A stretch of DNA of 60,907 bases. Origin: an uncultured Bacteroidota bacterium (lineage in GTDB: Bacteria; Bacteroidota; Bacteroidia; B-17B0; Aurantibacillaceae). The notes under the pieces were generated by a model. It had not been told where the DNA came from, did no database searches, and was given only the letters and a program-made list of their open reading frames with translations. The stretch spans positions 1 to 60,907 of the forward strand of contig CAITNS010000003.1 of assembly GCA_903893815.1 (NCBI GenBank), in the 5' to 3' direction. The translations under genes were made by a program, and so were the position numbers. Each line of letters starts with the position of its first letter. The stretch's first letter is position 1. This document shows positions 1 through 60,907 of the stretch, piece after piece.

Positions 1-27
1 ACACCAAAGATTACAAACATTAAGACT

Positions 28-44
28 CAACTGCTATGCAGTTG
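28..44. repeat. Small perfect inverted repeat
   Basis: CAACTGC-TAT-GCAGTTG, a 7-bp stem with a 3-nt loop. It lies in the 1-185 stretch, in which I see no convincing gene. The role is unknown; it could be part of an old intergenic repeat. Confidence 0.4.
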
Positions 45-185
45 GAGCATGGATGACTAAAAAGGGGAATAGTAAAGTGCTAAAAATGGCGGTTCCGATA
101 AAAAAACGAAAATGGATGAACGGAATTTTTGCAAAAGTCGACGAGTGTTCATTCCCACTATCTCTTCGAAATTAAATTCTACTGT

Positions 186-293
186 CTATTTACGGTTTAT
201 TATTGCTTTCTGTTTGTCAGTAGAAATAATGTTTTGTCCATAACAATTACTCCCAATAACTAGACTGATTGTCAAAATTAAAATGTTTTTCAT
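186..293 (-). pseudogene. Short secreted-peptide ORF, probably a gene remnant
   Basis: A 35-codon frame starts with MKNILILTISLVIGSNCYGQ, which looks like a complete Bacteroidota signal peptide (hydrophobic core, then G-Q), followed by only about 15 residues before the stop. A real secreted protein would be expected to continue, so this is most likely the surviving 5' end of a decayed exported-protein gene. A genuine small exported peptide cannot be excluded. Upstream (300-410) there is a GC-richer stretch around TTGCGGCTTGGCGCC but no gene. Confidence 0.35.
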
Positions 294-411
294 GTTTTAT
301 TAGGTTTCTATAAAATAACGCATAACGTTATTGCGGCTTGGCGCCACTCTTCCGTTTGCAAATATTTACAAACAACTAAAATCACGTCGCAACTCTAATC
401 AAATATAACAA

Positions 412-447
412 AAAAATCCCTTTAAACTTTCGCTTAAAGGGATTTTC
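412..447 (-). terminator. Rho-independent terminator of metK
   Basis: AAAATCCCTTTAA is paired with TTAAAGGGATTTT around an 8-nt loop. Read on the minus strand it ends in a T-run just past the metK stop codon. Confidence 0.8.
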
Positions 448-464
448 AATTTATATAAATAAAA

Positions 465-1718
465 TTATTTTACTTTAAAAGCTGCTTTTACTTTAGCAAC
501 GTAATCTAATTTTTCCCAAGTAAACAACTCAACTTTCATTGTTTTTGTTTTTCCATCAGGAGATTTAAAAGTTTTAGTTACTACTTCGTTCTTACGACCC
601 ATGTGTCCGTAAGCTGCTGTTTCGCTATAGATTGGTGTACGTAATTTAAAACGTTGCTCAATAAAGTAAGGACGCATATCAAATACTTTTTCAACGATTT
701 TAGCAATTTGCCCATCTGTCATTTTTACTTTTGCAGTTCCATAAGTATCAATAAAAATACCCATTGGTTGTGCAACACCAATTGCATAAGATACTTGAAC
801 TAATACTTCAGAACAAATACCTGCTGCAACTAAATTTTTAGCAATGTGACGAGTAGCATATGCTGCTGAACGGTCAACTTTACTTGGATCTTTACCAGAG
901 AAAGCACCACCACCGTGAGCACCTTTTCCACCGTAAGTATCTACAATAATTTTACGACCTGTTAAACCTGTATCTCCGTGTGGACCACCGATTACAAATT
1001 TACCAGTTGGGTTAATATGATAGTTAATTTTGTTGTTGAATAAATGCGCGTATTTAGGATATTTCTTTTTAACTCTTGGAATTAAAATATCGATAATATC
1101 TTTTTTGATCTTCGCTAACATTTTTGGCTCAGCATCAAAATCATCATGCTGTGTAGAAACTACAATCGCATCAATACGAACTGGTGTATTGTTGTCATCA
1201 TATTCTAAGGTTACTTGAGATTTTGCATCAGGACGTAAATATTTAATTTCTTTATTCTCGCGACGTAAAGCTGCTAATTCTAATAAAATACCATGAGCTA
1301 AATCTAAAGCTAAAGGCATGTAGTTTGCTGTTTCGTTAGTTGCATAACCAAACATCATTCCTTGGTCGCCAGCACCTTGCTCTTCTTTTTTCTTTCTATC
1401 AACACCTTGGTTAATATCAGCAGATTGCTCATGAATAGCAGATAAAATACCACAAGAGTTTGCTTCAAACATATACTCAGATTTAGTATATCCAATTTTA
1501 CGAATTACTTCACGAGCAATTTCTTGAACATCTAAATATGCTTTTGATTTAACCTCACCAGCTAAAATCACTTGTCCTGTAGTTACTAAAGTTTCGCAAG
1601 CTACTTTACTTTGTGGATCGAATGCTAAAAAGTTATCAATTAAAGCGTCTGAAATTTGATCGGCAACCTTATCTGGATGGCCTTCTGATACTGATTCTGA
1701 GGTGAAAAGATATCCCAT
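465..1718 (-). CDS. metK: S-adenosylmethionine synthetase
   Basis: This enzyme makes S-adenosylmethionine from methionine and ATP in the cytoplasm, the methyl donor for methylation reactions. The 417-residue protein has full family length and shows the expected signatures in order: GHPDKVADQ near residues 14-22 (ATP/metal site), [12 protein letters not shown] near 115-126 (flexible active-site loop) and [18 protein letters not shown] near 272-290 (phosphate-binding loop). The start [17 protein letters not shown] matches the usual N-terminus. It is monocistronic on the minus strand, followed by a clear terminator and preceded by a TAAATTTG promoter element. It is a chromosomal housekeeping gene with nothing unusual. 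Confidence 0.97.
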
Positions 1719-1770
1719 GTTTTTTGTTTATGTTAGTTTTTAATTAGTTTAATTTTTAATACAAGAGCAA

Positions 1771-1778
1771 CAAATTTA
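1771..1778 (-). promoter_or_regulatory. Putative -7 element of the metK promoter
   Basis: On the minus strand this reads TAAATTTG, a perfect match to the Bacteroidota TAnnTTTG element, about 53 bp upstream of the metK start. I see no clear -33 TTG, so only the -7 element is called. Confidence 0.5.
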
Positions 1779-1856
1779 AAGTTTTGCATTGGGAATAAAA
1801 AAAATGTTTTGAACAATTATTTTGTGTTGTTCCGATTGCTTCTTTGCTACAAAATA

Positions 1857-1885
1857 AAAGAGGCTATCTTAACGACAGCCTCTTA
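1857..1885 (-). terminator. Terminator of ilvE
   Basis: AAGAGGCT and AGCCTCTT form an 8-bp stem with an 11-nt loop. On the minus strand it is followed by a T-rich tract. It lies between the ilvE stop codon and the metK promoter. Confidence 0.7.
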
Positions 1886-1902
1886 AAATAACAAGGAGCA
1901 TG

Positions 1903-2970
1903 TTAAATCACTTTAAACATCCAACCCATTTTATCTTCAATTTTCCCTTTACGAATACCTCTTAAGGTTTCATCCACTTTGTTAGAGAATTTGCGATCTG
2001 CCACTGCGGGTAATTCCATATAATGCTCTTGGTGTCCAATACCAATAATTTGAGCAATAGTAGCTGCTGTTCCAACACCAAAAACCTCTTTAATCTCTCC
2101 TTTTGCATGTGCTTCAACAATTTCCAATATAGAAATTTTACGCTCTTCTACGTTCATCCCCCAATCTCTTGCTAGTGCTAAAACACTTCTACGGGTTACT
2201 CCATCTAAAATAGTGTCACTTAATGCCGGGGTAATCAAAGTATCGCCAATCACAAACATTAAGTTCATGGTTCCAGATTCTTCTAAAAAGGAATGTGTTT
2301 TTCCATCAGTCCAGATAACTTGTTGGTAACCTTTTTGTTGCGCTAATCTGGTTGGAAATAAACTTCTACCATAGTTGCCGGCAGCTTTTACAAATCCTAC
2401 ACCACCTTCAACAGCTCTAATATAGTTTGTTTCAATAAGCACCTTAATTGGCTCTGAATAATACTTACCTGCTGGGCAAGTAATAATAATAAACTTATAA
2501 GTTTCACTTGCTTTTACTCCAATTGCTTCATCAGTTGCAATTAAAAATGGTCTAATATATAATGAACCCGTTTCTGATGTTGGAACCCATGAAGCATCTA
2601 ATTTCAATAACTCAATTAAGCCACCCATAAAAATCTCTTCTGGAACCTCAGGCATTGCCATTCTAATGGCCGACTTGTTCATTCGTTTAAAATTTTCTAA
2701 AGGTCTAAAAACGCTAACTTCGCCATTATCATTTTTATAAGCTTTCATTCCTTCAAAAATAGCTTGTCCGTAGTGTAATGCCGACATAGCATAACTCATT
2801 GGCATATCTTGATAAGGCATAATAGATGCTTTTACCCATTTACCATCAGCGTATTCGGCAATAAACATGTGATCCGAAAAACATTTTCCAAAAGGAACAT
2901 TGTTCACGTCATTCTCGCTTACCCTACTGTGAGCGGTTTTTTCGATTTTAATATCAGCGTTTGCAGTCAT
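1903..2970 (-). CDS. ilvE: Branched-chain amino acid aminotransferase
   Basis: A PLP-dependent fold-IV aminotransferase that interconverts Val/Leu/Ile and their 2-oxo acids with glutamate. About 355 residues from the preferred start at 2970 (MTANADIKIEKTAH). The open frame runs to 3000, but its first ten residues (MLICLIQYII) do not look like family sequence. Family features visible: YIRPFLIATDEAIG, the VKAAGNYGRS segment carrying the likely Schiff-base lysine, FLEESGTMNLMFV and GVTRRSVLALA. The layout is that of the larger BCAT class. It is alone on the minus strand, ending at its own terminator. Confidence 0.93.
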   Translation of the reverse strand: MTANADIKIEKTAHSRVSENDVNNVPFGKCFSDHMFIAEYADGKWVKASIMPYQDMPMSYAMSALHYGQAIFEGMKAYKNDNGEVSVFRPLENFKRMNKSAIRMAMPEVPEEIFMGGLIELLKLDASWVPTSETGSLYIRPFLIATDEAIGVKASETYKFIIITCPAGKYYSEPIKVLIETNYIRAVEGGVGFVKAAGNYGRSLFPTRLAQQKGYQQVIWTDGKTHSFLEESGTMNLMFVIGDTLITPALSDTILDGVTRRSVLALARDWGMNVEERKISILEIVEAHAKGEIKEVFGVGTAATIAQIIGIGHQEHYMELPAVADRKFSNKVDETLRGIRKGKIEDKMGWMFKVI

Positions 2971-3087
2971 TATAATGTATTGTATTAAACAAATTAGCAC
3001 ATAATTTTTGTTAGTACAAACTATTTAGTCGATTATTTTTAGGTGTTCTAGGAAAATAATGGCTTTCTGTATTTTTTCTCAAAAAAT

Positions 3088-3116
3088 TTGTTTTTAATAT
3101 AATTTTTCTATTTTCG
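3088..3116 (+). promoter_or_regulatory. Putative promoter of the M23 peptidase gene
   Basis: TTG (3088-3090), 18-nt spacer, then TATTTTCG (3109-3116), one mismatch from TAnnTTTG. It ends 17 bp before the proposed TTG start codon at 3134. Confidence 0.5.
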
Positions 3117-3133
3117 CGCAACTTATTAACAAT

Positions 3134-4096
3134 TTGAAGTTTATTGTTCATATTCTATTCATTGGCCTTCTTTTACCTAAACTCATTTTAGCAGATGGAG
3201 AGCCCACTAAAGACACAACGCGTCTTAAAATAACTGCGTCCAATAATAATGTCACTATTACCAAACTTCAAGTGATTGAATTAGTGGATTCGCTGCTAGA
3301 CTTACAAACAATTGATGAAAGAGAAATAGAACTCATTAGCTATTATAATAGTATTTTAAGTTCAAAAGAGACCAATTTAACGATCGTTAAATACAATAAT
3401 GTACCTGCTACCAACTTTTATGATGATTTTGATGAAACTGCCGTTTTTCAAATCACTCCGGAAGATGAATTCCCAGAAACACAGATAATAAAAATAGAAA
3501 GCGACTCTTTAGGAAATTATGCGCATCCACGTGAAGGGCAAGTTAACTCCAAATTTGGCTGGAGAGATGGCAGAATGCATAAAGGAATTGATATTAATTT
3601 ACATAAAGGAGATGCTGTAGTTGCTGCTTTTGATGGCATGGTTCGTATAGCTCATGTAAAAGGTGCTTATGGTAACGTAGTAATTATAAGACATTATAAT
3701 GGCTTAGAGACCGTTTACGCTCACTTATCAAAAATAAAAGTAAAACCAGGTCAGGTTGTTTTAGCCGGACAACTTATAGGCTTAGGCGGAAGTACAGGCA
3801 GAAGCAGTGGACCACATTTACATTTTGAAGTGCGCTTTAAAGGGCAAGCTCTAAATCCTTCTTCCATTATTTCTTTTATCGAAAACAAAACCTTTAACGA
3901 CTCTATCGTTATAAAAAAATCTCGTTACGGTATTTGCGCTTACCCAAGTAATGCCACTTTACATACTATTGAGCGTGGAGACACCTGGTATGAAGTTGCA
4001 AAACGCTATGGTTTATCAATGAAAGAATTATGTGTTTTAAATAATACAGATAAACGCTACTATCTTAAAATTGGACAAAAAATAAGAGTAAACTAA
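3134..4096 (+). CDS. Secreted M23 metallopeptidase with C-terminal LysM
   Basis: A cell-wall hydrolase candidate acting on peptidoglycan in the periplasm. It has 320 residues. An N-terminal hydrophobic signal peptide (residues 1-20) is followed by a linker and a peptidase M23 domain at about 131-245 with the zinc/catalytic set H149-x3-D153, H197 and H228-L-H230, all present. A LysM domain ends the protein (about 276-320, HTIERGDTWYEVAKRYGLS). The start is a TTG codon, as the signal peptide begins there and no ATG is available. Proteins of this build often take part in septum splitting, but nothing nearby confirms that. Convergent with the next gene. Confidence 0.85.
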   Translation: MKFIVHILFIGLLLPKLILADGEPTKDTTRLKITASNNNVTITKLQVIELVDSLLDLQTIDEREIELISYYNSILSSKETNLTIVKYNNVPATNFYDDFDETAVFQITPEDEFPETQIIKIESDSLGNYAHPREGQVNSKFGWRDGRMHKGIDINLHKGDAVVAAFDGMVRIAHVKGAYGNVVIIRHYNGLETVYAHLSKIKVKPGQVVLAGQLIGLGGSTGRSSGPHLHFEVRFKGQALNPSSIISFIENKTFNDSIVIKKSRYGICAYPSNATLHTIERGDTWYEVAKRYGLSMKELCVLNNTDKRYYLKIGQKIRVN

Positions 4097-4100
4097 TTGG

Positions 4101-6341
4101 CTAAAGATTTAACCAATAAACAAACTTCAATACAACACCTCTGTTTTTTTCGCCAAAGTTTTCAGAATAATAATTATCAGAATAAACTATAAACAAATCA
4201 CTCATTGGTTTAAATCTCCATTGAAAACGGGCATTGATATTCACGTTTTTAATTTGACTATTATACTGTATAAAAGTTGTAAAGAAAATGCTTTTCGTAA
4301 AAGATAATTCAATTTTTGGTCCAATTAAATCTAAATATACTTTTTTAGATAGATGAGGCAAAATAATTTCATCATGTGTATAGCTAGCAGTAATAATAGC
4401 ATATGGTTGTTTTCTAAAAACGATATCTGCATTATAAGACAACTTTGTGCCTGTAAAATAACTTCCATAAGTTACTCCCGCCAATGCATTAAATATTTTG
4501 CGTTGATTCGTTTTTATTTTAATTCCAAAATCTTGATACCTATACTCTGCAATAGGTAATGCAAGATTACCAGTAAAGGTTACATCTGTGGGATAAATTA
4601 AATTTGTGTAATAATTATGATAATCAATTGATAAACCAGAAGTATTCGTAGCATTAAAATCCCAACCAAATTGATTCAACATATCTGTTGTTGAAAATTT
4701 ATCATTCGCATAATAATCCATATACCATCGAGGACCCATTTTATTGATAACAGATTTTTTTGGATAGAAAAAGTAATTAACACTAGGCTCTAAACGCCAA
4801 TATGTATTTCTAATGGTCATATTTTTTGAGTAATCCAATTGAAAAATACGAGGTGTAAAACCAGTTTCGGCATTATAGTTTTTATTAACGTATTCATGGT
4901 TCCATTGTATATTTATTTTTTGTGTATTATACGATAACCAAGTGGCATGCGTATATGCATCATTGTTTTTTGAATTAGATAAAGAATGATGAAAAAAAGC
5001 TTTGCCCATCCATTTATTATTATCACTTATTAAATTATAATCTGCGCCTACAACTCTATTAAAATTAATTCCTGTAAAACCTACTGAATCATATTGTTGC
5101 CTATTTACAAATATGAAAGAAACATTTGAACGTTTAAATACATTACGTTGTAATGCAGCCACAAAATAATTTTGAGCAAAAACATCAACTTCATTAATTT
5201 TTGTTTTAGCCGTTTGTATATCCATTACTCCAATACGCCAGTTCTTATTTGGCTTACCACTTAATCTAAGTCCTGCAATAATTGGAACGGCACTACCATT
5301 ATTATAGCCAATTCTCCGTGAGAAAAATGGACGAATTTGTCTGAAACCAAAGTTGGCAAACAAATCACTATTCTCAATAAAAAACTGACGTTGTTCTGGA
5401 AAAAACAAACTGAATCTAGTTAAGTTAGTAATTTGTCTATCGACTTCAACTTGAGAAAAATCTGGGTTAAATGTGAAATCTAAATTTAATGAAGAGGATA
5501 AAGCGATTTTAGCATCTACACCTCCATTAAATTCATAAGACACTGGTGTTTTTGAAACAAAGTCCTTATTAACTTTAGCTATACCATATGGTATAATAGC
5601 AATGTTTCTTCCTGCTTTTTTTGGTAACGTATCCCAATTTAAAGTTCCAACAAAAGCTAAGGATGAAACATTAAACTGTCGAGGAACTTTAGCCCAAGAT
5701 GAATTTTCATTTTGTTTCAAATCATTCCTCGAAAAATTAATTCCCCAATTGCTAATATCATTCTTATAACGAATGGTTTTAAAGGGAATTTCCATTTCAA
5801 CTATCCAACAATTTTTTTTCCGCTTTACTGCACTAAACCATTTATTATCCCAACTTACATTAGCGCCTTGTCCTCCTCCGCCAGCTACTAAACCCTCGCG
5901 CTGTGCACCATAAGGATTCACCCCAAAACTAAAACCATTCTGCTTATCTAAAAATGGATCAAGTGTAAATACAAAACAATCACTAACGGGATATAAAAAA
6001 TCGCGTTTTAAAGATTGTACTACATAATTTCCTGGTAACGAATCATAACATATAGCTGCAACATAAATTGATTTATCATTATAAGTTACATACGCTGTAG
6101 TTTTTGATTTTGATAAACAGGTGTCATACGGAAAATTTTGCCAAAAATTGCCCGCAGGCTCACAAACTTGCCAATGCGATTCATTGAGTTCGCCATCTAT
6201 AATTGTAGGTTCAACAGATTTGCAAATAGTAATGCTTTTACTATTTTGAGCGTTAAAAGTCGAAGAAAAAAATATAAGTAATATAAATATAAATGTTTTC
6301 AAATAAATCTTAATAATAACCAGGCAACAAATAAAGGACAT
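4101..6341 (-). CDS. DUF5916-type protein: N-terminal CBM9-like domain plus outer-membrane barrel region
   Basis: About 746 residues. A signal peptide (ending near SSTFNAQ) is followed by a carbohydrate-binding family 9-like domain (DGELNESHWQVCEPAGNF, AYVTYNDKSIYVAAICYD) and then a long region rich in alternating aromatic beta-strands, as expected of a membrane barrel (DUF5916 architecture, common in Bacteroidota). The motif FNPDFSQVEVDRQITNLTRF is characteristic of this family. The frame is open to 6383; I prefer the ATG at 6341 because it gives a shorter lead into the signal peptide, but this is uncertain. The substrate is unknown. It is divergent from the lpxD-like gene. Confidence 0.75.
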   Translation of the reverse strand: MSFICCLVIIKIYLKTFIFILLIFFSSTFNAQNSKSITICKSVEPTIIDGELNESHWQVCEPAGNFWQNFPYDTCLSKSKTTAYVTYNDKSIYVAAICYDSLPGNYVVQSLKRDFLYPVSDCFVFTLDPFLDKQNGFSFGVNPYGAQREGLVAGGGGQGANVSWDNKWFSAVKRKKNCWIVEMEIPFKTIRYKNDISNWGINFSRNDLKQNENSSWAKVPRQFNVSSLAFVGTLNWDTLPKKAGRNIAIIPYGIAKVNKDFVSKTPVSYEFNGGVDAKIALSSSLNLDFTFNPDFSQVEVDRQITNLTRFSLFFPEQRQFFIENSDLFANFGFRQIRPFFSRRIGYNNGSAVPIIAGLRLSGKPNKNWRIGVMDIQTAKTKINEVDVFAQNYFVAALQRNVFKRSNVSFIFVNRQQYDSVGFTGINFNRVVGADYNLISDNNKWMGKAFFHHSLSNSKNNDAYTHATWLSYNTQKINIQWNHEYVNKNYNAETGFTPRIFQLDYSKNMTIRNTYWRLEPSVNYFFYPKKSVINKMGPRWYMDYYANDKFSTTDMLNQFGWDFNATNTSGLSIDYHNYYTNLIYPTDVTFTGNLALPIAEYRYQDFGIKIKTNQRKIFNALAGVTYGSYFTGTKLSYNADIVFRKQPYAIITASYTHDEIILPHLSKKVYLDLIGPKIELSFTKSIFFTTFIQYNSQIKNVNINARFQWRFKPMSDLFIVYSDNYYSENFGEKNRGVVLKFVYWLNL

Positions 6342-6424
6342 TAGTGTTTCACAAAAATAAACTATTATGCGTTTTATTTTCACAATTCTTTACTTATATT
6401 TAAAACTGAAACAAAAAATGAGTC

Positions 6425-7363
6425 ATGCAAATTAACCCAACTTCATTAAAAGATATTGCCGCAATTATTAGTGCTAAATATATTGGTAACGACGACCATC
6501 TCATTACTGGATTTAATGAAATACATCGCGTTACTAATGGAGACGTGGTTTTTGTAGATCATCCAAAATATTATAATAAAGCCCTACAATCTGCAGCAAC
6601 TATCATTATTATTAATAAAGAAGTAGATTGTCCAGAAGGTAAAGCACTCATATTGCACGATGAACCTTTTACAGCATTCAATCAATTAATGCTGCACTTT
6701 CAACCAAAAGAATATTCTTTAAAACCAATTAGTGATACAGCTAAAATTGGTAAAAATGTAATCATCATGCCTGGTTGCTATATTGGCAATCATGTTATTA
6801 TTGGCGACAATTGCATTCTTCATCCCAATGTGGTGATATATGACCGTTGCGAAATTGGTAATAATGTGATTATACATGCAGGCTCAGTTATTGGTTCGGA
6901 TGGATTTTATTATAAAAATCGTAAAACACATTTCGAACAATTTCAATCGTGCGGTAATGTTATTATTCATGATAACGTGCACATTGGTGCTAATTGTACT
7001 TTTGATAAAGGAGTGACTGCATCAACCATCATTGGTAAAGGAACTGTGATTGATAATCAAGTGCATTTAGCGCACGATGTAGTGATTGGCGAAAATTGTT
7101 TATTTGCATCTGGTAATACCATTGCTGGTTGCAGTACTATAGGTAATAATGTTACCATGTGGGGTCAAGTGGGAGTATCGAGCGATATTACCATTGGTGA
7201 TGGAGCAGTGATACAAGCGCAAAGCGGCGTTGGTGAAAATGTTCCAGCTGGAAAAACTTATTTTGGAACACCGGCAGGTGATGCCAAACATAAACTAAGA
7301 GAAATATTTGCTACAAAACAATTACCTTCTTTAATTCATAAGCTTTACGATAAAGATAAATAA
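6425..7363 (+). CDS. LpxD-like UDP-3-O-acylglucosamine N-acyltransferase
   Basis: 312 residues. An N-terminal uridine-binding-like domain (about 1-100) is followed by a left-handed beta-helix built from hexapeptide repeats ([IV]G..., about 105-280, including GSVIGSDGFYYKN and QVHLAHDVVIGENC, where the His of HLAHD is the likely catalytic base). LpxD transfers a 3-hydroxyacyl chain to UDP-3-O-acyl-glucosamine in lipid A synthesis. The protein is somewhat shorter than canonical LpxD (about 340), and Bacteroidota often carry an extra LpxD paralogue, so whether this is the essential copy is not settled. No other lpx genes are adjacent. Confidence 0.75.
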   Translation: MQINPTSLKDIAAIISAKYIGNDDHLITGFNEIHRVTNGDVVFVDHPKYYNKALQSAATIIIINKEVDCPEGKALILHDEPFTAFNQLMLHFQPKEYSLKPISDTAKIGKNVIIMPGCYIGNHVIIGDNCILHPNVVIYDRCEIGNNVIIHAGSVIGSDGFYYKNRKTHFEQFQSCGNVIIHDNVHIGANCTFDKGVTASTIIGKGTVIDNQVHLAHDVVIGENCLFASGNTIAGCSTIGNNVTMWGQVGVSSDITIGDGAVIQAQSGVGENVPAGKTYFGTPAGDAKHKLREIFATKQLPSLIHKLYDKDK

Positions 7364-7448
7364 CTGTTATATTTTGTATACCAGTCCTTTATTTTAAAAG
7401 ACAAATCACCTTCCCATCTCAAAAAAAACATTTATCTTTATTGGTATC

Positions 7449-8678
7449 TTGAGAAACCCAAAGTTAAATATTCAAAGTAAATCAAACACAGTAAAAGATA
7501 TTAAGCTAAACTCTTTGTTAGAAATGACAAAGGCTATTAACAATAATGTTAACACAGCGCAGTTACTTGATATTTATCAGGAAATTTTAGAGAATCGATT
7601 AAAGGTTGGGAAGCTTGTGTTGTTTAGTTTTACAACGGAATGGACTTGCATTTTAAAATACGGCGTTGACAAAGATTACAATCATTTAGTATTTGAACCT
7701 GAGTTATTAGATATTCAAGAAATTGAAACGATCTCCTACTCTAAAGGAAATTTAAGTCAGAAGTTTGAAATTGTGATTCCAGTCTATCACAAACAAACCC
7801 CTTTAGCCTTTGTATTATTAGGCGATTTGGATGAAAAGAAAATTGAAATGAGCTCTGCTATTAAACATTTACCTTTTATTCAAACGCTTACGAATGTGAT
7901 GATTGTGGCGATTGAAAATAAAAAATTATACAAAACATCTATTCAAAAAGCCACCATACAAAAGGAATTAGAGTTAGCGCAAGGCATGCAAAAAATGTTG
8001 TTCCCTACTAACCTACCAAACATTGACGAAGCAGAAATGAACGCCTTATACCTGCCGCATCAGCAAGTGGGCGGTGATTATTATGACGTGATTTGGATTA
8101 ATGAAGTAGAGTTTGTGTTTTGTTTAGCTGATGTTTCTGGTAAGGGATTGGCTGCTGCTTTATTGATGAGTAATTTACAAGCTGCTTTGCGCGTGCTTTT
8201 AAAATACACCCAAAACTTAACGGAGATTGTAATTGACATCAATCAACTGATTTGTGATAACGCTAAATCAGAAAAATTTATTTCGTTGTTTATTGCAAAA
8301 TATAATATTGGAACACATAAATTATCTTATATCAATGCCGGCCATAATGCGCCTATATTAATCAACAATAATCAATCAATCTTTTTAGATAAAGGTTGTA
8401 CTTTATTAGGAATCAGCAATCCTCTTCCCGCTTTAGAAAACGATACTTTATTAATTTCTCCGCAATCGTTGTTATTCGCTTATACAGATGGCTTAACGGA
8501 TACTGTTAACGCGAATGATGAGACATTATCAGAGAATGAAATTAAAACCATCTTGATAAACAACAAAAACTCCAACTCTGAATTTATTAATAAAGCGATG
8601 ATGCATTATTTAGAAGAGTTTAAAGCAGAAATGCCTTTTATAGATGACATTGCCATGTTGACCTGTAAGTTTAATTAA
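7449..8678 (+). CDS. SpoIIE/PP2C-type serine phosphatase (RsbU-like)
   Basis: 409 residues. The N-terminal half resembles a GAF-like sensor region; the C-terminal half (about 175-405) is a SpoIIE/PP2C phosphatase: KELELAQGMQKMLFP linker, then GGDYYDV with metal-binding Asp, VSGKGLAAALLMS, INAGHNAPILI, LFAYTDGLTD, and IDDIAMLTC near the end. Such proteins dephosphorylate anti-sigma antagonists or STAS proteins. No partner lies next to it. The start is a TTG at 7449; an ATG lies about 26 codons in (MTKAINNN). It overlaps convergent aroE by 4 bp. Confidence 0.8.
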   Translation: MRNPKLNIQSKSNTVKDIKLNSLLEMTKAINNNVNTAQLLDIYQEILENRLKVGKLVLFSFTTEWTCILKYGVDKDYNHLVFEPELLDIQEIETISYSKGNLSQKFEIVIPVYHKQTPLAFVLLGDLDEKKIEMSSAIKHLPFIQTLTNVMIVAIENKKLYKTSIQKATIQKELELAQGMQKMLFPTNLPNIDEAEMNALYLPHQQVGGDYYDVIWINEVEFVFCLADVSGKGLAAALLMSNLQAALRVLLKYTQNLTEIVIDINQLICDNAKSEKFISLFIAKYNIGTHKLSYINAGHNAPILINNNQSIFLDKGCTLLGISNPLPALENDTLLISPQSLLFAYTDGLTDTVNANDETLSENEIKTILINNKNSNSEFINKAMMHYLEEFKAEMPFIDDIAMLTCKFN

Positions 8679-9418
8679 TAATGCCAAATCTCCCAAGCCT
8701 TATCTGCTTGGAGCTTCAACATATTTAATCCATTAATTGTCACTGCGCCTTGCGCTTTACCTTTTTTCAAAAACAAGGTTTCTTCGGGATTATAAATTAA
8801 ATCATACAACAAATGTTCTGCTTTTAAAAACTGAAAAGGAATATCCGGGCAAACCTCATTTTTAGGATACATACCTAAAGGTGTGCAATTAACAATGAGT
8901 TTAAACGCATTCAACACGTATTCGTTTAGCTCAGCGTAATGGAAATAATTAGCTGCTTTTTTTTCTCCTGAGGTAACGTAATAAAAATCAACGCCCACAT
9001 TTTTCAAGGCATAAGCGATGGCTTTGGAGGCGCCACCAGTTCCTAATATCAAAGCCTTTTGATGAATGGGCTCTAAAAATGGTTTAATACTTTGAGCAAA
9101 GCCATAATAATCGGTATTGTAGCCTTTTAAATACGGTGTATCATTTTCCCAAGAAATTTTAATGCAATTTACGGCACCAATTTCTTTAGCAGTAACATCT
9201 AATTCATTTAAAAAAGAAATGACAGATTCTTTGTAAGGCTTGGTAACATTCAATCCTGACAATCGATGTTTTAAAACCAATTCAGGAAATGTGTCCAAAT
9301 TTTCTAAATCAAAATTAGAGTACATAAAATCGAATTTATTTTCTTTAATAAATTTTTCTTCTAAATACGATTTTGAAAACGAATGAGAAAGCGATTTACC
9401 GATAAGTCCTAAATTCAT
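8675..9418 (-). CDS. aroE: Shikimate 5-dehydrogenase
   Basis: Reduces 3-dehydroshikimate to shikimate with NADPH in aromatic amino acid synthesis. 247 residues. The N-terminus GLIGKSLSHSFSKSY contains the shikimate-binding serines, NVTKPYKESV contains the catalytic lysine (family NVTxPxK), the nucleotide-binding loop is GTGGASKAIAYAL (canonical GxGGxxxA), and NCTPLGMYP and NGLNMLKLQA complete the family set. The gene following in transcription order is not linked; the LolA-like gene lies only 6 bp upstream, so the two may form one operon on the minus strand. Confidence 0.93.
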   Translation of the reverse strand: MNLGLIGKSLSHSFSKSYLEEKFIKENKFDFMYSNFDLENLDTFPELVLKHRLSGLNVTKPYKESVISFLNELDVTAKEIGAVNCIKISWENDTPYLKGYNTDYYGFAQSIKPFLEPIHQKALILGTGGASKAIAYALKNVGVDFYYVTSGEKKAANYFHYAELNEYVLNAFKLIVNCTPLGMYPKNEVCPDIPFQFLKAEHLLYDLIYNPEETLFLKKGKAQGAVTINGLNMLKLQADKAWEIWHY

Positions 9419-9424
9419 CAGTTA

Positions 9425-10087
9425 TTATAAATCTCTTTCGTCGGTAATTTGATCTGCTTTAAATGCTTTGGTATCGAATACAAAAACGTTATCAGCAATC
9501 TCTATATTTGGTTTAAATAGTTTTATTTCGTAGCTCTGTGTGCTTCCGTCTTTCATTAACATAACTAATTTTGCTACTTGTTTTTTTGTTTTGTCAACAA
9601 AAATTTTCACTGTATGAAATTTCTTTTTCTCAGGCTTTACGGATGGGTACAATGTAATCACATGACAAATGGCTGTTCCAACTTTTTCTTCTTTTTCGTA
9701 TTTGTATTTGTAACCCGTTTCATACATCGTAAATATTTTAGATGGATTTAATTGGTCTTCGTTAGTGCCATCAAAGTTTTTAATAGTTAATTCGTTTGCA
9801 TCTTTATTGTGAGCCCAAATTGTTTTGCCATCACACACAATGGTATTACCCGGAATATCTAATTTGAATTTAGAACCCTTTACTTGAACTTTACCTGTTT
9901 GTTTTTCGGTTTGTTTTTTTTCTTTATTAAGAATAGTGAAAATATAATCAGATGTAATTGTTTTGTAAGCTTTAGTAACTTTACTTAAATCATCTAAGAT
10001 GGTCTTAGCTTTTGGATCTTGATCTTGGGCAAAAGAGTTAAATACAGAAAGTAAAAGAGAGGCGATTAATATGATTGATTTCTTCAT
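9425..10087 (-). CDS. LolA-like outer-membrane lipoprotein carrier protein
   Basis: 220 residues with a clear signal peptide (MKKSIILIASLLLSVFNSFA-Q). The mature part has the LolA/LolB-type pattern: LDDLSKVTKAYKTITSDYIFT, then GKVQVKGSKFKLDIPGNTIV, CDGKTIWAHNKDANELTI and FKPNIEIADNVFVFD near the end. LolA carries lipoproteins through the periplasm to the outer membrane. Bacteroidota have several such proteins, so the specific client is not known. It is transcribed just ahead of aroE. It is the last ordinary chromosomal gene before the tRNA-linked island. Confidence 0.75.
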   Translation of the reverse strand: MKKSIILIASLLLSVFNSFAQDQDPKAKTILDDLSKVTKAYKTITSDYIFTILNKEKKQTEKQTGKVQVKGSKFKLDIPGNTIVCDGKTIWAHNKDANELTIKNFDGTNEDQLNPSKIFTMYETGYKYKYEKEEKVGTAICHVITLYPSVKPEKKKFHTVKIFVDKTKKQVAKLVMLMKDGSTQSYEIKLFKPNIEIADNVFVFDTKAFKADQITDERDL

Positions 10088-10247
10088 TTTTTTATGTTTG
10101 TTTTATTTAGCAATAGGATATTCAATGCTTGTGCCAAAGTAGGACGTAAAAGTATATAAAAAGTTTAAATCTGTTAATATGGATAGTTGTATTTTGTAAC
10201 TATTTGTGATTTAGAGATTTTATTTTTCGATATTTCTGAAAAAAAAT

Positions 10248-10277
10248 TTGTGAGTAAATAAAATAATTGTAAATTTG
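10248..10277 (+). promoter_or_regulatory. tRNA-Asp promoter
   Basis: TTG (10248-10250), 19-nt spacer, TAAATTTG (10270-10277), a perfect Bacteroidota -33/-7 pair, ending 27 bp before the tRNA. Confidence 0.75.
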
Positions 10278-10304
10278 CAGTCCCAAATCGAAAGAAAGGA
10301 AGCT

Positions 10305-10378
10305 GGTCCGGTAGTTCAGCTGGTTAGAATGCCGCCCTGTCACGGCGGAGGTCGCGGGTTCGAGTCCCGTCCGGACCG
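10305..10378 (+). tRNA. tRNA-Asp (anticodon GTC)
   Basis: A 74-nt cloverleaf. The acceptor stem GGTCCGG pairs with CCGGACC, the anticodon loop is CTGTCAC (anticodon GTC) on a CCGCC/GGCGG stem, and the T-arm contains GGTTCGAGTCC. The 3' CCA is not encoded (CCGGACC-G-CAAGG). Its 3' end faces a tyrosine recombinase gene, the typical attL arrangement of an island integrated into a tRNA gene. Confidence 0.97.
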
Positions 10379-10401
10379 CAAGGTTAAGACCAAAACAATA
10401 T

Positions 10402-10438
10402 AAAAGCCCCTAAAACTCTCAGTTTTAGGGGCTTTTTT
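10402..10438 (+). terminator. Terminator after tRNA-Asp
   Basis: AAAAGCCCCTAAAACT-CTC-AGTTTTAGGGGCTTTTTT, a 16-bp stem with 3-nt loop and a T-run, 24 bp past the tRNA. Confidence 0.9.
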
Positions 10439-10604
10439 AATTTTATCAATGCTAAATAAACTGAAATAAATTGAATTGATAGGTGGCATTTTCGGTGGCA
10501 TTTACATTTCGTAATTTAGTGCCACCGAATCATGGGTTAAAATACTGACATACAGCAATTTAATGTTTTTGATTACCAGTCTAAAAACCATTAAAAAAAG
10601 CACT

Positions 10605-11864
10605 ATGAAGGTAGCATCGAACATGGCCATTTTATTATGGCTGAGAAACGCAAAAAACAACAATGATTTAGCAACCATTATGGTTAGAATTACCATCAAT
10701 GGTAAACGCATTGATTGGAGTTTAGGTAAACAGGTAAATCCAGATCATTGGATTTCCGGTGCCGGAATTCTTAAAACATCCGCTAAGGAAAGTAAAACGG
10801 TCAATCCATACCTCAACCATGTCCGTGGTGAAATCCATACCCATTTCAACATCCTATCTTCCCAATTCGAAAATTTAAGCCCTGAAATGGTTAAAAATGC
10901 ATTTTTGGGTATTCAAGAAAATACAAAAAAAGAAAAAACACTGCTTGAAGCATTCAATTACCATAATTCTAAATTTAAGGAGAAAGCACTAATCGGCAAA
11001 GTTTCCATTAAAAGTTGGGAAAGATTAGAAATTGCAAAAAATAAGGTTAATACCTTTATGACTGAGATTCTCAAATGCCAGGATAAAAATCTTTGCGACC
11101 TCAAAATGTCTTTTGTGACCGAATACGAGCATTTTTTATCTGTTAATCAAAAAATGCAATCAAATACGGTTATGAAATACATTAAAATCCTAAAGCAGAT
11201 TTTAAATTATGCCGTAGCGCTTGATTGGATTCAGTCTAACCCCTTTAATCAATTCAAATGCACATATCGCAATCCGGATAGAGTTGTTCTCACGCAAGAT
11301 GAAATTGATGTGTTATATTTCAAAGAATTGCCTAATGAACGTTTAGAACAGGTCAAAGACATTTTCCTGTTTGCATGTTATACTGGCTATGCTTTTAGTG
11401 ATATTGAGTTACTAAGCCTTGATTCTGTAGTTAAGGGTATTGATGGCGAAACATGGATACATGCTAATCGCGTAAAAACGGATGTGAGAGAAAATGTGAT
11501 GCTTCTCGACATTCCTTTAAAAATTATCGAAAAGTACAAAGAGCATCCATTTTGCAAAGCAAAAGGCGTCTTATTGCCGGTTGTTAGTAATCAAAAATAC
11601 AATGCTTACCTAAAGGAAATCGCCTCACTATGCAATATCAACAAACACCTTACTTCCCATATTGCAAGGCATACATTTGCCACTACAGTAACACTGGCTA
11701 ACGGCATTTCTCTCGAAAGTGTTAGCGCCATGCTTGGCCATGCAAGTATTAAAACCACACAAATTTATGCAAAAGTGGTTCAAAGCAAATTAAGCACTGA
11801 AATGAAAGCTTTGAAAGAAAAAATGAGCAACTTCAAATCCCACTCTGCCGCCGATGGCTCATAG
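10605..11864 (+). CDS. Tyrosine recombinase/integrase (IntDOT-like)
   Basis: About 419 residues from the ATG at 10605 (the frame is open to 10563, but MKVASNMAILLWLRNAK is the usual start). An N-terminal Arm-DNA-binding-like domain, a SAM-like core-binding domain (about 100-200) and a C-terminal catalytic domain are visible. Catalytic features: HIARHTFATT (H-x-x-R box), LGHASIKTTQIYAKV with the His and nucleophilic Tyr, and a VKTD lysine strand. The first catalytic Arg is not obvious (FACYTGYAFSDIELL where TGLR is expected); from the CTnDOT integrase family this loss is known, so it does not imply inactivity. Its place 3' of tRNA-Asp suggests that tRNA is the attachment site. Confidence 0.9.
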   Translation: MKVASNMAILLWLRNAKNNNDLATIMVRITINGKRIDWSLGKQVNPDHWISGAGILKTSAKESKTVNPYLNHVRGEIHTHFNILSSQFENLSPEMVKNAFLGIQENTKKEKTLLEAFNYHNSKFKEKALIGKVSIKSWERLEIAKNKVNTFMTEILKCQDKNLCDLKMSFVTEYEHFLSVNQKMQSNTVMKYIKILKQILNYAVALDWIQSNPFNQFKCTYRNPDRVVLTQDEIDVLYFKELPNERLEQVKDIFLFACYTGYAFSDIELLSLDSVVKGIDGETWIHANRVKTDVRENVMLLDIPLKIIEKYKEHPFCKAKGVLLPVVSNQKYNAYLKEIASLCNINKHLTSHIARHTFATTVTLANGISLESVSAMLGHASIKTTQIYAKVVQSKLSTEMKALKEKMSNFKSHSAADGS

Positions 11865-11895
11865 TAAATTAAGACTAATTTATAAATTATTTACT

Positions 11896-12689
11896 ATGAA
11901 AAACTTTGCTTCAAACCTCGAAAAACGCATGATTAAAACTTTTGCAGAACATGAAATGATGTATGCCAATCACCCATTTCAAAATTATCATCAAAACACC
12001 GAAGTATGCTCAATAGCCATTCAAGAACTAAAAAAAGAATACAATCGCTTTTCACGCAATCGTACTTTAAATGAAGAGGTTATCTTTTATAAAGAATGTT
12101 ATCCGATAATTGCTAAATGGCAATTATATTTTCACTACATTCATCAATTAGAGCAGTCCTTGTTCATTTCTTACTTAGAGTTAAAAATAAAAACCTATAA
12201 AAATTGCATGGTTAAACTAAACAGCGATTTTAAAAAAAAGAACTTTTATTTTCATGTTTATTGATAAATGATAACAAACTCGATCAAAGTATTTTTATTG
12301 AAGGCAGCTTAAATAACACGATAGCTGCCGAATTTCAGGCTTTTATTCTTATTTCAAAATACCTCAATCAAAAAATTAATGAATTCAAAACACAACCTGA
12401 TAGGCAAATGGTTAGTCAACCTAAAGTTCACTTCAATCACCAGTTAAACTGGTCATCAGCACTATCAAAATGTGTTGAAATTTGTTACGCCTTATACCTC
12501 CTCAAAGTAATAAATAATGGTAACGCCACATTAAAACAAATTACCGAAACATTTGGACAATCACTTAATGTCGATTTAAGCGACTATGCCCAATCCATGA
12601 AATACATCAAAAAAAGAAAACGCGACGGCTTGTTTCTAACAGAAATGTCAAACACCTTATTCTCGTTTATTTCTCATAGTAATCAATAA
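11896..12689 (+). CDS. RteC-like protein encoded in two frames joined by a -1 shift
   Basis: Frame one runs from 11896 (MKNFASNLEKR) to the TGA at 12262-12264. Frame two continues to 12689 and has no good start (TTG 12261). Together they resemble RteC of Bacteroides conjugative elements: the second part contains LKVINNGNATLKQITETFGQ and DLSDYAQSMKYIKKRKRDG, typical of the RteC C-terminus, and FIEGSLN resembles its middle motif. The frames overlap at T-TTT-AAA-AAA-AAG (12229-12240), which includes an A AAA AAG heptamer in the zero frame; a -1 slip there reads straight into frame two with GAA-CTT. The result is either a programmed frameshift product of about 265 aa or a frameshift mutation in an A8 tract. 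RteC regulates excision in CTnDOT. Confidence 0.65.
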
Positions 12690-12697
12690 AAAAATCA

Positions 12698-12719
12698 CAC
12701 CATGTTTTTTAATATGGTG
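12698..12719. other. Weak hairpin between rteC-like and HTH genes
   Basis: CACCAT and ATGGTG form a 6-bp stem with a 10-nt loop, with a short T-rich tract. It could be a weak terminator or processing site before the HTH gene. Confidence 0.3.
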
Positions 12720-12777
12720 AACTTTTTCAAATCCATTCAGCCAGTTTTGCCACGGTAATCAAAAACAAAAAAACAAT

Positions 12778-13068
12778 ATGGCAGTAAACATTTTAACAAC
12801 AGATGATTTAAAACAGTTCAAAGAAGATTTATTCCGCGAATTAAGGCAGGTGTTTCACAAACAAACAAAACACGATAACGAAAAGCAACGCGAATGGCTT
12901 CGTACCAAAGAAGTTTGCAAAATGATAGGAGTTTCATTAAGTAAACTTCAATATATGCGTGATAATGGCGAAATAAAATTCACTCGTATTGGCGGTACAA
13001 TTTTTTACAATACAGATGAAATCAACAAGCTGCTTTCATCTGGTTATGTAAATAAAAATCCGAACTAG
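12778..13068 (+). CDS. Excisionase-like helix-turn-helix DNA-binding protein
   Basis: 96 residues. A coiled N-terminus (DLKQFKEDLFRELRQVF) is followed by a MerR/excisionase-type winged HTH: WLRTKEVCKMIGVSLSKLQYMRDNGEIKFTRIGGTIFYNTDEINKLL. This is the small helix_turn_helix_17-like protein common in Bacteroidota integrated elements, where it may act as recombination directionality factor or repressor. It lies between the rteC-like gene and the replication-like gene (3-bp gap to the latter), so it probably belongs to one maintenance operon. Confidence 0.8.
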   Translation: MAVNILTTDDLKQFKEDLFRELRQVFHKQTKHDNEKQREWLRTKEVCKMIGVSLSKLQYMRDNGEIKFTRIGGTIFYNTDEINKLLSSGYVNKNPN

Positions 13069-13071
13069 AAA

Positions 13072-13914
13072 ATGCAGACGAATTATATCCTTCACCTTAA
13101 TAATTCCTTCAAGCGTTTTACTGCTGAAGAAAAAGCTACACCTTTTCATATCAGCTTGTACATGGCATTGTTTCAAAAATGGAATAGTGCAAAATTTCGC
13201 AATCCTATTTCCATTGCAAGAGATGACATAATGCACCTCAGCAAAATAGGATCTGCAAATACATATAGTAAATGCCTGAAAGAATTACACGCATGGGGTT
13301 ATATCAAATATGTTCCATCGCACAGTTACCATGTTGGCAGCAAAATTTACATGTACACTTTCAATACAATAAATAGTACAACATCTAATAAAACAACCGA
13401 TAATGCTTCTGATATATCTCCTAATAAAACTACTACTAAAACTCTTGCACAAGATGTGCGACCTTATAAAAACAGTAATAAACAATTAAACAAAACAAAT
13501 AAAGTAAATGAGCAAGCACACAACAATAATCCTGAACCTGTTTTTTCAGAAAAAGAAATTTCTTACCCCAATTCGCAAAACAAAGCAAATGTTTCCAATT
13601 CCTCAGAAAAAAAACATTCCAAAAAATGTCCTGAGTCAAAAAATGAAAAACCAACGCCCGAAGAACTCATTTCCTATTTTGCAGAAAAAGAACAAACCTC
13701 AACCGAAGCAGAAAAATTTTACAATTACTTTGAAAGTAATGGTTGGTTAGTAGGCGGCAAAACACCCATGAAAAACTGGAAAGCCGCAGCCAATAATTGG
13801 ATGCTAAATTCACAACAATTTACTTTCAATAAATCAAAGCCGGCATCAAATCAAAACAATCCAGCTGGTAAACTACATGCAGAAACTAATAAAAATTACA
13901 ATGAGCCCTTATGA
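13072..13914 (+). CDS. Mobile-element winged-helix protein with primosome-like C-terminus
   Basis: 280 residues. The N-terminal 100 residues (FHISLYMALFQKWNSAKF, ISIARDDIMHLSKIGSANTYSKCLKELHAWGYIKY) form a winged-helix domain like those of Bacteroidota element replication/regulatory proteins. A low-complexity Asn/Thr/Lys-rich linker (about 105-195) follows, then FYNYFESNGWLVGGKTPMKNWKAAANNWM, a DnaD/DnaT-like tail that usually contacts a helicase loader. The next gene encodes a DnaC-like ATPase and overlaps this one by 14 bp, supporting a shared role in element replication or helicase loading. Confidence 0.7.
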   Translation: MQTNYILHLNNSFKRFTAEEKATPFHISLYMALFQKWNSAKFRNPISIARDDIMHLSKIGSANTYSKCLKELHAWGYIKYVPSHSYHVGSKIYMYTFNTINSTTSNKTTDNASDISPNKTTTKTLAQDVRPYKNSNKQLNKTNKVNEQAHNNNPEPVFSEKEISYPNSQNKANVSNSSEKKHSKKCPESKNEKPTPEELISYFAEKEQTSTEAEKFYNYFESNGWLVGGKTPMKNWKAAANNWMLNSQQFTFNKSKPASNQNNPAGKLHAETNKNYNEPL

Positions 13915-14527
13915 TTACAACAAAGTCTTTGATTTTATTCAAAATAAAGGAAGACAAGATTTCGGGAAAAACTTCTCACTTAAAGATGAAGACAAACCAA
14001 TCATTAAAAAGCTAGCTGCCTACTTTTTAAAAGACACCTATACCTGTGCTCGCGAAAAAATCCATTTGCAAAAAGGTATTTTACTAACCGGCCCAGTGGG
14101 CTGTGGTAAAACAAGCTTAATGCACCTGATGAAATATTTCAGCAACCATCAGCAAGCCATTTACATTTTAAAATCCTGTCGCGAAGTAAGTTTTGAATTT
14201 ATAAAAGATGGTTATGAGGTCATGAACCGCTATGGTCGTAATAGCTTTGCTAAAAGTGGTCAGGCAGAAATACCTCGCAACTATTGCTTCGATGATTTGG
14301 GTACCGAAAACAATTTAAAATACTTTGGAAACGAATGTAATGTAATGGCTGAGGTATTATTAACCCGTTACGATTTATTCATAACCCGAAAATTAATAAC
14401 GCATATCACAACTAATTTAGCTGCCGGTGAAATCGAAAAAATGTATGGTAATCGCTTACGTTCGCGCATAAGAGAACTTTGCAACCTCATAGCATTTCCT
14501 TCTCACGCTTCAGATAAAAGAAGATAA
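13901..14527 (+). CDS. DnaC/IstB-like AAA+ ATPase
   Basis: 208 residues from ATG 13901 (MSPYDYNKVFDFIQNK). Walker A is GPVGCGKTS, Walker B YCFDDLG, and a sensor-like region THITTNLAAGEIEKMYGNRLRSRIREL follows. DnaC-type proteins load the replicative helicase. The frame starts inside the previous gene (14-bp overlap), which suggests translational coupling. Together with the preceding gene it looks like a replication module of the integrated element. It is followed by a terminator-like hairpin at 14619. Confidence 0.8.
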   Translation: MSPYDYNKVFDFIQNKGRQDFGKNFSLKDEDKPIIKKLAAYFLKDTYTCAREKIHLQKGILLTGPVGCGKTSLMHLMKYFSNHQQAIYILKSCREVSFEFIKDGYEVMNRYGRNSFAKSGQAEIPRNYCFDDLGTENNLKYFGNECNVMAEVLLTRYDLFITRKLITHITTNLAAGEIEKMYGNRLRSRIRELCNLIAFPSHASDKRR

Positions 14528-14618
14528 CCGATTAATTCAATTCAAGTTGAAAACATAATTACATTAAAATCAAATCAGTTTATAATTTAAATATTCTCAT
14601 CTACTTTACTTATCAAAT

Positions 14619-14649
14619 AAAAAAATCAGTAGCACTACTGATTTTTTTA
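14619..14649 (+). terminator. Terminator-like hairpin that also resembles the GTAG/CTAC box
   Basis: AAAAAAATCAGTAG-CA-CTACTGATTTTTTT, a 14-bp stem with a T-run, 92 bp past the ATPase gene. Its core TAG-CA-CTA resembles the palindromes found upstream of other genes in the window, so it may double as a weak regulator site. The stretch 14528-14618 holds nothing else I recognise. Confidence 0.65.
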
Positions 14650-14651
14650 TC

Positions 14652-14690
14652 TAAGTACTACTACTTAATTTATCTAAGTAGTAGTACTTA
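14652..14690. promoter_or_regulatory. Inverted pair of TAAGTACTACTACTTA boxes upstream of the small-protein/two-component operon
   Basis: TAAGTACTACTACTTA (14652-14667) and its exact reverse complement TAAGTAGTAGTACTTA (14675-14690) are separated by 7 bp. Each contains the GTACTAC core of the dispersed regulatory boxes, but here the two are mutually inverted and not followed by the fixed promoter. A half-site (AAACTACTTAG) follows near 14704-14714. This looks like a variant operator controlling the operon that encodes the two-component system. Confidence 0.6.
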
Positions 14691-14855
14691 ATTTTATAAC
14701 TGAAACTACTTAGAAAATGCTTATTATCATATAGTAACGTGATTTTTTATATTTTTATCCTTAGTATATTTTACATAAAAGACAATAGAGTTTAAGTAGA
14801 TGATTTATCATTGCATCAAATAAACAATTTACTAACCTTATAAAAATTAAAAATT

Positions 14856-15164
14856 ATGGCTTTTACAGGCAATGAAGCGGAACAATTTCCGCTTGAAACA
14901 TCAGCAGAGTGGACTGCAAATTACAGAAAAAAAAATCCAAATGGTATTAAAGCACACTTTTTTGGCATGAACATCATTAAACAAATATTAGCACAACCAA
15001 ATTGTGTTGGCATTAGATGTTATTATGCCTTAGACGAAAAAGGAGTTCAACAAATGATTATGGTTGGGGCAGATAAAGACGAAAATGACCTTTATACTGG
15101 TATAATTGCTGAGGTTTCTGCGCCTTGCCCTCCTTTCTGCGGTAAAGGTAGTCCCCTTCTATGA
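14856..15164 (+). CDS. Conserved small Bacteroidota protein of unknown function
   Basis: 102 residues, soluble, no signal peptide. I recognise the pattern (SAEWTANYRKKNPNGIKAHFFG, NCVGIRCYYALDEKGVQQ, VGADKDENDL, and a Cys-rich tail SAPCPPFCGKGSPL) as one that recurs in small uncharacterised Bacteroidota proteins. No function is known to me. It lies behind the double-inverted GTACTAC operator and ahead of the multi-TM/kinase/regulator operon, so it may belong to the same signalling unit, perhaps as a sensed or target protein; this is inference. The three Cys in CPPFC and upstream could bind metal. Confidence 0.75.
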   Translation: MAFTGNEAEQFPLETSAEWTANYRKKNPNGIKAHFFGMNIIKQILAQPNCVGIRCYYALDEKGVQQMIMVGADKDENDLYTGIIAEVSAPCPPFCGKGSPLL

Positions 15165-15174
15165 TAAACAAATT

Positions 15175-15215
15175 AATATACGAAAATGCTATTATTTTAA
15201 GCATTTTCGTATATT
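15175..15215 (+). promoter_or_regulatory. Long hairpin just upstream of the membrane-sensor gene
   Basis: AATATACGAAAATGCT (15175-15190) and AGCATTTTCGTATATT (15200-15215) form a perfect 16-bp stem with a 9-nt loop, ending 9 bp before the ATG at 15225. There is only a poor T-tract. It could terminate the small-protein transcript, leaving reduced read-through into the two-component genes, or mask their ribosome site. Confidence 0.6.
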
Positions 15216-15224
15216 TACTCAGGT

Positions 15225-15881
15225 ATGCAAAATGGAATAAATTTCTTCTCTATACTAGCTTACTCATCATCTGCGTTTGCATTTTTTCCATTCGTTCAGG
15301 GTGTTTTAAACCGAAACAAATTACTTCTTGAATTAAAATTAATTTGGTTTCTAATTACACTTTCTATCATAACGGACTTTTTAGGAGGGCTGTTATCATA
15401 TAATTTAAACATAAGTAATTTATTCTTGCTTAATATTTATATAGTTATAGAATCAATCTTATTATTGGTAGTTTATTTTTTAATAATCAAGAATTATAAA
15501 TGGAAATTAATTATTTCTATTTTGATTGCTTTGTTTATTATATACGCATTGTTTTTTTCAAATTTTAAATCTATAAAATCATTAGATAATATAGTTCTTA
15601 CATCTGAATCCTTATCTATTATGGCTTTATCCATAATTTATTTTCAATGTTTATTAAAATTCCCTGTCCATAAAAACCTCCTATATATTCCATTTTTTTG
15701 GATTAACACTGCTCTGATTTTTTATTTTGTAGGAAATTTATTTTTACATTTATTTAGTACTTATCTTCAAGAACATGCACTATACGCCTTCTTCGAACTA
15801 TGGGGTATATGGCATTCTCTCTTAAATATTCTTTTTTATTCACTAATTAGCATTGGGTTTTGGCAAATCAAACGGACATAA
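15225..15881 (+). CDS. Integral membrane protein, probable sensor partner of the kinase
   Basis: 218 residues, almost entirely hydrophobic, with about seven predicted membrane segments (approx. 5-27, 37-58, 66-88, 94-112, 128-148, 155-178, 190-212) and short loops. I do not recognise a named family. Its 3' end overlaps the start of the histidine kinase gene by 22 bp, so the two are probably co-translated. The kinase has only one membrane helix and no periplasmic sensor domain, so this protein is a reasonable candidate for the sensing component (inference). Confidence 0.7.
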   Translation: MQNGINFFSILAYSSSAFAFFPFVQGVLNRNKLLLELKLIWFLITLSIITDFLGGLLSYNLNISNLFLLNIYIVIESILLLVVYFLIIKNYKWKLIISILIALFIIYALFFSNFKSIKSLDNIVLTSESLSIMALSIIYFQCLLKFPVHKNLLYIPFFWINTALIFYFVGNLFLHLFSTYLQEHALYAFFELWGIWHSLLNILFYSLISIGFWQIKRT

Positions 15882-16690
15882 CAAATCTTAAGCTCCTAAT
15901 AACACTTGGCATAGTCATCACTTTGTTTCTCGCAACGGTGGTTGTTCTTTTCGTCGTATTCTACCAACGTAAAATGCTACTCAAAGACGCTAGTATCAAA
16001 CTAATGGAGCAAGAAAAACAAATCGAGTTATTCAAGGCCTCAGTCGAAGCTGAAGAGAAACAAAAAGAAAAAATCGCTCGCAATCTCCACGATGAAATCA
16101 ACCCAATACTCAACACTTTAAAATTCAATATAACTAAACATCGTATCAAAGCCCAAAAAAACGAACTCGATCCTGCTAGCATGTTCGCTGATGAAGAAAC
16201 CTTAAACAAAGTAATCGAAGGTATTCGTTCTGTTTGTTACGATCTTATTCCTTCTTTCTTTTTAGAATACGGCCTAATTGTTTCTCTAGAATCTTATGTA
16301 AAAAACGTTCAAAATATGGATGATATTTCAGGTGAGTTTTATAGCGATGTCATACCTGAAGAACTCGAAACATTTAGCCGTCAGGAGCAGTTGAATATGT
16401 ATAGAGTTTGTCTCGAAATATTAAACAACTTATTTAAACATTCTGAATGTAAGTTCTTCAGTGTTTCTATGAATAGTCTTAATAAAAGTCTTGTATTTAA
16501 AGTAACACATAACGGTAAAGGCATTAGCAATGAAGAAATGAATTTATTTACCGAAAATTCAAAAGGCTTAGGACTTAAATCGTTAAAAGCGCGCATCATT
16601 TTACTTAAAGCAAATATCAATTATAATAAAGATATTAATTCCTCATCAATTACTTTAACAGTGCCACTAAATCCAAATAAATTAGTATAA
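15860..16690 (+). CDS. HisKA_3-family sensor histidine kinase
   Basis: 276 residues. One membrane helix (about 11-34), a coiled coil (about 42-72), then the phosphoacceptor motif KIARNLHDEINPIL with H77, and an ATPase domain with N-box (CLEILNNLFKHS, N190), G1-like HNGKG (217-221) and G2 GLGLKSLKAR (236-245). The G1 box usually reads DNGxG; here the Asp is His, a change I recall from some Bacteroidota relatives. Translation appears to start at the TTG at 15860 inside the preceding gene. The following response regulator ATG is directly adjacent to the stop (0 bp), so kinase and regulator are a cognate pair. Confidence 0.88.
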   Translation: MANQTDITNLKLLITLGIVITLFLATVVVLFVVFYQRKMLLKDASIKLMEQEKQIELFKASVEAEEKQKEKIARNLHDEINPILNTLKFNITKHRIKAQKNELDPASMFADEETLNKVIEGIRSVCYDLIPSFFLEYGLIVSLESYVKNVQNMDDISGEFYSDVIPEELETFSRQEQLNMYRVCLEILNNLFKHSECKFFSVSMNSLNKSLVFKVTHNGKGISNEEMNLFTENSKGLGLKSLKARIILLKANINYNKDINSSSITLTVPLNPNKLV

Positions 16691-17347
16691 ATGATCAAAA
16701 AAACAATAAACATAGCCATAGTTGATGATCATGTAATTATGCGTCAAGGACTTATATCACTTTTAGCTGAATATGAGGAGATAAATATTTTATTCGATGC
16801 CAACAATGGAAAAGAATTGATGGATAACCTCAAATCCTCAAAACCAGATATTGTATTATTAGATATTGCAATGCCTGTTATGAATGGTAAGGAAGCTCTG
16901 GAAAAAATGCAACTGAAATATCCAAATATTAAGGTCATAATCATGACCAATTATTTCCACGACGAACACATCATCGAATTCATAAAAGCAGGTGCTTGTT
17001 CTTTCCTTCCTAAAAATTGTAATATCGATAAGTTACTCGATGCACTAAATTATGTTTACGAGCATGGATATTTCTACGAGAATAGAATATCTGCAGCAAT
17101 GGCATCCTTATTAAAAAAAACACCTACAAATAACAAAGTTGTGGCTGATACAGCATTTACTAAACAAGAAATTAAAATTGTAAAACTAGTTTGTATAAAA
17201 AAAACAAATGCTGAAATTGCCGACGAACTTTGCGTCAGTGTTAGAACTATCGAAAGTCATCGATATAATATTTCTAAAAAAACAAACACCAATACACCAA
17301 TCGACCTCATTGAATATGCCGAAAAAAATGGCATTCTAAATCTGTAA
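16691..17347 (+). CDS. NarL/FixJ-family response regulator 1
   Basis: 218 residues. The receiver domain (about 6-125) has acidic pair D12-D13, phosphoacceptor D58 (VLLDIAMP), T86 and K108 (FLPKN). The C-terminal LuxR-type HTH (about 150-215) reads FTKQEIKIVKLVCIKK...AEIADELCVSVRTIESHRYNI. It directly follows the kinase gene. It is the likely DNA-binding output of the system and, with its paralogue at 17629, the best candidate to bind the GTAGTACTAC boxes (inference; NarL-family dimers bind short inverted repeats). One isolated box lies just past its stop codon. Confidence 0.9.
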   Translation: MIKKTINIAIVDDHVIMRQGLISLLAEYEEINILFDANNGKELMDNLKSSKPDIVLLDIAMPVMNGKEALEKMQLKYPNIKVIIMTNYFHDEHIIEFIKAGACSFLPKNCNIDKLLDALNYVYEHGYFYENRISAAMASLLKKTPTNNKVVADTAFTKQEIKIVKLVCIKKTNAEIADELCVSVRTIESHRYNISKKTNTNTPIDLIEYAEKNGILNL

Positions 17348-17359
17348 CTTAAAAAATTA

Positions 17360-17371
17360 AGTAGTACTACT
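17360..17371. promoter_or_regulatory. Isolated AGTAGTACTACT palindrome
   Basis: A perfect 12-bp palindrome 13 bp after the stop of response regulator 1, without the fixed downstream promoter. It may be an extra regulator site or part of a decayed module. The rest of 17372-17528 is AT-rich with Lys/Phe-like runs and shows no gene. Confidence 0.55.
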
Positions 17372-17530
17372 GATAGGTAGTGTATTCGTTTTGCCTTGAT
17401 TTTTCTTTGGTTCTTTCTTTGTATTCAAGCCAAAAAAAGAATAAAGTTCTATCTGTTTCTTAAAGTTCTTTTGGTCAAGCAAAAAGAAAAAAAAGTCCCT
17501 CTCTCTACTTAGAAAATTAATTTAAAATTC

Positions 17531-17601
17531 AGTACTACTACTTAAATAAAAAATTCAGTAGTACTACGGATTGTATATAGCGTTCACTAAAATTAGTTTT
17601 G
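17531..17601 (+). promoter_or_regulatory. Regulatory module 1: two boxes plus promoter, upstream of response regulator 2
   Basis: Box 1 AGTACTACTACT (17531-17542); box 2 GTAGTACTAC (17558-17567); then GGA; -33 TTG (17571-17573); 20 nt; -7 TAGTTTTG (17594-17601, perfect TAnnTTTG). It ends 27 bp before the start of response regulator 2, suggesting autoregulation or regulation by regulator 1. Confidence 0.8.
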
Positions 17602-17628
17602 TTATTTATTAAATAATCTCACTAAGCA

Positions 17629-18285
17629 ATGGCAAAACCTATCAACTTAGCAATCGTAGATGATCACTCCTTATTTCGTGATGGTTTAATAGCACTTTTA
17701 AAAGAATTTGACAACATAAATATTGTTTTTGATGTAAGTAATGGTAAAGAATTATTAGCAGAGTTAAAACTTAAAAAACCCGATGTTATTTTACTCGATA
17801 TCGAAATGCCTACGATGAATGGCAAAGAAGCTTTATATATAATTAATCTCAAATACTCAAAAATAAAAGTCATTATGATGAGTTCTCATTTTAATGATGA
17901 CTATATTTTTGAATTCATTAAAAATGGAGCTTGTGCATTTTTACCTAAAAACTGTGATATAGAAATTATTCTTAAAGCTATAAATTCAGTTTTTGAGCTC
18001 GGTTACTATTATGATGATAAAGTCTCAAATGCAATAGCATCTTTGCTACAAAATCCACCTATTTCAGAAAATTTAATTCCTGATATCTTTTTTACTTCTC
18101 GCGAAATAGAAATTCTCAAACTCATTAATAGTAAAAAATCAAATTATGAAATTGCAGATACCCTATATGTAAGCGTAAGAACCATCGAAGGCCATAGGTA
18201 TCGTATATCCAAAAAAACAAAAACAAATAGTCCTATTGAACTTATGGATTATATAAACAAAAGTAATCTATTCAAAATACTCTAA
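17629..18285 (+). CDS. NarL/FixJ-family response regulator 2 (paralogue)
   Basis: 218 residues, the same length and layout as regulator 1 and clearly related along its whole length. Receiver: D11-D12, D57 (ILLDIEMP), K107 (FLPKN). LuxR-type HTH: FTSREIEILKLINSKKSNYEIADTLYVSVRTIEGHRYRI. It is separated from the kinase operon by about 280 bp and has its own box-plus-promoter module, so it may be produced only when regulator 1 (or itself) is active. The duplication suggests a feed-forward or competing regulator. No second kinase is visible. Confidence 0.9.
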   Translation: MAKPINLAIVDDHSLFRDGLIALLKEFDNINIVFDVSNGKELLAELKLKKPDVILLDIEMPTMNGKEALYIINLKYSKIKVIMMSSHFNDDYIFEFIKNGACAFLPKNCDIEIILKAINSVFELGYYYDDKVSNAIASLLQNPPISENLIPDIFFTSREIEILKLINSKKSNYEIADTLYVSVRTIEGHRYRISKKTKTNSPIELMDYINKSNLFKIL

Positions 18286-18301
18286 TTTTTTTCCCAATAA
18301 T

Positions 18302-18373
18302 AGAGTACTACTACTCTATTAAAAATGAGGTAGTACTACGTATTGCAAAAAGCACACCCGCAAATTAGCGTTG
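18302..18373 (+). promoter_or_regulatory. Regulatory module 2 with no gene directly behind it
   Basis: Box 1 AGAGTACTACTACTCT (18302-18317); box 2 GTAGTACTAC (18330-18339); GTA; TTG (18343-18345); 20 nt; TAGCGTTG (18366-18373; one mismatch). Only 120 bp follow before the next module, with no open frame, so the transcript would be a short RNA or run through module 3. Confidence 0.75.
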
Positions 18374-18493
18374 TCATTGCATATTTCATATTCCAACTTC
18401 TTTAAAAGGATTCTTTAATTTTTCTATAAAAACAAATCAAAAATAAACTCAAACAGTCTATAACATTTTTTTTAAATAAATCTTCCAAAACCA

Positions 18494-18563
18494 AGTAGTA
18501 CTACTCTACTAAAAATCGAGTATTACTACGTATTGCAAAACGCACAACAACATGTTAGTTTTG
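18494..18563 (+). promoter_or_regulatory. Regulatory module 3, tandem with module 2
   Basis: Box 1 AGTAGTACTACT (18494-18505); box 2 with one change, GTATTACTAC (18520-18529); TTG (18533-18535); 20 nt; TAGTTTTG (18556-18563). The nearest clear gene is the large T9SS protein at 19138, 575 bp away. The region 18564-19137 has only short frames (for example a 12-codon frame at 18769 with a possible GGAG site) and no recognisable gene. Confidence 0.75.
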
Positions 18564-19137
18564 TCATTGAATTTATTTAATAAAATAAACGATTCTAAAA
18601 TGAATACAAAATTTATAATGTAGAAAGTTAAATATCTAGTAGCCAAACGAGCCGTTTGCTTATTTATAATATATATAAATCTATAACACAAAATGCAACT
18701 AAGCAAACCAACACAATTTCGTTGCAAAAGCAACAAATTATATCGAGAATAAAGGAGTTATAAATAATGCGACCGAAGATGATGCTAAAAAAAACTAACG
18801 TTTGACACGAAATAAATTACATATTAATAAAATAAAGACAAATTTATATTACCACATTAGTGTTAACGTGCAAATTCAATCTTATATTTTCCATACCGCT
18901 GTTTTTAAAAAACAGTTTTTTTCTATCCATAATTTAGCACATTTATGTTTTGAAAAAGGCAGGCAAATCATAAAAGAGCACAATTGCTTCCCACAAAAAT
19001 TAAGCGCGGTTTCGGCACAATTTTACGTATCTCGCTTCCGTTCGGTCAAAGGTGCAACGCCTAAGGCAGCATGGTTTTTTATTCTTTATTTTTTAACCTT
19101 GTAAATAGCTCCATAAAATAATCTAAAATCAAAATCT

Positions 19138-22100
19138 ATGAAACAGACGTTAAAAGCACTATTGTATGCCATCTTAATATTAGCAAGTATAGGATTTACG
19201 AAAAACACAATGGCGCAAGCGCCTCCTGACGTGTACACTAACATCGCCTCTGGTAACCAAACCTTAGAAAATGATACTATTATAGGTACGTCTAAATGGT
19301 ATCGTTGGGTAGCAGATACTGGTGTCGCAAAAATCAGCATAAATCTCAAAAAAAATGGCACTAGCTATCAGTTGTCTGCTGCCAGTTTATACACTAACAA
19401 TTCAGGTACTCTATCATTAGTTTTTAATGATTCATTAGCAGAAGTTGGTGATAGTTTATTGACTTTATATGCTGGATATATTTCTGCTGGTACAGAATTA
19501 TATATAAAGATAATTAATGCAACAAGTACGTGCACAGCATGTACGTTGGCAAATCCAATTGTTCAACTAAAAGTTGCAAACTACGGATCAAACTGCTCTA
19601 GCATAACAACCTGTGGGCTTGTTAGAAATGGTGGCTTTGAAAACATGGTAACAAATTTACCTTATCAATGCGGCTGGAGTACTGTAAACAATTTAATTAA
19701 TTGTTGGGCAGATTACGAAAGAACACCAGATGTTTTTGTTGGCGGCTGTACTACTGCTCCTGCAAATAGTTTTAACTTAAGTGGCACTAATGTTCTTTCT
19801 CCTTCTGCAACAATAAATACTGCTAATCCAAACCCTCATAACGTTGCGCTTGGTTTTTATTGTGCTTCAAATCCTTGGAATGAAGCAGCTCAATCTCCTC
19901 TTGTTACGCCTCTAGTTTTTGGGCATACATATCAAATTAGTTTATGGGCATATAATGCAAAGGGTACATTAACAGACCAAGTTTCAAATGTAAGACCAAT
20001 AAACGCATTAAATATTTCTCCGTATTTTGCTATTGCTAGTACTCCAGCTATTACTAATTCAGCCAATTTTCCATCAGGTCAAAATGTTGTGGCATCAATT
20101 CAATTAACTGGCGCTGTAAACACATGGTCGTTATATACAACAACATATACTCATAACTTGCCAACTGCCCACAATAATATAGTTATTGGCCCTAATTATC
20201 CTACAAATAGCTCTAATGGTTTTTTAAACACAAATATATTATACTTACTTGCCGACCAAATTTCAATTACAGATATTACTACGTTAACTTTCAATAACCC
20301 GACTGTTTGCGCTGGCACAGCAACTCTTAATGTTACAGGCGCAAATACATATACATGGCAACCTGGCAATTTTAATGGCACTTCTGTTACTGGAACAGCA
20401 ACTACTGTTTATACTGTTACTGGTTCTTTCGCATCTAATCCAACCTGTACAGTTGGTCCTGCAACAGGCACATTAACTGTTATTAATAATACTATAAATC
20501 TTACAGCAAGTTCAACTACTATTTGCGCAGGAAGTTCAACGACATTAACAGCTAGTGCAGCTGGCAATAATATGTTTGTTTTAGCGCCTTGTACCTCTGG
20601 CTGTGGTTCAACAAATCCAGCAAATTATATTGTTACTCCTTCTGTAACAACTACCTACACGGTAACAAGCAATAGTAGTTTGGGCGGCAGTTGTAATAAA
20701 ACTCAAACAATTACTATTTATGTAGTACCAACAGGTAATCCAACATTAAATATTTCAGCTAGTCCAACTGTAATATGTGCAGGTAGCAGCTCAACTCTTT
20801 CAGCATCAGGCGCAAGCACCTATACTTGGAATCCTGGTGCACTAAGTGGTCCAAGCGTTGCAGTTAGTCCAACAGTAACAACAACTTATACAGTAACAGG
20901 CGCAACCCCTTGTGGTTCTTCAACCAAAACAATTACCGTTGTCGTAAATCCAAAACCAACGGTCGCTGTTGCTTCACAAACTATTTGTATTGGTGGCACA
21001 GCTACATTAACTGCCAGCGGTGCCAACACATATAGTTGGAGCACCAGTGCAACAGGCCCCTCAATTACTGTTACACCATCTGTTACAACAAACTATACTG
21101 TTACTGGCACAAGCGCAGCGGGTTGTACAAACACTGCGTTAGCAACCGTTGCTGTTACTACCAATACAATCCCTGCATTTAGCATTACTACTAATCCTCC
21201 ATCACCAGTTATTAATAACGGTACTGGCACTAATACCATTGTTTTATCTAGTAATATTACTAATACTACCGGTTTAACTTTTTCTTGGAGTGGCGGTGCA
21301 CCAACGCCAACTACCAATTTCAATTTAAGTCAACCCTCAATAATTAGCCTTACTGTTAGTAATCAATATTGTGGTGCAAGCACACAAAGCATTTGTGTTA
21401 ACTATGTAGCAGCATCTTGTTCAAACACTACAATTCCTGTTTTAAACAATGCTATTGTTACTTCTTCTACTCAAATACCTGCTGGTGTTTACAGAGTAAC
21501 AGGAACATTAACATTTAGTTTGTCTGGTGCAATCAATGTTTCTAATAAAACGTTTATGATGGCTACAAACTCTAAAATTATTGTAAGCCCAAGAACAACA
21601 CTATTAAACCATACAGGATTAAGAATTTATAGTTGTGACGGGATGTGGAACGGAATTGAACTACAAGCTGATGCATCAAATGCCGCTGCGGTAAACATAT
21701 TAGATGATGCTATCATTGAAGATGCTTACATTGGTATTAGTGCAGGAACTACTACTTTATCTACCATGCACAGTATTAATATTAATGGTGCAAATACTCA
21801 ATTCAATAAAAACTACATTGATATTAAAATCGTAAATACAAACTCAACATCAGCAGTTTATACATTTACTTTTGCAGCAAAAGGTATGTATAGTAAATCT
21901 AGTGGCAATTCGCCTGGCGGTAATTTAAAATGTAGTAGCTATTACACTCCAATTGTAAAATCACGGAGTTTAATAGGCGTGCAAGCCAAAGATGCAGGTA
22001 TTATTACTTTTACAGTTCCCAACGGTGGTGGAGCTGGTATTAATCCAGAAATACAAAACAAGGATTATGGTTTATTTTTTAATAATACAGATGCTAATGT

Positions 22101-24105
22101 AAATAACGTAAACTTTAATAATGCAGTGGGCGTTGCTTACAGCTATGCCTTTAGTTTTGCCTCTGCGCCTGCTGGTGTGGGTATTTATACTAAAAACTCA
22201 AAATATCTAAATGTAAAACCCGCAACTACGCCAACAGTTGGCGCTACTACTACGTTTAGTAATATGGGCTACAGTATTATTTCTCATGGCACTTCTACGG
22301 TTGATGTGCAAAATACAAACCATACTTCTTCGGTGCAATCATTTACCAACGACCCAGGTTGGGGTTCTGGCACTAATGCCTATATTTGGGGTGGCAACGT
22401 TATGCTTGCTGGTTACGGTTTAAATGGCATTTTTGCTACCAATCCAAGTGGAGTATTACGTATTAACAATAATACCTTTAGCCAAAATTATTATCCAATA
22501 ACTGTTAACTATACAACCACCCCAAGCGCAAATGTAATATTGAGTGTAGCCCAAAATACAATAAGCGCCACAGGCACAGGGGTTGTTACCGAAGGTACTA
22601 CTATAAATTCTACCTTACCTTTCTTTGGTGCTAATACCGATAATATGCGTGTAGCGGCAAATACCTACACTAATGTACAATTGGGTGTAAAAGCAACTGC
22701 AATAAAAAGTGGCTTACGCATTAGTAATAATATCATTACTTTAAAATCAACAGGTAGTCGCGCAATATCTTTAAGCGGTGCAAATAATGCCATAGCCGAT
22801 GCCAATCAAATAATTGGTAATAACACAACTTCTATTGCGAACATTGGTATATTTTGTGAAAACAGCCCTGCTTGTAAAATAAAATGTAATACTATTAGCA
22901 ACACTGGACATGGTATAGAATACCGCGGTGGTAATGCTAGCCCAGGCGATGGATTTTTTGGCAACACCTTAAATTATCCAATGAGACGTGGTTTAGTGTT
23001 AAGTAATGGCGGTATTATTGGAACTCAAGGTAACAGTAGCGGCGCTAGTGCCAATGTTTGGAACGGTTTTGTGAACATTACAAACGTTGACCAAACTTTT
23101 GTTGGTGGTAACCCTCCAGGAGGTGCGGCAAGTAATGCAAATAATAGTCCGTTATATGTTCATAATAATAGTACAGAATTACCAACTGATAATGGTTTTT
23201 TACCGCCATCAGGAATTGGAGATAGATATGTGCTAAACATTAACACGTTTACAACAACTGCTGGTAATACTTCTACTTGCCCAAATATATTAACGCAAGG
23301 TTTAAGAACCAATGGAACTACAAGTGTTGATAATACCGATAGAGATCATGATTTTGTTAACTACATCAATAATTTAGTGCCTGCGACTAATGATGATTTA
23401 ACGCCACAAGACAAATTTTTATTGAAACAATATATGTTTGAAGCTTTGAGCCAAAACCCAAGTGCTAATACTACGATTGCTAATTTTTATGACCAACAGC
23501 AAACGAGTTCAATTAATACCTATTATGATATTGATAGTTTACTAGCAGCAGGCAATATCGCTTTAGCAACTACTAAAAACAATCAGGCATCACAAACTAA
23601 CGATATTACTCAAACTCAAAATGCCTATAATGCCTTATACATCAATGGCATTAACAATCAAACCGATTTAGATAATTTAATAGCTATTGCTGATTTGTGC
23701 CCATCATTATATGGCAATGCAGTTTTTGAGGCTCGTGCCTTGTTGCAAAGCATTACTTATGTTGGTAAAGTATATAACGATAGCTGTGATAATTCAATAA
23801 CAAAAAAAAGCGCGTGGATTGATGGTGAAGATAAAAGTATAAGTGTAGCAGAAGGAGTGCAGGCTAAATTATACCCTAACCCAAATAACGGAACATTTAT
23901 GTTAGCTTATGATTTAAAAAAGAACAATGATGCTACCGTAACTATTACGGATATCACAGGAAAATTAGTTTACAAAGGAATTTTAGATAACTTGGATAAT
24001 AGGGTACAAATAAATACCAGTAATTTAAACAACGGTATTTACTTTATACAAATTACACATGATAAAACTTTATTGTGGACTGATAAATTAATGATTAGTA
24101 AATAA
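19138..24105 (+). CDS. Very large T9SS-secreted surface protein with Ig-like repeats and parallel beta-helix region
   Basis: 1655 residues. A signal peptide (about 1-27, ending TMA-Q) is followed by a discoidin/jelly-roll-like N-terminal region (about 160-375, with CGLVRNGGFENMV), a set of Ig-like repeats (about 380-690; repeating pattern ICAGSS.TL.ASGA..YTWNPG...VTPTVTTTYTVTG), a long stretch of beta-helix-like repeats rich in Asn/Thr/Gly (about 740-1290), a helical region (about 1380-1530) and a C-terminal sorting domain (KLYPNPNNGTFML to LMISK). Such proteins are exported by T9SS and attached to the cell surface. The role is likely adhesive, but no ligand can be inferred. Confidence 0.8.
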   Translation: MKQTLKALLYAILILASIGFTKNTMAQAPPDVYTNIASGNQTLENDTIIGTSKWYRWVADTGVAKISINLKKNGTSYQLSAASLYTNNSGTLSLVFNDSLAEVGDSLLTLYAGYISAGTELYIKIINATSTCTACTLANPIVQLKVANYGSNCSSITTCGLVRNGGFENMVTNLPYQCGWSTVNNLINCWADYERTPDVFVGGCTTAPANSFNLSGTNVLSPSATINTANPNPHNVALGFYCASNPWNEAAQSPLVTPLVFGHTYQISLWAYNAKGTLTDQVSNVRPINALNISPYFAIASTPAITNSANFPSGQNVVASIQLTGAVNTWSLYTTTYTHNLPTAHNNIVIGPNYPTNSSNGFLNTNILYLLADQISITDITTLTFNNPTVCAGTATLNVTGANTYTWQPGNFNGTSVTGTATTVYTVTGSFASNPTCTVGPATGTLTVINNTINLTASSTTICAGSSTTLTASAAGNNMFVLAPCTSGCGSTNPANYIVTPSVTTTYTVTSNSSLGGSCNKTQTITIYVVPTGNPTLNISASPTVICAGSSSTLSASGASTYTWNPGALSGPSVAVSPTVTTTYTVTGATPCGSSTKTITVVVNPKPTVAVASQTICIGGTATLTASGANTYSWSTSATGPSITVTPSVTTNYTVTGTSAAGCTNTALATVAVTTNTIPAFSITTNPPSPVINNGTGTNTIVLSSNITNTTGLTFSWSGGAPTPTTNFNLSQPSIISLTVSNQYCGASTQSICVNYVAASCSNTTIPVLNNAIVTSSTQIPAGVYRVTGTLTFSLSGAINVSNKTFMMATNSKIIVSPRTTLLNHTGLRIYSCDGMWNGIELQADASNAAAVNILDDAIIEDAYIGISAGTTTLSTMHSININGANTQFNKNYIDIKIVNTNSTSAVYTFTFAAKGMYSKSSGNSPGGNLKCSSYYTPIVKSRSLIGVQAKDAGIITFTVPNGGGAGINPEIQNKDYGLFFNNTDANVNNVNFNNAVGVAYSYAFSFASAPAGVGIYTKNSKYLNVKPATTPTVGATTTFSNMGYSIISHGTSTVDVQNTNHTSSVQSFTNDPGWGSGTNAYIWGGNVMLAGYGLNGIFATNPSGVLRINNNTFSQNYYPITVNYTTTPSANVILSVAQNTISATGTGVVTEGTTINSTLPFFGANTDNMRVAANTYTNVQLGVKATAIKSGLRISNNIITLKSTGSRAISLSGANNAIADANQIIGNNTTSIANIGIFCENSPACKIKCNTISNTGHGIEYRGGNASPGDGFFGNTLNYPMRRGLVLSNGGIIGTQGNSSGASANVWNGFVNITNVDQTFVGGNPPGGAASNANNSPLYVHNNSTELPTDNGFLPPSGIGDRYVLNINTFTTTAGNTSTCPNILTQGLRTNGTTSVDNTDRDHDFVNYINNLVPATNDDLTPQDKFLLKQYMFEALSQNPSANTTIANFYDQQQTSSINTYYDIDSLLAAGNIALATTKNNQASQTNDITQTQNAYNALYINGINNQTDLDNLIAIADLCPSLYGNAVFEARALLQSITYVGKVYNDSCDNSITKKSAWIDGEDKSISVAEGVQAKLYPNPNNGTFMLAYDLKKNNDATVTITDITGKLVYKGILDNLDNRVQINTSNLNNGIYFIQITHDKTLLWTDKLMISK

Positions 24106-24107
24106 TT

Positions 24108-24135
24108 AAAAATGGCGCATCTTGCGCCATTTTTT
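24108..24135 (+). terminator. Terminator after the 1655-aa surface protein
   Basis: AAAATGGCGCA-TCT-TGCGCCATTTTTT, an 11-bp stem with T-run, directly after the stop codon. Confidence 0.9.
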
Positions 24136-24148
24136 GTATCTTTAAATT

Positions 24149-25351
24149 ATGAAACGTTTTGTTTTAATATGTTTTGTTTTGTGTTGTTTTGTTTTAAAAA
24201 ATAGAGCGCAAAACCTCGTTCCAAATTATTCATTCGAAAACTATGCGAATTGTTTCAATGGTTTAATAAATAATGCTACAAACTGGGAAAATATTAATAA
24301 TGGAACTAATAGCGTTTGTTTAACTCCATGTCAAGCAGATTCTTACATGAGAGCACCCAGGCAGTATTTGGATAATTGCTTCCAAAGCTATCAAACGGTG
24401 CGCACTGGCGGTGCATATGCTGCATTTGCAATATATATACAAAATGTGACATCTCAGGAAAGTGGGCATCCAGCAATTAAATTAATGGATACTTTAAAAG
24501 CAGGTAAAATATATTGTGTGACATATTATGTTAGCTTGCTAAATAATGCAAGATATAGTATAGATAAATTGGGAGCTTTATTAACAGCAACACCTTTTCC
24601 TTATTATGTAACTGGTACAACATCGCCCACTTTTTCAATGGCAGGTTTGTACACCCCACAAGTGGTATCAACACCAGGCGTTGTATTTGAAGATACTTTG
24701 GGTTGGGAAGAAGTAAGTGGGAGTTTTACAGCAGTAGGTAATGAAGCATATTTAACGATAGGAGATTTCTTTTTACATAGTCAACATTATATAAAAAATT
24801 CGTATCCTAATTGTAATGGTTTAGCCGAGTATTATGTGGATGATGTTAGTGTAGAGTTAGTAGAAATTGCCAAAGCAAAAAACGATACGTTAATTTATGC
24901 AATGGATAGTGTAATTATTGGGAATAATGCAAGTGAGGCAGCATTATTTACTTGGCAACCCACAACAGGTTTAAGTTGCACTAATTGCCCTAACCCAAAA
25001 GCAAGTCCAAGCGTAACAACAACATATACAGTTACTAAGACTCAGTGCAAAAGTGTTACAAGTGATGTAATGACAATTACAGTAAGTCCCACTGGCATTA
25101 ATGAACTAAATATTAATAATGCCATTACTTTACAGCCTAATCCAACAAGTGGTTTCGTAAATATTAATAGCAGGTTTGAAATGCAAAAAATCGAAGTCAT
25201 AAATATTGCAGGACAAACGTTATTATCTGAATTAACAGCAGATAAAGTTCATCAATTAAACTTAACTGATTTTGCAGAAGGTATTTATTTTGTGAGGGTT
25301 GTTTATCCTAATGAGCAAAGCGTTACTAAAAAAGTAATCGTAAATCATTAA
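24149..25351 (+). CDS. T9SS-secreted protein, NPSFE family member
   Basis: 400 residues. Signal peptide (MKRFVLICFVLCCFVLKNRA-Q), then a jelly-roll-like domain starting NLVPNYSFENYANC and containing YYVDDVSVELVEI (about 22-235), an Ig-like segment (FTWQPTTGLSCTNCPNPKA) and a sorting domain (LQPNPTSGFVNINS to KKVIVNH). It shares its N-terminal fold with the genes at 26440, 27663, 32508 and 54780. That N-terminal domain is probably carbohydrate- or matrix-binding. The stop overlaps the start of the next (broken) copy by 1 bp. Confidence 0.8.
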   Translation: MKRFVLICFVLCCFVLKNRAQNLVPNYSFENYANCFNGLINNATNWENINNGTNSVCLTPCQADSYMRAPRQYLDNCFQSYQTVRTGGAYAAFAIYIQNVTSQESGHPAIKLMDTLKAGKIYCVTYYVSLLNNARYSIDKLGALLTATPFPYYVTGTTSPTFSMAGLYTPQVVSTPGVVFEDTLGWEEVSGSFTAVGNEAYLTIGDFFLHSQHYIKNSYPNCNGLAEYYVDDVSVELVEIAKAKNDTLIYAMDSVIIGNNASEAALFTWQPTTGLSCTNCPNPKASPSVTTTYTVTKTQCKSVTSDVMTITVSPTGINELNINNAITLQPNPTSGFVNINSRFEMQKIEVINIAGQTLLSELTADKVHQLNLTDFAEGIYFVRVVYPNEQSVTKKVIVNH

Positions 25352-26428
25352 TGAAATATTGGATTATATGTTGTTTCGTGTTTTATTTTGTTTTAAAAAG
25401 CAAAAGTCAAAATCTTGTACCTAATCCTAACTTTAAAACAGCAACCATTAATTCAAATGCGCAATTATCTAAAATGTATGCAAGCACAGTACATCCTACA
25501 TTTAATCCCAATGGAAGTGCTTATACAAACTTAACAGCAGGTACGAATTTATTACTATAACGGAACTGTTGGAACAATATTAACAGTACCGATTGAAGGT
25601 ACTTTTACTAATTGTTATTTAGGAAAACCAGCACCAACTAACCCAAATGTAAACGCATTAGAACTTATTGCATCAATTGGCGCTACTAGTGGTATTGAAC
25701 ATGCCGCGGCTCGTTTTATAGCTAAAAGCCAATTGTTTGTGTATTTACAAAATAATCCTTCGGCTAAAACTCCGGGTATTTTAACGGATTTTTACAATAG
25801 CAATAAACATAAATACCGTGACCGTTTTTTTGATGTAGAAACAAATGTAGCAGAAGGCGATATTAATTCAGCTAAAAATGCGGTGGCTGCTTTTAATCCC
25901 CAAAACAGTACCGAAGATAAACACAAACAGTTTTTTGATTTATTGTTTAAATATCAAAACCAAACTATTAACACAGCTGATGAACAATCCTTATTAGTAT
26001 TAGCTAAAGGTTGTCCTTATATAGATGGTACTGCGGTGCATCAAGCTCGTGCATTATACAACTTGGTAACCGGTCAAAATATATCATTTACTGATAGTTG
26101 TGATTATTCACAAAGTAATGCTCGTTTAGGAAAAATTGCTGATGAAATATATGATGAGGAAACTTCCATGGGCGACAATGAAGTTTTCTTATATCCAAAT
26201 CCAAGCAACGGTAGCGATTTATTTGTTTCTTTAACGAAAACAGATACTGAGAGTGTTGATGTTATAATAAATAATGTAAATGGTGTTGCTATTAGTAAAG
26301 AAACCATTAATTTAGTAAATGGTATTGGTAAATTAAGCATCAAGGCATCAAATGGTGTTTATATGGTAATTATTACTAACAACAAAACCAACGAACGTGT
26401 TATCAAAAAATTGGTTATACAAAAATAA
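25351..26428 (+). pseudogene. Mosaic, frameshifted T9SS protein gene
   Basis: The 5' part (25351-25560) encodes a signal peptide and the NLVPNPNF start of the NPSFE family, then quickly reaches a TAA. A second frame resumes before the stop (YYNGTVGTILTV..., from about 25550) and runs to 26428. It resembles the C-terminal part of the 1655-aa protein (helical ARAL.....DSC region, then LYPNPSNG sorting domain). Most of the middle of either parent is absent. This looks like a recombination product between two paralogues that later frameshifted. Confidence 0.7.
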
Positions 26429-26439
26429 TTCTTCTATAA

Positions 26440-27657
26440 AAAACAAAACACCAAACTTTTTTATTTGGTGTTTTGTTTTGTTTTGTTTCTAAAAGCCAAG
26501 TTAATCTTGTTTCAAATCCTAGTTTTGAAACTTACTCCAGTTGTCCAACCTCCCAATCGCAAATTAAATTTGCAACAGGTTGGGACACTTTAAAAGCTGG
26601 GGGTGGGGGTACGCCTGATTATTTTAATGCGTGTGATATGTCGACAGCGTTTAGCGTGCCATATAATTTATTTTCTTTTCAGTATGCAAAAACAGGTCAA
26701 GGATATGGTATGATTGTACTATATTATACACAATTTCAAGATTCTCGTGAGTATATTCAAACAAAATTATTACAAAAATTAAGTCCAAATAAAACATACT
26801 GTGTTAGTGCATATGTAAATTTGAATAACTTTTCTAACCTAGCAATAGATCAAATCGGTCTTTACTTTGATGATGGCACAGTTAATTCTATGCCAGGAAC
26901 TGTTACAAATCCTGTAATACCTCAAATCCTAAGTCCCATGGGTTTATTTATTACAGACACTTTAAATTGGACAAAAATTCAAAATACTTTTATAGCAAAT
27001 GGCACTGAAGAATATTTAACTATTGGAAATTTTAAAACAGACGCATTAACTAATTCAGATACATTACAAACAGGTATTGGATACTATGCACTTTATTATA
27101 TTGATAACATCTCTGTTATAGAAATAAACTCAAAAGCTAATGCGGGCGTGGATAAAACTATTTGTGCTGGAGATAGTGCCTTTATTGGCATTAATGAAGA
27201 AGCATTGGATTGCCAGTGGTTTAATAATAATATACAAATAGCACAAAGCGCTAGTATTTGGGTAAAACCAATTACCAATCAACAATATGTTATAAAACAA
27301 GATGTGTGCGGTAATATAAGTTATGATACTGTACAAGTTAATATTAAAAATGTTAATTGTAATCCCGTTGTAAATTCAGAAATCCCAAATACCTTTACGC
27401 CTAATGGTGATGGTATAAATGACGTATGGCATTTTAGTTTAGGTTCTGATTTTAGCGTAAATAGTTTTGATGTTTACAATCGTTGGGGCAATATTATTTC
27501 GGCGACTTCAAGAGCCTCAGCCACCGAAATACGTTGGGATGGTTATACTACAAGTGGAGAGGCTTGTAGTGATGGGGTTTATTTTTATGTATTAAAATAC
27601 ACCGATGCAAAAGGTGAACTTCAAAATAAAAAAGGGTACATTAGTTTGTTTAGGTAA
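26440..27657 (+). CDS. T9SS type-B-sorted protein, NPSFE family, start codon unclear
   Basis: The frame is open from 26440 and reads KTKHQTFLFGVLFCFVSKSQ, a good signal peptide that lacks an initiating Met; the first possible start is TTG 26473, inside it. Then comes the NPSFE jelly-roll domain (NLVSNPSFETYSSCP, about 230 aa), a short Ig-like segment (CAGDSAFIGINEE) and a type-B (CHU_C/gliding-associated) C-terminal domain with NTFTPNGDGINDVWHF, VYNRWGN and SDGVYFYVLKYTD. Its 5' end lies in a palindrome (26441-26484). The missing ATG suggests loss of a functional start. It is nearly duplicated at 27663-29014. Confidence 0.65.
   Translation, partial: KTKHQTFLFGVLFCFVSKSQVNLVSNPSFETYSSCPTSQSQIKFATGWDTLKAGGGGTPDYFNACDMSTAFSVPYNLFSFQYAKTGQGYGMIVLYYTQFQDSREYIQTKLLQKLSPNKTYCVSAYVNLNNFSNLAIDQIGLYFDDGTVNSMPGTVTNPVIPQILSPMGLFITDTLNWTKIQNTFIANGTEEYLTIGNFKTDALTNSDTLQTGIGYYALYYIDNISVIEINSKANAGVDKTICAGDSAFIGINEEALDCQWFNNNIQIAQSASIWVKPITNQQYVIKQDVCGNISYDTVQVNIKNVNCNPVVNSEIPNTFTPNGDGINDVWHFSLGSDFSVNSFDVYNRWGNIISATSRASATEIRWDGYTTSGEACSDGVYFYVLKYTDAKGELQNKKGYISLFR
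26441..26484 (+). terminator. Hairpin overlapping the start of the 26440 gene
   Basis: AAAACACCAAA and TTTGGTGTTTTG form a stem around an 8-nt T-rich loop, followed by repeated TTTTG. It follows the stop of the mosaic pseudogene and could be its terminator, yet its 3' arm is also signal-peptide code for the next frame. Confidence 0.55.
27125..27430 (+). repeat. Near-duplicate segment also at 28487-28790
   Basis: The stretch coding for SKA(N/D)AG...DKTICAGDSAFIGINEE...NTFTPNGDG is almost identical in the two type-B genes, at DNA level, far more alike than their flanks. This suggests recent duplication or gene conversion. Confidence 0.8.
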
Positions 27658-27680
27658 GTAAAATGAAGATTAAAACAATA

Positions 27681-27821
27681 TTTAGTGTTTACATGGTAAT
27701 TATTACTAACAACAAAACCAACGAACGTGTTATTAAAAAACTGGTTATACAAAAATAAAAAACAAACATTAAAAAGAGGCTGTCTCAATTGAGACAGCCT
27801 CTTTTTTCTATACAAGTGTTT
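27681..27821 (+). mobile_element. 134-bp insertion bounded by AGTGTTT direct repeats
   Basis: Between two AGTGTTT copies lies a near copy of 26365-26428 (3' end of the neighbouring pseudogene's sorting domain, with stop codon) plus a strong terminator. There is no transposase and no terminal inverted repeats. It looks like a template-switch or micro-homology copy event rather than a transposon, but the flanking 7-bp repeats also fit a target duplication. Confidence 0.5.
27771..27806 (+). terminator. Terminator inside the 134-bp insertion
   Basis: AAAAAGAGGCTGTCTC-AATT-GAGACAGCCTCTTTTTT: perfect stem and T-run. It sits ahead of the remaining coding part of the 27663 gene. Confidence 0.85.
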
Positions 27822-29138
27822 TTTTAATTGCATCAATATATAGTATTGCACAAATAAATTTAGTACAAAACCCTAGCTTTGAAACATACTCTAGTTGCCC
27901 AACGAGTAATTTTCAAATTAAATTAGCAACGGGATGGGATACTTTAAAAGCAGGTGGAGGTGCGTCACCTAGTTATTACAACAGCTGTGACTTAACCAAT
28001 AGCTATAGTATGCCTTATAATAATCAGTCTTTTCAATATGCCCATTCAGGTTCAGGTTATTCAATAATTGTAATGTACTATAACCTGCAACCAAATGCTC
28101 GTGAATACCTTCAAAATAAACTTATTAAAAAATTAATTTCCAATAAATTATATTGTGTTACATTTTACATAAATCTAACAAACTACTCTACTTGTGGCAT
28201 TGATCAAATTGGAGCTTATTTTGATGATGGTTCAGTTTATGCTCCATATGTAAGTGTGGTTCCTGGAAATTTAAACCCTCAAGTGAAAAATACAACTGGT
28301 GTATATGTTACAGACACATTAAATTGGACAAAAATACAAGGTACTTTTATAGCAAATGGTACAGAAGAATATATAACAATTGGCAACTTTAAAAATGATT
28401 TATTAACTAATACTTTTTCCCTATCTACAAATATTGGCCAGCATGCCACTTATTACATTGATGATGTATCAGTAGTAGAAATAAATTCAAAAGCTGATGC
28501 AGGTCAAGATAAAACTATTTGTGTTGGAGATAGTGCCTTTATTGGCATTAATGAAGAAGCATTGGATTGCCAGTGGTTTAATAATAATATACAAATAGCA
28601 CAAAGCGCTGGTATTTGGGTAAAACCAACTACTAATCAACAATACGTTATAAAACAAGATGTGTGCGGTAATATAAGTTATGATACGGTTCAGGTTACAA
28701 TTAAAGATATTAATTGTAATCCCGTTGTAAATTCAGAAATCCCAAATACCTTTACGCCTAATGGTGATGGTGTAAATGATACATGGCATTTTAATTTAGG
28801 TTCTGATGTTATTATAAATGAATTTGAAGTTTACAACCGTTGGGGTAATCTTATTAAAAAATTAGAGATAGACAATAGTAATTATATATTATGGGATGGT
28901 TACACTACAAGTGGTGAATCATGTAGTGATGGAATATATTTTTATGTATTAAAATATACAGATGCTAAAGATGAAGTTCAAAATAAAAAAGGGTTTATTA
29001 GTTTGTTCAGGTAAAATGTATTTATCAAACTGCAATATAAAATGTCACCTAATCCTTATTTGCTTTTTATAAATGGGTATTTTTTATGCTAATAAAATAA
29101 ACTTTTTCAAACCCAATTACTTTTATTTAATTTTTGCA

Positions 29139-29360
29139 ATGTGGTTTTATACCAAATGGATTTATGATTTGGGCCAAAGAAGCGAAGATATTTTTTATCA
29201 AGGCGATTTACAAAAATCATTTCGTAGCATTGCCTACGGCATTATTTTTTAAAGAAGTATTGGTAAAAAAGAGCAAGCATATTGGACTAAATTATATATC
29301 TATTTGGTATTAGTATATTTTTTAGCCTTAGGCTATAATTTTCTCACATATATATTCTAA
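29139..29360 (+). pseudogene. Remnant of a small membrane-protein gene
   Basis: A 74-codon frame with one in-frame TAA (29250-29252): MWFYTKWIYDLGQRSEDIFY..., stop, RSIGKKEQAYWTKLYIYLVL...GYNFLTYIF. The second half is a membrane helix. Its flanks (AATAAACTTTTTCAAAC before, GGCTATAATTTTCTCACAT at the end) reappear in shortened form in the dispersed blocks at about 41095, 50700 and 57405, so those look like deletion derivatives of this gene. The rest of 29015-29588 holds nothing I recognise besides a terminator. Confidence 0.55.
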
Positions 29361-29517
29361 ATTCTAGTTAAAATTCAATGGAGGTTTTTTATCCCACATA
29401 CTTAGCAACCAAACATCACTAATTAGTAAAGCTATCTATCAATACTTAAATAAAAAATCTTTTAGTAATACAGATTTAAATAAATCAGCTGTAAAATTTT
29501 CTAGTTTCTATAAATCA

Positions 29518-29547
29518 AAAAAATCCAACAATTGTTGGATTTTTTTA
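29518..29547 (-). terminator. Bidirectional terminator hairpin
   Basis: AAAAAAA-TCCAACAATTGTTGGA-TTTTTTT, a perfect palindrome 42 bp past the stop of the minus-strand S74 gene. Confidence 0.8.
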
Positions 29548-29588
29548 ATGATAGATTGTATTAATTTTTAAATTACATAAAAATAATG

Positions 29589-32495
29589 TTACTCTCTTAC
29601 CATTTTTTTGCTGTCAGCCACTTTGCCATCAGCTACTAAAGTATAATGATATAAACCAGTTGATAAATCAGCAGCAAATACATTCACCTTGCCTTTGCCA
29701 CGTGTTTTAATATCTACGGTTTGTATAACCTGTCCGTTAGAATTATAAAAAATCAATTGTGCTTTTACAACACTTGCTGGTACATTAAAGGTAATGGTTG
29801 TTTGTTCAGCAAATGGATTTGGCACGTTTTGGTTTAATACAATCGCATCTTTATCACTTAACTCAATATCTAATTGATCAATAGTTGTATTGGTATTACG
29901 TGAAGTTGTATTTGCACAACATGTATTAATTTGATTGCTTAATGCTGTTATTAATGAGTCTTGTTTTTTAATTTGTGCTTGTTGTTGTTGTATCCCTTTT
30001 ATTAGAAAGGGAATTAATTGTTCGTATTCCACACTTTTAAAATTTACTGGAGGCACCACAACATTACCTAATGTGTCAAGTTTTGCAGGATGAACATTAT
30101 TGTTAACTAAATTAGGTAAAACAGTTTCTACATCTTGAGCGATTAATCCGTATTGTAGTCCACTAGGAAAACTCATTGAAGGATGTCCAGCTTTGTCGAA
30201 ATTAAATTGTTTTGGTTTTAATTGATTAATTATTACTATAGCGTCTTGCAAAGTATCAATATTTGTTTTAAGTGTAGCGTCTGATGCCATACCAAAAGTT
30301 CCAGTATAAACTAAATCACCATCAAAATAACCTGCATAATTTGGCCCAGAAATACCCCCACTATTTGGCGCTTGTCCATATACTCCGTAATTATTTGTAG
30401 CTCCTGCGGCTGCAAAGTATCCTCCATAATTAACACTAGCAGGTGTATTAACTCCGGTATTAATGCCAAAATTTATAGCTGAGGTGTTTGTCCCTAATTT
30501 TACTTCAACATTAATTCCCTGATTAAAGACAGAGTTTGAATTTTCAACATCAAAATCACCTGCTAATGATACTAGTAAACCATTAGCAGCTAAGCCACCA
30601 ATAGCTATATTTTGCTGACAATTGTTATTAGCACTAGCAATTCCAAATACACCTTGAGCAATATTGCCATTTGCAGCAATACCTTGACCCCTTAAGCCTC
30701 TGGCAACACTATTAACACCAGATGAATTTGCAACGCCTTGAATAGCGTTTATAGCACCATTACCTGAATTTGTAATATTTGAAAAAACACCAAACGAAGT
30801 TGACGCTGAATTTAAATTAGAATTAAAAAATCCAGCTGTTTGTAAATTATCATTATAAACATTCATTCTACCTAAAGTTGGAACGCAAGCAGCATTACCG
30901 ATATTAAAACTAGATTGAGTATTTGAAGGTGTTGTATAATTAAAATTATAGCCTGCCATTGGTATTTCATAATTATTAGTTAAAGGATTTTGAGTTGCAC
31001 CACATAAATTACCTAATGAGCTTCCTGTAAATGCATCCGTTAAAACAACATCACCATCTTCATCAACAGTTAATACTTTTGAACTGTTTACACCATAAGT
31101 ACCATTTGGAATGGTTTGTGATGTCGATAATAATTTGGTTAATCGAACACCACTAGCATCTATGTTACCATATTTGGTGTTTTTTGCATTTGCACTTACT
31201 TCAAATGTATTACCTGTTCCACAAAATGGTAATACTGGCTGACCTCCAATGCCAACACCACCAGTTTCAGCATCTAATGAAGCAATCCAAAAATTTTGAT
31301 TTCTATTTGCAAATAATCGATCGGTTGTTAACTGTGTTGCTAAAATTCCAGCTAAATTGGGAAAACCACTTGGTAATGTGCAAGGTACTCCTAATTGAAC
31401 AACACCTGCATTAACAGAAACTCCATTATTTGCAGTTGGTACACCGCCATCTGGAACTAAAATAACATCACCAGTTGCATTTACAGATAGGACTCCAGTT
31501 CCAGGATTAGCCTGCGGTGTATTACTAGCAACCATATTTGTGAAACGCAATCCACTTGTTCCGTTTACATTAACTGGTATTGGACTACTGCCATTAGCCG
31601 TAATTTCAACCGTGTTTCCAGGAGTATTATCGTGAAACCCAAAACGGCGAGCAATAGTATTTGCTCTTGTATTAAAATACATATCTCCAGTACTTGTAGT
31701 TTGAAACTCTGTAAATATACCGTTTGTAGGAGTTGTATTATAAGTATACGTTGTTCTTAACTGTGGGGAATTCGCATTTGAGCCAGTCGCTGGGTCGGCA
31801 TCTAAAATCTCCAAACGTCGAACTGGTTCTGTAGATGTTCCAATAAATTGAAAATTACCTATACCTAATGTTCCTCGCCCTTGAGTAGGATTAAATCTTC
31901 CTAATTCTTGACCACCAACTGTTTGACTTTCCGTATTTGGTCCACCCGTGAAATTAAAACTTAAAAAGTCAGTTCCACCTGCTCCACCATAAGCATCATC
32001 GCTCCAGTTAATAACTGCATAACTAAAATTGGTTCCTATATTACGTATACCAACATACATTCCATCACTATTTTCTGTATATAAAGTACCTGTATTAAAC
32101 CATGGACGGAGGCCAGCAGCAAAACCAAAATTATTTGTAGTATTACCTCCATGAATATGTAAATGGGCTTTTGGTCCAAAAAATGGATTAACTAAACTAG
32201 ATTGAAAAATCCGACCTAGCCCCAACCAATGGCCGCCCTGTTGCGTTGCTCCTGTAACGGGTGCGGCAGCTAATAGCTGAGCTGGATCGTTATCAATAAG
32301 AATATCTTGACTGCCCTGCACACCCATACGTAACCATGTGTTGTTGGCTACGTTTGTGCCAATGTAATTATTTGTTGTGTTTACTGCATCAGGTATTGTA
32401 GTCGGATTACCTCCAAGTTTCCAATATGGAGCCTGTGCATTTGTGGAAAAGCAAATTGCACTTGTAATAATTGTAAATTTTAAATTATGTTTCAT
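29589..32495 (-). CDS. T9SS-secreted protein with peptidase S74 intramolecular-chaperone domain
   Basis: 968 residues. Signal peptide (ICFSTNA-Q), a long Gly/Asn/Thr-rich region (about 20-700) with repeated short beta-strand motifs, then a peptidase S74-type chaperone domain (SDATLKTNIDTLQDAI, then QYGLIAQDVETVLPNLV, about 735-830) as found at the ends of phage tail spikes, a coiled-coil-like stretch (LIKGIQQQQAQIKKQDSL) and a T9SS sorting domain (LNQNVPNPFAEQTTITF to KKMVRE). S74 domains assist trimeric fibre folding, so this is probably a trimeric surface fibre; having the S74 domain ahead of a sorting domain is worth noting. It is 12 bp after the 32508 gene. Confidence 0.8.
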   Translation of the reverse strand: MKHNLKFTIITSAICFSTNAQAPYWKLGGNPTTIPDAVNTTNNYIGTNVANNTWLRMGVQGSQDILIDNDPAQLLAAAPVTGATQQGGHWLGLGRIFQSSLVNPFFGPKAHLHIHGGNTTNNFGFAAGLRPWFNTGTLYTENSDGMYVGIRNIGTNFSYAVINWSDDAYGGAGGTDFLSFNFTGGPNTESQTVGGQELGRFNPTQGRGTLGIGNFQFIGTSTEPVRRLEILDADPATGSNANSPQLRTTYTYNTTPTNGIFTEFQTTSTGDMYFNTRANTIARRFGFHDNTPGNTVEITANGSSPIPVNVNGTSGLRFTNMVASNTPQANPGTGVLSVNATGDVILVPDGGVPTANNGVSVNAGVVQLGVPCTLPSGFPNLAGILATQLTTDRLFANRNQNFWIASLDAETGGVGIGGQPVLPFCGTGNTFEVSANAKNTKYGNIDASGVRLTKLLSTSQTIPNGTYGVNSSKVLTVDEDGDVVLTDAFTGSSLGNLCGATQNPLTNNYEIPMAGYNFNYTTPSNTQSSFNIGNAACVPTLGRMNVYNDNLQTAGFFNSNLNSASTSFGVFSNITNSGNGAINAIQGVANSSGVNSVARGLRGQGIAANGNIAQGVFGIASANNNCQQNIAIGGLAANGLLVSLAGDFDVENSNSVFNQGINVEVKLGTNTSAINFGINTGVNTPASVNYGGYFAAAGATNNYGVYGQAPNSGGISGPNYAGYFDGDLVYTGTFGMASDATLKTNIDTLQDAIVIINQLKPKQFNFDKAGHPSMSFPSGLQYGLIAQDVETVLPNLVNNNVHPAKLDTLGNVVVPPVNFKSVEYEQLIPFLIKGIQQQQAQIKKQDSLITALSNQINTCCANTTSRNTNTTIDQLDIELSDKDAIVLNQNVPNPFAEQTTITFNVPASVVKAQLIFYNSNGQVIQTVDIKTRGKGKVNVFAADLSTGLYHYTLVADGKVADSKKMVRE

Positions 32496-32507
32496 AATTA
32501 ATAAGGT

Positions 32508-33482
32508 TTACCTTATTAATTGAATATGTCCTTTATATGTTTTAGTTTCTGTTTTAATAAGGTAATAATAAACACCGCTATTATAGTCATCACCGTTCCA
32601 GCTTATTTTATATCCATTTTGTTTGGCAATTAAACTGCCCCATCTATTGTAAATAAAAAGTTCCATTAGTTCATCATATTCAATAAACCATTCATCATTT
32701 ACTCCGTCTTTATTAGGAGTAAATACGTTAGGTATATTTATTTCATAATCAACGCATTTATATAAGGTAATATCATCTATAAAATAATAGTTATAATAAT
32801 CTGGATAATGATAACTAGCAATAAAAACAGTATCAATAATACTGTCGTTTCTAAAATCACCTAAAGTAAAATACTCTTCGTTACCTTGAGCAATAAAATC
32901 ACCTTCCCATAACTGCCATTGTCCAATTTGTATATCGCTATATGACTTTTTAATAATAATTTGAGCCAATGAATTTGCTGTATTTTCAATATAAATAGAA
33001 GTATCATTTTGGGTAAATAAACCTTGAATGACATTTGTTTTATAATTACTACTATCAGCCAATGATGCATAAAACTGTAAACAATATTTTGTATTTGCTT
33101 GCAGTTTACTATTTAATTTAACTCTAGCGTATTCTTTGACATAAGCTAGTGTATTATTAAAAGCATCATTAGCATAAGGGCAAAAGCCAATAAAACCATT
33201 ACCTGTTTTAGGATACTGAAAACCTGCAACAGTTGAGGGGACTGCAAATGACCAATTAGAAGGACTACAAGTGTTAAAATAGTCTGTTGAGCCACCACCA
33301 AATGGAATATACCAATTATATAAGCTATCGAATATAGCTGCTTGGTATTGAGCACCAAACGCAACAAATGAACAGTTTTTGTAACCTTCAAAACTACTAT
33401 TGGGTATTAAATTAGTTTGGGTTTTTGCTTCACAGCAAAACAACATAAACAAAAGAAAAAATATTTTAAAAGGTTTATTCAA
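32508..33482 (-). CDS. T9SS type-B-sorted protein, NPSFE family
   Basis: 324 residues. Signal peptide (IFFLLFMLFCCEAKT-Q), jelly-roll domain (NLIPNSSFEGYKNC to YYNYYFIDDITLYKC) and a type-B CTD (NIPNVFTPNKDGVNDEWFIEY, FIYNRWGS, NSGVYYYLIKTE). It is the first gene of a two-gene minus-strand unit with the S74-domain protein. It faces the TIR operon region. No regulatory module of the GTAGTACTAC type precedes it on the minus strand. Confidence 0.8.
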   Translation of the reverse strand: MNKPFKIFFLLFMLFCCEAKTQTNLIPNSSFEGYKNCSFVAFGAQYQAAIFDSLYNWYIPFGGGSTDYFNTCSPSNWSFAVPSTVAGFQYPKTGNGFIGFCPYANDAFNNTLAYVKEYARVKLNSKLQANTKYCLQFYASLADSSNYKTNVIQGLFTQNDTSIYIENTANSLAQIIIKKSYSDIQIGQWQLWEGDFIAQGNEEYFTLGDFRNDSIIDTVFIASYHYPDYYNYYFIDDITLYKCVDYEINIPNVFTPNKDGVNDEWFIEYDELMELFIYNRWGSLIAKQNGYKISWNGDDYNSGVYYYLIKTETKTYKGHIQLIR

Positions 33483-33827
33483 TTAATAAGTTATTGTTAA
33501 TGTTTTAAAAAATACTCTGCTTTGTTTTGCTTAAGGAAAGTTAGCAGGAAAAACCCTTACTTCAAAATTTAAGATGTCTGATTTTTTTTTTATTAATTAA
33601 ATAATAGAGTAACCTTCGTTTTAAATATACACGTGCTATTCAGGCAATAGCTTTTTTTCATGGCACTTTTATATAGTAGTGTCTTTTTAATTTTAATAAA
33701 ATCAATAAATAATAATTAAAATACACTTAGGATAGTAAGCTATATTAGCCTATATGCAGTTATAATTACCATTATTTAAAAGGGGAAAAACTTCTCAAAA
33801 AAATAAGTAGTAAATAATCTAAAATTC

Positions 33828-33898
33828 AGTACTACCACTTAGATAAATAATTCAGTAGTACTACGTATTGCAAAACGCACACCTACAAATTAACTTTG
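33828..33898 (+). promoter_or_regulatory. Regulatory module 4, upstream of the TIR operon
   Basis: Box 1 AGTACTACCACT (33828-33839); box 2 GTAGTACTAC (33855-33864); GTA; TTG (33868-33870); 20 nt; TAACTTTG (33891-33898, perfect). The leader to the TIR start (33994) is about 95 bp and resembles that of the FRG gene. The rest of 33483-33827 has no gene. Confidence 0.8.
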
Positions 33899-33993
33899 TC
33901 ATTGTGCAAATAAAAAATAAATTTCAAAAAAACAATAAATATTTGCTGTGCTTAGATATAAGTTAGTGGCAAGCAATAAGGTCAGACAACCAT

Positions 33994-34584
33994 ATGATAT
34001 ATACTACTAAATATTTTAAACAAATAGCCGAAAACAATCTTCGGACATTTAGTAATACCATAGAAAAAGCAATTCTTAATGAAAATAAAACTCAAAACGA
34101 ATGGAGTAATTTCACCGGTGACGAGTTTGATATTTTTCTTTCACACAGTTATTTGGACAAAAAAATTATTTATGGAATTTATCTTGAACTTACTAAACTT
34201 GGATACTCTGTTTACATAGACTGGCTAAAAGACCCTGAATTAAACCGAACAAAAGTGACGAGTGAAACAGCCGACAAAATTAGAGAGAGACTTTTTCAAA
34301 GTAGATGTCTCTTTTATGCAACAACAACAAATTCTAAACGGTCAAGCTGGATGCCATGGGAATTAGGTTTTATGGATGGGAATAATCAAAAAGTAGCAAT
34401 ACTACCTATGACCGAAAATCACGAAACAGAGTTTTTAAGAATGGAATATTTAGAACTATATCCCTACATAGAAAAACAAACGATTTCAGGCTCGACAGAA
34501 CAGAAATTGTGGGTATGTGAAAGCGAAAAACGTTACACCACTTTTGACCGATGGGTAACAGGTAAACCTTTAACAAATCATTAA
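33994..34584 (+). CDS. TIR-domain protein
   Basis: 196 residues, no signal peptide. A TIR domain covers about 40-160: FDIFLSHSYLDKKIIYGIYLEL (first strand and helix), GYSVYIDW, then SRCLFYATTTNSKRSSWMPWELGFMDG, in which the Glu after the Trp is where TIR NADases carry their catalytic acid. Bacterial TIR proteins of this kind cleave NAD+ or make cyclic ADP-ribose signals during anti-phage defence. It is the first gene of a three-gene operon (1 bp to the next start) behind regulatory module 4, with a 3-TM protein and a ThsB-like TIR. Confidence 0.85.
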   Translation: MIYTTKYFKQIAENNLRTFSNTIEKAILNENKTQNEWSNFTGDEFDIFLSHSYLDKKIIYGIYLELTKLGYSVYIDWLKDPELNRTKVTSETADKIRERLFQSRCLFYATTTNSKRSSWMPWELGFMDGNNQKVAILPMTENHETEFLRMEYLELYPYIEKQTISGSTEQKLWVCESEKRYTTFDRWVTGKPLTNH

Positions 34585-34585
34585 T

Positions 34586-34978
34586 ATGGAAGACAAACTA
34601 AAGCATCTTGAATTTGCCCAAGGAGTAATTAATCGAATGGGACAGAACTCCTTCTTAATTAAAGGCTGGACAGTTACACTTATCTCAGCCTTGTTTGCCC
34701 TAGCTGCAAAAGATTCCAATCAAAAGTTTATTACAGTTGCCTATTTCCCGACTATAATTTTTTGGTTGCTTGACAGCTATTTTCTCTACCAAGAAAGACT
34801 TTTCAGAAAAGTTTATACTCACATAAGTAAACAGACTGTAATTGATTTTTCATTAGCAACCAAAGACTTTGACGAAGGAATAAGTGATTGGGCATCTGTT
34901 GCATTTTCAAAGACAATTTTACTTTTCTATGGTTGCATAATAGCAACTTTATTGACTGTAATGTTTATTATAAATTAA
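34586..34978 (+). CDS. Small 3-TM membrane protein, possible effector
   Basis: 130 residues. Three likely membrane helices (about 23-41, 48-68, 111-130) and a charged cytosolic loop in between (YQERLFRKVYTHISKQTV). The N-terminus EFAQGVINRMGQNSFLIKGW is a pattern I recall in small proteins found beside TIR-like genes, with some resemblance to SLATT-type 2-TM effectors; I cannot assign a family with certainty. It sits between two TIR-type genes (1 bp and 5 bp spacings), so a membrane-disrupting effector role is plausible (inference). Confidence 0.65.
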   Translation: MEDKLKHLEFAQGVINRMGQNSFLIKGWTVTLISALFALAAKDSNQKFITVAYFPTIIFWLLDSYFLYQERLFRKVYTHISKQTVIDFSLATKDFDEGISDWASVAFSKTILLFYGCIIATLLTVMFIIN

Positions 34979-34983
34979 TCAAA

Positions 34984-35475
34984 ATGGCAAAACAAGTATT
35001 TTATAGCTTTCATTATGACAATGATAATTGGAGAGCATCGCAAGTTCGTAACATTGGTGTAATAGAAGGCAACAGACCTGCTCCAGACAATGACTGGGAG
35101 ACTATTAAAAAAGGTGGAGAAAAGGCAATTCAAAAATGGATTGACGACCAAATGCATTATCGTTCTTGTACTATACTTTTGGTTGGTTCAGCTACAGCGG
35201 ACAGAAAATGGATAGATTATGAAATCGAAAAAACGTGGAAAGAAGGTATGGGGCTTGTTGGAATTTGTATTCATAATCTCAAGGACAGAAATGGAAATAA
35301 ATCTACTCAAGGGAAAAACCCGTTTTTAGGATTTAATGTAAACGGTACACCATTAAGTCAGATTGTAAAATTATATAATCCGCCTTTTTCGGACAGTAAA
35401 TTAGTTTATAATCATATCAGTGAAAATATATTAAAATGGGCAGAGGAATCAGTAGCTATAAGAAAGAAATATTGA
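34984..35475 (+). CDS. ThsB-like TIR protein (DUF1863/MTH538 type)
   Basis: 163 residues from ATG 34984 (MAKQVFYSFHYDNDNWRASQVRN). The pattern VFYSFHYDNDNWRASQVRNIG, then KWIDDQMHYRSCTILLVG, ADRKWIDYEIEKTWKEG and GVCIHNLKDR-like strand is that of the MTH538/DUF1863 TIR-like family, to which ThsB of Thoeris belongs. In Thoeris, ThsB senses phage and makes a cyclic ADP-ribose signal that activates ThsA. No ThsA (SIR2-SLOG or TM-macro) is present here; the 3-TM protein may replace it. It is the last gene of the module 4 operon. Confidence 0.8.
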   Translation: MAKQVFYSFHYDNDNWRASQVRNIGVIEGNRPAPDNDWETIKKGGEKAIQKWIDDQMHYRSCTILLVGSATADRKWIDYEIEKTWKEGMGLVGICIHNLKDRNGNKSTQGKNPFLGFNVNGTPLSQIVKLYNPPFSDSKLVYNHISENILKWAEESVAIRKKY

Positions 35476-35489
35476 CACGAATATTACCA

Positions 35490-35674
35490 GCCCCATCAAG
35501 ATGAGTTATGAGCTGATGTTCATTAAACACTAATCTCAATCTCCACAGAATATAAATCTAAGTCCAAAATTTATTGCTCCTCTTCCTCTGAAAGGAGTAA
35601 GGAGGTGAGGCTCACTTTTCTCTTAAAAATCAAGTAGTACTACTCTACTAAAAATCAGGTAGTACTACGTATTG
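35490..35674 (+). repeat. 185-bp repeat including module 5; second copy at 42525-42710
   Basis: Starts GCCCCATCAAGATGAGTTAT and runs through CACTAATCTCAAT, GAGTAAGGAG and the two boxes to the promoter TTG. The copies differ by scattered substitutions only. It shows that modules spread together with flanking DNA. Confidence 0.85.
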
Positions 35675-35702
35675 TGGCTACCAAATAACAACAGTACCTT
35701 TT
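35633..35702 (+). promoter_or_regulatory. Regulatory module 5, upstream of a large SBBP surface protein
   Basis: Box 1 AGTAGTACTACT (35633-35644); box 2 GTAGTACTAC (35659-35668); GTA; TTG (35672-35674); 20 nt; TACCTTTT (35695-35702, one mismatch). It is 70 bp ahead of the ATG at 35773. Confidence 0.78.
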
Positions 35703-35772
35703 CAATCTCAAATAAATTACCATCAATTTAATTTTCACTAACTACAAAAAAAAGTAACCAAAAATCAAACCG

Positions 35773-38700
35773 ATGAAACAAAAACTATTATTATTTGCAT
35801 TTACTTTAATAAGTGCAATGCTTTGTTCTCAAGCTCAAAATATGGCTTTCGAGGATTTTAAAACAAATGATGGTACTCAAAATTTCTTTTACAAAAATAT
35901 TGTAAAAACAGATGCTTCTGGTAATATTTACACATTAGGTGCTACAACCACAAGTAATAGTACCACTGATATTTTATTAACTAAAAAAAATTCTTCAGGT
36001 GTTTCTCTTTGGTCAAAACAAATTAATGGTACTGCTAATTATCACGATTTTGGTTCAGGTTTAGCAATAACTTCATCAGGTGATGTATATATTACTGGAG
36101 CTATCACAAACAATACAACCACATTAGCTCCTGAGTTAATTATCAGAAAATATAACTCTTCAGGATCACAACAATTTTCAACAACCTATTCAGGGGCTGG
36201 ATATGGTTGTGTTGGTAAAGATATAGTAGTTGACGGTAGCGGTAACTCTTATATTACTGGGGCGGGATACAATAGTGGATTTAATGCGGACATTTTAACT
36301 ATTGCATTTGGAAGCACAGGAACACAGATTTGGACAGATTTATTTGATAATAATTCCTTGAATGATGGCGGCGTAAAAATTGGGTTTAGGTCAAATAAAG
36401 TAACCGTTACAGGTGCTGTAACCCAAAGCACAAATAACTACAAAATCGCAACATTAACTTTTACCGCATCAACTGGTGTTAGATCCGAAACCATTACTTT
36501 GGGTTCAACAATGACATCAAGTGTTGAAATTGTAACAGGAATGACAACCGATGCAAGTGGTAATACTTATATATGTGGTGCTACAGAAGTAAGCGGTCAA
36601 GGATTCAATATGTATGTTGCAAAATTAACTAGTTCATTAACTATTGCCTGGCAACAAACCTACAATGGTGTTTCAAATTTAGATGACCAAGCTAAAGGCA
36701 TTCAAGTGGATGGTTCTGGTAATGTCTATATAACTGGTTATTCAACAAGTTCTACACTTGGTAAAGAAATTCGCACCATAAAATACAACAGTAGCGGTAC
36801 ATTACAATGGAACAACGTAATTAATAGCACAGGTAATAATCCCGACCAAGCTTTTGATATGGAAATGGATGCTTCTTCAAATATTTATGTTTGTGGTTAT
36901 AAAACAAACACCGCTAACAATTCCGATTATTATACTATCAAATATAATTCAAGTGGTACAACAATTTGGGACAAGTTAACAGATGGATTTTCAGCAAATG
37001 ATAGAGCAACAAACATAGCATTAGATTCATTAAATAATGTTATCATTACTGGTGAAAGTGAAACCAACCCTGGTATATATACCTATTTAACTACCAAATA
37101 TGTTCAACTAGTTGTTACAAATCCCGTTGACCTAAATAGTGAACCAAGTAATCAAAATATTGGTTTTCATCCAAACAGAGGTCAAATAAGAAATGAATAT
37201 GGAGTAAGTACTACTAGTCCACTTTATTATACACATAACCAAAATCCAGAAATATATATTGAAAAATGTGCATACGACTATGTTTTTATAAGAGCAGATT
37301 CAATAGTAGCTACAACAGACTCAATGGAAAGAATTGTTGTTACATTCTCATTAAGTAACTCAAGTAAAAAACCATACGGTTATAATCCAAAAGGATACCC
37401 TCTTCATTATTTGTTAGGTGATGTTGGAGCCCCTATAAATAATATTCGTGGTAATGATAGAGTTGTTACACAAGATTTATATCCACATATCGATTTACAT
37501 TATTTCAGCAATGCTAAAGGTTTTAAATATTATTTTGTAGTAAAAGAAGGCGGTGACCCAAGAGATATTAAAATGAAAGTTACTGGAGCATCTACAACAA
37601 GTATTTCATCTAATAATTTATTTATTGATGGTGTGTTAGGTGACGTTACATTAAAGAGACCACTAGCATATATGGTTAATGGTGCTGGAGCAACAACAAC
37701 ACTTTCCGCTGCAAGCTGGTCTCAAATTAGCAGTAATTACTATGAAATTACTACACCAACTTATACTACTAGTCAAACATTAATAATTGTTATTGAAACA
37801 ATCCCTCCAACATTAGTATCTAGTGTAGTTAGTAATTTAGATTATTCAACATTTTATGGTGGTAGTGCTAGCGATTATTTTTTTGATATTAAGGTCGCTT
37901 CAAATGGTGATAGGGCTGTAGTTGGTAGGTCATCTGGTGGCACATTCCCTACGTTTAATGCTTATCAAGCAAGTGCTTTTCCACTTGGTTCAATTGATGC
38001 TGTAGTATTAAAATATACAGCAGATGATACACTTAGATTTTGTACATACTATGGGGCAAATGGTTCTGATTGGGCTAATTCAGTTGCTATTAATTCAACT
38101 GGTAATATTTTCTTTGCTGGTTTTACTCAATCAACGGATTTATTAATTACTAATAATGGTGGTGAAACTAATCAAGCATTTAACGGTAATAACGGAAGTA
38201 TTAGTACTAATAAAACAGATGGATTTTTAATCAAACTAAAGATTGATGGTTCGGATAGAACTTATGGTAGGTATGTTGGTGGTTCAAGGTCTGAATATAT
38301 AAATTCAATTTATATTGATGGAAGTGATAATTTATATTTTACTGGCACAACGTCATCTGATGATTTACCAGTTGTTAATGCTTATTCTGGTTCACACGGA
38401 ACAACATCATCTGATGATTTTGATATGCTAATTGGAAAAATGAATTCATCACAAGTTGTTAATTTTTTAACTTATTTTGGAGGTAACGCTATAACTGGTT
38501 ATCAAACACAAGAATTTGGTAACGATATAACAGTTGATAATTCTGGGAATATTTTTGTTGTAGGAGAAAGTGATGAATCAAGTTTTCCAGTTATGAATCC
38601 AAGTTCAGGAAACTCAAACGTATTATATGATGCTTCTAACAATGGTTATGGAGATGGTGTAATTGTTAGGCTGACATCAACTGGTACACCTAACTATGCT

Positions 38701-39621
38701 ACCTTTGTAGGTGGTAATTTTGGAGACAGAATTACTAGGGCAGTTTATAATCCTAGCAATGGTGATTTATATTTTGCTGGTAATGTATCTTCAACAAGTG
38801 GCTTTCCATTAAAACAAAAGTCTGGTGCATATTATGATGGTTCAAGACATGCTGGTACCGCTGCTTTTATAGGTTATATTAATTCTAGTCTAGAGCATCA
38901 ATGGATAACACACTATGGTCGTGGTGGCTCTTCAAAGTATTATGGTGTAGGTGGATTATCTCGTGATAATACTGGTATGCTTTATTTGAGCGGCCAAGTA
39001 TATAGTGATTCTTTAGTTTACGGTTCTACAGCACCTTCTGGTGCTTATACTGATAATACATCGCTGTCAACTGATGGCTTCGTTGCTGTCTTTGATGTAA
39101 ATAAACAAATTTACCATGCTCACTTTTTCGGTGGATTATCAAACGATTATATAAATAGTTCAGATTGTAATGGCACATCTTATTTATACGTTGTTGGCAA
39201 TACTGGTAGTAGTTACGGAAATGCAACAGCGTCAAATAACTTTCCAATTGCTTATACAAGTTACAATGCGACATTAATTGATAGTACATTAAATAATGGA
39301 GTTGGTTCTAACGATGGTTTCATTTCAAGATTTAATTTATATCCTTATAATTTTGTTAGTATTAAAGAAAATACAATAATTGCAAATAATGTTGTTGCTT
39401 TTCCAAACCCAGCTAATAATTTCGTAACTTTAAAAATAAATAGTGAATTAAAAGAAAAAGTAAGACTAAAAGTTTATAATACAGTTGGTCAAATTATACA
39501 TGAAGAAACTATAATTGGCAATGAACAAACGATTGATTGTAATAAGTGGGCAACTGGCATGTATATCTTTGTATTAAGCAATAAAGAGTTTAATAGTTTG
39601 TTTAAAATAGTTAAAGAGTAA
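35773..39621 (+). CDS. T9SS-secreted SBBP/beta-propeller surface protein
   Basis: 1282 residues. Signal peptide (FTLISAMLCSQA-Q), an N-terminal set of propeller-like repeats (D.SGN.Y.TG......, about 50-440), a central domain starting FHPNRGQIRNEYGVSTTSPLYY (about 460-680, DUF7948-like, usual before SBBP repeats), SBBP repeats with LTYFGG/DNSGNIFVVGES patterns (about 690-1190) and a T9SS sorting domain (AFPNPANNFVTLKI to LFKIVKE). It is behind module 5 and followed after 1 bp by a second T9SS protein, so the two are probably co-transcribed. The ligand or role is unknown. Confidence 0.82.
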   Translation: MKQKLLLFAFTLISAMLCSQAQNMAFEDFKTNDGTQNFFYKNIVKTDASGNIYTLGATTTSNSTTDILLTKKNSSGVSLWSKQINGTANYHDFGSGLAITSSGDVYITGAITNNTTTLAPELIIRKYNSSGSQQFSTTYSGAGYGCVGKDIVVDGSGNSYITGAGYNSGFNADILTIAFGSTGTQIWTDLFDNNSLNDGGVKIGFRSNKVTVTGAVTQSTNNYKIATLTFTASTGVRSETITLGSTMTSSVEIVTGMTTDASGNTYICGATEVSGQGFNMYVAKLTSSLTIAWQQTYNGVSNLDDQAKGIQVDGSGNVYITGYSTSSTLGKEIRTIKYNSSGTLQWNNVINSTGNNPDQAFDMEMDASSNIYVCGYKTNTANNSDYYTIKYNSSGTTIWDKLTDGFSANDRATNIALDSLNNVIITGESETNPGIYTYLTTKYVQLVVTNPVDLNSEPSNQNIGFHPNRGQIRNEYGVSTTSPLYYTHNQNPEIYIEKCAYDYVFIRADSIVATTDSMERIVVTFSLSNSSKKPYGYNPKGYPLHYLLGDVGAPINNIRGNDRVVTQDLYPHIDLHYFSNAKGFKYYFVVKEGGDPRDIKMKVTGASTTSISSNNLFIDGVLGDVTLKRPLAYMVNGAGATTTLSAASWSQISSNYYEITTPTYTTSQTLIIVIETIPPTLVSSVVSNLDYSTFYGGSASDYFFDIKVASNGDRAVVGRSSGGTFPTFNAYQASAFPLGSIDAVVLKYTADDTLRFCTYYGANGSDWANSVAINSTGNIFFAGFTQSTDLLITNNGGETNQAFNGNNGSISTNKTDGFLIKLKIDGSDRTYGRYVGGSRSEYINSIYIDGSDNLYFTGTTSSDDLPVVNAYSGSHGTTSSDDFDMLIGKMNSSQVVNFLTYFGGNAITGYQTQEFGNDITVDNSGNIFVVGESDESSFPVMNPSSGNSNVLYDASNNGYGDGVIVRLTSTGTPNYATFVGGNFGDRITRAVYNPSNGDLYFAGNVSSTSGFPLKQKSGAYYDGSRHAGTAAFIGYINSSLEHQWITHYGRGGSSKYYGVGGLSRDNTGMLYLSGQVYSDSLVYGSTAPSGAYTDNTSLSTDGFVAVFDVNKQIYHAHFFGGLSNDYINSSDCNGTSYLYVVGNTGSSYGNATASNNFPIAYTSYNATLIDSTLNNGVGSNDGFISRFNLYPYNFVSIKENTIIANNVVAFPNPANNFVTLKINSELKEKVRLKVYNTVGQIIHEETIIGNEQTIDCNKWATGMYIFVLSNKEFNSLFKIVKE

Positions 39622-39622
39622 A

Positions 39623-41038
39623 TTGCAAAATATAATTTTCATATTCTTATCTTTTGTTTGGCTGTGTAATTTACACAGCCAAACTTGGGTTAGTGTAATT
39701 GATTCAATGCCTAACTCACACCCCTTTATACTTCTTGCAGAAAATGATACTGTAAATAATATTTTGTATGTAGGAGGTGATTTTCAACAAATAAATAATA
39801 TCAATACTAAAGGGATTGTAAAATTCAACGGAGTAAAGTTTGATAGTCTTGGTGCTGGTTTTGATCCACAGTGGAAAGGAATGTTTACCGGTTCACAGCC
39901 AAGAGCCATGAAAATGTTTCAAAACAAACTTTATGTAACTGGTGACTTTGTAAAGGCTGGAAAATATTATTCTCCACACTTTGCCAGATGGAATGGTGCG
40001 GATTGGGATACCGTTAATTTTCGAATGAGGCAAGGTAATACCGAAGGCTCAGCTTGGAACTTAGATGTATATAATAATGAACTATATGTTGGTGGATGGT
40101 TTGATAGTATCGGAGGAATTAAGACAAACAATTTTGCGAAATTTGATGGCACAAACTGGCATAGCTTAAGTTATCCATATTATACTTGCGTATCTGGTAT
40201 GGCTAACTATAAAGGCAAATTATATATGTCTGGCGAAGTTACAAGTGGTAGTTCTTGTTCTAACCTTGCTTATTATGATGGTGTCAATTGGAATCCTTGG
40301 GTTGGTGTTTATGGTTCTCCAACAAAAGGTGTTTTTGGAATTAAGGTAATTGATTCATTGCTTTTTGTGTATGGTAGATTTTATTCAGTTGGTGGTACAA
40401 ATTGTTCTGGTCTTGCCGCTTGGAATGGAACTAAATGGCTGGGTTTTGGTAAGGGTGTGGAAACAGTTGGAACAATTCATAATATCGCTAAAGTAAATGG
40501 TGAATTGTATATTATGGGTGCGTTTGATAGCATCAATGAATTATCAACTGGTCAAGGCGTATTTAATTTTATGACCAATATAGCGAAGTTTGATTTTGTT
40601 AATCAAAAGTGGTGTACGTTTATGCCGCCAATTGGTAATGGAGTTGCTTTCGCTACTGAGTACAATAATGAATTATATTTTGGTGGTTCTTATTTAACTA
40701 TAAATGATTCCTCAACACCAGCCATGCCATTTACTAAGTGGATTGGTGTTACCACGTCTGCAAATTGTGGGGCTTTTGTAGATGTTGGTGTAAGAGATTA
40801 TAATGATGTGGTTCATTTTTCTATGTACCCTAATCCTACATCTAATCTTTTAAATATTTCAGATGAAAATAATGCATTCCAAAACTCAACTATTCAAATT
40901 AAAAACTATTTAGGGCAAGTTGTTTTTACTACTGCTTTTGCTTCACAAATTAATTTGCAAAATCTTTCAGCGGGGATGTATTTTTTAACTGTTAAGGATA
41001 AGGATTATGAAAAAACAGTTAAAATTATAAAAGAATAA
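39623..41038 (+). CDS. T9SS-secreted beta-propeller protein (YVGGDF repeats)
   Basis: 471 residues from a TTG start 1 bp after the previous stop; the signal peptide IIFIFLSFVWLCNLHS-Q follows directly. Repeats of the form LYVGGDF......IAKWNGT.W..... suggest a beta-propeller (about 20-380). The sorting domain (MYPNPTSNLLNISDENNAF to KTVKIIKE) is at DNA level nearly the same as those of the genes ending at 48826, 50647 and 57343. It is a close paralogue of the 49274 gene. Confidence 0.8.
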   Translation: MQNIIFIFLSFVWLCNLHSQTWVSVIDSMPNSHPFILLAENDTVNNILYVGGDFQQINNINTKGIVKFNGVKFDSLGAGFDPQWKGMFTGSQPRAMKMFQNKLYVTGDFVKAGKYYSPHFARWNGADWDTVNFRMRQGNTEGSAWNLDVYNNELYVGGWFDSIGGIKTNNFAKFDGTNWHSLSYPYYTCVSGMANYKGKLYMSGEVTSGSSCSNLAYYDGVNWNPWVGVYGSPTKGVFGIKVIDSLLFVYGRFYSVGGTNCSGLAAWNGTKWLGFGKGVETVGTIHNIAKVNGELYIMGAFDSINELSTGQGVFNFMTNIAKFDFVNQKWCTFMPPIGNGVAFATEYNNELYFGGSYLTINDSSTPAMPFTKWIGVTTSANCGAFVDVGVRDYNDVVHFSMYPNPTSNLLNISDENNAFQNSTIQIKNYLGQVVFTTAFASQINLQNLSAGMYFLTVKDKDYEKTVKIIKE

Positions 41039-41272
41039 TAATTTTTAAATTTCAGCACACTTCACAAATACACGCTATGCATCTCTGCCAACAATAAACT
41101 TTTTCAAACTACTTTATTCAATTTTATTTTTTTACAAACCAATTTTAATATGTTGTTCTGCTTTAGGCTATAATTTTCTCACATCAAAATCTTCCAAAAC
41201 CAAGTAGTACTACTCTATCAAAAATCGAGTAGTACTACGTATTGTAAAAATCATATCAACATATTAGTTTTA
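40838..41272 (+). repeat. Block A: sorting-domain code + degenerate spacer + regulatory module
   Basis: Shares a continuous similarity with block B (50438-50853) and block C (57128-57577): the 3' 200 bp of the T9SS gene, the spacer with CACTTCACAAATACACGCT and AATAAACTTTTTCAAAC, GGCTATAATTTTCTCACAT, and the module. A fourth partial copy (48620-48826) has only the sorting-domain part. Confidence 0.85.
41203..41272 (+). promoter_or_regulatory. Regulatory module 6, upstream of the FRG gene
   Basis: Box 1 AGTAGTACTACT (41203-41214); box 2 GTAGTACTAC (41229-41238); GTA; TTG (41242-41244); 20 nt; TAGTTTTA (41265-41272; last base differs from TAnnTTTG). About 100 bp of leader precede the ATG at 41373. 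Confidence 0.78.
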
Positions 41273-41372
41273 TCATTGTACAACCAAAAAATAAATTTCA
41301 AAATAAAGTAATAAATAAATGTTGCTCTTAGCTAAAAGTTAACTGCAAGCGTACACAGACAAAACAAACCAT

Positions 41373-42401
41373 ATGAAAATAGAAACCTATTCGACATTGG
41401 CAGACAAAGCAAATTATTTTGACTGCGAAAATATCGACACTAAAGACGATTTCGACAAGTTGGCTTTTTATTGGACAGACTCAAAAAACCAACCTTCAAG
41501 GGACACAGATCGAAAGGTAATTTTTCGTGGTCTTACTGAAGCAAAATATAAGCTCTTTAATTCAGCTCAGCGATTTTGGATAGGAGAAGAACTTGAAAAA
41601 CTGGGACGGTCTTATGAGGAATTTATTCAAACTGAAATTGAAAGAGCAAAAACATTTCAGGCGAATCTTTTAATAAAATTTTATCACGCCTTTGGTCATC
41701 CTGCGTATGATTTATCAATCCTCAGTTTTTCGCAACATTATGGTGCTCCGACACCTTTGTTAGATTTTACTTACAGATTTGACAGCGCTGCTTTTTTTGC
41801 GACTGATGGAATTAAACATAATCCATCAACCGACATTGATAATTATTTTTCCATTTACGCTATCGACACTTCAATTATTCCACGTGAGTTTCCTTCAATC
41901 ATAGACCACATTTCTTCAAGTCTTTCGCAAATAGACGACATATTAGAAAATAATAAGGACTTAGAGATTGACACGACAAGTGTTTTACAAAATTATGAGC
42001 AATTACAATACAAAAAATTCCACGGGTTGACTTTGTTTCATATTCCAGGGTTTACACCTAGCGGCTTCTCATTTAAACTAAAAAGCAGACCGCATTTTAA
42101 TTTAGTGTTCAATCAACACAATTTAAACATAATAAATCAACAAGGACTTTTTGTTTTTAATTCCGACCCAGTAAATCCATTGGAATATCACTTTTCTGGC
42201 AAATTGGAGATTGGCAAAACATTTAATCTTCCAAAAATAAAATGCTGGAATATACATAAAAGCCTAAACGAATACGTTGTTCGCTACTTGACGGAAGGTA
42301 CGCACACTCCAAGAATTATTCCGATTGACAAAACTTTAATGTTTCCGCAAGAAGAACTTATTGCAAAGACTGCGTTTGAGCAATTTAAAAAATTCAAATA
42401 A
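41373..42401 (+). CDS. FRG-domain protein
   Basis: 342 residues, cytosolic. The FRG signature is clear: VIFRGLTEAKYKLFNSAQR (F51-R52-G53) and SFSQHYGAPTPLLDFTYRF with SAAFFAT (about 122-147). FRG proteins are widespread, often in defence islands and beside TIR or toxin genes; their biochemical activity is not settled, to my knowledge. It is alone behind module 6, with a leader similar to that of the TIR gene. A weak hairpin (GCGCGGAAA/TTTCCGTGC, about 42447-42467) follows. It looks like a single-gene defence cassette. Confidence 0.85.
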   Translation: MKIETYSTLADKANYFDCENIDTKDDFDKLAFYWTDSKNQPSRDTDRKVIFRGLTEAKYKLFNSAQRFWIGEELEKLGRSYEEFIQTEIERAKTFQANLLIKFYHAFGHPAYDLSILSFSQHYGAPTPLLDFTYRFDSAAFFATDGIKHNPSTDIDNYFSIYAIDTSIIPREFPSIIDHISSSLSQIDDILENNKDLEIDTTSVLQNYEQLQYKKFHGLTLFHIPGFTPSGFSFKLKSRPHFNLVFNQHNLNIINQQGLFVFNSDPVNPLEYHFSGKLEIGKTFNLPKIKCWNIHKSLNEYVVRYLTEGTHTPRIIPIDKTLMFPQEELIAKTAFEQFKKFK

Positions 42402-42668
42402 CAAAAATAACTAGAATATAAACGCCAGCAGCTAACCCCTTTAGCGCGGAAATGTTTTCCGTGCATTAACAATACTATAAAATAATTTACTGGTAAGTAA
42501 AATATAATTCAAATGTATCGCTCCGCCCCATCAAGATGAGTTATGAGCTGATGTTCATTTAAACACTAATCTCAATTTCCACAGAATATAAATCTAAGTC
42601 CCAAATTTATCTCCCCTCGCCCTCTGAGAGGAGTAAGGAGTTGAGGCTAACTTTTCTCTTAAAAATCG

Positions 42669-42738
42669 AGTAGTACTACACTATCAAAAATCAGGTAGTA
42701 CTACGTATTGCAAAAAGCATATCAACATATTAGTTTTG
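42669..42738 (+). promoter_or_regulatory. Regulatory module 7, upstream of the HEPN-like pair
   Basis: Box 1 AGTAGTACTACA (42669-42680); box 2 GTAGTACTAC (42695-42704); GTA; TTG (42708-42710); 20 nt; TAGTTTTG (42731-42738, perfect). About 95 bp of leader to the ATG at 42834. It is part of the 185-bp repeat 42525-42710. Confidence 0.8.
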
Positions 42739-42833
42739 TCATTGTGCATATTAAAAATTAATAAATGTTACGCTTAATTACAATTTAGCTGCAACAGTTA
42801 GCAACACTCAAAATTAAAAATTAAATAGTAATA

Positions 42834-43547
42834 ATGGAAGAAACACTTGATAACCAAAACTCTGAAAGCCCTGTAACTGGTCAGGACACAGTACCTCAAG
42901 AAAAGAAAGGTAAGGATAAATCAGAACGGGCTTACAAAATATTTCTAAGTGGAATTAAACGTGCTGAAAATCTTCACAAAATCAATATTGATGAAACTGG
43001 ACAGAAATTGCCAATTCCTGAAGACAAAATTCTTGATTCTTATAGAGCAGTTGTAGTTTTATCAATTTCGGCTCTTGACGCCTATGTAAAGACCTTTTTG
43101 ACGGCTGAGATTAAGCAAAAAATAACAGACAGAACACTTTCATCAGATTTGAAAATATACATCAAAGAAGAACTATTTAATAAAGAATCTCTGTATCACG
43201 TTGTTCTTGATTCGGACTTCATTGATAAAGTTATTGAAAAGTTTGATATTGACTTTGAGAAAAAGTCATTTCAAGGTCAAAAGTCAATAGATAAGTATAT
43301 GAAATTGGCTGGGATTGGTCAGGTTTTTAAAGAGATAACAAAGAGTGCCAATGTTAGTCCCGACAATTTAATTGGTAACTTAGAACGATATACGACAATG
43401 CGGCATTTGATTGTTCATTGTGGCGATCACGACTTAAATCAAACAATATTAACTGAAAACAAAATTTGCGAACAGGATGCTATTGATTGTATTGAACTTG
43501 TGAAGTTAATTGCAACTGAAATCCATAAAATTTATCAAGCAAAATGA
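42834..43547 (+). CDS. HEPN-like protein
   Basis: 237 residues, helical, cytosolic. An N-terminal polar tail (1-30) is followed by helices; YRAVVVLSISALDAYVKTFLTAEI and TTMRHLIVHCGDHDLNQ resemble RiboL-PSP-HEPN-type proteins. The motif R190-HLIV-H195 fits the R-x4-6-H catalytic signature of HEPN ribonucleases. Its stop overlaps the start of the next gene (ATGA), which indicates translational coupling, as in toxin-antitoxin or abortive-infection pairs. I assign HEPN by motif and helix pattern only. Confidence 0.6.
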   Translation: MEETLDNQNSESPVTGQDTVPQEKKGKDKSERAYKIFLSGIKRAENLHKINIDETGQKLPIPEDKILDSYRAVVVLSISALDAYVKTFLTAEIKQKITDRTLSSDLKIYIKEELFNKESLYHVVLDSDFIDKVIEKFDIDFEKKSFQGQKSIDKYMKLAGIGQVFKEITKSANVSPDNLIGNLERYTTMRHLIVHCGDHDLNQTILTENKICEQDAIDCIELVKLIATEIHKIYQAK

Positions 43548-43819
43548 GAGCATTAATAATAATATATGAGTTTCAAAACTCAATAATAAATAATCGAAAA
43601 ACTTTTGAAGAAAGAATTAGACAATATAAACAATATGCTTTCTTGACAAATAATTCTTGTTTGATATTTACAAACGCAACAGTTGTCTCTGTTAGAGATT
43701 ACTTAAATTTTGGTTTATCAAATGGCGACAAGTTATATGTTGGTGAAACAAAAGCTCCTTCTGCCTGGAACAATTTACACAACGAAGTATCTGACTATAT
43801 TAAACAAAATTTAAAGTAG
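43544..43819 (+). CDS. Small Cas2/SinR-like ferredoxin-fold protein
   Basis: 91 residues. The pattern is ALIIIYEFQNSI (first strand), a helix, LIFTNATVVSVRDYLNFGL (strand-helix) and GDKLYVGETKAPSAWNNL at the end. It resembles small SinR-like/Cas2-like proteins (IYDL...W.I.T..S...IRD.L......D.LFV.E....AAW). These have a ferredoxin fold; some are nucleases. Coupled by ATGA overlap to the HEPN-like gene. It is not part of a CRISPR locus: there is no array or cas1 in the window. Confidence 0.55.
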   Translation: MRALIIIYEFQNSIINNRKTFEERIRQYKQYAFLTNNSCLIFTNATVVSVRDYLNFGLSNGDKLYVGETKAPSAWNNLHNEVSDYIKQNLK

Positions 43820-43872
43820 CGATAAAAAAGAATGATTTTAGTTAACAGGTATTTAGCTCAATTGCTGGTTAA

Positions 43873-44145
43873 ATTAAATCTACAGAAGGAATAATATTAG
43901 TTAATTCTGCCTCTTTAAATCAAAGTGCTGGTGATGATGAATACAAAGGCGGCCATTTTACCTATTCATTTATTAAAGGCGGTCGTGATTTTGGCAAAAA
44001 CCAAAACACTCAATCAGTTCTTGAATTAGATAAGGCTGTTATCCTTGCAGAAAGTATTATGCATCGTATTTTTATAACAAATCAAACACCAGTAATGTCA
44101 GGTCAAATCAGGAGATTAACATTTCCACCTTTTGCTGTTTGCTAA
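43873..44145 (+). pseudogene. C-terminal fragment of a caspase-like (C14) peptidase gene
   Basis: The frame is open from 43873 (right after a stop) to the TAA at 44143-44145, without a proper start. GIILVNSASLNQSAGDDEY and GGHFTYSFIKGGRDFGKN resemble the last third of bacterial caspase-like domains (...SASxxxExAxEYxGGxFTYxLLEG). The catalytic His/Cys part is missing. It is probably a relic of a degraded defence or protease gene. Confidence 0.45.
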
Positions 44146-44183
44146 CTTATTAATCACATTATAAATAAAATAAATAACATCAA

Positions 44184-44366
44184 AAAAATAATCAAATTCC
44201 TTTTACTAATTTTTGCTTTTCAAAATGCTTACAGTCAATCAACCCTTACTATAGGCGAAGATTAGGTCTTTATGTCTACTACTCGTATTTATCCTTATGA
44301 TGTAAAAACAAAAAAAGTTGATTCTTTATTAAGTGTAATAGAATTATCCACAGTAGGAGGTAAAGT
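44184..44366 (+). pseudogene. Relic of a secreted-protein gene
   Basis: A signal-peptide-like string, KKIIKFLLLIFAFQNAYSQ, without ATG, leads to a TAG in frame; then MSTTRIYPYDVKTKKVDSLL continues in the same frame. No family recognised. It ends at the terminator 44368-44400. Confidence 0.4.
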
Positions 44367-44367
44367 T

Positions 44368-44400
44368 AAAACCGTTCCGCATTTTTCGGAACGGTTTTTT
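44368..44400 (+). terminator. Terminator hairpin
   Basis: AAACCGTTCCG and CGGAACGGTTT with a T-rich loop and T-run. It closes the relic region before the minus-strand small genes. Confidence 0.8.
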
Positions 44401-44401
44401 G

Positions 44402-44554
44402 TTACTTAATTGCCCTTGCAACTTGTGCAACGGCATAAGCTAATAAAGCAATACTCAATGTAGCTGCAAACGCTTTGGCTATATCGCCATATACGTTTAA
44501 GCATACATCTTTTTTACAAATACTAACTTTGTTTTGAGTAGAATTTCTATTCAT
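44402..44554 (-). CDS. Small single-TM protein
   Basis: 50 residues: a polar N-terminus (MNRNSTQNKVSICKKDVC) with two Cys, and an Ala-rich hydrophobic helix from about 25 to 48 (IAKAFAATLSIALLAYAVAQ). I do not recognise it. It is preceded on the same strand by a conserved 57-aa ORF, 72 bp upstream, and may be in the same transcript. Confidence 0.5.
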   Translation of the reverse strand: MNRNSTQNKVSICKKDVCLNVYGDIAKAFAATLSIALLAYAVAQVARAIK

Positions 44555-44626
44555 AAGCTTGAGTTAATAGTTCATAAAATTCCCTCACTCTCAACCCGGA
44601 GGGATTAGGCTTTTTTGAAAAGTAAA

Positions 44627-44800
44627 TTACTTTTCCTTTCTTACACCTTTGTGTGGTTTACCGTTTTGGTTAACATCAATAAAACGTCCAGTGTCGGTAT
44701 CTCTTTTTACCCACTGATCTGTTTTAGGATTTAAAACCTGACTGCGCTCACGCACAGGTCCATTGCGGTGTCCATCACCTTTTGGGGGATTTGTGGCCAT
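44627..44800 (-). CDS. Conserved 57-aa protein of unknown function
   Basis: MATNPPKGDGHRNGPVRERS at the start, then QWVKRDTDTGRFIDVNQNGK and KGVRKEK. I recognise this as a small highly charged protein found widely in bacteria (MATNPPKGDGHR...RSQ...P.T..W.KRDT.TG+F.DV) with no known function. Full length here. The recurrence across unrelated genomes suggests a real gene spread by transfer. It lies among defence-like and relic genes. Confidence 0.75.
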   Translation of the reverse strand: MATNPPKGDGHRNGPVRERSQVLNPKTDQWVKRDTDTGRFIDVNQNGKPHKGVRKEK

Positions 44801-44869
44801 AATAAATTAAGTTTTTGCAGTTTTAGGTAATTTGATACTAGGGCACCTAAAATCGGCCTGAGGAATAAT

Positions 44870-44986
44870 TTGGTAGAAAAAGGATTTTTTCTACCTTCGC
44901 GGATGAAAAGAAAAGTTAGGGTCGCAATCTTAAATTTCATTTCAACAAACTCCGAAGCATTATTCCATAAGCTTCGGTTTTTTTTT
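44870..44986 (+). ncRNA. Candidate small RNA unit (promoter to terminator)
   Basis: TTG (44870-44872), 19 nt, TACCTTCG (44892-44899) gives a plausible promoter; a strong terminator CCGAAGC...GCTTCGG + T9 lies at 44952-44986. The expected transcript is about 80 nt from about 44904. An ATG at 44903 reads through the terminator, so a peptide is less likely. It faces the PIN toxin gene. Confidence 0.4.
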
Positions 44987-45485
44987 ATAAATTATTCCAT
45001 TTTTCTATTCTTTTTCTGCATTCGTCCATAGGTAACCACGTATTTATTTTCATTAATTCTGTTAACTTTTCACTTGCTTTTTTAGGCTTCATCAGCTTCT
45101 CCTGCATCATGGTTTCAAATACCCACAATATACCATGTACTTCAAATCCCTTTGCCTTTGCTTCTTTTCTTAATCGGTTATCACTTGTTAAAATAGTAGC
45201 ATTTAGTTCCTTCGCATAAGCATAAACCGACACGTCAGGTTTTGTAAGTTTAGTTGAGGTTATTTCTTTTGCTTTTAAAGCCTCTAGTTCAACTTCATTT
45301 AATTTTTTTACAATTAATTTCTTTTTATTCACTTGCTTTTCAAGTGCAGTTTTTAGTTCAAATTCCAATTCATTCATCACAAGGTTGGTAGTGTGCAAAT
45401 CCAATTTCAATTTAAAGAACGCATCTATTAAATCTATCTCAAAGAGATCAATAAAAATATTTGCATCATTTACCGCTATTGCCAT
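44985..45485 (-). CDS. PIN-domain protein, probable toxin
   Basis: 166 residues. The PIN-like acidic pattern is visible: D7 and D13 in VNDANIFIDLFE, an Asn/Glu in VMNELEFEL (about 38-46), D84 in KPDVSVYAYAKEL and D101 in ILTSDNRLRKEA. PIN toxins are ribonucleases, often cutting tRNA or mRNA. It lies 3 bp after an XRE-ImmA/IrrE-type gene in one operon; this XRE-peptidase plus PIN-like arrangement is known from type II toxin-antitoxin-like modules. Confidence 0.75.
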   Translation of the reverse strand: MAIAVNDANIFIDLFEIDLIDAFFKLKLDLHTTNLVMNELEFELKTALEKQVNKKKLIVKKLNEVELEALKAKEITSTKLTKPDVSVYAYAKELNATILTSDNRLRKEAKAKGFEVHGILWVFETMMQEKLMKPKKASEKLTELMKINTWLPMDECRKRIEKWNNL

Positions 45486-45488
45486 AAT

Positions 45489-46535
45489 CTACACTACTAC
45501 AAAGGTTTTTCTAAATTGTGATAAGTTTTGATTATTAAGCGATGCAGCTTTACTTAAAGAAATTACTTCCTCGGCAGCTGCTCTATAAAGCAATTGCTGA
45601 AAGCGTAAAGACTTTTCAGTACCAGTATATTCTCCAGGTTCATTTTTACGATAGCCAAGCATACTAAAATTAATGCTGAAACTTTTGTAAACATGTTCGT
45701 TGATGATATTAAGATTTTTTGCTCTTGCCATGATAGCCTGAATAGAAATACCATAGTAAGATTTAATGTGTTTCAACTCCTCTAAAGAAATATGATTTCT
45801 TTGTTTAGTAAATTCTTCAATAAAACTTTTCTTAGGAATTAAAAAAGCACCTGCAAAGGCATGACACATTTTTTCCAATTCTTTTTCTGGAATAGCTTTA
45901 TCAAAATCTAAAATAATGTGCGCTAACTCGTGCAATGCAGTAAATCGTCTTCTAACAACATCAAACGATTTATTTATAACAATTACAGGAATGCCATTAA
46001 CATGAGCAGATAAACCATCAAAACTATCAGGTGCTTCAATTTCAAACACTTTAATGTGTTTGTCCTCTAACATTTCGATAACGTTTACAATTGGATTTAA
46101 ACCTAGTTCCCAAACAGTTCTTAGTTCAAGAGCATATTTTTCAACATCATCACCATTTTTAACTTTATTGTTTTTAAGAGGTAGAGCAAAGTCGCTTTTT
46201 AAATCCAATAATTTCTCTAATTCAAAATAACGCTCCAAAAAATCAATAGTTTTTTCTTTAATGATTTCTTCTTCTGTTTTTGAAAGCTTCACCTTTTTTC
46301 TAAATTCTATTCCTTCCAGCTTAACTTTAGTTTCTCTGTAAAAATAGTCGATTGTAACCCCTAAAATAGAAGCTATTTTAATCAAGAGTTCACTATCAGG
46401 CTTCATTAAGTTTTGCTCGTATTTATTCAAAGATTGTTTGGTTACAGCTTTATCCAATTTATCAGATAATTGCCGCAAAGACATACCTGCCATTTTACGA
46501 GCAGAAGCTAATCTTATTCCAAATTGATTTTCCAT
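45489..46535 (-). CDS. XRE-family regulator with ImmA/IrrE peptidase domain
   Basis: 348 residues from ATG 46535 (MENQFGIRLASARK); the open frame begins at 46583, but that part overlaps the promoter. An N-terminal HTH (about 7-65; MAGMSLRQLSDKLDKAVTKQSLNKYE) and an ImmA/IrrE-type metallopeptidase domain with HELAH (RRRFTALHELAHIIL) plus a later Glu-rich helix. Proteins of this build act as protease-regulators in toxin-antitoxin systems. It is first in a two-gene operon with the PIN gene, probably autoregulated through the GTTGACA/TGTCAAC repeat in its promoter. Confidence 0.85.
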   Translation of the reverse strand: MENQFGIRLASARKMAGMSLRQLSDKLDKAVTKQSLNKYEQNLMKPDSELLIKIASILGVTIDYFYRETKVKLEGIEFRKKVKLSKTEEEIIKEKTIDFLERYFELEKLLDLKSDFALPLKNNKVKNGDDVEKYALELRTVWELGLNPIVNVIEMLEDKHIKVFEIEAPDSFDGLSAHVNGIPVIVINKSFDVVRRRFTALHELAHIILDFDKAIPEKELEKMCHAFAGAFLIPKKSFIEEFTKQRNHISLEELKHIKSYYGISIQAIMARAKNLNIINEHVYKSFSINFSMLGYRKNEPGEYTGTEKSLRFQQLLYRAAAEEVISLSKAASLNNQNLSQFRKTFVVV

Positions 46536-46548
46536 AATTATAACTTTT

Positions 46549-46584
46549 GTTGACAAATGTACAAAATAAATCTCAAATGTCAAC
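46549..46584 (-). promoter_or_regulatory. Promoter/operator of the XRE-PIN operon
   Basis: On the minus strand: TTG (46583-46581), 19 nt, TACATTTG (46561-46554, perfect -7). The same stretch has the inverted repeat GTTGACA (46549-46555) / TGTCAAC (46578-46584), overlapping both promoter elements, as expected of an autorepressor site. Confidence 0.7.
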
Positions 46585-46602
46585 CATCATAAAAAGTATT
46601 TA

Positions 46603-47865
46603 TTAACTACAATTGAACATTTTATAAAACTAAAAACAGGTAAAACTGCATCATATTATACGCAAAGTGCATACGGTGGAGGCTCTTCAGATGGCCTAAT
46701 AGCGAGATTTAATTCTAGCGACCAATTAAGCTGGCTAACTTATTATGGTGGCAATGCAGCAGATTATCCAAAATCAGTAACAACGGATGCAAGTGGTAAC
46801 ATTATTGTATGGGGGCAAACTGGCAGCACTACGTTTAACACTTTTGACCCAGATCCTTTAAGCACTACTAAAGTTTATAATACAACTAATGCCGGTCAAA
46901 CAGATTTTTTTCTTCTTAAATTTAATCCAAGTGGTACCAGAATATGGGCAACGCTTTATGGTGGCGCTTCAGATGATTGGGCTGCTGATGGTGATGGATT
47001 ACTAACAGTTGGTAATGATATTTATTGTTTTGGAACCACTTTTAGTTCTAATTTACCTATCAAACAGTTTGGTACTACACCTACATTTAATTTAAATGGT
47101 GTCCAAGATTGTTATATAGTTTGTTTTAAAACTAATTTTGAAGCAAAATGGGCAACTTATTACGGCGGTTCTGACACAGATTGGGCAGGAGCTATAACGA
47201 AAGATAACAACAATAATATATTTATTACAGGCTCCACGAATAGTAGTGATTTTAATATTGTAAGCCAACCTGGGTTTTATAATGGAACATTTTATGGCTC
47301 ATCCGGCACTGGTTTTATAGATGGGGATGTATTTATTAATGCATTTGCTAATGATAGTTTTGGGCCTGTTTGGTCGACTTTCGTCGGAGGCAATCGTTCC
47401 GAGTCAGGATTTGGAATATCAATTTTCAATAATAAATTATTTATTACTGGTGAGACACTTTCTAGTTCATTTAATTTTAATACTCCCTACCCAGTAGTTG
47501 ATCCTGGAAATAACGCATATCAATTTTCACCTCCAAGCACAACAGGTACAGGAAATGGCGATATTATTATTAGTGAATTTGACATAAATGGTATGAGTAC
47601 TCAAGTTGGTATTAATGAAAATGAAATGTCGCAAAATAACCTTTCAATTTACCCAAATCCTTTTACTAATAAAATTTATGTTAATGGCGTTAAAGAAAAA
47701 TCAACTATCGAAGTATTTGACGCAATAGGCAAAGTTGTTTTTTCTAGCATTATAAAACCTGAAGAAAATAGTGTAAATTTATCAATACCTGCTTCAGGTA
47801 TATATATATTAAGAATAACTAATGATAATGGAGATTATAAATCATTTAAAATCGTTAAATATTAA
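46603..47865 (+). pseudogene. 5'-truncated SBBP-repeat T9SS gene
   Basis: One frame stays open for over 1.2 kb to the TAA at 47863-47865, yet has no ATG, GTG or TTG until 47593. It encodes SBBP-type repeats (LTYYGGNAADYPKSVTTDAS, WATLYGGASDDW, FVGGNRSESGFG) and a sorting domain (IYPNPFTNKIYVNG to SFKIVKY). The 5' part, with signal peptide, is missing right where the XRE-PIN operon begins, so insertion of that module (or a deletion) removed it. The long stop-free frame points to recent truncation. It is related to the 35773 protein. Confidence 0.8.
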
Positions 47866-48826
47866 ACGTTCAGTATTAATATTTCTTTTTTTTAGTCATT
47901 TGCACCTTAGTTCTCAGGATATTAAAGCTGGGTATATGCAAGTGTTATGGCAAAGTGGATATAAGTACGCCGATACAACTTACTTATTAACTGACGCAAA
48001 CACGAATGTAAATAGACCATATATTTTAATAAATTGGGGTGTAAAAACCGATACATCAAAATTGGTTCAAACCATTTCTACAAATAATGGCTTTTTAAAA
48101 AAGTATTATGGCACTTGTACTTATCCAGGTCCTGGCAATTTTATGATTAGATGGCAAGACAGTTTTAGGGTTGCAAATATTAACAATATATTTCAGTCGG
48201 ATAATGAAAATATTAAATTATCGACATTTTTGTATATTACACCATTTAGCACACAAGCAAATACTGCGCCTATTCTACAAAATAAAAATATGACACTATT
48301 AATTAAAAACGATAGTGTCATATTTAAGCCTCAGTTTTATGATTTAGATAATGACAGTTTGACTTTTGAATTAACACAATGTTTTGCTTCTAGCTATTAT
48401 ACACCAATTGGCAGTTCGATAGATGTTTTAGGTAATGTGTCTTTTCATAAAGACTCTTTAGGTATTTATGCTTTTTCATTAATTGTTAAAGAATGGCGTA
48501 ATGATGGCGCAGGTACTGATGTAAACATTCAATCTTCACAATTAGATTTTACTATGAATATAACAACAGATGTATCATTAAATTATATAAATGAATTTCA
48601 TAACATTAAAATTTCCCCTAACCCAACAACTTCAATTTTAAATATTGATGATAAAAACAACCAATTACAAAACTCAACTATTCAAATCAAAAATTATTTG
48701 GGGCAGTTAGTTTTTTGTTCTCCATTTGCAAACCAAATTAATTTGCAAAGCCTTTCTGCTGGTATGTATTTTTTAACCATACAGGATAAAGAGAATAACA
48801 AAACGGTTAAGATACTTAAGGAATAG
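47822..48826 (+). CDS. T9SS-secreted protein with cadherin-like middle
   Basis: 334 residues. The start ATG 47822 lies inside the end of the truncated gene before it; the signal peptide (SVLIFLFFSHLHLSS-Q) begins about 16 residues in, so the true start may be lost or non-standard. The middle (TAPILQNKNMTLLIKNDSVIF ... DLDNDSLTFEL) resembles cadherin-like/Ig-like domains of Bacteroidota surface proteins. The sorting domain (SPNPTTSILNIDDKNNQL to KTVKILKE) is nearly the same as those of the 39623, 49274 and 56054 genes. Confidence 0.7.
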   Translation: MIMEIINHLKSLNIKRSVLIFLFFSHLHLSSQDIKAGYMQVLWQSGYKYADTTYLLTDANTNVNRPYILINWGVKTDTSKLVQTISTNNGFLKKYYGTCTYPGPGNFMIRWQDSFRVANINNIFQSDNENIKLSTFLYITPFSTQANTAPILQNKNMTLLIKNDSVIFKPQFYDLDNDSLTFELTQCFASSYYTPIGSSIDVLGNVSFHKDSLGIYAFSLIVKEWRNDGAGTDVNIQSSQLDFTMNITTDVSLNYINEFHNIKISPNPTTSILNIDDKNNQLQNSTIQIKNYLGQLVFCSPFANQINLQSLSAGMYFLTIQDKENNKTVKILKE

Positions 48827-48894
48827 ATATTTAAGTCTTAATAGAATAAATCATAGTAAGTAATAAACTCTAAATAAAACTAAATAAACTAAAT

Positions 48895-49149
48895 ATGGAA
48901 CTTTTACAAATGAAAGCATTCGCGCAACAACCAACTTATGCTTCTGCAACAGTCACGTATAAGACGGGAGAAACTTTCGTTGGTTTTTTTCAAACTACTT
49001 CAAAAAGTGTAGAATTAGAAAAAGAAAACAAATGGTCATTTATAGAAAATAATAATGCAGGGGCATACAAAGAAAATGGTGATGAAAAATTTGCTACAAT
49101 TCTTGATGGAGAAAATATAATGAAAATTCTCTATCCCACTTTAAAATAA
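48895..49149 (+). CDS. Small hypothetical protein
   Basis: 84 residues, soluble (TYASATVTYKTGETFVGFFQ, then LDGENIMKILYPTLK). I do not recognise the family. It directly precedes and may overlap an AbiGi-like fragment and could have been its partner gene. Confidence is moderate because codon use looks normal and the start has an ATG after an A-rich leader. Confidence 0.45.
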   Translation: MELLQMKAFAQQPTYASATVTYKTGETFVGFFQTTSKSVELEKENKWSFIENNNAGAYKENGDEKFATILDGENIMKILYPTLK

Positions 49150-49274
49150 TTTCTAATGAATCAATTATATCATCCAACGGACGTTTTCATTTCACGAAAT
49201 TTGAAAACATTTTAAGTATTTTAGATCAAGGTTTTCAGCCAAGATATATTACTGAAAAATTTATTAAACAGTAA
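49149..49274 (+). pseudogene. N-terminal fragment resembling AbiGi-type abortive-infection antitoxin
   Basis: The frame reads ISNESIISSNGRFHFTKFEN ILSILDQGFQPRY, then stops at 49272-49274. The pattern F-HFTxxxxNILxILxxGFxPRY is that of AbiGi-like/related abortive-infection proteins at their very N-terminus. There is no ATG in frame, and the stop TAA overlaps the ATG of the next gene (TAATG). It is a relic cut off by the following T9SS gene. Confidence 0.45.
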
Positions 49275-50647
49275 TGAGTAAAAAAACGTTATATATTTTA
49301 TTAGGTATATTAATTACCATTCCTGCATTAGCCCAGAAATGGATTAATACAGGCATTCCAATTTCATTAGCACAAGTGCGAATGGTAACTAGCGACACTA
49401 TTAATAATAAGATGTATGTTGGTGGCTTTATACCATTTGATACTAATGGAAATATAGCTATTTGCATTTATGATGGGGTTAGCTGGGTAGTAAAAGATAC
49501 CATTGACAATATAGTGAGATCGATGGTAATATATAATAACGAATTATATATGGGGGGTGATTTTGTAGCAATTAATTCTCAATCAATGGAACACTTAATT
49601 AAATGGAATGTTACGAATTGGATTAATATTGGTGCATCGGGGGGAAATGTTTTGAATTTAAGAGTCATTAATAATGATCTCTATGCTGTTGGTACCTTTA
49701 CTCAAGTTGCAGGGATCAATTCAAATAGTATTGCAAAGTGGAATGGAACTTCATGGTCTAGCGTTAACTTTCCAGCTTCTTATTTTTTAGGTAACAATAG
49801 TTTTGTAGGAGATTGCGCTATATACAACGGAGAATTATATGCTGGTGGAAATTTTCACATCTCAACTGGTCAAACGGATATAGCAGTCTTAAAAAATGGA
49901 ACATGGCAACGGGTTGGAAATTCAGATTCGTTAAAAGGGGCTTTTAGTAGTATTAATAAATTAGAAGTATTTCATAATGAATTGTATATAGGAGGATATA
50001 TTCTTCATTCAGAAGGAAATGTGGGTAATGGTATCCAACGTTGGGATGGCGTCAATTGGAAAACCGTTGGAACTGGCTTACAGGATTATAACAATACCAC
50101 AAATAGTGGCACATCTGTTTTAGATATGATGCAATACAAGAACAAGTTATATGTTGCCGGAGGTTTTTCATTTGCAGGAAATTCTATTGCACCCAACCTA
50201 GCAACTTGGGATGGAACAAAGTGGTGTGCTATAGATACTTTAATTGATAAGCCTATTACAGCTTTTGGAATATTTCAAGACACAATTTATGTTGGAACGA
50301 ACGATATTTTCGAAGGAAACTTCATTAATAGTTTTGGTAAATTTACGGTTGGTAATTATAGTTATACTGAAGAATGTAGTTCAGATTTTGATGTTTCAAT
50401 CAATGAACTATTGATTGAAAATCAAATCTCTATATACCCCAACCCAACAACTTCATTTTTAAATATTATAGATAAAGATAACCAATTACAAAACGCTACT
50501 ATTCAAATCAAAAATTATTTAGGGCAAATTGTTTTAACTAGTCCTTTTACTTCTCAAATTAATCTGTCTAACCTTTCCGTAGGTATGTATTTTTTATCCA
50601 TACAAGATAAGAGTAAAAGCAAAACAGTTAAAATTATAAAAGAATAA
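49274..50647 (+). CDS. T9SS-secreted beta-propeller protein (paralogue of 39623)
   Basis: 457 residues. Signal peptide (LYILLGILITIPALA-Q), propeller repeats (MYVGGFIPFDTNG, LYMGGDFVAIN, LYAGGNFHIS, LYVAGGFSFAGN; about 25-370) and a sorting domain (IYPNPTTSFLNIIDKDNQL to KTVKIIKE). The last 200 bp form part of repeat block B. It is probably a surface-exposed protein; the ligand is unknown. Confidence 0.8.
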   Translation: MSKKTLYILLGILITIPALAQKWINTGIPISLAQVRMVTSDTINNKMYVGGFIPFDTNGNIAICIYDGVSWVVKDTIDNIVRSMVIYNNELYMGGDFVAINSQSMEHLIKWNVTNWINIGASGGNVLNLRVINNDLYAVGTFTQVAGINSNSIAKWNGTSWSSVNFPASYFLGNNSFVGDCAIYNGELYAGGNFHISTGQTDIAVLKNGTWQRVGNSDSLKGAFSSINKLEVFHNELYIGGYILHSEGNVGNGIQRWDGVNWKTVGTGLQDYNNTTNSGTSVLDMMQYKNKLYVAGGFSFAGNSIAPNLATWDGTKWCAIDTLIDKPITAFGIFQDTIYVGTNDIFEGNFINSFGKFTVGNYSYTEECSSDFDVSINELLIENQISIYPNPTTSFLNIIDKDNQLQNATIQIKNYLGQIVLTSPFTSQINLSNLSVGMYFLSIQDKSKSKTVKIIKE

Positions 50648-50853
50648 TAATTTTTACATTTTAGCACACTTCACAAATACATGCTCTGCATCTCTAGCAC
50701 CAATAAACTTTTTCAAACTACTTTGTTCAATTTTATTTATTTGCAAAGCAATATTAATATGTTGTTCTGCTTTAGGCTATAATTTTCTCACATCAAAATA
50801 TTCCAAAACCAAGTAGTACTACTCTATCAAAAATCGAGTAGTACTACGTATTG
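50438..50853 (+). repeat. Block B (copy of block A)
   Basis: Sorting-domain code, spacer and both boxes, ending at the promoter TTG. After the TTG it diverges from the other copies (ACACGAATACTATTAGG instead of YAAAAA-type sequence), so a junction lies here. Confidence 0.85.
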
Positions 50854-50881
50854 ACACGAATACTATTAGGTTGTAACTTGC
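50812..50881 (+). promoter_or_regulatory. Regulatory module 8, upstream of the esterase-like T9SS protein
   Basis: Box 1 AGTAGTACTACT (50812-50823); box 2 GTAGTACTAC (50838-50847); GTA; TTG (50851-50853); 20 nt; TAACTTGC (50874-50881, weaker -7). The spacer sequence differs from the other modules. 89 bp to the ATG at 50971. Confidence 0.7.
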
Positions 50882-50970
50882 TCAAAAATAAATGAATATT
50901 TGTTCGATGCTTATAGCGGTAAAACAAATTTAGTTTTTTTTACAACATTAATATATAAATCTAAAACTTT

Positions 50971-53970
50971 ATGAAACAAAAATTAATTAACTTCAAAAAA
51001 AGTCCTAACACGCTACGTGTCTTTATGACAGTAAGTTTGTGCATATACTTGAGTTTAGTCTCAACTAAATCAACTGCACAAATATACTATGGTGCTAATC
51101 AAATTAATTTACACTTGCGAGGTTACTTTGGCAATCTTTTAAAACCTGTTGGTTATCCTAAATATAACCATTCAATGGCAGGTCATAATGTCGACTCTCT
51201 GTATTATAGAGCTCAACATAATGATACTATTGATAATCAATCGTTTTATGCCATGCAACAAGAAATGAGAGCAATGGCTTACGATACCATAAATGTAACT
51301 AATGCCGATACAACTTTTAAATACGGTAATCGTTTTGGTGCAGATACTGTTCCTCTTAGTATTATGGATTATAATTATTACCGCATAAAACCTGTAGCAT
51401 TAAGCACTAATGCGTATTTTAATTTCGACACCATTAATGATATATTAACAGATTTAGCTGTAAGGCCTGGTTACCCTTACGATACTTACAACTGTTGCGT
51501 TCTGTCTCCTTTAGTTGGGAGTGTTAGCAATGCAAAAGTTGTATATCGCATCGACCCTGCTTTTATTTTTGCCGATATAAACAATGCTAGTTTATACACT
51601 GGCTCTGCTACGTTTAAATTAGATTTTGGAGACGGAACCGGTTGGCATATCATCGCAACCAACACTATTAATTATTATACAGCTAATTATGCAGGAGGCA
51701 CAGGTAATGCAGTAATCAAGTGGGATTTATTAAAAACATCAAACCCCGATGCTCATAAATACGGTTCTGCACAAATGAAAGTGGGTAAAATTGCTTATCC
51801 TGAGCCAACTACAACATTTACATTAACAGGTTTAAACATTGGTGTTTACGGTGGTTGCAGTAAAATAGTTAATGAAGCCGATAAAAAAGTAATAATTTAT
51901 TTAGAAGGCTTTGATGTGTTAGATATGGTATCGTCACAAAACAGAGGAGTTGCCGAAATTTATTCTGAGCAAGTATTAAGCTCAGGCATTGATGATTTAC
52001 GTCGTTTTGGTCATGATATTTATGTAGTAGATTGGAAAAATAGCCGTACTGATATTAAGTTAAACGGCCTATATCTAGAAGGCTTAATACGTTGGTTGCG
52101 TTGCAACCATCCAAGCCAACAGCCTTACGTTATTATGGGCGAAAGCATGGGAGGCTTAGTAGCACGTTATGCTTTGTTAGATATGGAAAAACATCCTGAT
52201 GTTGAAGGATGTCAATTCCAAAAAGGGCACAATACGCGTTTACTTATAACAATGGATACACCCCACAAAGGAGCTAATATTCCTATGTCGGTTCAGTTTT
52301 TGTATCAAGAAGTTGTAGGTCTTTTAAGCCCCTTTTTAGGGCCTGCAAATAAAGCCTTGCTAATGGCAGGTAATATTGGTATTGATGGTATAGCCGCTAA
52401 ACAAATGCTATACTACCATGCAGGAATGACAATTCCCAACGCAACACCACAACTACCATTACCAAATCCTTTAAAAGCAGTATTTATAAATGATTTAGCT
52501 CTTTTGGGTAATTACCCAAAATATTGCAAAACCATAGCCATGAGTAATGGTAGCATGGCGGGGCTTAACCAAACTAATGATTATAACGGAAACCCTCGTT
52601 CAGCGAATGATGATTTATTAAGCTTTAACAGCAATGTATATATAAATCTATTAGGTTTAAAAATTCCCATCATTAATGCCGATTTGCAATTAAAAACAAA
52701 CCCTAGTGGCACAGCTCCTGTTTATCATATCAATGCAGGAACTTTTGGCATTAAAATAAAATTAAAATGGTGGGGCATAAAAGTAACCGTTGGTTATGGC
52801 AGTATTATACAATCCAATAGCCGTATCATTACTGGTGGCGATGGCATTTGTGTACGTTCGGGCGGTGTGTTAGGCGGCTTCTTCCAAGGCGGTACAAGTG
52901 CTTTTTCTTTAGCTAACACTATGCAAAGCACCTTAGGCACTATATTTCCTAATTACAATACAGTGGTCGATAATAACAATGGTAGTTACGATTTACACAG
53001 CCAATGGACTCAAAGTGGTTGGTTTGGCAATAATGCACACATTGCCTCACAAGGCTTGCATTGGAATTTTATTCCTACCACATCTGCTTTAGATTATAAT
53101 ACTACTAACCTAAGCTACAATGTACAAGCCGATGGCTTCTCAATTCCAAGTAACAATCCATTTAATGCGGTTATGGGTATTTACACAGGCTGTAATGAAT
53201 ATAAAATAGATATAAGTTATATGCCTTATGAATATACACAAAATCGTCAGCACTTAATGGTACGTAACGATTTATTAACTACTGATGGTGCCGCAAATCC
53301 TCCAGGTGTTAGAGCAATTAAATATGGTGGCGATTTGTGTACATCTAACCAACAAGTGCAATTTTTAAATCGAGAAATTGGAGATGATGAGTTATGGTTA
53401 AATAACTACAATTTAAAATACACAGCACGTTTTGTACCTGAGTTAAGCCTACGTGTAGAACAATCGCCTTACTTAAATTATAGTGGCAATTCAACTACAC
53501 GTTGGAGAAAAGGCATTTATACAAAAACCAATCCTATGTCTGTTATTTCGCCAGGCTTTGCTCAATTTAATTATAATCCAACAGGTGGCAACTTTACTAA
53601 TGTATATTTAAGTGCATCGCAATATAGTACTACTAAATATGCGTGGAGTATATGTTGCTTAAGTGGGCAACGCTTGGCTAATACACAAGGCTCTATTATA
53701 AATGAAGAAACTAGTAATAACAGTAGTTTATTAATTTATCCTAACCCCAATGCCATAAATACCATGTTTAATATTGATGTGGTAGCACAAGAACAAGGCA
53801 GTGTAGTTATTACTGATATTGTAGGGAAAGTATTATATGTAAAACACATAACCGAAGGTTCTAATACTTTATCCATATCTAAAACAGAACTAAATTTAAG
53901 TGCAGGTATATACATAGTAAGTTTGCAATTAAATAGCCACACACTTACCCAAAAATTAATTATAAACTAA
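50971..53970 (+). CDS. T9SS-secreted alpha/beta-hydrolase (esterase/lipase-like)
   Basis: 999 residues. N-terminal signal peptide (about 18-37), a beta-rich region (about 40-300), then an alpha/beta-hydrolase-like domain: VIIYLEGFDVLD, DDLRRFGHDIYVVDWKNSRTD, the nucleophile elbow VIMGESMGGLVARYAL (Ser near residue 392) and TMDTPHKGANIP. The acid and His of the triad are not certain. A long C-terminal region follows, then a sorting domain (IYPNPNAINTMFNID to TQKLIIN). It is the only clear enzyme among the T9SS proteins here and is behind module 8; the substrate is unknown. Confidence 0.75.
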   Translation: MKQKLINFKKSPNTLRVFMTVSLCIYLSLVSTKSTAQIYYGANQINLHLRGYFGNLLKPVGYPKYNHSMAGHNVDSLYYRAQHNDTIDNQSFYAMQQEMRAMAYDTINVTNADTTFKYGNRFGADTVPLSIMDYNYYRIKPVALSTNAYFNFDTINDILTDLAVRPGYPYDTYNCCVLSPLVGSVSNAKVVYRIDPAFIFADINNASLYTGSATFKLDFGDGTGWHIIATNTINYYTANYAGGTGNAVIKWDLLKTSNPDAHKYGSAQMKVGKIAYPEPTTTFTLTGLNIGVYGGCSKIVNEADKKVIIYLEGFDVLDMVSSQNRGVAEIYSEQVLSSGIDDLRRFGHDIYVVDWKNSRTDIKLNGLYLEGLIRWLRCNHPSQQPYVIMGESMGGLVARYALLDMEKHPDVEGCQFQKGHNTRLLITMDTPHKGANIPMSVQFLYQEVVGLLSPFLGPANKALLMAGNIGIDGIAAKQMLYYHAGMTIPNATPQLPLPNPLKAVFINDLALLGNYPKYCKTIAMSNGSMAGLNQTNDYNGNPRSANDDLLSFNSNVYINLLGLKIPIINADLQLKTNPSGTAPVYHINAGTFGIKIKLKWWGIKVTVGYGSIIQSNSRIITGGDGICVRSGGVLGGFFQGGTSAFSLANTMQSTLGTIFPNYNTVVDNNNGSYDLHSQWTQSGWFGNNAHIASQGLHWNFIPTTSALDYNTTNLSYNVQADGFSIPSNNPFNAVMGIYTGCNEYKIDISYMPYEYTQNRQHLMVRNDLLTTDGAANPPGVRAIKYGGDLCTSNQQVQFLNREIGDDELWLNNYNLKYTARFVPELSLRVEQSPYLNYSGNSTTRWRKGIYTKTNPMSVISPGFAQFNYNPTGGNFTNVYLSASQYSTTKYAWSICCLSGQRLANTQGSIINEETSNNSSLLIYPNPNAINTMFNIDVVAQEQGSVVITDIVGKVLYVKHITEGSNTLSISKTELNLSAGIYIVSLQLNSHTLTQKLIIN

Positions 53971-53978
53971 TTATCTTA

Positions 53979-54012
53979 ATCCCACTCTTTAACTTTATAA
54001 AGAGTGGGATTT
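53979..54012 (+). terminator. Terminator after the hydrolase gene
   Basis: AATCCCACTCTTTA and TAAAGAGTGGGATT, a long stem, directly after the stop codon; T-tract short. Confidence 0.75.
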
Positions 54013-54045
54013 GAAATATCATAAATAACAATTATATTTATTATC

Positions 54046-54687
54046 ATGAAAACAAAATTAATATTCTCAATATTAGCCTTAGTATTATTTATTGCATGTA
54101 AAAAGAAAACTAAATCTTCTGAAAAAATAATTATTAGTGGTATTATTTATAAAGATTGTTATACTATAGCTGCAAACACTAAATATTATAGAGTTTATTT
54201 GAGTTATGTAAATAAAACACCGATAGAATTTAATACAGATGCTAATGGTGTTTTTAATTTTGAATTAGATAAATCTACTTCAAAAGATCATTTTATTATT
54301 TCTTCTGACCCCAACTCTAATCATGTTTTTTCTGCTTTTTATGGGACAGGAGAAAATTTAAATGTTGGCGTTTTAAGAGAAAATGAAAACAACATGCTAA
54401 TATTAAAACTAAAAACAAATCATGTTTTAACTAATTTAGATACAATAAAATACGCATTTCAATATAGTAATATGGAGTTACCTATACATGGACCAATAAC
54501 AAGAGATACCATTATTGGGATATATACAAAACTAATTATTTCTCCTAATAGTAATCCTAACGGCGAACTTAATACCCTTTGGTGGAGTTTAAATAAAGCT
54601 ACTGTTGGTAGTAATGATAACCAAGTAGATTATACCATACACGGCTGTGCAGGTGTCGCCGATACAGCTTATATAGTAGTTCCTTAA
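54046..54687 (+). CDS. Lipoprotein of unknown function
   Basis: 213 residues. Lipoprotein signal peptide MKTKLIFSILALVLFIAC with Cys18, followed by KKKTK. The mature part starts with a carboxypeptidase-regulatory-like beta-sandwich (IIISGIIYKDCYTIAANTKY, VNKTPIEFNTDANGVFNFEL) and contains a further beta-rich part. No family name is clear beyond that. It lies between two terminators and is monocistronic. Confidence 0.7.
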   Translation: MKTKLIFSILALVLFIACKKKTKSSEKIIISGIIYKDCYTIAANTKYYRVYLSYVNKTPIEFNTDANGVFNFELDKSTSKDHFIISSDPNSNHVFSAFYGTGENLNVGVLRENENNMLILKLKTNHVLTNLDTIKYAFQYSNMELPIHGPITRDTIIGIYTKLIISPNSNPNGELNTLWWSLNKATVGSNDNQVDYTIHGCAGVADTAYIVVP

Positions 54688-54735
54688 TTTATTCTCATAG
54701 ATGAAAAAATTAATTATTCAATAATAGGAAACTTT

Positions 54736-54766
54736 AAAAGCCTTCATGAAAAATGAAGGCTTTTTT
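54736..54766 (+). terminator. Terminator after the lipoprotein gene
   Basis: AAAAGCCTTCAT-GAAAA-ATGAAGGCTTTTTT, a 12-bp stem with T-run. Confidence 0.9.
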
Positions 54767-54779
54767 ATACCTTTAGTAT

Positions 54780-55976
54780 ATGACTAGATTATTTCTCATA
54801 TTTTTTATTTTAAAAATTAGTAATAATTTTTGTCAAAACTTAGTGCCTAATCCTAGTTTTGAAATTTATACTGCTTGCCCAAGTGGTGATTTTCAAATTG
54901 AATTAGCAACGCCTTGGTTTTCTCCAAATGCAACAACTTTGGCGCAAAAGGCATCATACTTCAATACTTGCGCAACCAATTCAATATTTGCAATTCCTTA
55001 TTTTGACGGAACAGATTATAGACAACCTCATACTGGTAATGCATTTGGTGGTAATTTGTGGTCTTATACTCCTGGCAATAATAATCTAAGGAAATATATT
55101 ACAACTAGTTTAACAAATTCATTAGTAACTAATAACTATTATTATATTTCTTTTTATGCTAGTACTTTTTTGAGAGGATTTAAATATGCTATTAATAATC
55201 TTGGAGCTTATGTTTCTTCAGGAATACCATATAATTCTAATCCAAATGCTGTCCTTAATTATACTCCGCAAATTATTAAATACGGTAACCCAATTATAAA
55301 TGATACTATTAACTGGATAAAAATTGATGGAATATATTTAGCAAATGGCAACGAAAATTATATTACGATAGGTAACTTTATGGATGATATAAATACCGAT
55401 ACTGCTTTTATAGGATCAGGTTTTTATGGTGCATCCAATTATTACATCGACGATGTTTCTGTAATTAATATCACAACACCACAATGGCAATATAGAGATA
55501 GATCAGTTGTAATTGGAGATAGCGTTTTAATTGGCCCTGCAATTAGCGGTTTAAATGTAAATTGGTTTACAATGAGTAATGCATTTATCAAAAATGCACC
55601 TGGTATTTATGTAAAGCCAACTACAACAACTAGCTACCAAGCCACAGAAACTTTTAACAGCGTAGTTTACAATCACACGGTTACAGTTACTGTATTAATA
55701 ACTAAAACAAATGAATATGATAAATTACAAAATAGCATAAAGTTATTTCCTAACCCAAATGCAGGCATAGTAAACTTAAAATGGGATGATGTAAAAAACG
55801 GAGAGGCGAAAGTAATTGTATTTGATATAACAGGTAAAGCAGTATTTGATACAACTTTGCAAATAACCAATGGTTTAAGCAATTTTAATTTAAACTTAAG
55901 CCCTGGCACTTTTTTGGTTAAAATAATTAACCCTCATACCAATATGATCGTCAATAAAAAATTAATGATTCGATAA
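54780..55976 (+). CDS. T9SS-secreted protein, NPSFE family
   Basis: 398 residues. Signal peptide (LFLIFFILKISNNFC-Q), jelly-roll domain (NLVPNPSFEIYTACPSGDFQ to YYIDDVSVINI; about 20-235), a short Ig-like part and a sorting domain (LFPNPNAGIVNLKW to NKKLMIR). It is a fifth member of the family also found at 24149, 26440, 27663 and 32508. The start ATG directly follows the terminator of the gene before. Confidence 0.78.
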   Translation: MTRLFLIFFILKISNNFCQNLVPNPSFEIYTACPSGDFQIELATPWFSPNATTLAQKASYFNTCATNSIFAIPYFDGTDYRQPHTGNAFGGNLWSYTPGNNNLRKYITTSLTNSLVTNNYYYISFYASTFLRGFKYAINNLGAYVSSGIPYNSNPNAVLNYTPQIIKYGNPIINDTINWIKIDGIYLANGNENYITIGNFMDDINTDTAFIGSGFYGASNYYIDDVSVINITTPQWQYRDRSVVIGDSVLIGPAISGLNVNWFTMSNAFIKNAPGIYVKPTTTTSYQATETFNSVVYNHTVTVTVLITKTNEYDKLQNSIKLFPNPNAGIVNLKWDDVKNGEAKVIVFDITGKAVFDTTLQITNGLSNFNLNLSPGTFLVKIINPHTNMIVNKKLMIR

Positions 55977-56053
55977 AATATTAAATGTAAATAAAACAAG
56001 TAATTAACATAAACCAAGAAAATTATTAAACAATAAATCTTAAATCTAATATC

Positions 56054-57343
56054 ATGAAAAAAATTTCACTATCAACTCTTTTTATTTGGTTATGCTCAAT
56101 GGCATTTTCACAAATCACATTAACATCAACAGTAACTAATGTAAGTTGTTTTGGGCTAGCAAATGGCAGTGCAACAATTACTGCAATTGGAGGAGTTTCA
56201 CCATATACATATTCTTGGACACCTTCGGGTGCAACTACACCAACTAGTACTAGTTTACCAGCAGGTACATACAGTGCTATAGTTATGGATGCAATGGCAA
56301 ATACTAATACTATAACGGTTACTATTTCCCAACCACAAATGCTTAATATAGTAATGTCGCAAACAAACACTACATGTAATGGTTCTTGTGATGGAGCTAT
56401 CGATCTTCTAGTTACTGGTGGAACTCCCCCATATATGTACCAATGGTCAATCGGTAGTATAACACCAAATCAAACAGCTTTATGTGCTAGCGATTATTCT
56501 GTATCTATTACGGACTCTAATTGGTGTACATCGAACTCAACAGCTACAATAACTTCTGGTGTAAGTCCAACTATATCAGTAAATTCAGGTACAATTTGTA
56601 GTGGTAGTTCTGGCATAACATTAAATGCTAATGGAGCTGCTTCCTTTACTTGGTCTCCAATATTGAGCCTAAATACTTCTATGGGGGCATCTGTTATAGC
56701 TACACCCTCTACAACAATTGTTTACACAGTATCAGGTAGTATTGGCTCATGCATCTCTTCAGCTACAACTACAGTTACAGTTCATCCATCACCAATTGTA
56801 AGTTTTTCTTTAACTCAAAATGCAACTCCTAATGTTTGGGATATTATTCCTAGCTATAGCGGTGGTTCTGCCCCATACACATATATATGGTCTTTTGGTG
56901 ATGGAAGTCCAAATTCAAATATTCCTTATCCAAGTCATACTTATACAACAGCTGGCTGGTATAATATATGTGTAACAATGGCTGATTTAAATGGTTGTGC
57001 ATCTACTACTTGCCTATATGATAGTTTATATAAAATGAGTTCAAGCAATTCAATGATTACGGTTAATGTAATAAATGGTTTAACAACTAATATTAACCAA
57101 AACACTACCAATAATAATTCTATCTCTATTTACCCCAATCCAACAAATTCAATTTTAAATATTGATGATAAAAACAACCAATTTCAAAATTCAACAATTG
57201 AAATCAAAAACTATTTAGGGCAAGTTGTTTTATCTAGTCCTTTTACTTCTCAAATTAATCTGTCTAACCTTTCCGTAGGTATGTATTTTTTATCCATACA
57301 AGATAAGAGTCATAGCAAAACAGTTAAAATTATAAAAGAATAA
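56054..57343 (+). CDS. T9SS-secreted protein with SprB-like repeats and a PKD domain
   Basis: 429 residues. Signal peptide (LFIWLCSMAFS-Q), two SprB-type repeats (VSCFGLANGSATITAIGGVSP and TTCNGSCDGAIDLLVTGG...), an Ig-like part, a PKD domain (YIWSFGDGSPNS ... HTYTTAGWYNICVTMAD; about 275-325) and a sorting domain (IYPNPTNSILNIDDKNNQF to KTVKIIKE) belonging to repeat block C. SprB repeats occur in the gliding adhesin SprB, so an adhesive surface role is likely. Confidence 0.82.
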   Translation: MKKISLSTLFIWLCSMAFSQITLTSTVTNVSCFGLANGSATITAIGGVSPYTYSWTPSGATTPTSTSLPAGTYSAIVMDAMANTNTITVTISQPQMLNIVMSQTNTTCNGSCDGAIDLLVTGGTPPYMYQWSIGSITPNQTALCASDYSVSITDSNWCTSNSTATITSGVSPTISVNSGTICSGSSGITLNANGAASFTWSPILSLNTSMGASVIATPSTTIVYTVSGSIGSCISSATTTVTVHPSPIVSFSLTQNATPNVWDIIPSYSGGSAPYTYIWSFGDGSPNSNIPYPSHTYTTAGWYNICVTMADLNGCASTTCLYDSLYKMSSSNSMITVNVINGLTTNINQNTTNNNSISIYPNPTNSILNIDDKNNQFQNSTIEIKNYLGQVVLSSPFTSQINLSNLSVGMYFLSIQDKSHSKTVKIIKE

Positions 57344-57577
57344 TAATTTTACATTTTAAGCACACTTCACAAATACACGCTCTGCATCTCTGGCAACAAT
57401 AAACTTTTTCAAACTACCTTATTCAATTTTATTTTTTTGCAAAGCAATATTAATATGTTGTTTCGCTTTAGGCTATAATTTTCTCACATCATAATCTTCC
57501 AAAACCAAGTAGTACTACTCTATCAAAAATCAGGTAGTACTACGTATTGTAAAAATCATAGCAACATATTAGTTTTA
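57128..57577 (+). repeat. Block C (copy of block A)
   Basis: The same order as blocks A and B: sorting-domain code, spacer with AATAAACTTTTTCAAAC and TTAGGCTATAATTTTCTCAC, boxes and promoter. Blocks A, B and C are all in direct orientation. Confidence 0.85.
57508..57577 (+). promoter_or_regulatory. Regulatory module 9, upstream of the 276-aa gene
   Basis: Box 1 AGTAGTACTACT (57508-57519); box 2 GTAGTACTAC (57534-57543); GTA; TTG (57547-57549); 20 nt; TAGTTTTA (57570-57577). 87 bp to the ATG at 57665. Confidence 0.78.
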
Positions 57578-57664
57578 TCATTGCATATTTCATTCTAAAT
57601 ACTTTGGCAAAGCAATTAGTATTTATGTAATTAATAATAAAGTAAAAATTAAAAACATTTTAAA

Positions 57665-58495
57665 ATGACATTCAACCATGATAATCAAGGCATATCTATT
57701 AATTATAAAAATAAAAATATAATTTTAAATGGAGCAGCCGTCACTGAAGAATTTTTGACAGATGAGGAGATACTTGACTTTTCTATTGCATTCCTGCAAT
57801 TTAATCAAACACTCGGCAGAATATCAACAAAAGAATTAAAATCATGTGACTTAAAAATTAGTGATACAAAAGAGCTAAAAGATATTCATAACCCATTACC
57901 ATTTTATAAATATATTTCTAAAGAGGATTATGAAAAATTTTACTCCAAGGGTCACTTTCAACTAGGTACAAGCAAGTATTATCGCGACATTGAAAGAATA
58001 GAATCAAAAGACGGCTTCGAAGGATACAATATTTCAGTTCTTCAGGTTAATAATTCTCATATTCCAATTACTCTTTTTCGGTGTAACAATTATCTTATTT
58101 TATGCGGTTCATCAGTTAAATCTGCTGAATATATGTACGATAAATTTGGGGAAGTTGAAATGGAGATACAGGATTCAGAATCATTTGCAAAAAAAATAGC
58201 TAAATCAATAGGAGCTCTTAATTATACCATTGCTAATGTTGAATATAATAATGCAAAAATTGCAAAATCAAAACACATAAATATAGAACAATTTTCACCT
58301 CAGGATTTTATTCATAAAGAAGAAATTATCGAGTTGATTCTCTCAACATCATTATATCCTAGTTTATATGTAAAGCCAAAAATGTTTCAACAAGAAAATG
58401 AATTACGTATTGTTTTTGAAATGCCTAATGATTATCCAACCTGTTATAATTTTCAAGATGAAACGTTATTAAATCAAATTAATTTTAAATTATAA
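57665..58495 (+). CDS. Uncharacterised cytosolic protein, candidate defence gene
   Basis: 276 residues, no signal peptide or membrane helix. The motif PFYKYISKEDYEKFYSKGHF with GTSKYYRDIER and DGFEGYNISV resembles the start of DUF2971-like proteins (short N-terminal strand, then F..G....GT..YYR.IE...D..EG), which occur in phage-defence contexts; the match is partial, so I leave it unnamed. It is alone behind module 9 and precedes a broken membrane ORF and Kiwa. Like the TIR, FRG and HEPN-like genes, it is a single non-secreted gene behind a module. Confidence 0.6.
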   Translation: MTFNHDNQGISINYKNKNIILNGAAVTEEFLTDEEILDFSIAFLQFNQTLGRISTKELKSCDLKISDTKELKDIHNPLPFYKYISKEDYEKFYSKGHFQLGTSKYYRDIERIESKDGFEGYNISVLQVNNSHIPITLFRCNNYLILCGSSVKSAEYMYDKFGEVEMEIQDSESFAKKIAKSIGALNYTIANVEYNNAKIAKSKHINIEQFSPQDFIHKEEIIELILSTSLYPSLYVKPKMFQQENELRIVFEMPNDYPTCYNFQDETLLNQINFKL

Positions 58496-58584
58496 AAACT
58501 AAACTTTATTTATATGTGTAAAACAATAAATTAATTTCAATAAATTATAATCACTAAATTGGAAACTTTCAAATCATTTTATAC

Positions 58585-58884
58585 ATGATGACTTTTGGCG
58601 ACATTGTCGGTCTATTATCTGTCGCAATAAATATTGCTAAGCATGAAGATAAAATTTCACGCATCAAATGGTAGAGAGTATTTGCAGGAGTTTTTCGTAT
58701 GTTGATTGCAATGTTAAGCGGTATTATTATGTACATACTTTTAAAAGCAAATATAGTAGGGGGTTTAAAAAACTTTAACGAAAACAGTTATCTGCATTAC
58801 GCTTTAGCCATAATAGCAGGTTTCAGTCAAAAGCTAATCCCAAACCTCGCAAACAAAGGCGAAGAATTAGTCACAAAAAAGTAA
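58585..58884 (+). pseudogene. Small membrane-protein gene interrupted by an in-frame TAG
   Basis: ATG 58585 reads MMTFGDIVGLLSVAINIAKH...RIKW, then TAG (58672-58674), then the same frame continues RVFAGVFRMLIAMLSGIIMYILLK...GFSQKLIPNLANKGEELVTKK to 58884. It resembles a small 2-TM protein. The TAG suggests a nonsense mutation; the second part has its own ATG at 58699. Confidence 0.55.
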
Positions 58885-59021
58885 GTATTTAAAGACCAAG
58901 ATGATTTCCGGTAAACTAAACAAAGTCAAATATCAACAATAATAAGTAAATGATCAGAATATTCAGTTAATTTTAAATAAAAATATTATTGTTTTATTTC
59001 TCCTTTTAACTATTAATTATT

Positions 59022-59624
59022 ATGTCCAAAAACAATCCTCATTTACTAAAATCAAATTCACTGTTCGCTTTATTTTGTCTATCGTATTTGCCTTTATTTT
59101 TTTTATTAATTCTTAAACTAGGTATTGCTAATTTTAATTACTTACATTTTCATGAAATTAGTACAGAGTCATTAATTACTTTTTTCGAAAAATTCGGGTT
59201 CGTTACTATATTAATAATTTTGGGCAGCTATGGTATGTTTGGCACCTATATAACATTAAAAAACATTAAACAAAAAGAAAGTAATGCAATACCTGCTAAA
59301 GTTGCCTCTGTCAAATTAAAAAATGAAGAGGCGCTTTCTTATCTTACTTCCTATGTCCTTCCTTTATTAATTAGTGGCGCTATTGGCACATTTGAATATG
59401 CAACATTTGGAGTTCTTTTTTTCTTGTATTATAAGTTGTACTCCACTTCAAGTCTTATTTTAATTAATCCAATATTGAACATGAAATATGGATTATATGA
59501 AATCGAATATATTTCGGGAACTAAACAAAAATCTGCATTAATAATTTCACAACACAAATGGATTGATATTGACGATGAAATTAAGATATTAAAATTAAGT
59601 CATAAATTATATTTTGCCTATTAA
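59022..59624 (+). CDS. kwaA: Kiwa defence protein KwaA (membrane sensor)
   Basis: 200 residues with about four membrane segments (approx. 13-35, 55-75, 100-120, 122-145) and a hydrophilic C-terminal tail (EIEYISGTKQKSALIISQHK). Size, topology and the directly following DUF4868 gene match KwaA, the membrane component of the two-gene Kiwa system, reported to sense phage at the inner membrane. I rely mostly on the partner gene and topology. About 400 bp separate it from regulatory module 9 and the 276-aa gene, with the broken membrane ORF between, so whether it is driven by that module is open. Confidence 0.75.
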   Translation: MSKNNPHLLKSNSLFALFCLSYLPLFFLLILKLGIANFNYLHFHEISTESLITFFEKFGFVTILIILGSYGMFGTYITLKNIKQKESNAIPAKVASVKLKNEEALSYLTSYVLPLLISGAIGTFEYATFGVLFFLYYKLYSTSSLILINPILNMKYGLYEIEYISGTKQKSALIISQHKWIDIDDEIKILKLSHKLYFAY

Positions 59625-59634
59625 ATCGAAAACA

Positions 59635-60663
59635 ATGGACTCAAAAAAACTACTTAAAGAATTAAACACTTTTACCTCTTCAAATACTATTCATATGTAT
59701 ATTATTGAAAGGAAGTTAAAACAAGATGCTAAACCTAAGGATAAAGCATCTCAAAAGTATGTTTACTTTCCCTTGCAAGTAAACATTACAACAGAATTAA
59801 ACACTGTTATTTCAGGTATGTTAGACAATGTAATTAAAAAGAAAGTAAAGGAAAATGTTGCTATCATGGAATACGAGCCAATTGATGATACAACTGATAA
59901 ATTATGTACATATAACGACCTAAGTAAAATCGCAGGTTTTCAAGAATTTCTTTCCACGAAGCTTGGAGTAGAAATCAAATCAATAAAAAATTTTGAGGAG
60001 TTTAAAGAAATCGAAAAAGCATGGGCTCTATGTTATGGCTTTTACAATAAAGATTCCAAAAAATGGTTGTATTGTATTAAAAAACTTGCTCCAAGAAATA
60101 TGGCAATCGAAATTAACACTTCTGAAAATATAGTCGATGCTTTTAAACATGGCATAGTTTCGATGTTTGATTTAGAAACAAAAACATTGAAACCATTCAA
60201 AGGCTTTTCGTTAAATATTGAGCCTAGTATAGACATAGTTTATTATAAAGAAAAAATATACATTTTTCAAAAAAAGGCATTTGAGGAATTAACAAGTCTA
60301 ACAGAAGAATTTGAAAGTTTAGCAAACGAAATTGTTTCTGAGATAGAAGAACTAACTTTTATAACAGATACGTCTCATATTTCTTCAATAATTTTATCAA
60401 AACCAGCTTTCAGAAACAAACTAATTAAGGCAAAATCAATTGGAAATATTGACTTTTTAACTACTTGTAAAGATATTAAAAAGGAGTTTACAAGAGCTGG
60501 CAAGAAGTTAGACATAAAATTCAAATTCAATAAGGAAGGCAAAATTATTGCAGATGATGAAAATGATGCGGATAACATCATTAAAGTTCTCAGTGAATAT
60601 TATAAGGAAGGAATATTTGGAGGTAAAATATTTGAATCCCCAGCTGGTAGAGTTAAAAAATGA
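59635..60663 (+). CDS. kwaB: Kiwa defence protein KwaB (DUF4868)
   Basis: 342 residues from ATG 59635 (MDSKKLLKELN), 10 bp after the kwaA stop; a TTG at 59614 would overlap kwaA. The sequence shows the DUF4868 pattern: an N-terminal region (TIHMYIIERKLKQ), IDIVYYKEKIYIFQKKAFEEL in the middle, and AFRNKLIKAKSIGNIDFL plus FRNK-type basic motif near the end, finishing EGKIIADDENDADNIIKVLS. KwaB is the cytosolic DNA-binding effector of Kiwa. Full length for the family, no frameshift. This is the most clearly known defence system in the window. Confidence 0.8.
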   Translation: MDSKKLLKELNTFTSSNTIHMYIIERKLKQDAKPKDKASQKYVYFPLQVNITTELNTVISGMLDNVIKKKVKENVAIMEYEPIDDTTDKLCTYNDLSKIAGFQEFLSTKLGVEIKSIKNFEEFKEIEKAWALCYGFYNKDSKKWLYCIKKLAPRNMAIEINTSENIVDAFKHGIVSMFDLETKTLKPFKGFSLNIEPSIDIVYYKEKIYIFQKKAFEELTSLTEEFESLANEIVSEIEELTFITDTSHISSIILSKPAFRNKLIKAKSIGNIDFLTTCKDIKKEFTRAGKKLDIKFKFNKEGKIIADDENDADNIIKVLSEYYKEGIFGGKIFESPAGRVKK

Positions 60664-60770
60664 AATAAATTAATTCAAAATATAATATAGATAAATCATG
60701 TTTGAAAAATTTAGAAAAAACACTCAATAAACTTTTTGATTACAAATGGACGTTAATTCTTTTGAATAGG

Positions 60771-60803
60771 GAGTGTAATCTAAACTGTGTCAAATTATTT
60801 TTT
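60771..60803. repeat. Possible IS256-like terminal sequence at the right edge
   Basis: GGGAGTGTAATCTAAACTGTGTCAAATT-like sequence recalls IS256-family ends (TGTGTAAA/TGTGTCAAA near a terminus). No transposase can be read in the last 100 bp. The call is tentative; 60664-60907 has no gene otherwise. Confidence 0.25.
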
Positions 60804-60907
60804 TTATATTTGACTATTAGATAGAAACATAAACAAGCTCTGCTGGCGAGCAACTTGCTAGGGATATATCTAATCGACGAAATAAATTTAGGAGCGTTGC
60901 TGTAAAG

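Follow-up and report, generated by a model that had tools for sequence, protein, structure and literature searches.

A putative self-regulating two-component system with an exchangeable sensor segment on an integrative island of a Bacteroidota bacterium

Which regulator reads the short repeated boxes that precede defence and surface protein genes on this contig? The DNA examined was contig CAITNS010000003.1 of assembly GCA_903893815.1 (Aurantibacillaceae), positions 1-60,907, and this whole stretch is called the window. The exact box GTAGTACTAC was found in 17 copies in the genome (3.69 Mb), of which 15 are in the 61-kb contig and one each is on the contigs C15 and C79. In the window, the 15 exact copies compare with 0.04 expected from shuffles, and with up to one mismatch 23 boxes were observed against 1.23 expected. 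A chance origin of the boxes was ruled out by the exact, the one-mismatch and the genome-wide counts. Pairs of boxes, here called modules, are spaced by 25 or 26 bp; tandem modules and lone boxes were also seen. Two lone-box loci elsewhere in the same genome (L041, L042) are outside the comparison of 34 loci used here, which is a selection, since several of the loci were fetched for their boxes.

The modules were predicted to lie over secreted and defence genes, and this was borne out on the plus strand of the window. The box search placed M2 at 18305-18339, M4 (spacing 26 bp) at 33829-33864, M5 at 35634-35668, M6 at 41204-41238, M7 at 42670-42704 and M9 at 57509-57543. M4 is upstream of three TIR/ThsB-like ORFs (33994-35475) that matched a ThsB-like TIR protein, PDC-M50A and ThsB/PDC-M50B in PADLOC (1.3e-53, 1.6e-49 and 5.9e-71). 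M6 precedes a gene for an FRG-domain protein, the candidate defence gene PDC-S15 (41373-42401; PADLOC 7.7e-109, FRG 2.8e-13), and M7 a RiboL-PSP-HEPN gene (42834-43547; Pfam 1.8e-10, no PADLOC match). T9SS-sorted proteins are encoded downstream of M5 (1282 residues, 35773-39621; DUF7948, SBBP) and of M8 at 50813-50847 (999 residues, 50971-53970; Por_Secre_tail). M3 (18495-18529) is followed on the plus strand by a doubtful 100-aa ORF (18802) and by the gene of a 1655-aa T9SS-sorted protein (19138-24105; Por_Secre_tail), and M9 by the gene of a 276-aa protein (57665-58495), for which domain, family and PADLOC searches found no family. No module is directly upstream of the KwaA-KwaB (Kiwa) pair (59022-60663, plus strand; PADLOC 3.6e-47 and 9.8e-57) or of an RmrA-like/PIN pair. 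In a relative, modules precede Pycsar genes.

Promoters of Bacteroidota show a -33/-7 spacing, and NarL-type systems use short inverted-repeat sites near the promoter. The motif TAnnTTTG is described as the -7 box in PMC9723704. This element was observed exactly 26 nt past the second box in 8 of the 9 modules of the window, with the promoter-proximal box ending 3 bp ahead of TTG and 26 bp ahead of TAnnTTTG. In relatives with the same box, it was at 26 nt in 11 of 14 modules examined; these counts are not independent, since many of those modules are homologous to modules of the window. Overall, 19 of 23 modules had the element phased at 26 nt, regardless of their surroundings, and it was absent from that place in M8, in one module of G037 (c368b) and in two of G004. 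A match at a fixed intergenic place is expected by chance in 1.4%. Four modules with other cores had the element at 25 nt in one case and lacked it in three (G031, G106, G053, G119). With this geometry the boxes lie where a transcription activator would be expected to bind; activation itself is inferred.

Over their 50-bp core, M2, M3 and M5-M9 share 78-96% identity, even where the flanks of a pair are unrelated; M4, compared in the same register, reaches only 34-40% with the other modules. The modules could also be chiefly recombination sites or homology handles for the exchange of cargo cassettes, with the promoter role secondary. This would fit the identity over the 200 bp upstream of M6 and M8 (84-98%) and of M8 and M9 (86-94%), which falls to 30-32% from 50 bp past the module start, and that of M6 and M9 (82-96% upstream, then 60% and 32%). 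The lone boxes and tandem modules also fit, as does a two-ORF segment by which the window differs from G015 and G037 just after the lone box behind the first regulator gene. However, the -7 element keeps its phase whatever the surroundings, and distant genomes have boxes upstream of the operon described below without cassettes in the stretches fetched. We consider a main role in recombination unlikely.

A kinase and two paralogous NarL/FixJ regulators had been predicted at the start of the module-bearing region, and the domain matches confirmed all three. The operon encodes, in this order, a small protein, a predicted seven-TM protein, the kinase and the regulator RR1, with the RR2 gene downstream, all on the plus strand. 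The original prediction named the gene set 14856-17629 as a whole and did not describe the genes of 102 and 218 codons; insertion at a tRNA, a membrane sensor and sensor exchange were also absent from it. RR1 (16691-17347; Response_reg 2.2e-25, GerE 6e-10) and its paralogue RR2 (17629-18285; Response_reg 1.2e-23, GerE 1.4e-10) are 57% identical, and both exceed the curated cut-offs of PF00072 and PF00196, that is, of a receiver and a GerE/LuxR-type HTH domain. No LytTR domain was found in the regulators, which have GerE instead, and no WYL domain matched up to E 0.1 in the operon proteins and RR2. The histidine kinase (15860-16690) has one N-terminal membrane helix, read from its sequence, and a HATPase_c domain (E 1.2e-8; PF02518 with 35.8 bits against a cut-off of 26.4). 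It resembles MctS, UhpB and LiaS with scores below the curated cut-offs. No Pfam match was obtained for a phospho-acceptor histidine domain of the HisKA_3 type; an LHDEI(N/K)P stretch, which may be the H-box, is present in 9 of 9 aligned kinases.

The 218-aa membrane protein (15225-15881), a putative receptor, was modelled by AF2 with a pLDDT of 91, and its helices were read as seven TM segments. In the structure search its nearest solved folds were 7-TM receptors and rhodopsins, with a best VIA Z of 14.0 over 210 residues (rmsd 4.2) and a best Foldseek E of 0.14; helical bundles reach such Z values without kinship. Residues conserved in at least 90% of a 31-row alignment are S15, P22, E76, F158, W159, N161, L165, Y167, F168 and K214. 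The small 102-aa protein (14856-15164) ends in CPPFCGKGSPLL with a CPPxC motif. In the alignment C50 is invariant and H34, C91 and C95 are nearly so. It is predicted to be a folded domain (model pLDDT 86), had no Pfam or NCBIfam family, and the fold search gave a best Foldseek E of 0.57 and a best VIA Z of 2.7 over 67 residues. This covered residues 21-100 only and so does not rule out a known fold. Among PDB sequences no relative better than E 0.07 was found for the small protein and none up to E 1 for the membrane protein. Members of the small-protein family are present in 60 of the 395 Bacteroidia genomes sampled and in 41 of 197 genera, so the architecture may extend beyond this lineage.

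The operon is itself surrounded by boxes, listed here on the plus strand. A double inverted variant had been noted in front of it (14655 and 14678); both boxes are present, but a third box at 14629 (GTAGCACTAC) precedes them, so that the array, M0 (14629-14687, spacings of 26 and 23 bp), is a triple. Similar arrays are found 5' of the operons of relatives. The isolated box expected after RR1 was located by the exact-box search at 17361-17370, starting 14 nt past the last base of RR1, and the module expected ahead of RR2, M1 (17532-17567), was found with boxes at 17532 and 17558 (26 bp apart), ending 61 nt 5' of the RR2 start codon.

The original prediction held that this resident two-component system reads the boxes, and proposed a search for their co-occurrence in other genomes. 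In a sample of 87 genomes of the family, with pairs defined as N15 or N16 with at most 2 mismatches, box pairs were present in each of the 7 genomes in which an RR2 homologue reached 56% identity or more, and in 2 of 80 others (one-sided Fisher 6e-9; the identity threshold was set after seeing the list). In three of the seven, the homologue is the operon's own regulator. One of the two exceptions, G120, carries the pair immediately 5' of its own operon copy, a placement for which chance was rejected as an explanation. Relatives with modules and no such system would speak against the prediction, and one array does: in G018, an array of four GTAGAACTAC-type boxes stands before the gene of a 767-aa protein, and the genome has no small-protein or response regulator match at the thresholds used.

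Upstream of the operon, GTANNNNTAC was found 59 times in 28 regions against 3.4 expected from base composition, after 3 of 31 regions had been left out as unparsed (G034, G111, G101). When three near-duplicates of the window (G037, G015c5, G015c54) were removed, a pair spaced by 22-27 bp was observed in 15 of the 25 remaining regions and in none of 200 dinucleotide shuffles; the other 10 regions had no pair. At the loci outside the family, 3 of 8 had pairs and 5 had none (12 loci were returned, L134 and L136, which are the window and G053, were dropped, and of the 10 examined G029 and G056 belong to the family). In distant relatives and other genera, the GTANNNNTAC boxes of homologous operons occupy roughly the same position and differ in their cores. 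The boxes of the G104 lineage are GTAATTTTAC. Neither the two genomes with the core GTATTTATAC (G023, G058) nor the two with GTATTTCTAC (G031, G108) have a recognition helix in common.

Taken together, the co-occurrence and the footprint support the local system as the reader of the boxes. This support is computational, and the lack of binding data for the local regulators leaves room for a host regulator outside the island, with the two-component system merely travelling along. NarL-type regulators are numerous in the family, and the genome itself has 36 loose candidates with the RR2 query, two of which pass E 1e-30; the two lone boxes elsewhere in the genome and the G018 array without a detected operon point the same way. 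A host regulon would, however, be expected genome-wide, yet 15 of the 17 boxes are on one contig, and across genera the box pairs track the operon, with divergent operons carrying their own core directly upstream. We consider a host reader quite unlikely.

The regulatory order within the local system is less firmly supported. That regulator 1 activates regulator 2 was a weaker part of the prediction: a module precedes RR2 in 4 of 4 genomes with RR2, and activation is inferred. Only in these four genomes were modules found elsewhere than at the operon. Of the three genomes that lack RR2, two (G012 and G005) carry a pair solely 5' of the operon; in G014 a pair immediately follows RR1 and precedes an 86-aa ORF. 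The proposed autoregulation is likewise weaker, its sole basis being the upstream array. At the module offset M0 lacks a -7 element, and the operon may therefore have another control geometry, or be repressed.

The region has traits of an integrative element. A tRNA-Asp gene (10305-10379, plus strand; ARAGORN, Rfam) marks the left boundary and was the only RNA family type found in the window at Rfam gathering scores. It adjoins the gene of a tyrosine integrase (10563-11864, plus strand; Phage_integrase 1.8e-15, Phage_int_SAM_5, Arm-DNA-bind_5), followed by an RteC-like protein gene (12261-12689, plus strand; PF09357 2.1e-23). Compared with G015:C5 in 100-bp bins, the last kb before the tRNA is 53-86% identical and the stretch from the tRNA to 14900 is 97-100% identical, with one bin at 83%, so a sharp identity step separates the island from the chromosome. 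The contig ends at 60907.

Between island copies that are otherwise nearly identical, the sensor part appears to be exchanged. When the window was compared with G037 in 45-bp bins, the segment 15113-15965 (plus strand, limits about 45 bp) had 37-68% nucleotide identity, against 86-100% before and 93-100% after it. The segment spans the 3' end of the small gene, the gene of the membrane protein and the part encoding the kinase membrane helix. At the protein level the membrane proteins are 34% identical, whereas the kinases from residue 37 to the end are 99% and the RR1 proteins 100% identical. G004 and G037 have 83% for the membrane protein and 82% for RR1; in another genus, G106 and G053 have 94% and 95%, and G106 and G119 have 69% and 95%. 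Over 21 operons the distances of membrane protein and kinase helix correlated beyond those of the regulator (partial r 0.60, permutation p 0.0005); G023, for which a wrong frame of the kinase had been taken, and G120, whose operon is truncated at the contig end, were left out of the identity and covariation analyses. From their joint exchange we infer that the membrane protein and the kinase helix form the sensor.

A variable sensor block between conserved flanks, beside a kinase and a regulator, resembles agr of Firmicutes, a polymorphic quorum sensing system with the Cys/His protease AgrB, the AgrD peptide and a LytTR regulator. By analogy, the small CPPxC protein or its tail would be the signal and the membrane protein its receptor in cell-to-cell signalling, which is compatible with control by the local two-component system and adds a signal to it. 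The variable segment runs from the tail codons of the small gene to past the kinase membrane helix, receptor alleles are shuffled among near-identical loci, and in G014 a kinase fragment is flanked by two receptor genes. Beyond the regulator, weak covariation with the receptor was seen for the body of the small protein (partial r 0.26, p 0.0125). For the tail, in contrast, no clear correlation with receptor distances was obtained given the regulator (partial r 0.17, p 0.10) or given the rest of the small protein (partial r 0.04, p 0.40), and the covariation expected of a tail pheromone was not found. Since its nearly invariant residues include no Cys or His, the membrane protein is not an AgrB-like protease; the small protein is a predicted folded domain, there is no short AgrD-like peptide gene, and the regulators are of the NarL and not the LytTR type. 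Signalling of this kind remains possible but doubtful.

The best explanation, which we regard as probable in the absence of binding or expression data, is a self-regulating two-component system on an integrative island that has an exchangeable receptor and switches part of the island cargo; activation, cascade and signal are inferred within it. The operon would provide the small CPPxC protein, the membrane protein with seven predicted helices, the kinase and RR1. The putative sensor, the membrane protein with the single kinase helix, would control the kinase, which would phosphorylate RR1 and probably RR2, as both have a receiver domain. Dimers of the NarL-type regulators may then occupy two GTANNNNTAC palindromes at a spacing of 25-26 bp. 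As like boxes lie upstream of the operon, RR2 and the anti-phage and T9SS genes, one signal would turn on regulator, amplifier and cargo together. Recombination between islands would exchange the sensor segment and leave RR1, the boxes and the kinase core unchanged, so that the same output could be wired to different inputs.

The system shares with NarL/FixJ systems of the NarL, UhpA and LiaR type a HATPase_c kinase, regulators with receiver and GerE domains, and short inverted repeats near the promoter. It differs in having its putative sensor encoded apart from the kinase, as a membrane protein whose gene is partnered by that of a small CPPxC protein, in the module borne by the second regulator, and in the placement of 15 of the 17 genomic boxes on one mobile island. 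As far as the accessible parts of the sources go, BrxR, RptR and CapK-CapS are local DNA-binding regulators of neighbouring anti-phage operons, with palindromic or repeated sites reported for BrxR and RptR (PMC9122601, PMC13373217), and they are repressors: a WYL protein, a small dimeric repressor and a STAS-wHTH repressor with a kinase (PMC9122601, PMC13373217, PMC12255303). The local control of neighbouring anti-phage genes and, for BrxR and RptR, the type of site are alike. In contrast to these repressors, so far as they are described there, we find a membrane-sensing two-component system with activator-like geometry and nine box pairs before regulator, defence and T9SS-sorted protein genes. 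Among the open-access matches listed, judged by titles and the starts of abstracts, none was on the operon, the box or the two-component control of a Bacteroidota defence island.

The switching-on of anti-phage genes is called little studied in PMC9122601 and PMC12255303. We tentatively propose a polymorphic signalling class of Bacteroidota, in which a kinase and NarL-type regulators with a lineage-specific box code receive their input from a small CPPxC protein and an exchangeable 7-TM receptor; mobile islands may have recruited it to let their carriers recognise a particular signal, be it from kin, a neighbour or an attacker, and respond by raising anti-phage systems and surface proteins jointly. 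If the two-component reading is true, defence in this mobile element would be inducible and coordinated, with one box code over the promoters of the regulator, the second regulator, and the defence and secreted-protein genes, and a pair of islands that share their output but differ in receptor should answer different inputs.

The window contains 15 copies of the palindromic box GTAGTACTAC, where 0.04 are expected, and the whole genome 17. Modules M1 to M9 are box pairs with a spacing of 25 or 26 bp. All nine carry TTG three nucleotides past the box, and in eight of them an element resembling TAnnTTTG, with no more than one mismatch, begins exactly 26 nt past the second box. The same offset was found in 11 of 14 further modules from the family genomes G015, G037, G004 and G014; among four modules with other cores the element was present in only one, at 25 nt. 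A match at a fixed intergenic position has a chance of 1.4%, but the modules are not independent draws for this statistic since many are homologous to each other. According to PMC9723704, the primary sigma factor of flavobacteria has TAnnTTTG as its -7 box. The geometry is that of activator sites adjoining a core promoter, as inferred from known promoters; activation itself is an inference.

The 50-bp module core is 78-96% identical among M2, M3 and M5-M9, with unrelated flanks for many pairs. M4, which has the 26-bp spacing, is 34-40% identical to these modules in the same register. A block comprising the 3' end of a T9SS-sorted (secreted or surface) protein gene, intergenic DNA and a module is repeated at 40820-41238, 50429-50847 and 57125-57543, and the similarity stops at or shortly past the module, as if cassettes had been joined there. 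The box at 14629 lies within an inverted repeat (14619-14648) whose arms measure 14 nt and which is bounded by runs of A and T; it may double as the terminator of the upstream ATPase gene.

Box pairs (N15 or N16, up to two mismatches) were detected in 9 of the 87 family genomes. Seven of them are exactly those whose best homologue of the response regulator RR2 reaches at least 56% identity, the next best being 52%. In the eighth, G120, the pair lies 165 bp 5' of its own gene for the small CPPxC protein that heads the operon. The ninth, G018, has four GTAGAACTAC-type boxes 5' of a 767-aa protein (L123, G018:C55, 182-2655) with partial matches to Ppl, mad3 and GajA; neither the small protein (E 1e-6) nor a regulator (E 1e-30) was matched in this genome, which is 91% complete, the contig being 3.2 kb. 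The original prediction that the resident two-component system reads the modules is supported, as box pairs track RR2 homologues and the operons carry upstream boxes; binding is inferred.

Upstream of 28 copies of the operon, GTANNNNTAC occurs 59 times versus 3.4 expected from base composition, mostly at -230 to -130, and is absent from six. Pairs spaced by 22-27 bp were present in 15 of 25 non-duplicate upstream regions and in none of 200 shuffled sets. In 34 chosen loci, 60 such pairs were counted versus none for two scrambled control patterns, and outside the family 3 of 8 loci had such arrays. The core differs by lineage: GTAGTACTAC in the window, GTAATTTTAC in five genomes of another genus, g2, GTAGTTCTAC in G120 and GTATTTATAC in G058 and G023. 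Members of the GTAGTACTAC group have one recognition-helix segment in common, as do those of the GTAATTTTAC group, and the two groups differ in it, a pattern that phylogeny alone could produce. Genomes sharing core GTATTTATAC or GTATTTCTAC have no common helix. A further GTAAATTTAC pair, spaced 24 bp, was observed in g2 a few kb from the operon (L126 14639-14672, L127 3005-3038, L129 3256-3289); the pairs of L126 and L127 point towards four ORFs in a row, which by eye alone resemble signalling proteins.

In G012, G014 and G005, the regulator encoded in the operon is itself the RR2 homologue, with no other close one found. The box pair lies only 5' of the operon in G012 and G005; G014 has degenerate boxes there and a pair directly behind RR1, before an 86-aa ORF. 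The window, G015, G037 and G004 also possess RR2 and modules distant from the operon, and a module precedes RR2 in all four. This distribution fits a cascade from RR1 to RR2 to the cargo, which remains inferred. Alternatively, RR1 could read all boxes, because the recognition helices of RR1 and RR2 are nearly the same. In G015 and G037, the lone box is separated from module 1 by two small ORFs of 97 and 124 aa on the opposite strand (L027 11174-12109, L031 3689-4794) that are absent from the corresponding window stretch, 17361-17386.

The cargo includes several PADLOC defence assignments, the PDC names being candidate systems. M4 precedes ThsB-like TIR and PDC-M50 genes, M6 an FRG protein (PDC-S15) and M7 a HEPN protein. 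M5 and M8 each precede a T9SS-sorted protein, M2 and M3 a doubtful 100-aa ORF followed by a T9SS-sorted protein, and M9 a protein of unknown function with KwaA-KwaB behind it. In G015, the genes behind one module are a 78-aa ORF, a Pycsar-like cyclase and the membrane effector of the cyclase. No module lies directly 5' of the RmrA-like/PIN pair or the Kiwa pair, so the regulon would not include some defence genes.

The window is the complete contig C3 (60,907 bp; genome 3.69 Mb in 86 contigs). Behind the tRNA-Asp gene (10305-10379) come genes for a tyrosine integrase, an RteC-like protein and a small HTH protein. Against contig C5 of G015, from the same genus, the last kilobase 5' of tRNA-Asp shows 53-86% identity and the stretch from tRNA-Asp to 14900 shows 97-100%, except for one bin at 83% (100-bp bins). 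For G037, from a different genus, identity is 99% in the ATPase gene and in the stretch 5' of the operon. Because of this tRNA-integrase context and these identity patterns, the region is regarded as an integrative island moving between genera; its distant end is outside the contig.

Four consecutive ORFs encode the 102-aa small protein, a 218-aa membrane protein, the histidine kinase and RR1; RR2 is located 281 bp 3' of RR1. Of 30 loci with the small protein, the window counted, 30 have the membrane gene and 28 the kinase, one of the two misses being at a contig end. The small protein belongs to no family in Pfam or NCBIfam. Its alignment has 11 invariant residues including C50, with H34, C91 and C95 nearly invariant, and by inference these four could bind metal. 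Its structure model (pLDDT 86) gave no convincing match to known structures. The membrane-protein model (pLDDT 91) is readable as seven transmembrane helices, and among solved structures it comes closest to 7-TM receptors and microbial rhodopsins; for helical bundles, such likeness is evidence of shape and not of kinship. A signal for this putative receptor is only inferred. For the receptor gene (loci L033 to L035 and window 15225-15881), an overlap with the kinase gene start was noted in the window (15860 versus 15881), which would couple translation and exchange of both.

An exchanged segment was found on comparison with G037 (45-bp bins). Identity is 95-100% 5' of the small gene and 86-100% over most of it, drops to 37-68% from about 15113 to 15965 and returns to 93-100% in the rest of the kinase and RR1. 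The segment contains the last small-gene codons, the membrane-protein gene and the kinase membrane helix; G015 differs alike, its segment taking in most of the small gene as well. The kinship of the receptors contradicts that of the regulators: the window and G037 are 100% identical in RR1 but 34% in the receptor, and G004 and G037 82% and 83%, respectively. Likewise in g2, receptor and regulator identities are 94 and 95% for G106-G053, 69 and 95% for G106-G119, and 54 and 94% for G104-G060. In 21 operons, receptor and kinase-helix distances correlate beyond the regulator (partial r 0.60, p 0.0005), so both appear to have been swapped as one unit. The corresponding partial correlation with receptor distances, again beyond the regulator, was weak for the small-protein body (0.26, p 0.0125) and not clear for its tail (0.17, p 0.10). 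G014 (L034, G014:C32, 15354-18750) has two receptor genes, 53% identical, flanking a 68-aa kinase fragment, which resembles an incomplete receptor replacement. In G015, a second small-protein/receptor start with a different receptor was seen at a contig end (L119, G015:C5, 19269-19758; the other at L027, G015:C54), so that either the genome has two copies or the population has two sensor alleles.

Two-component regulation itself is of a known kind. What is unusual is that an island carries its own regulon, made up of genes for defence and secreted proteins, with an exchangeable membrane sensor; no such system was found in print among the matches listed from the open-access literature.
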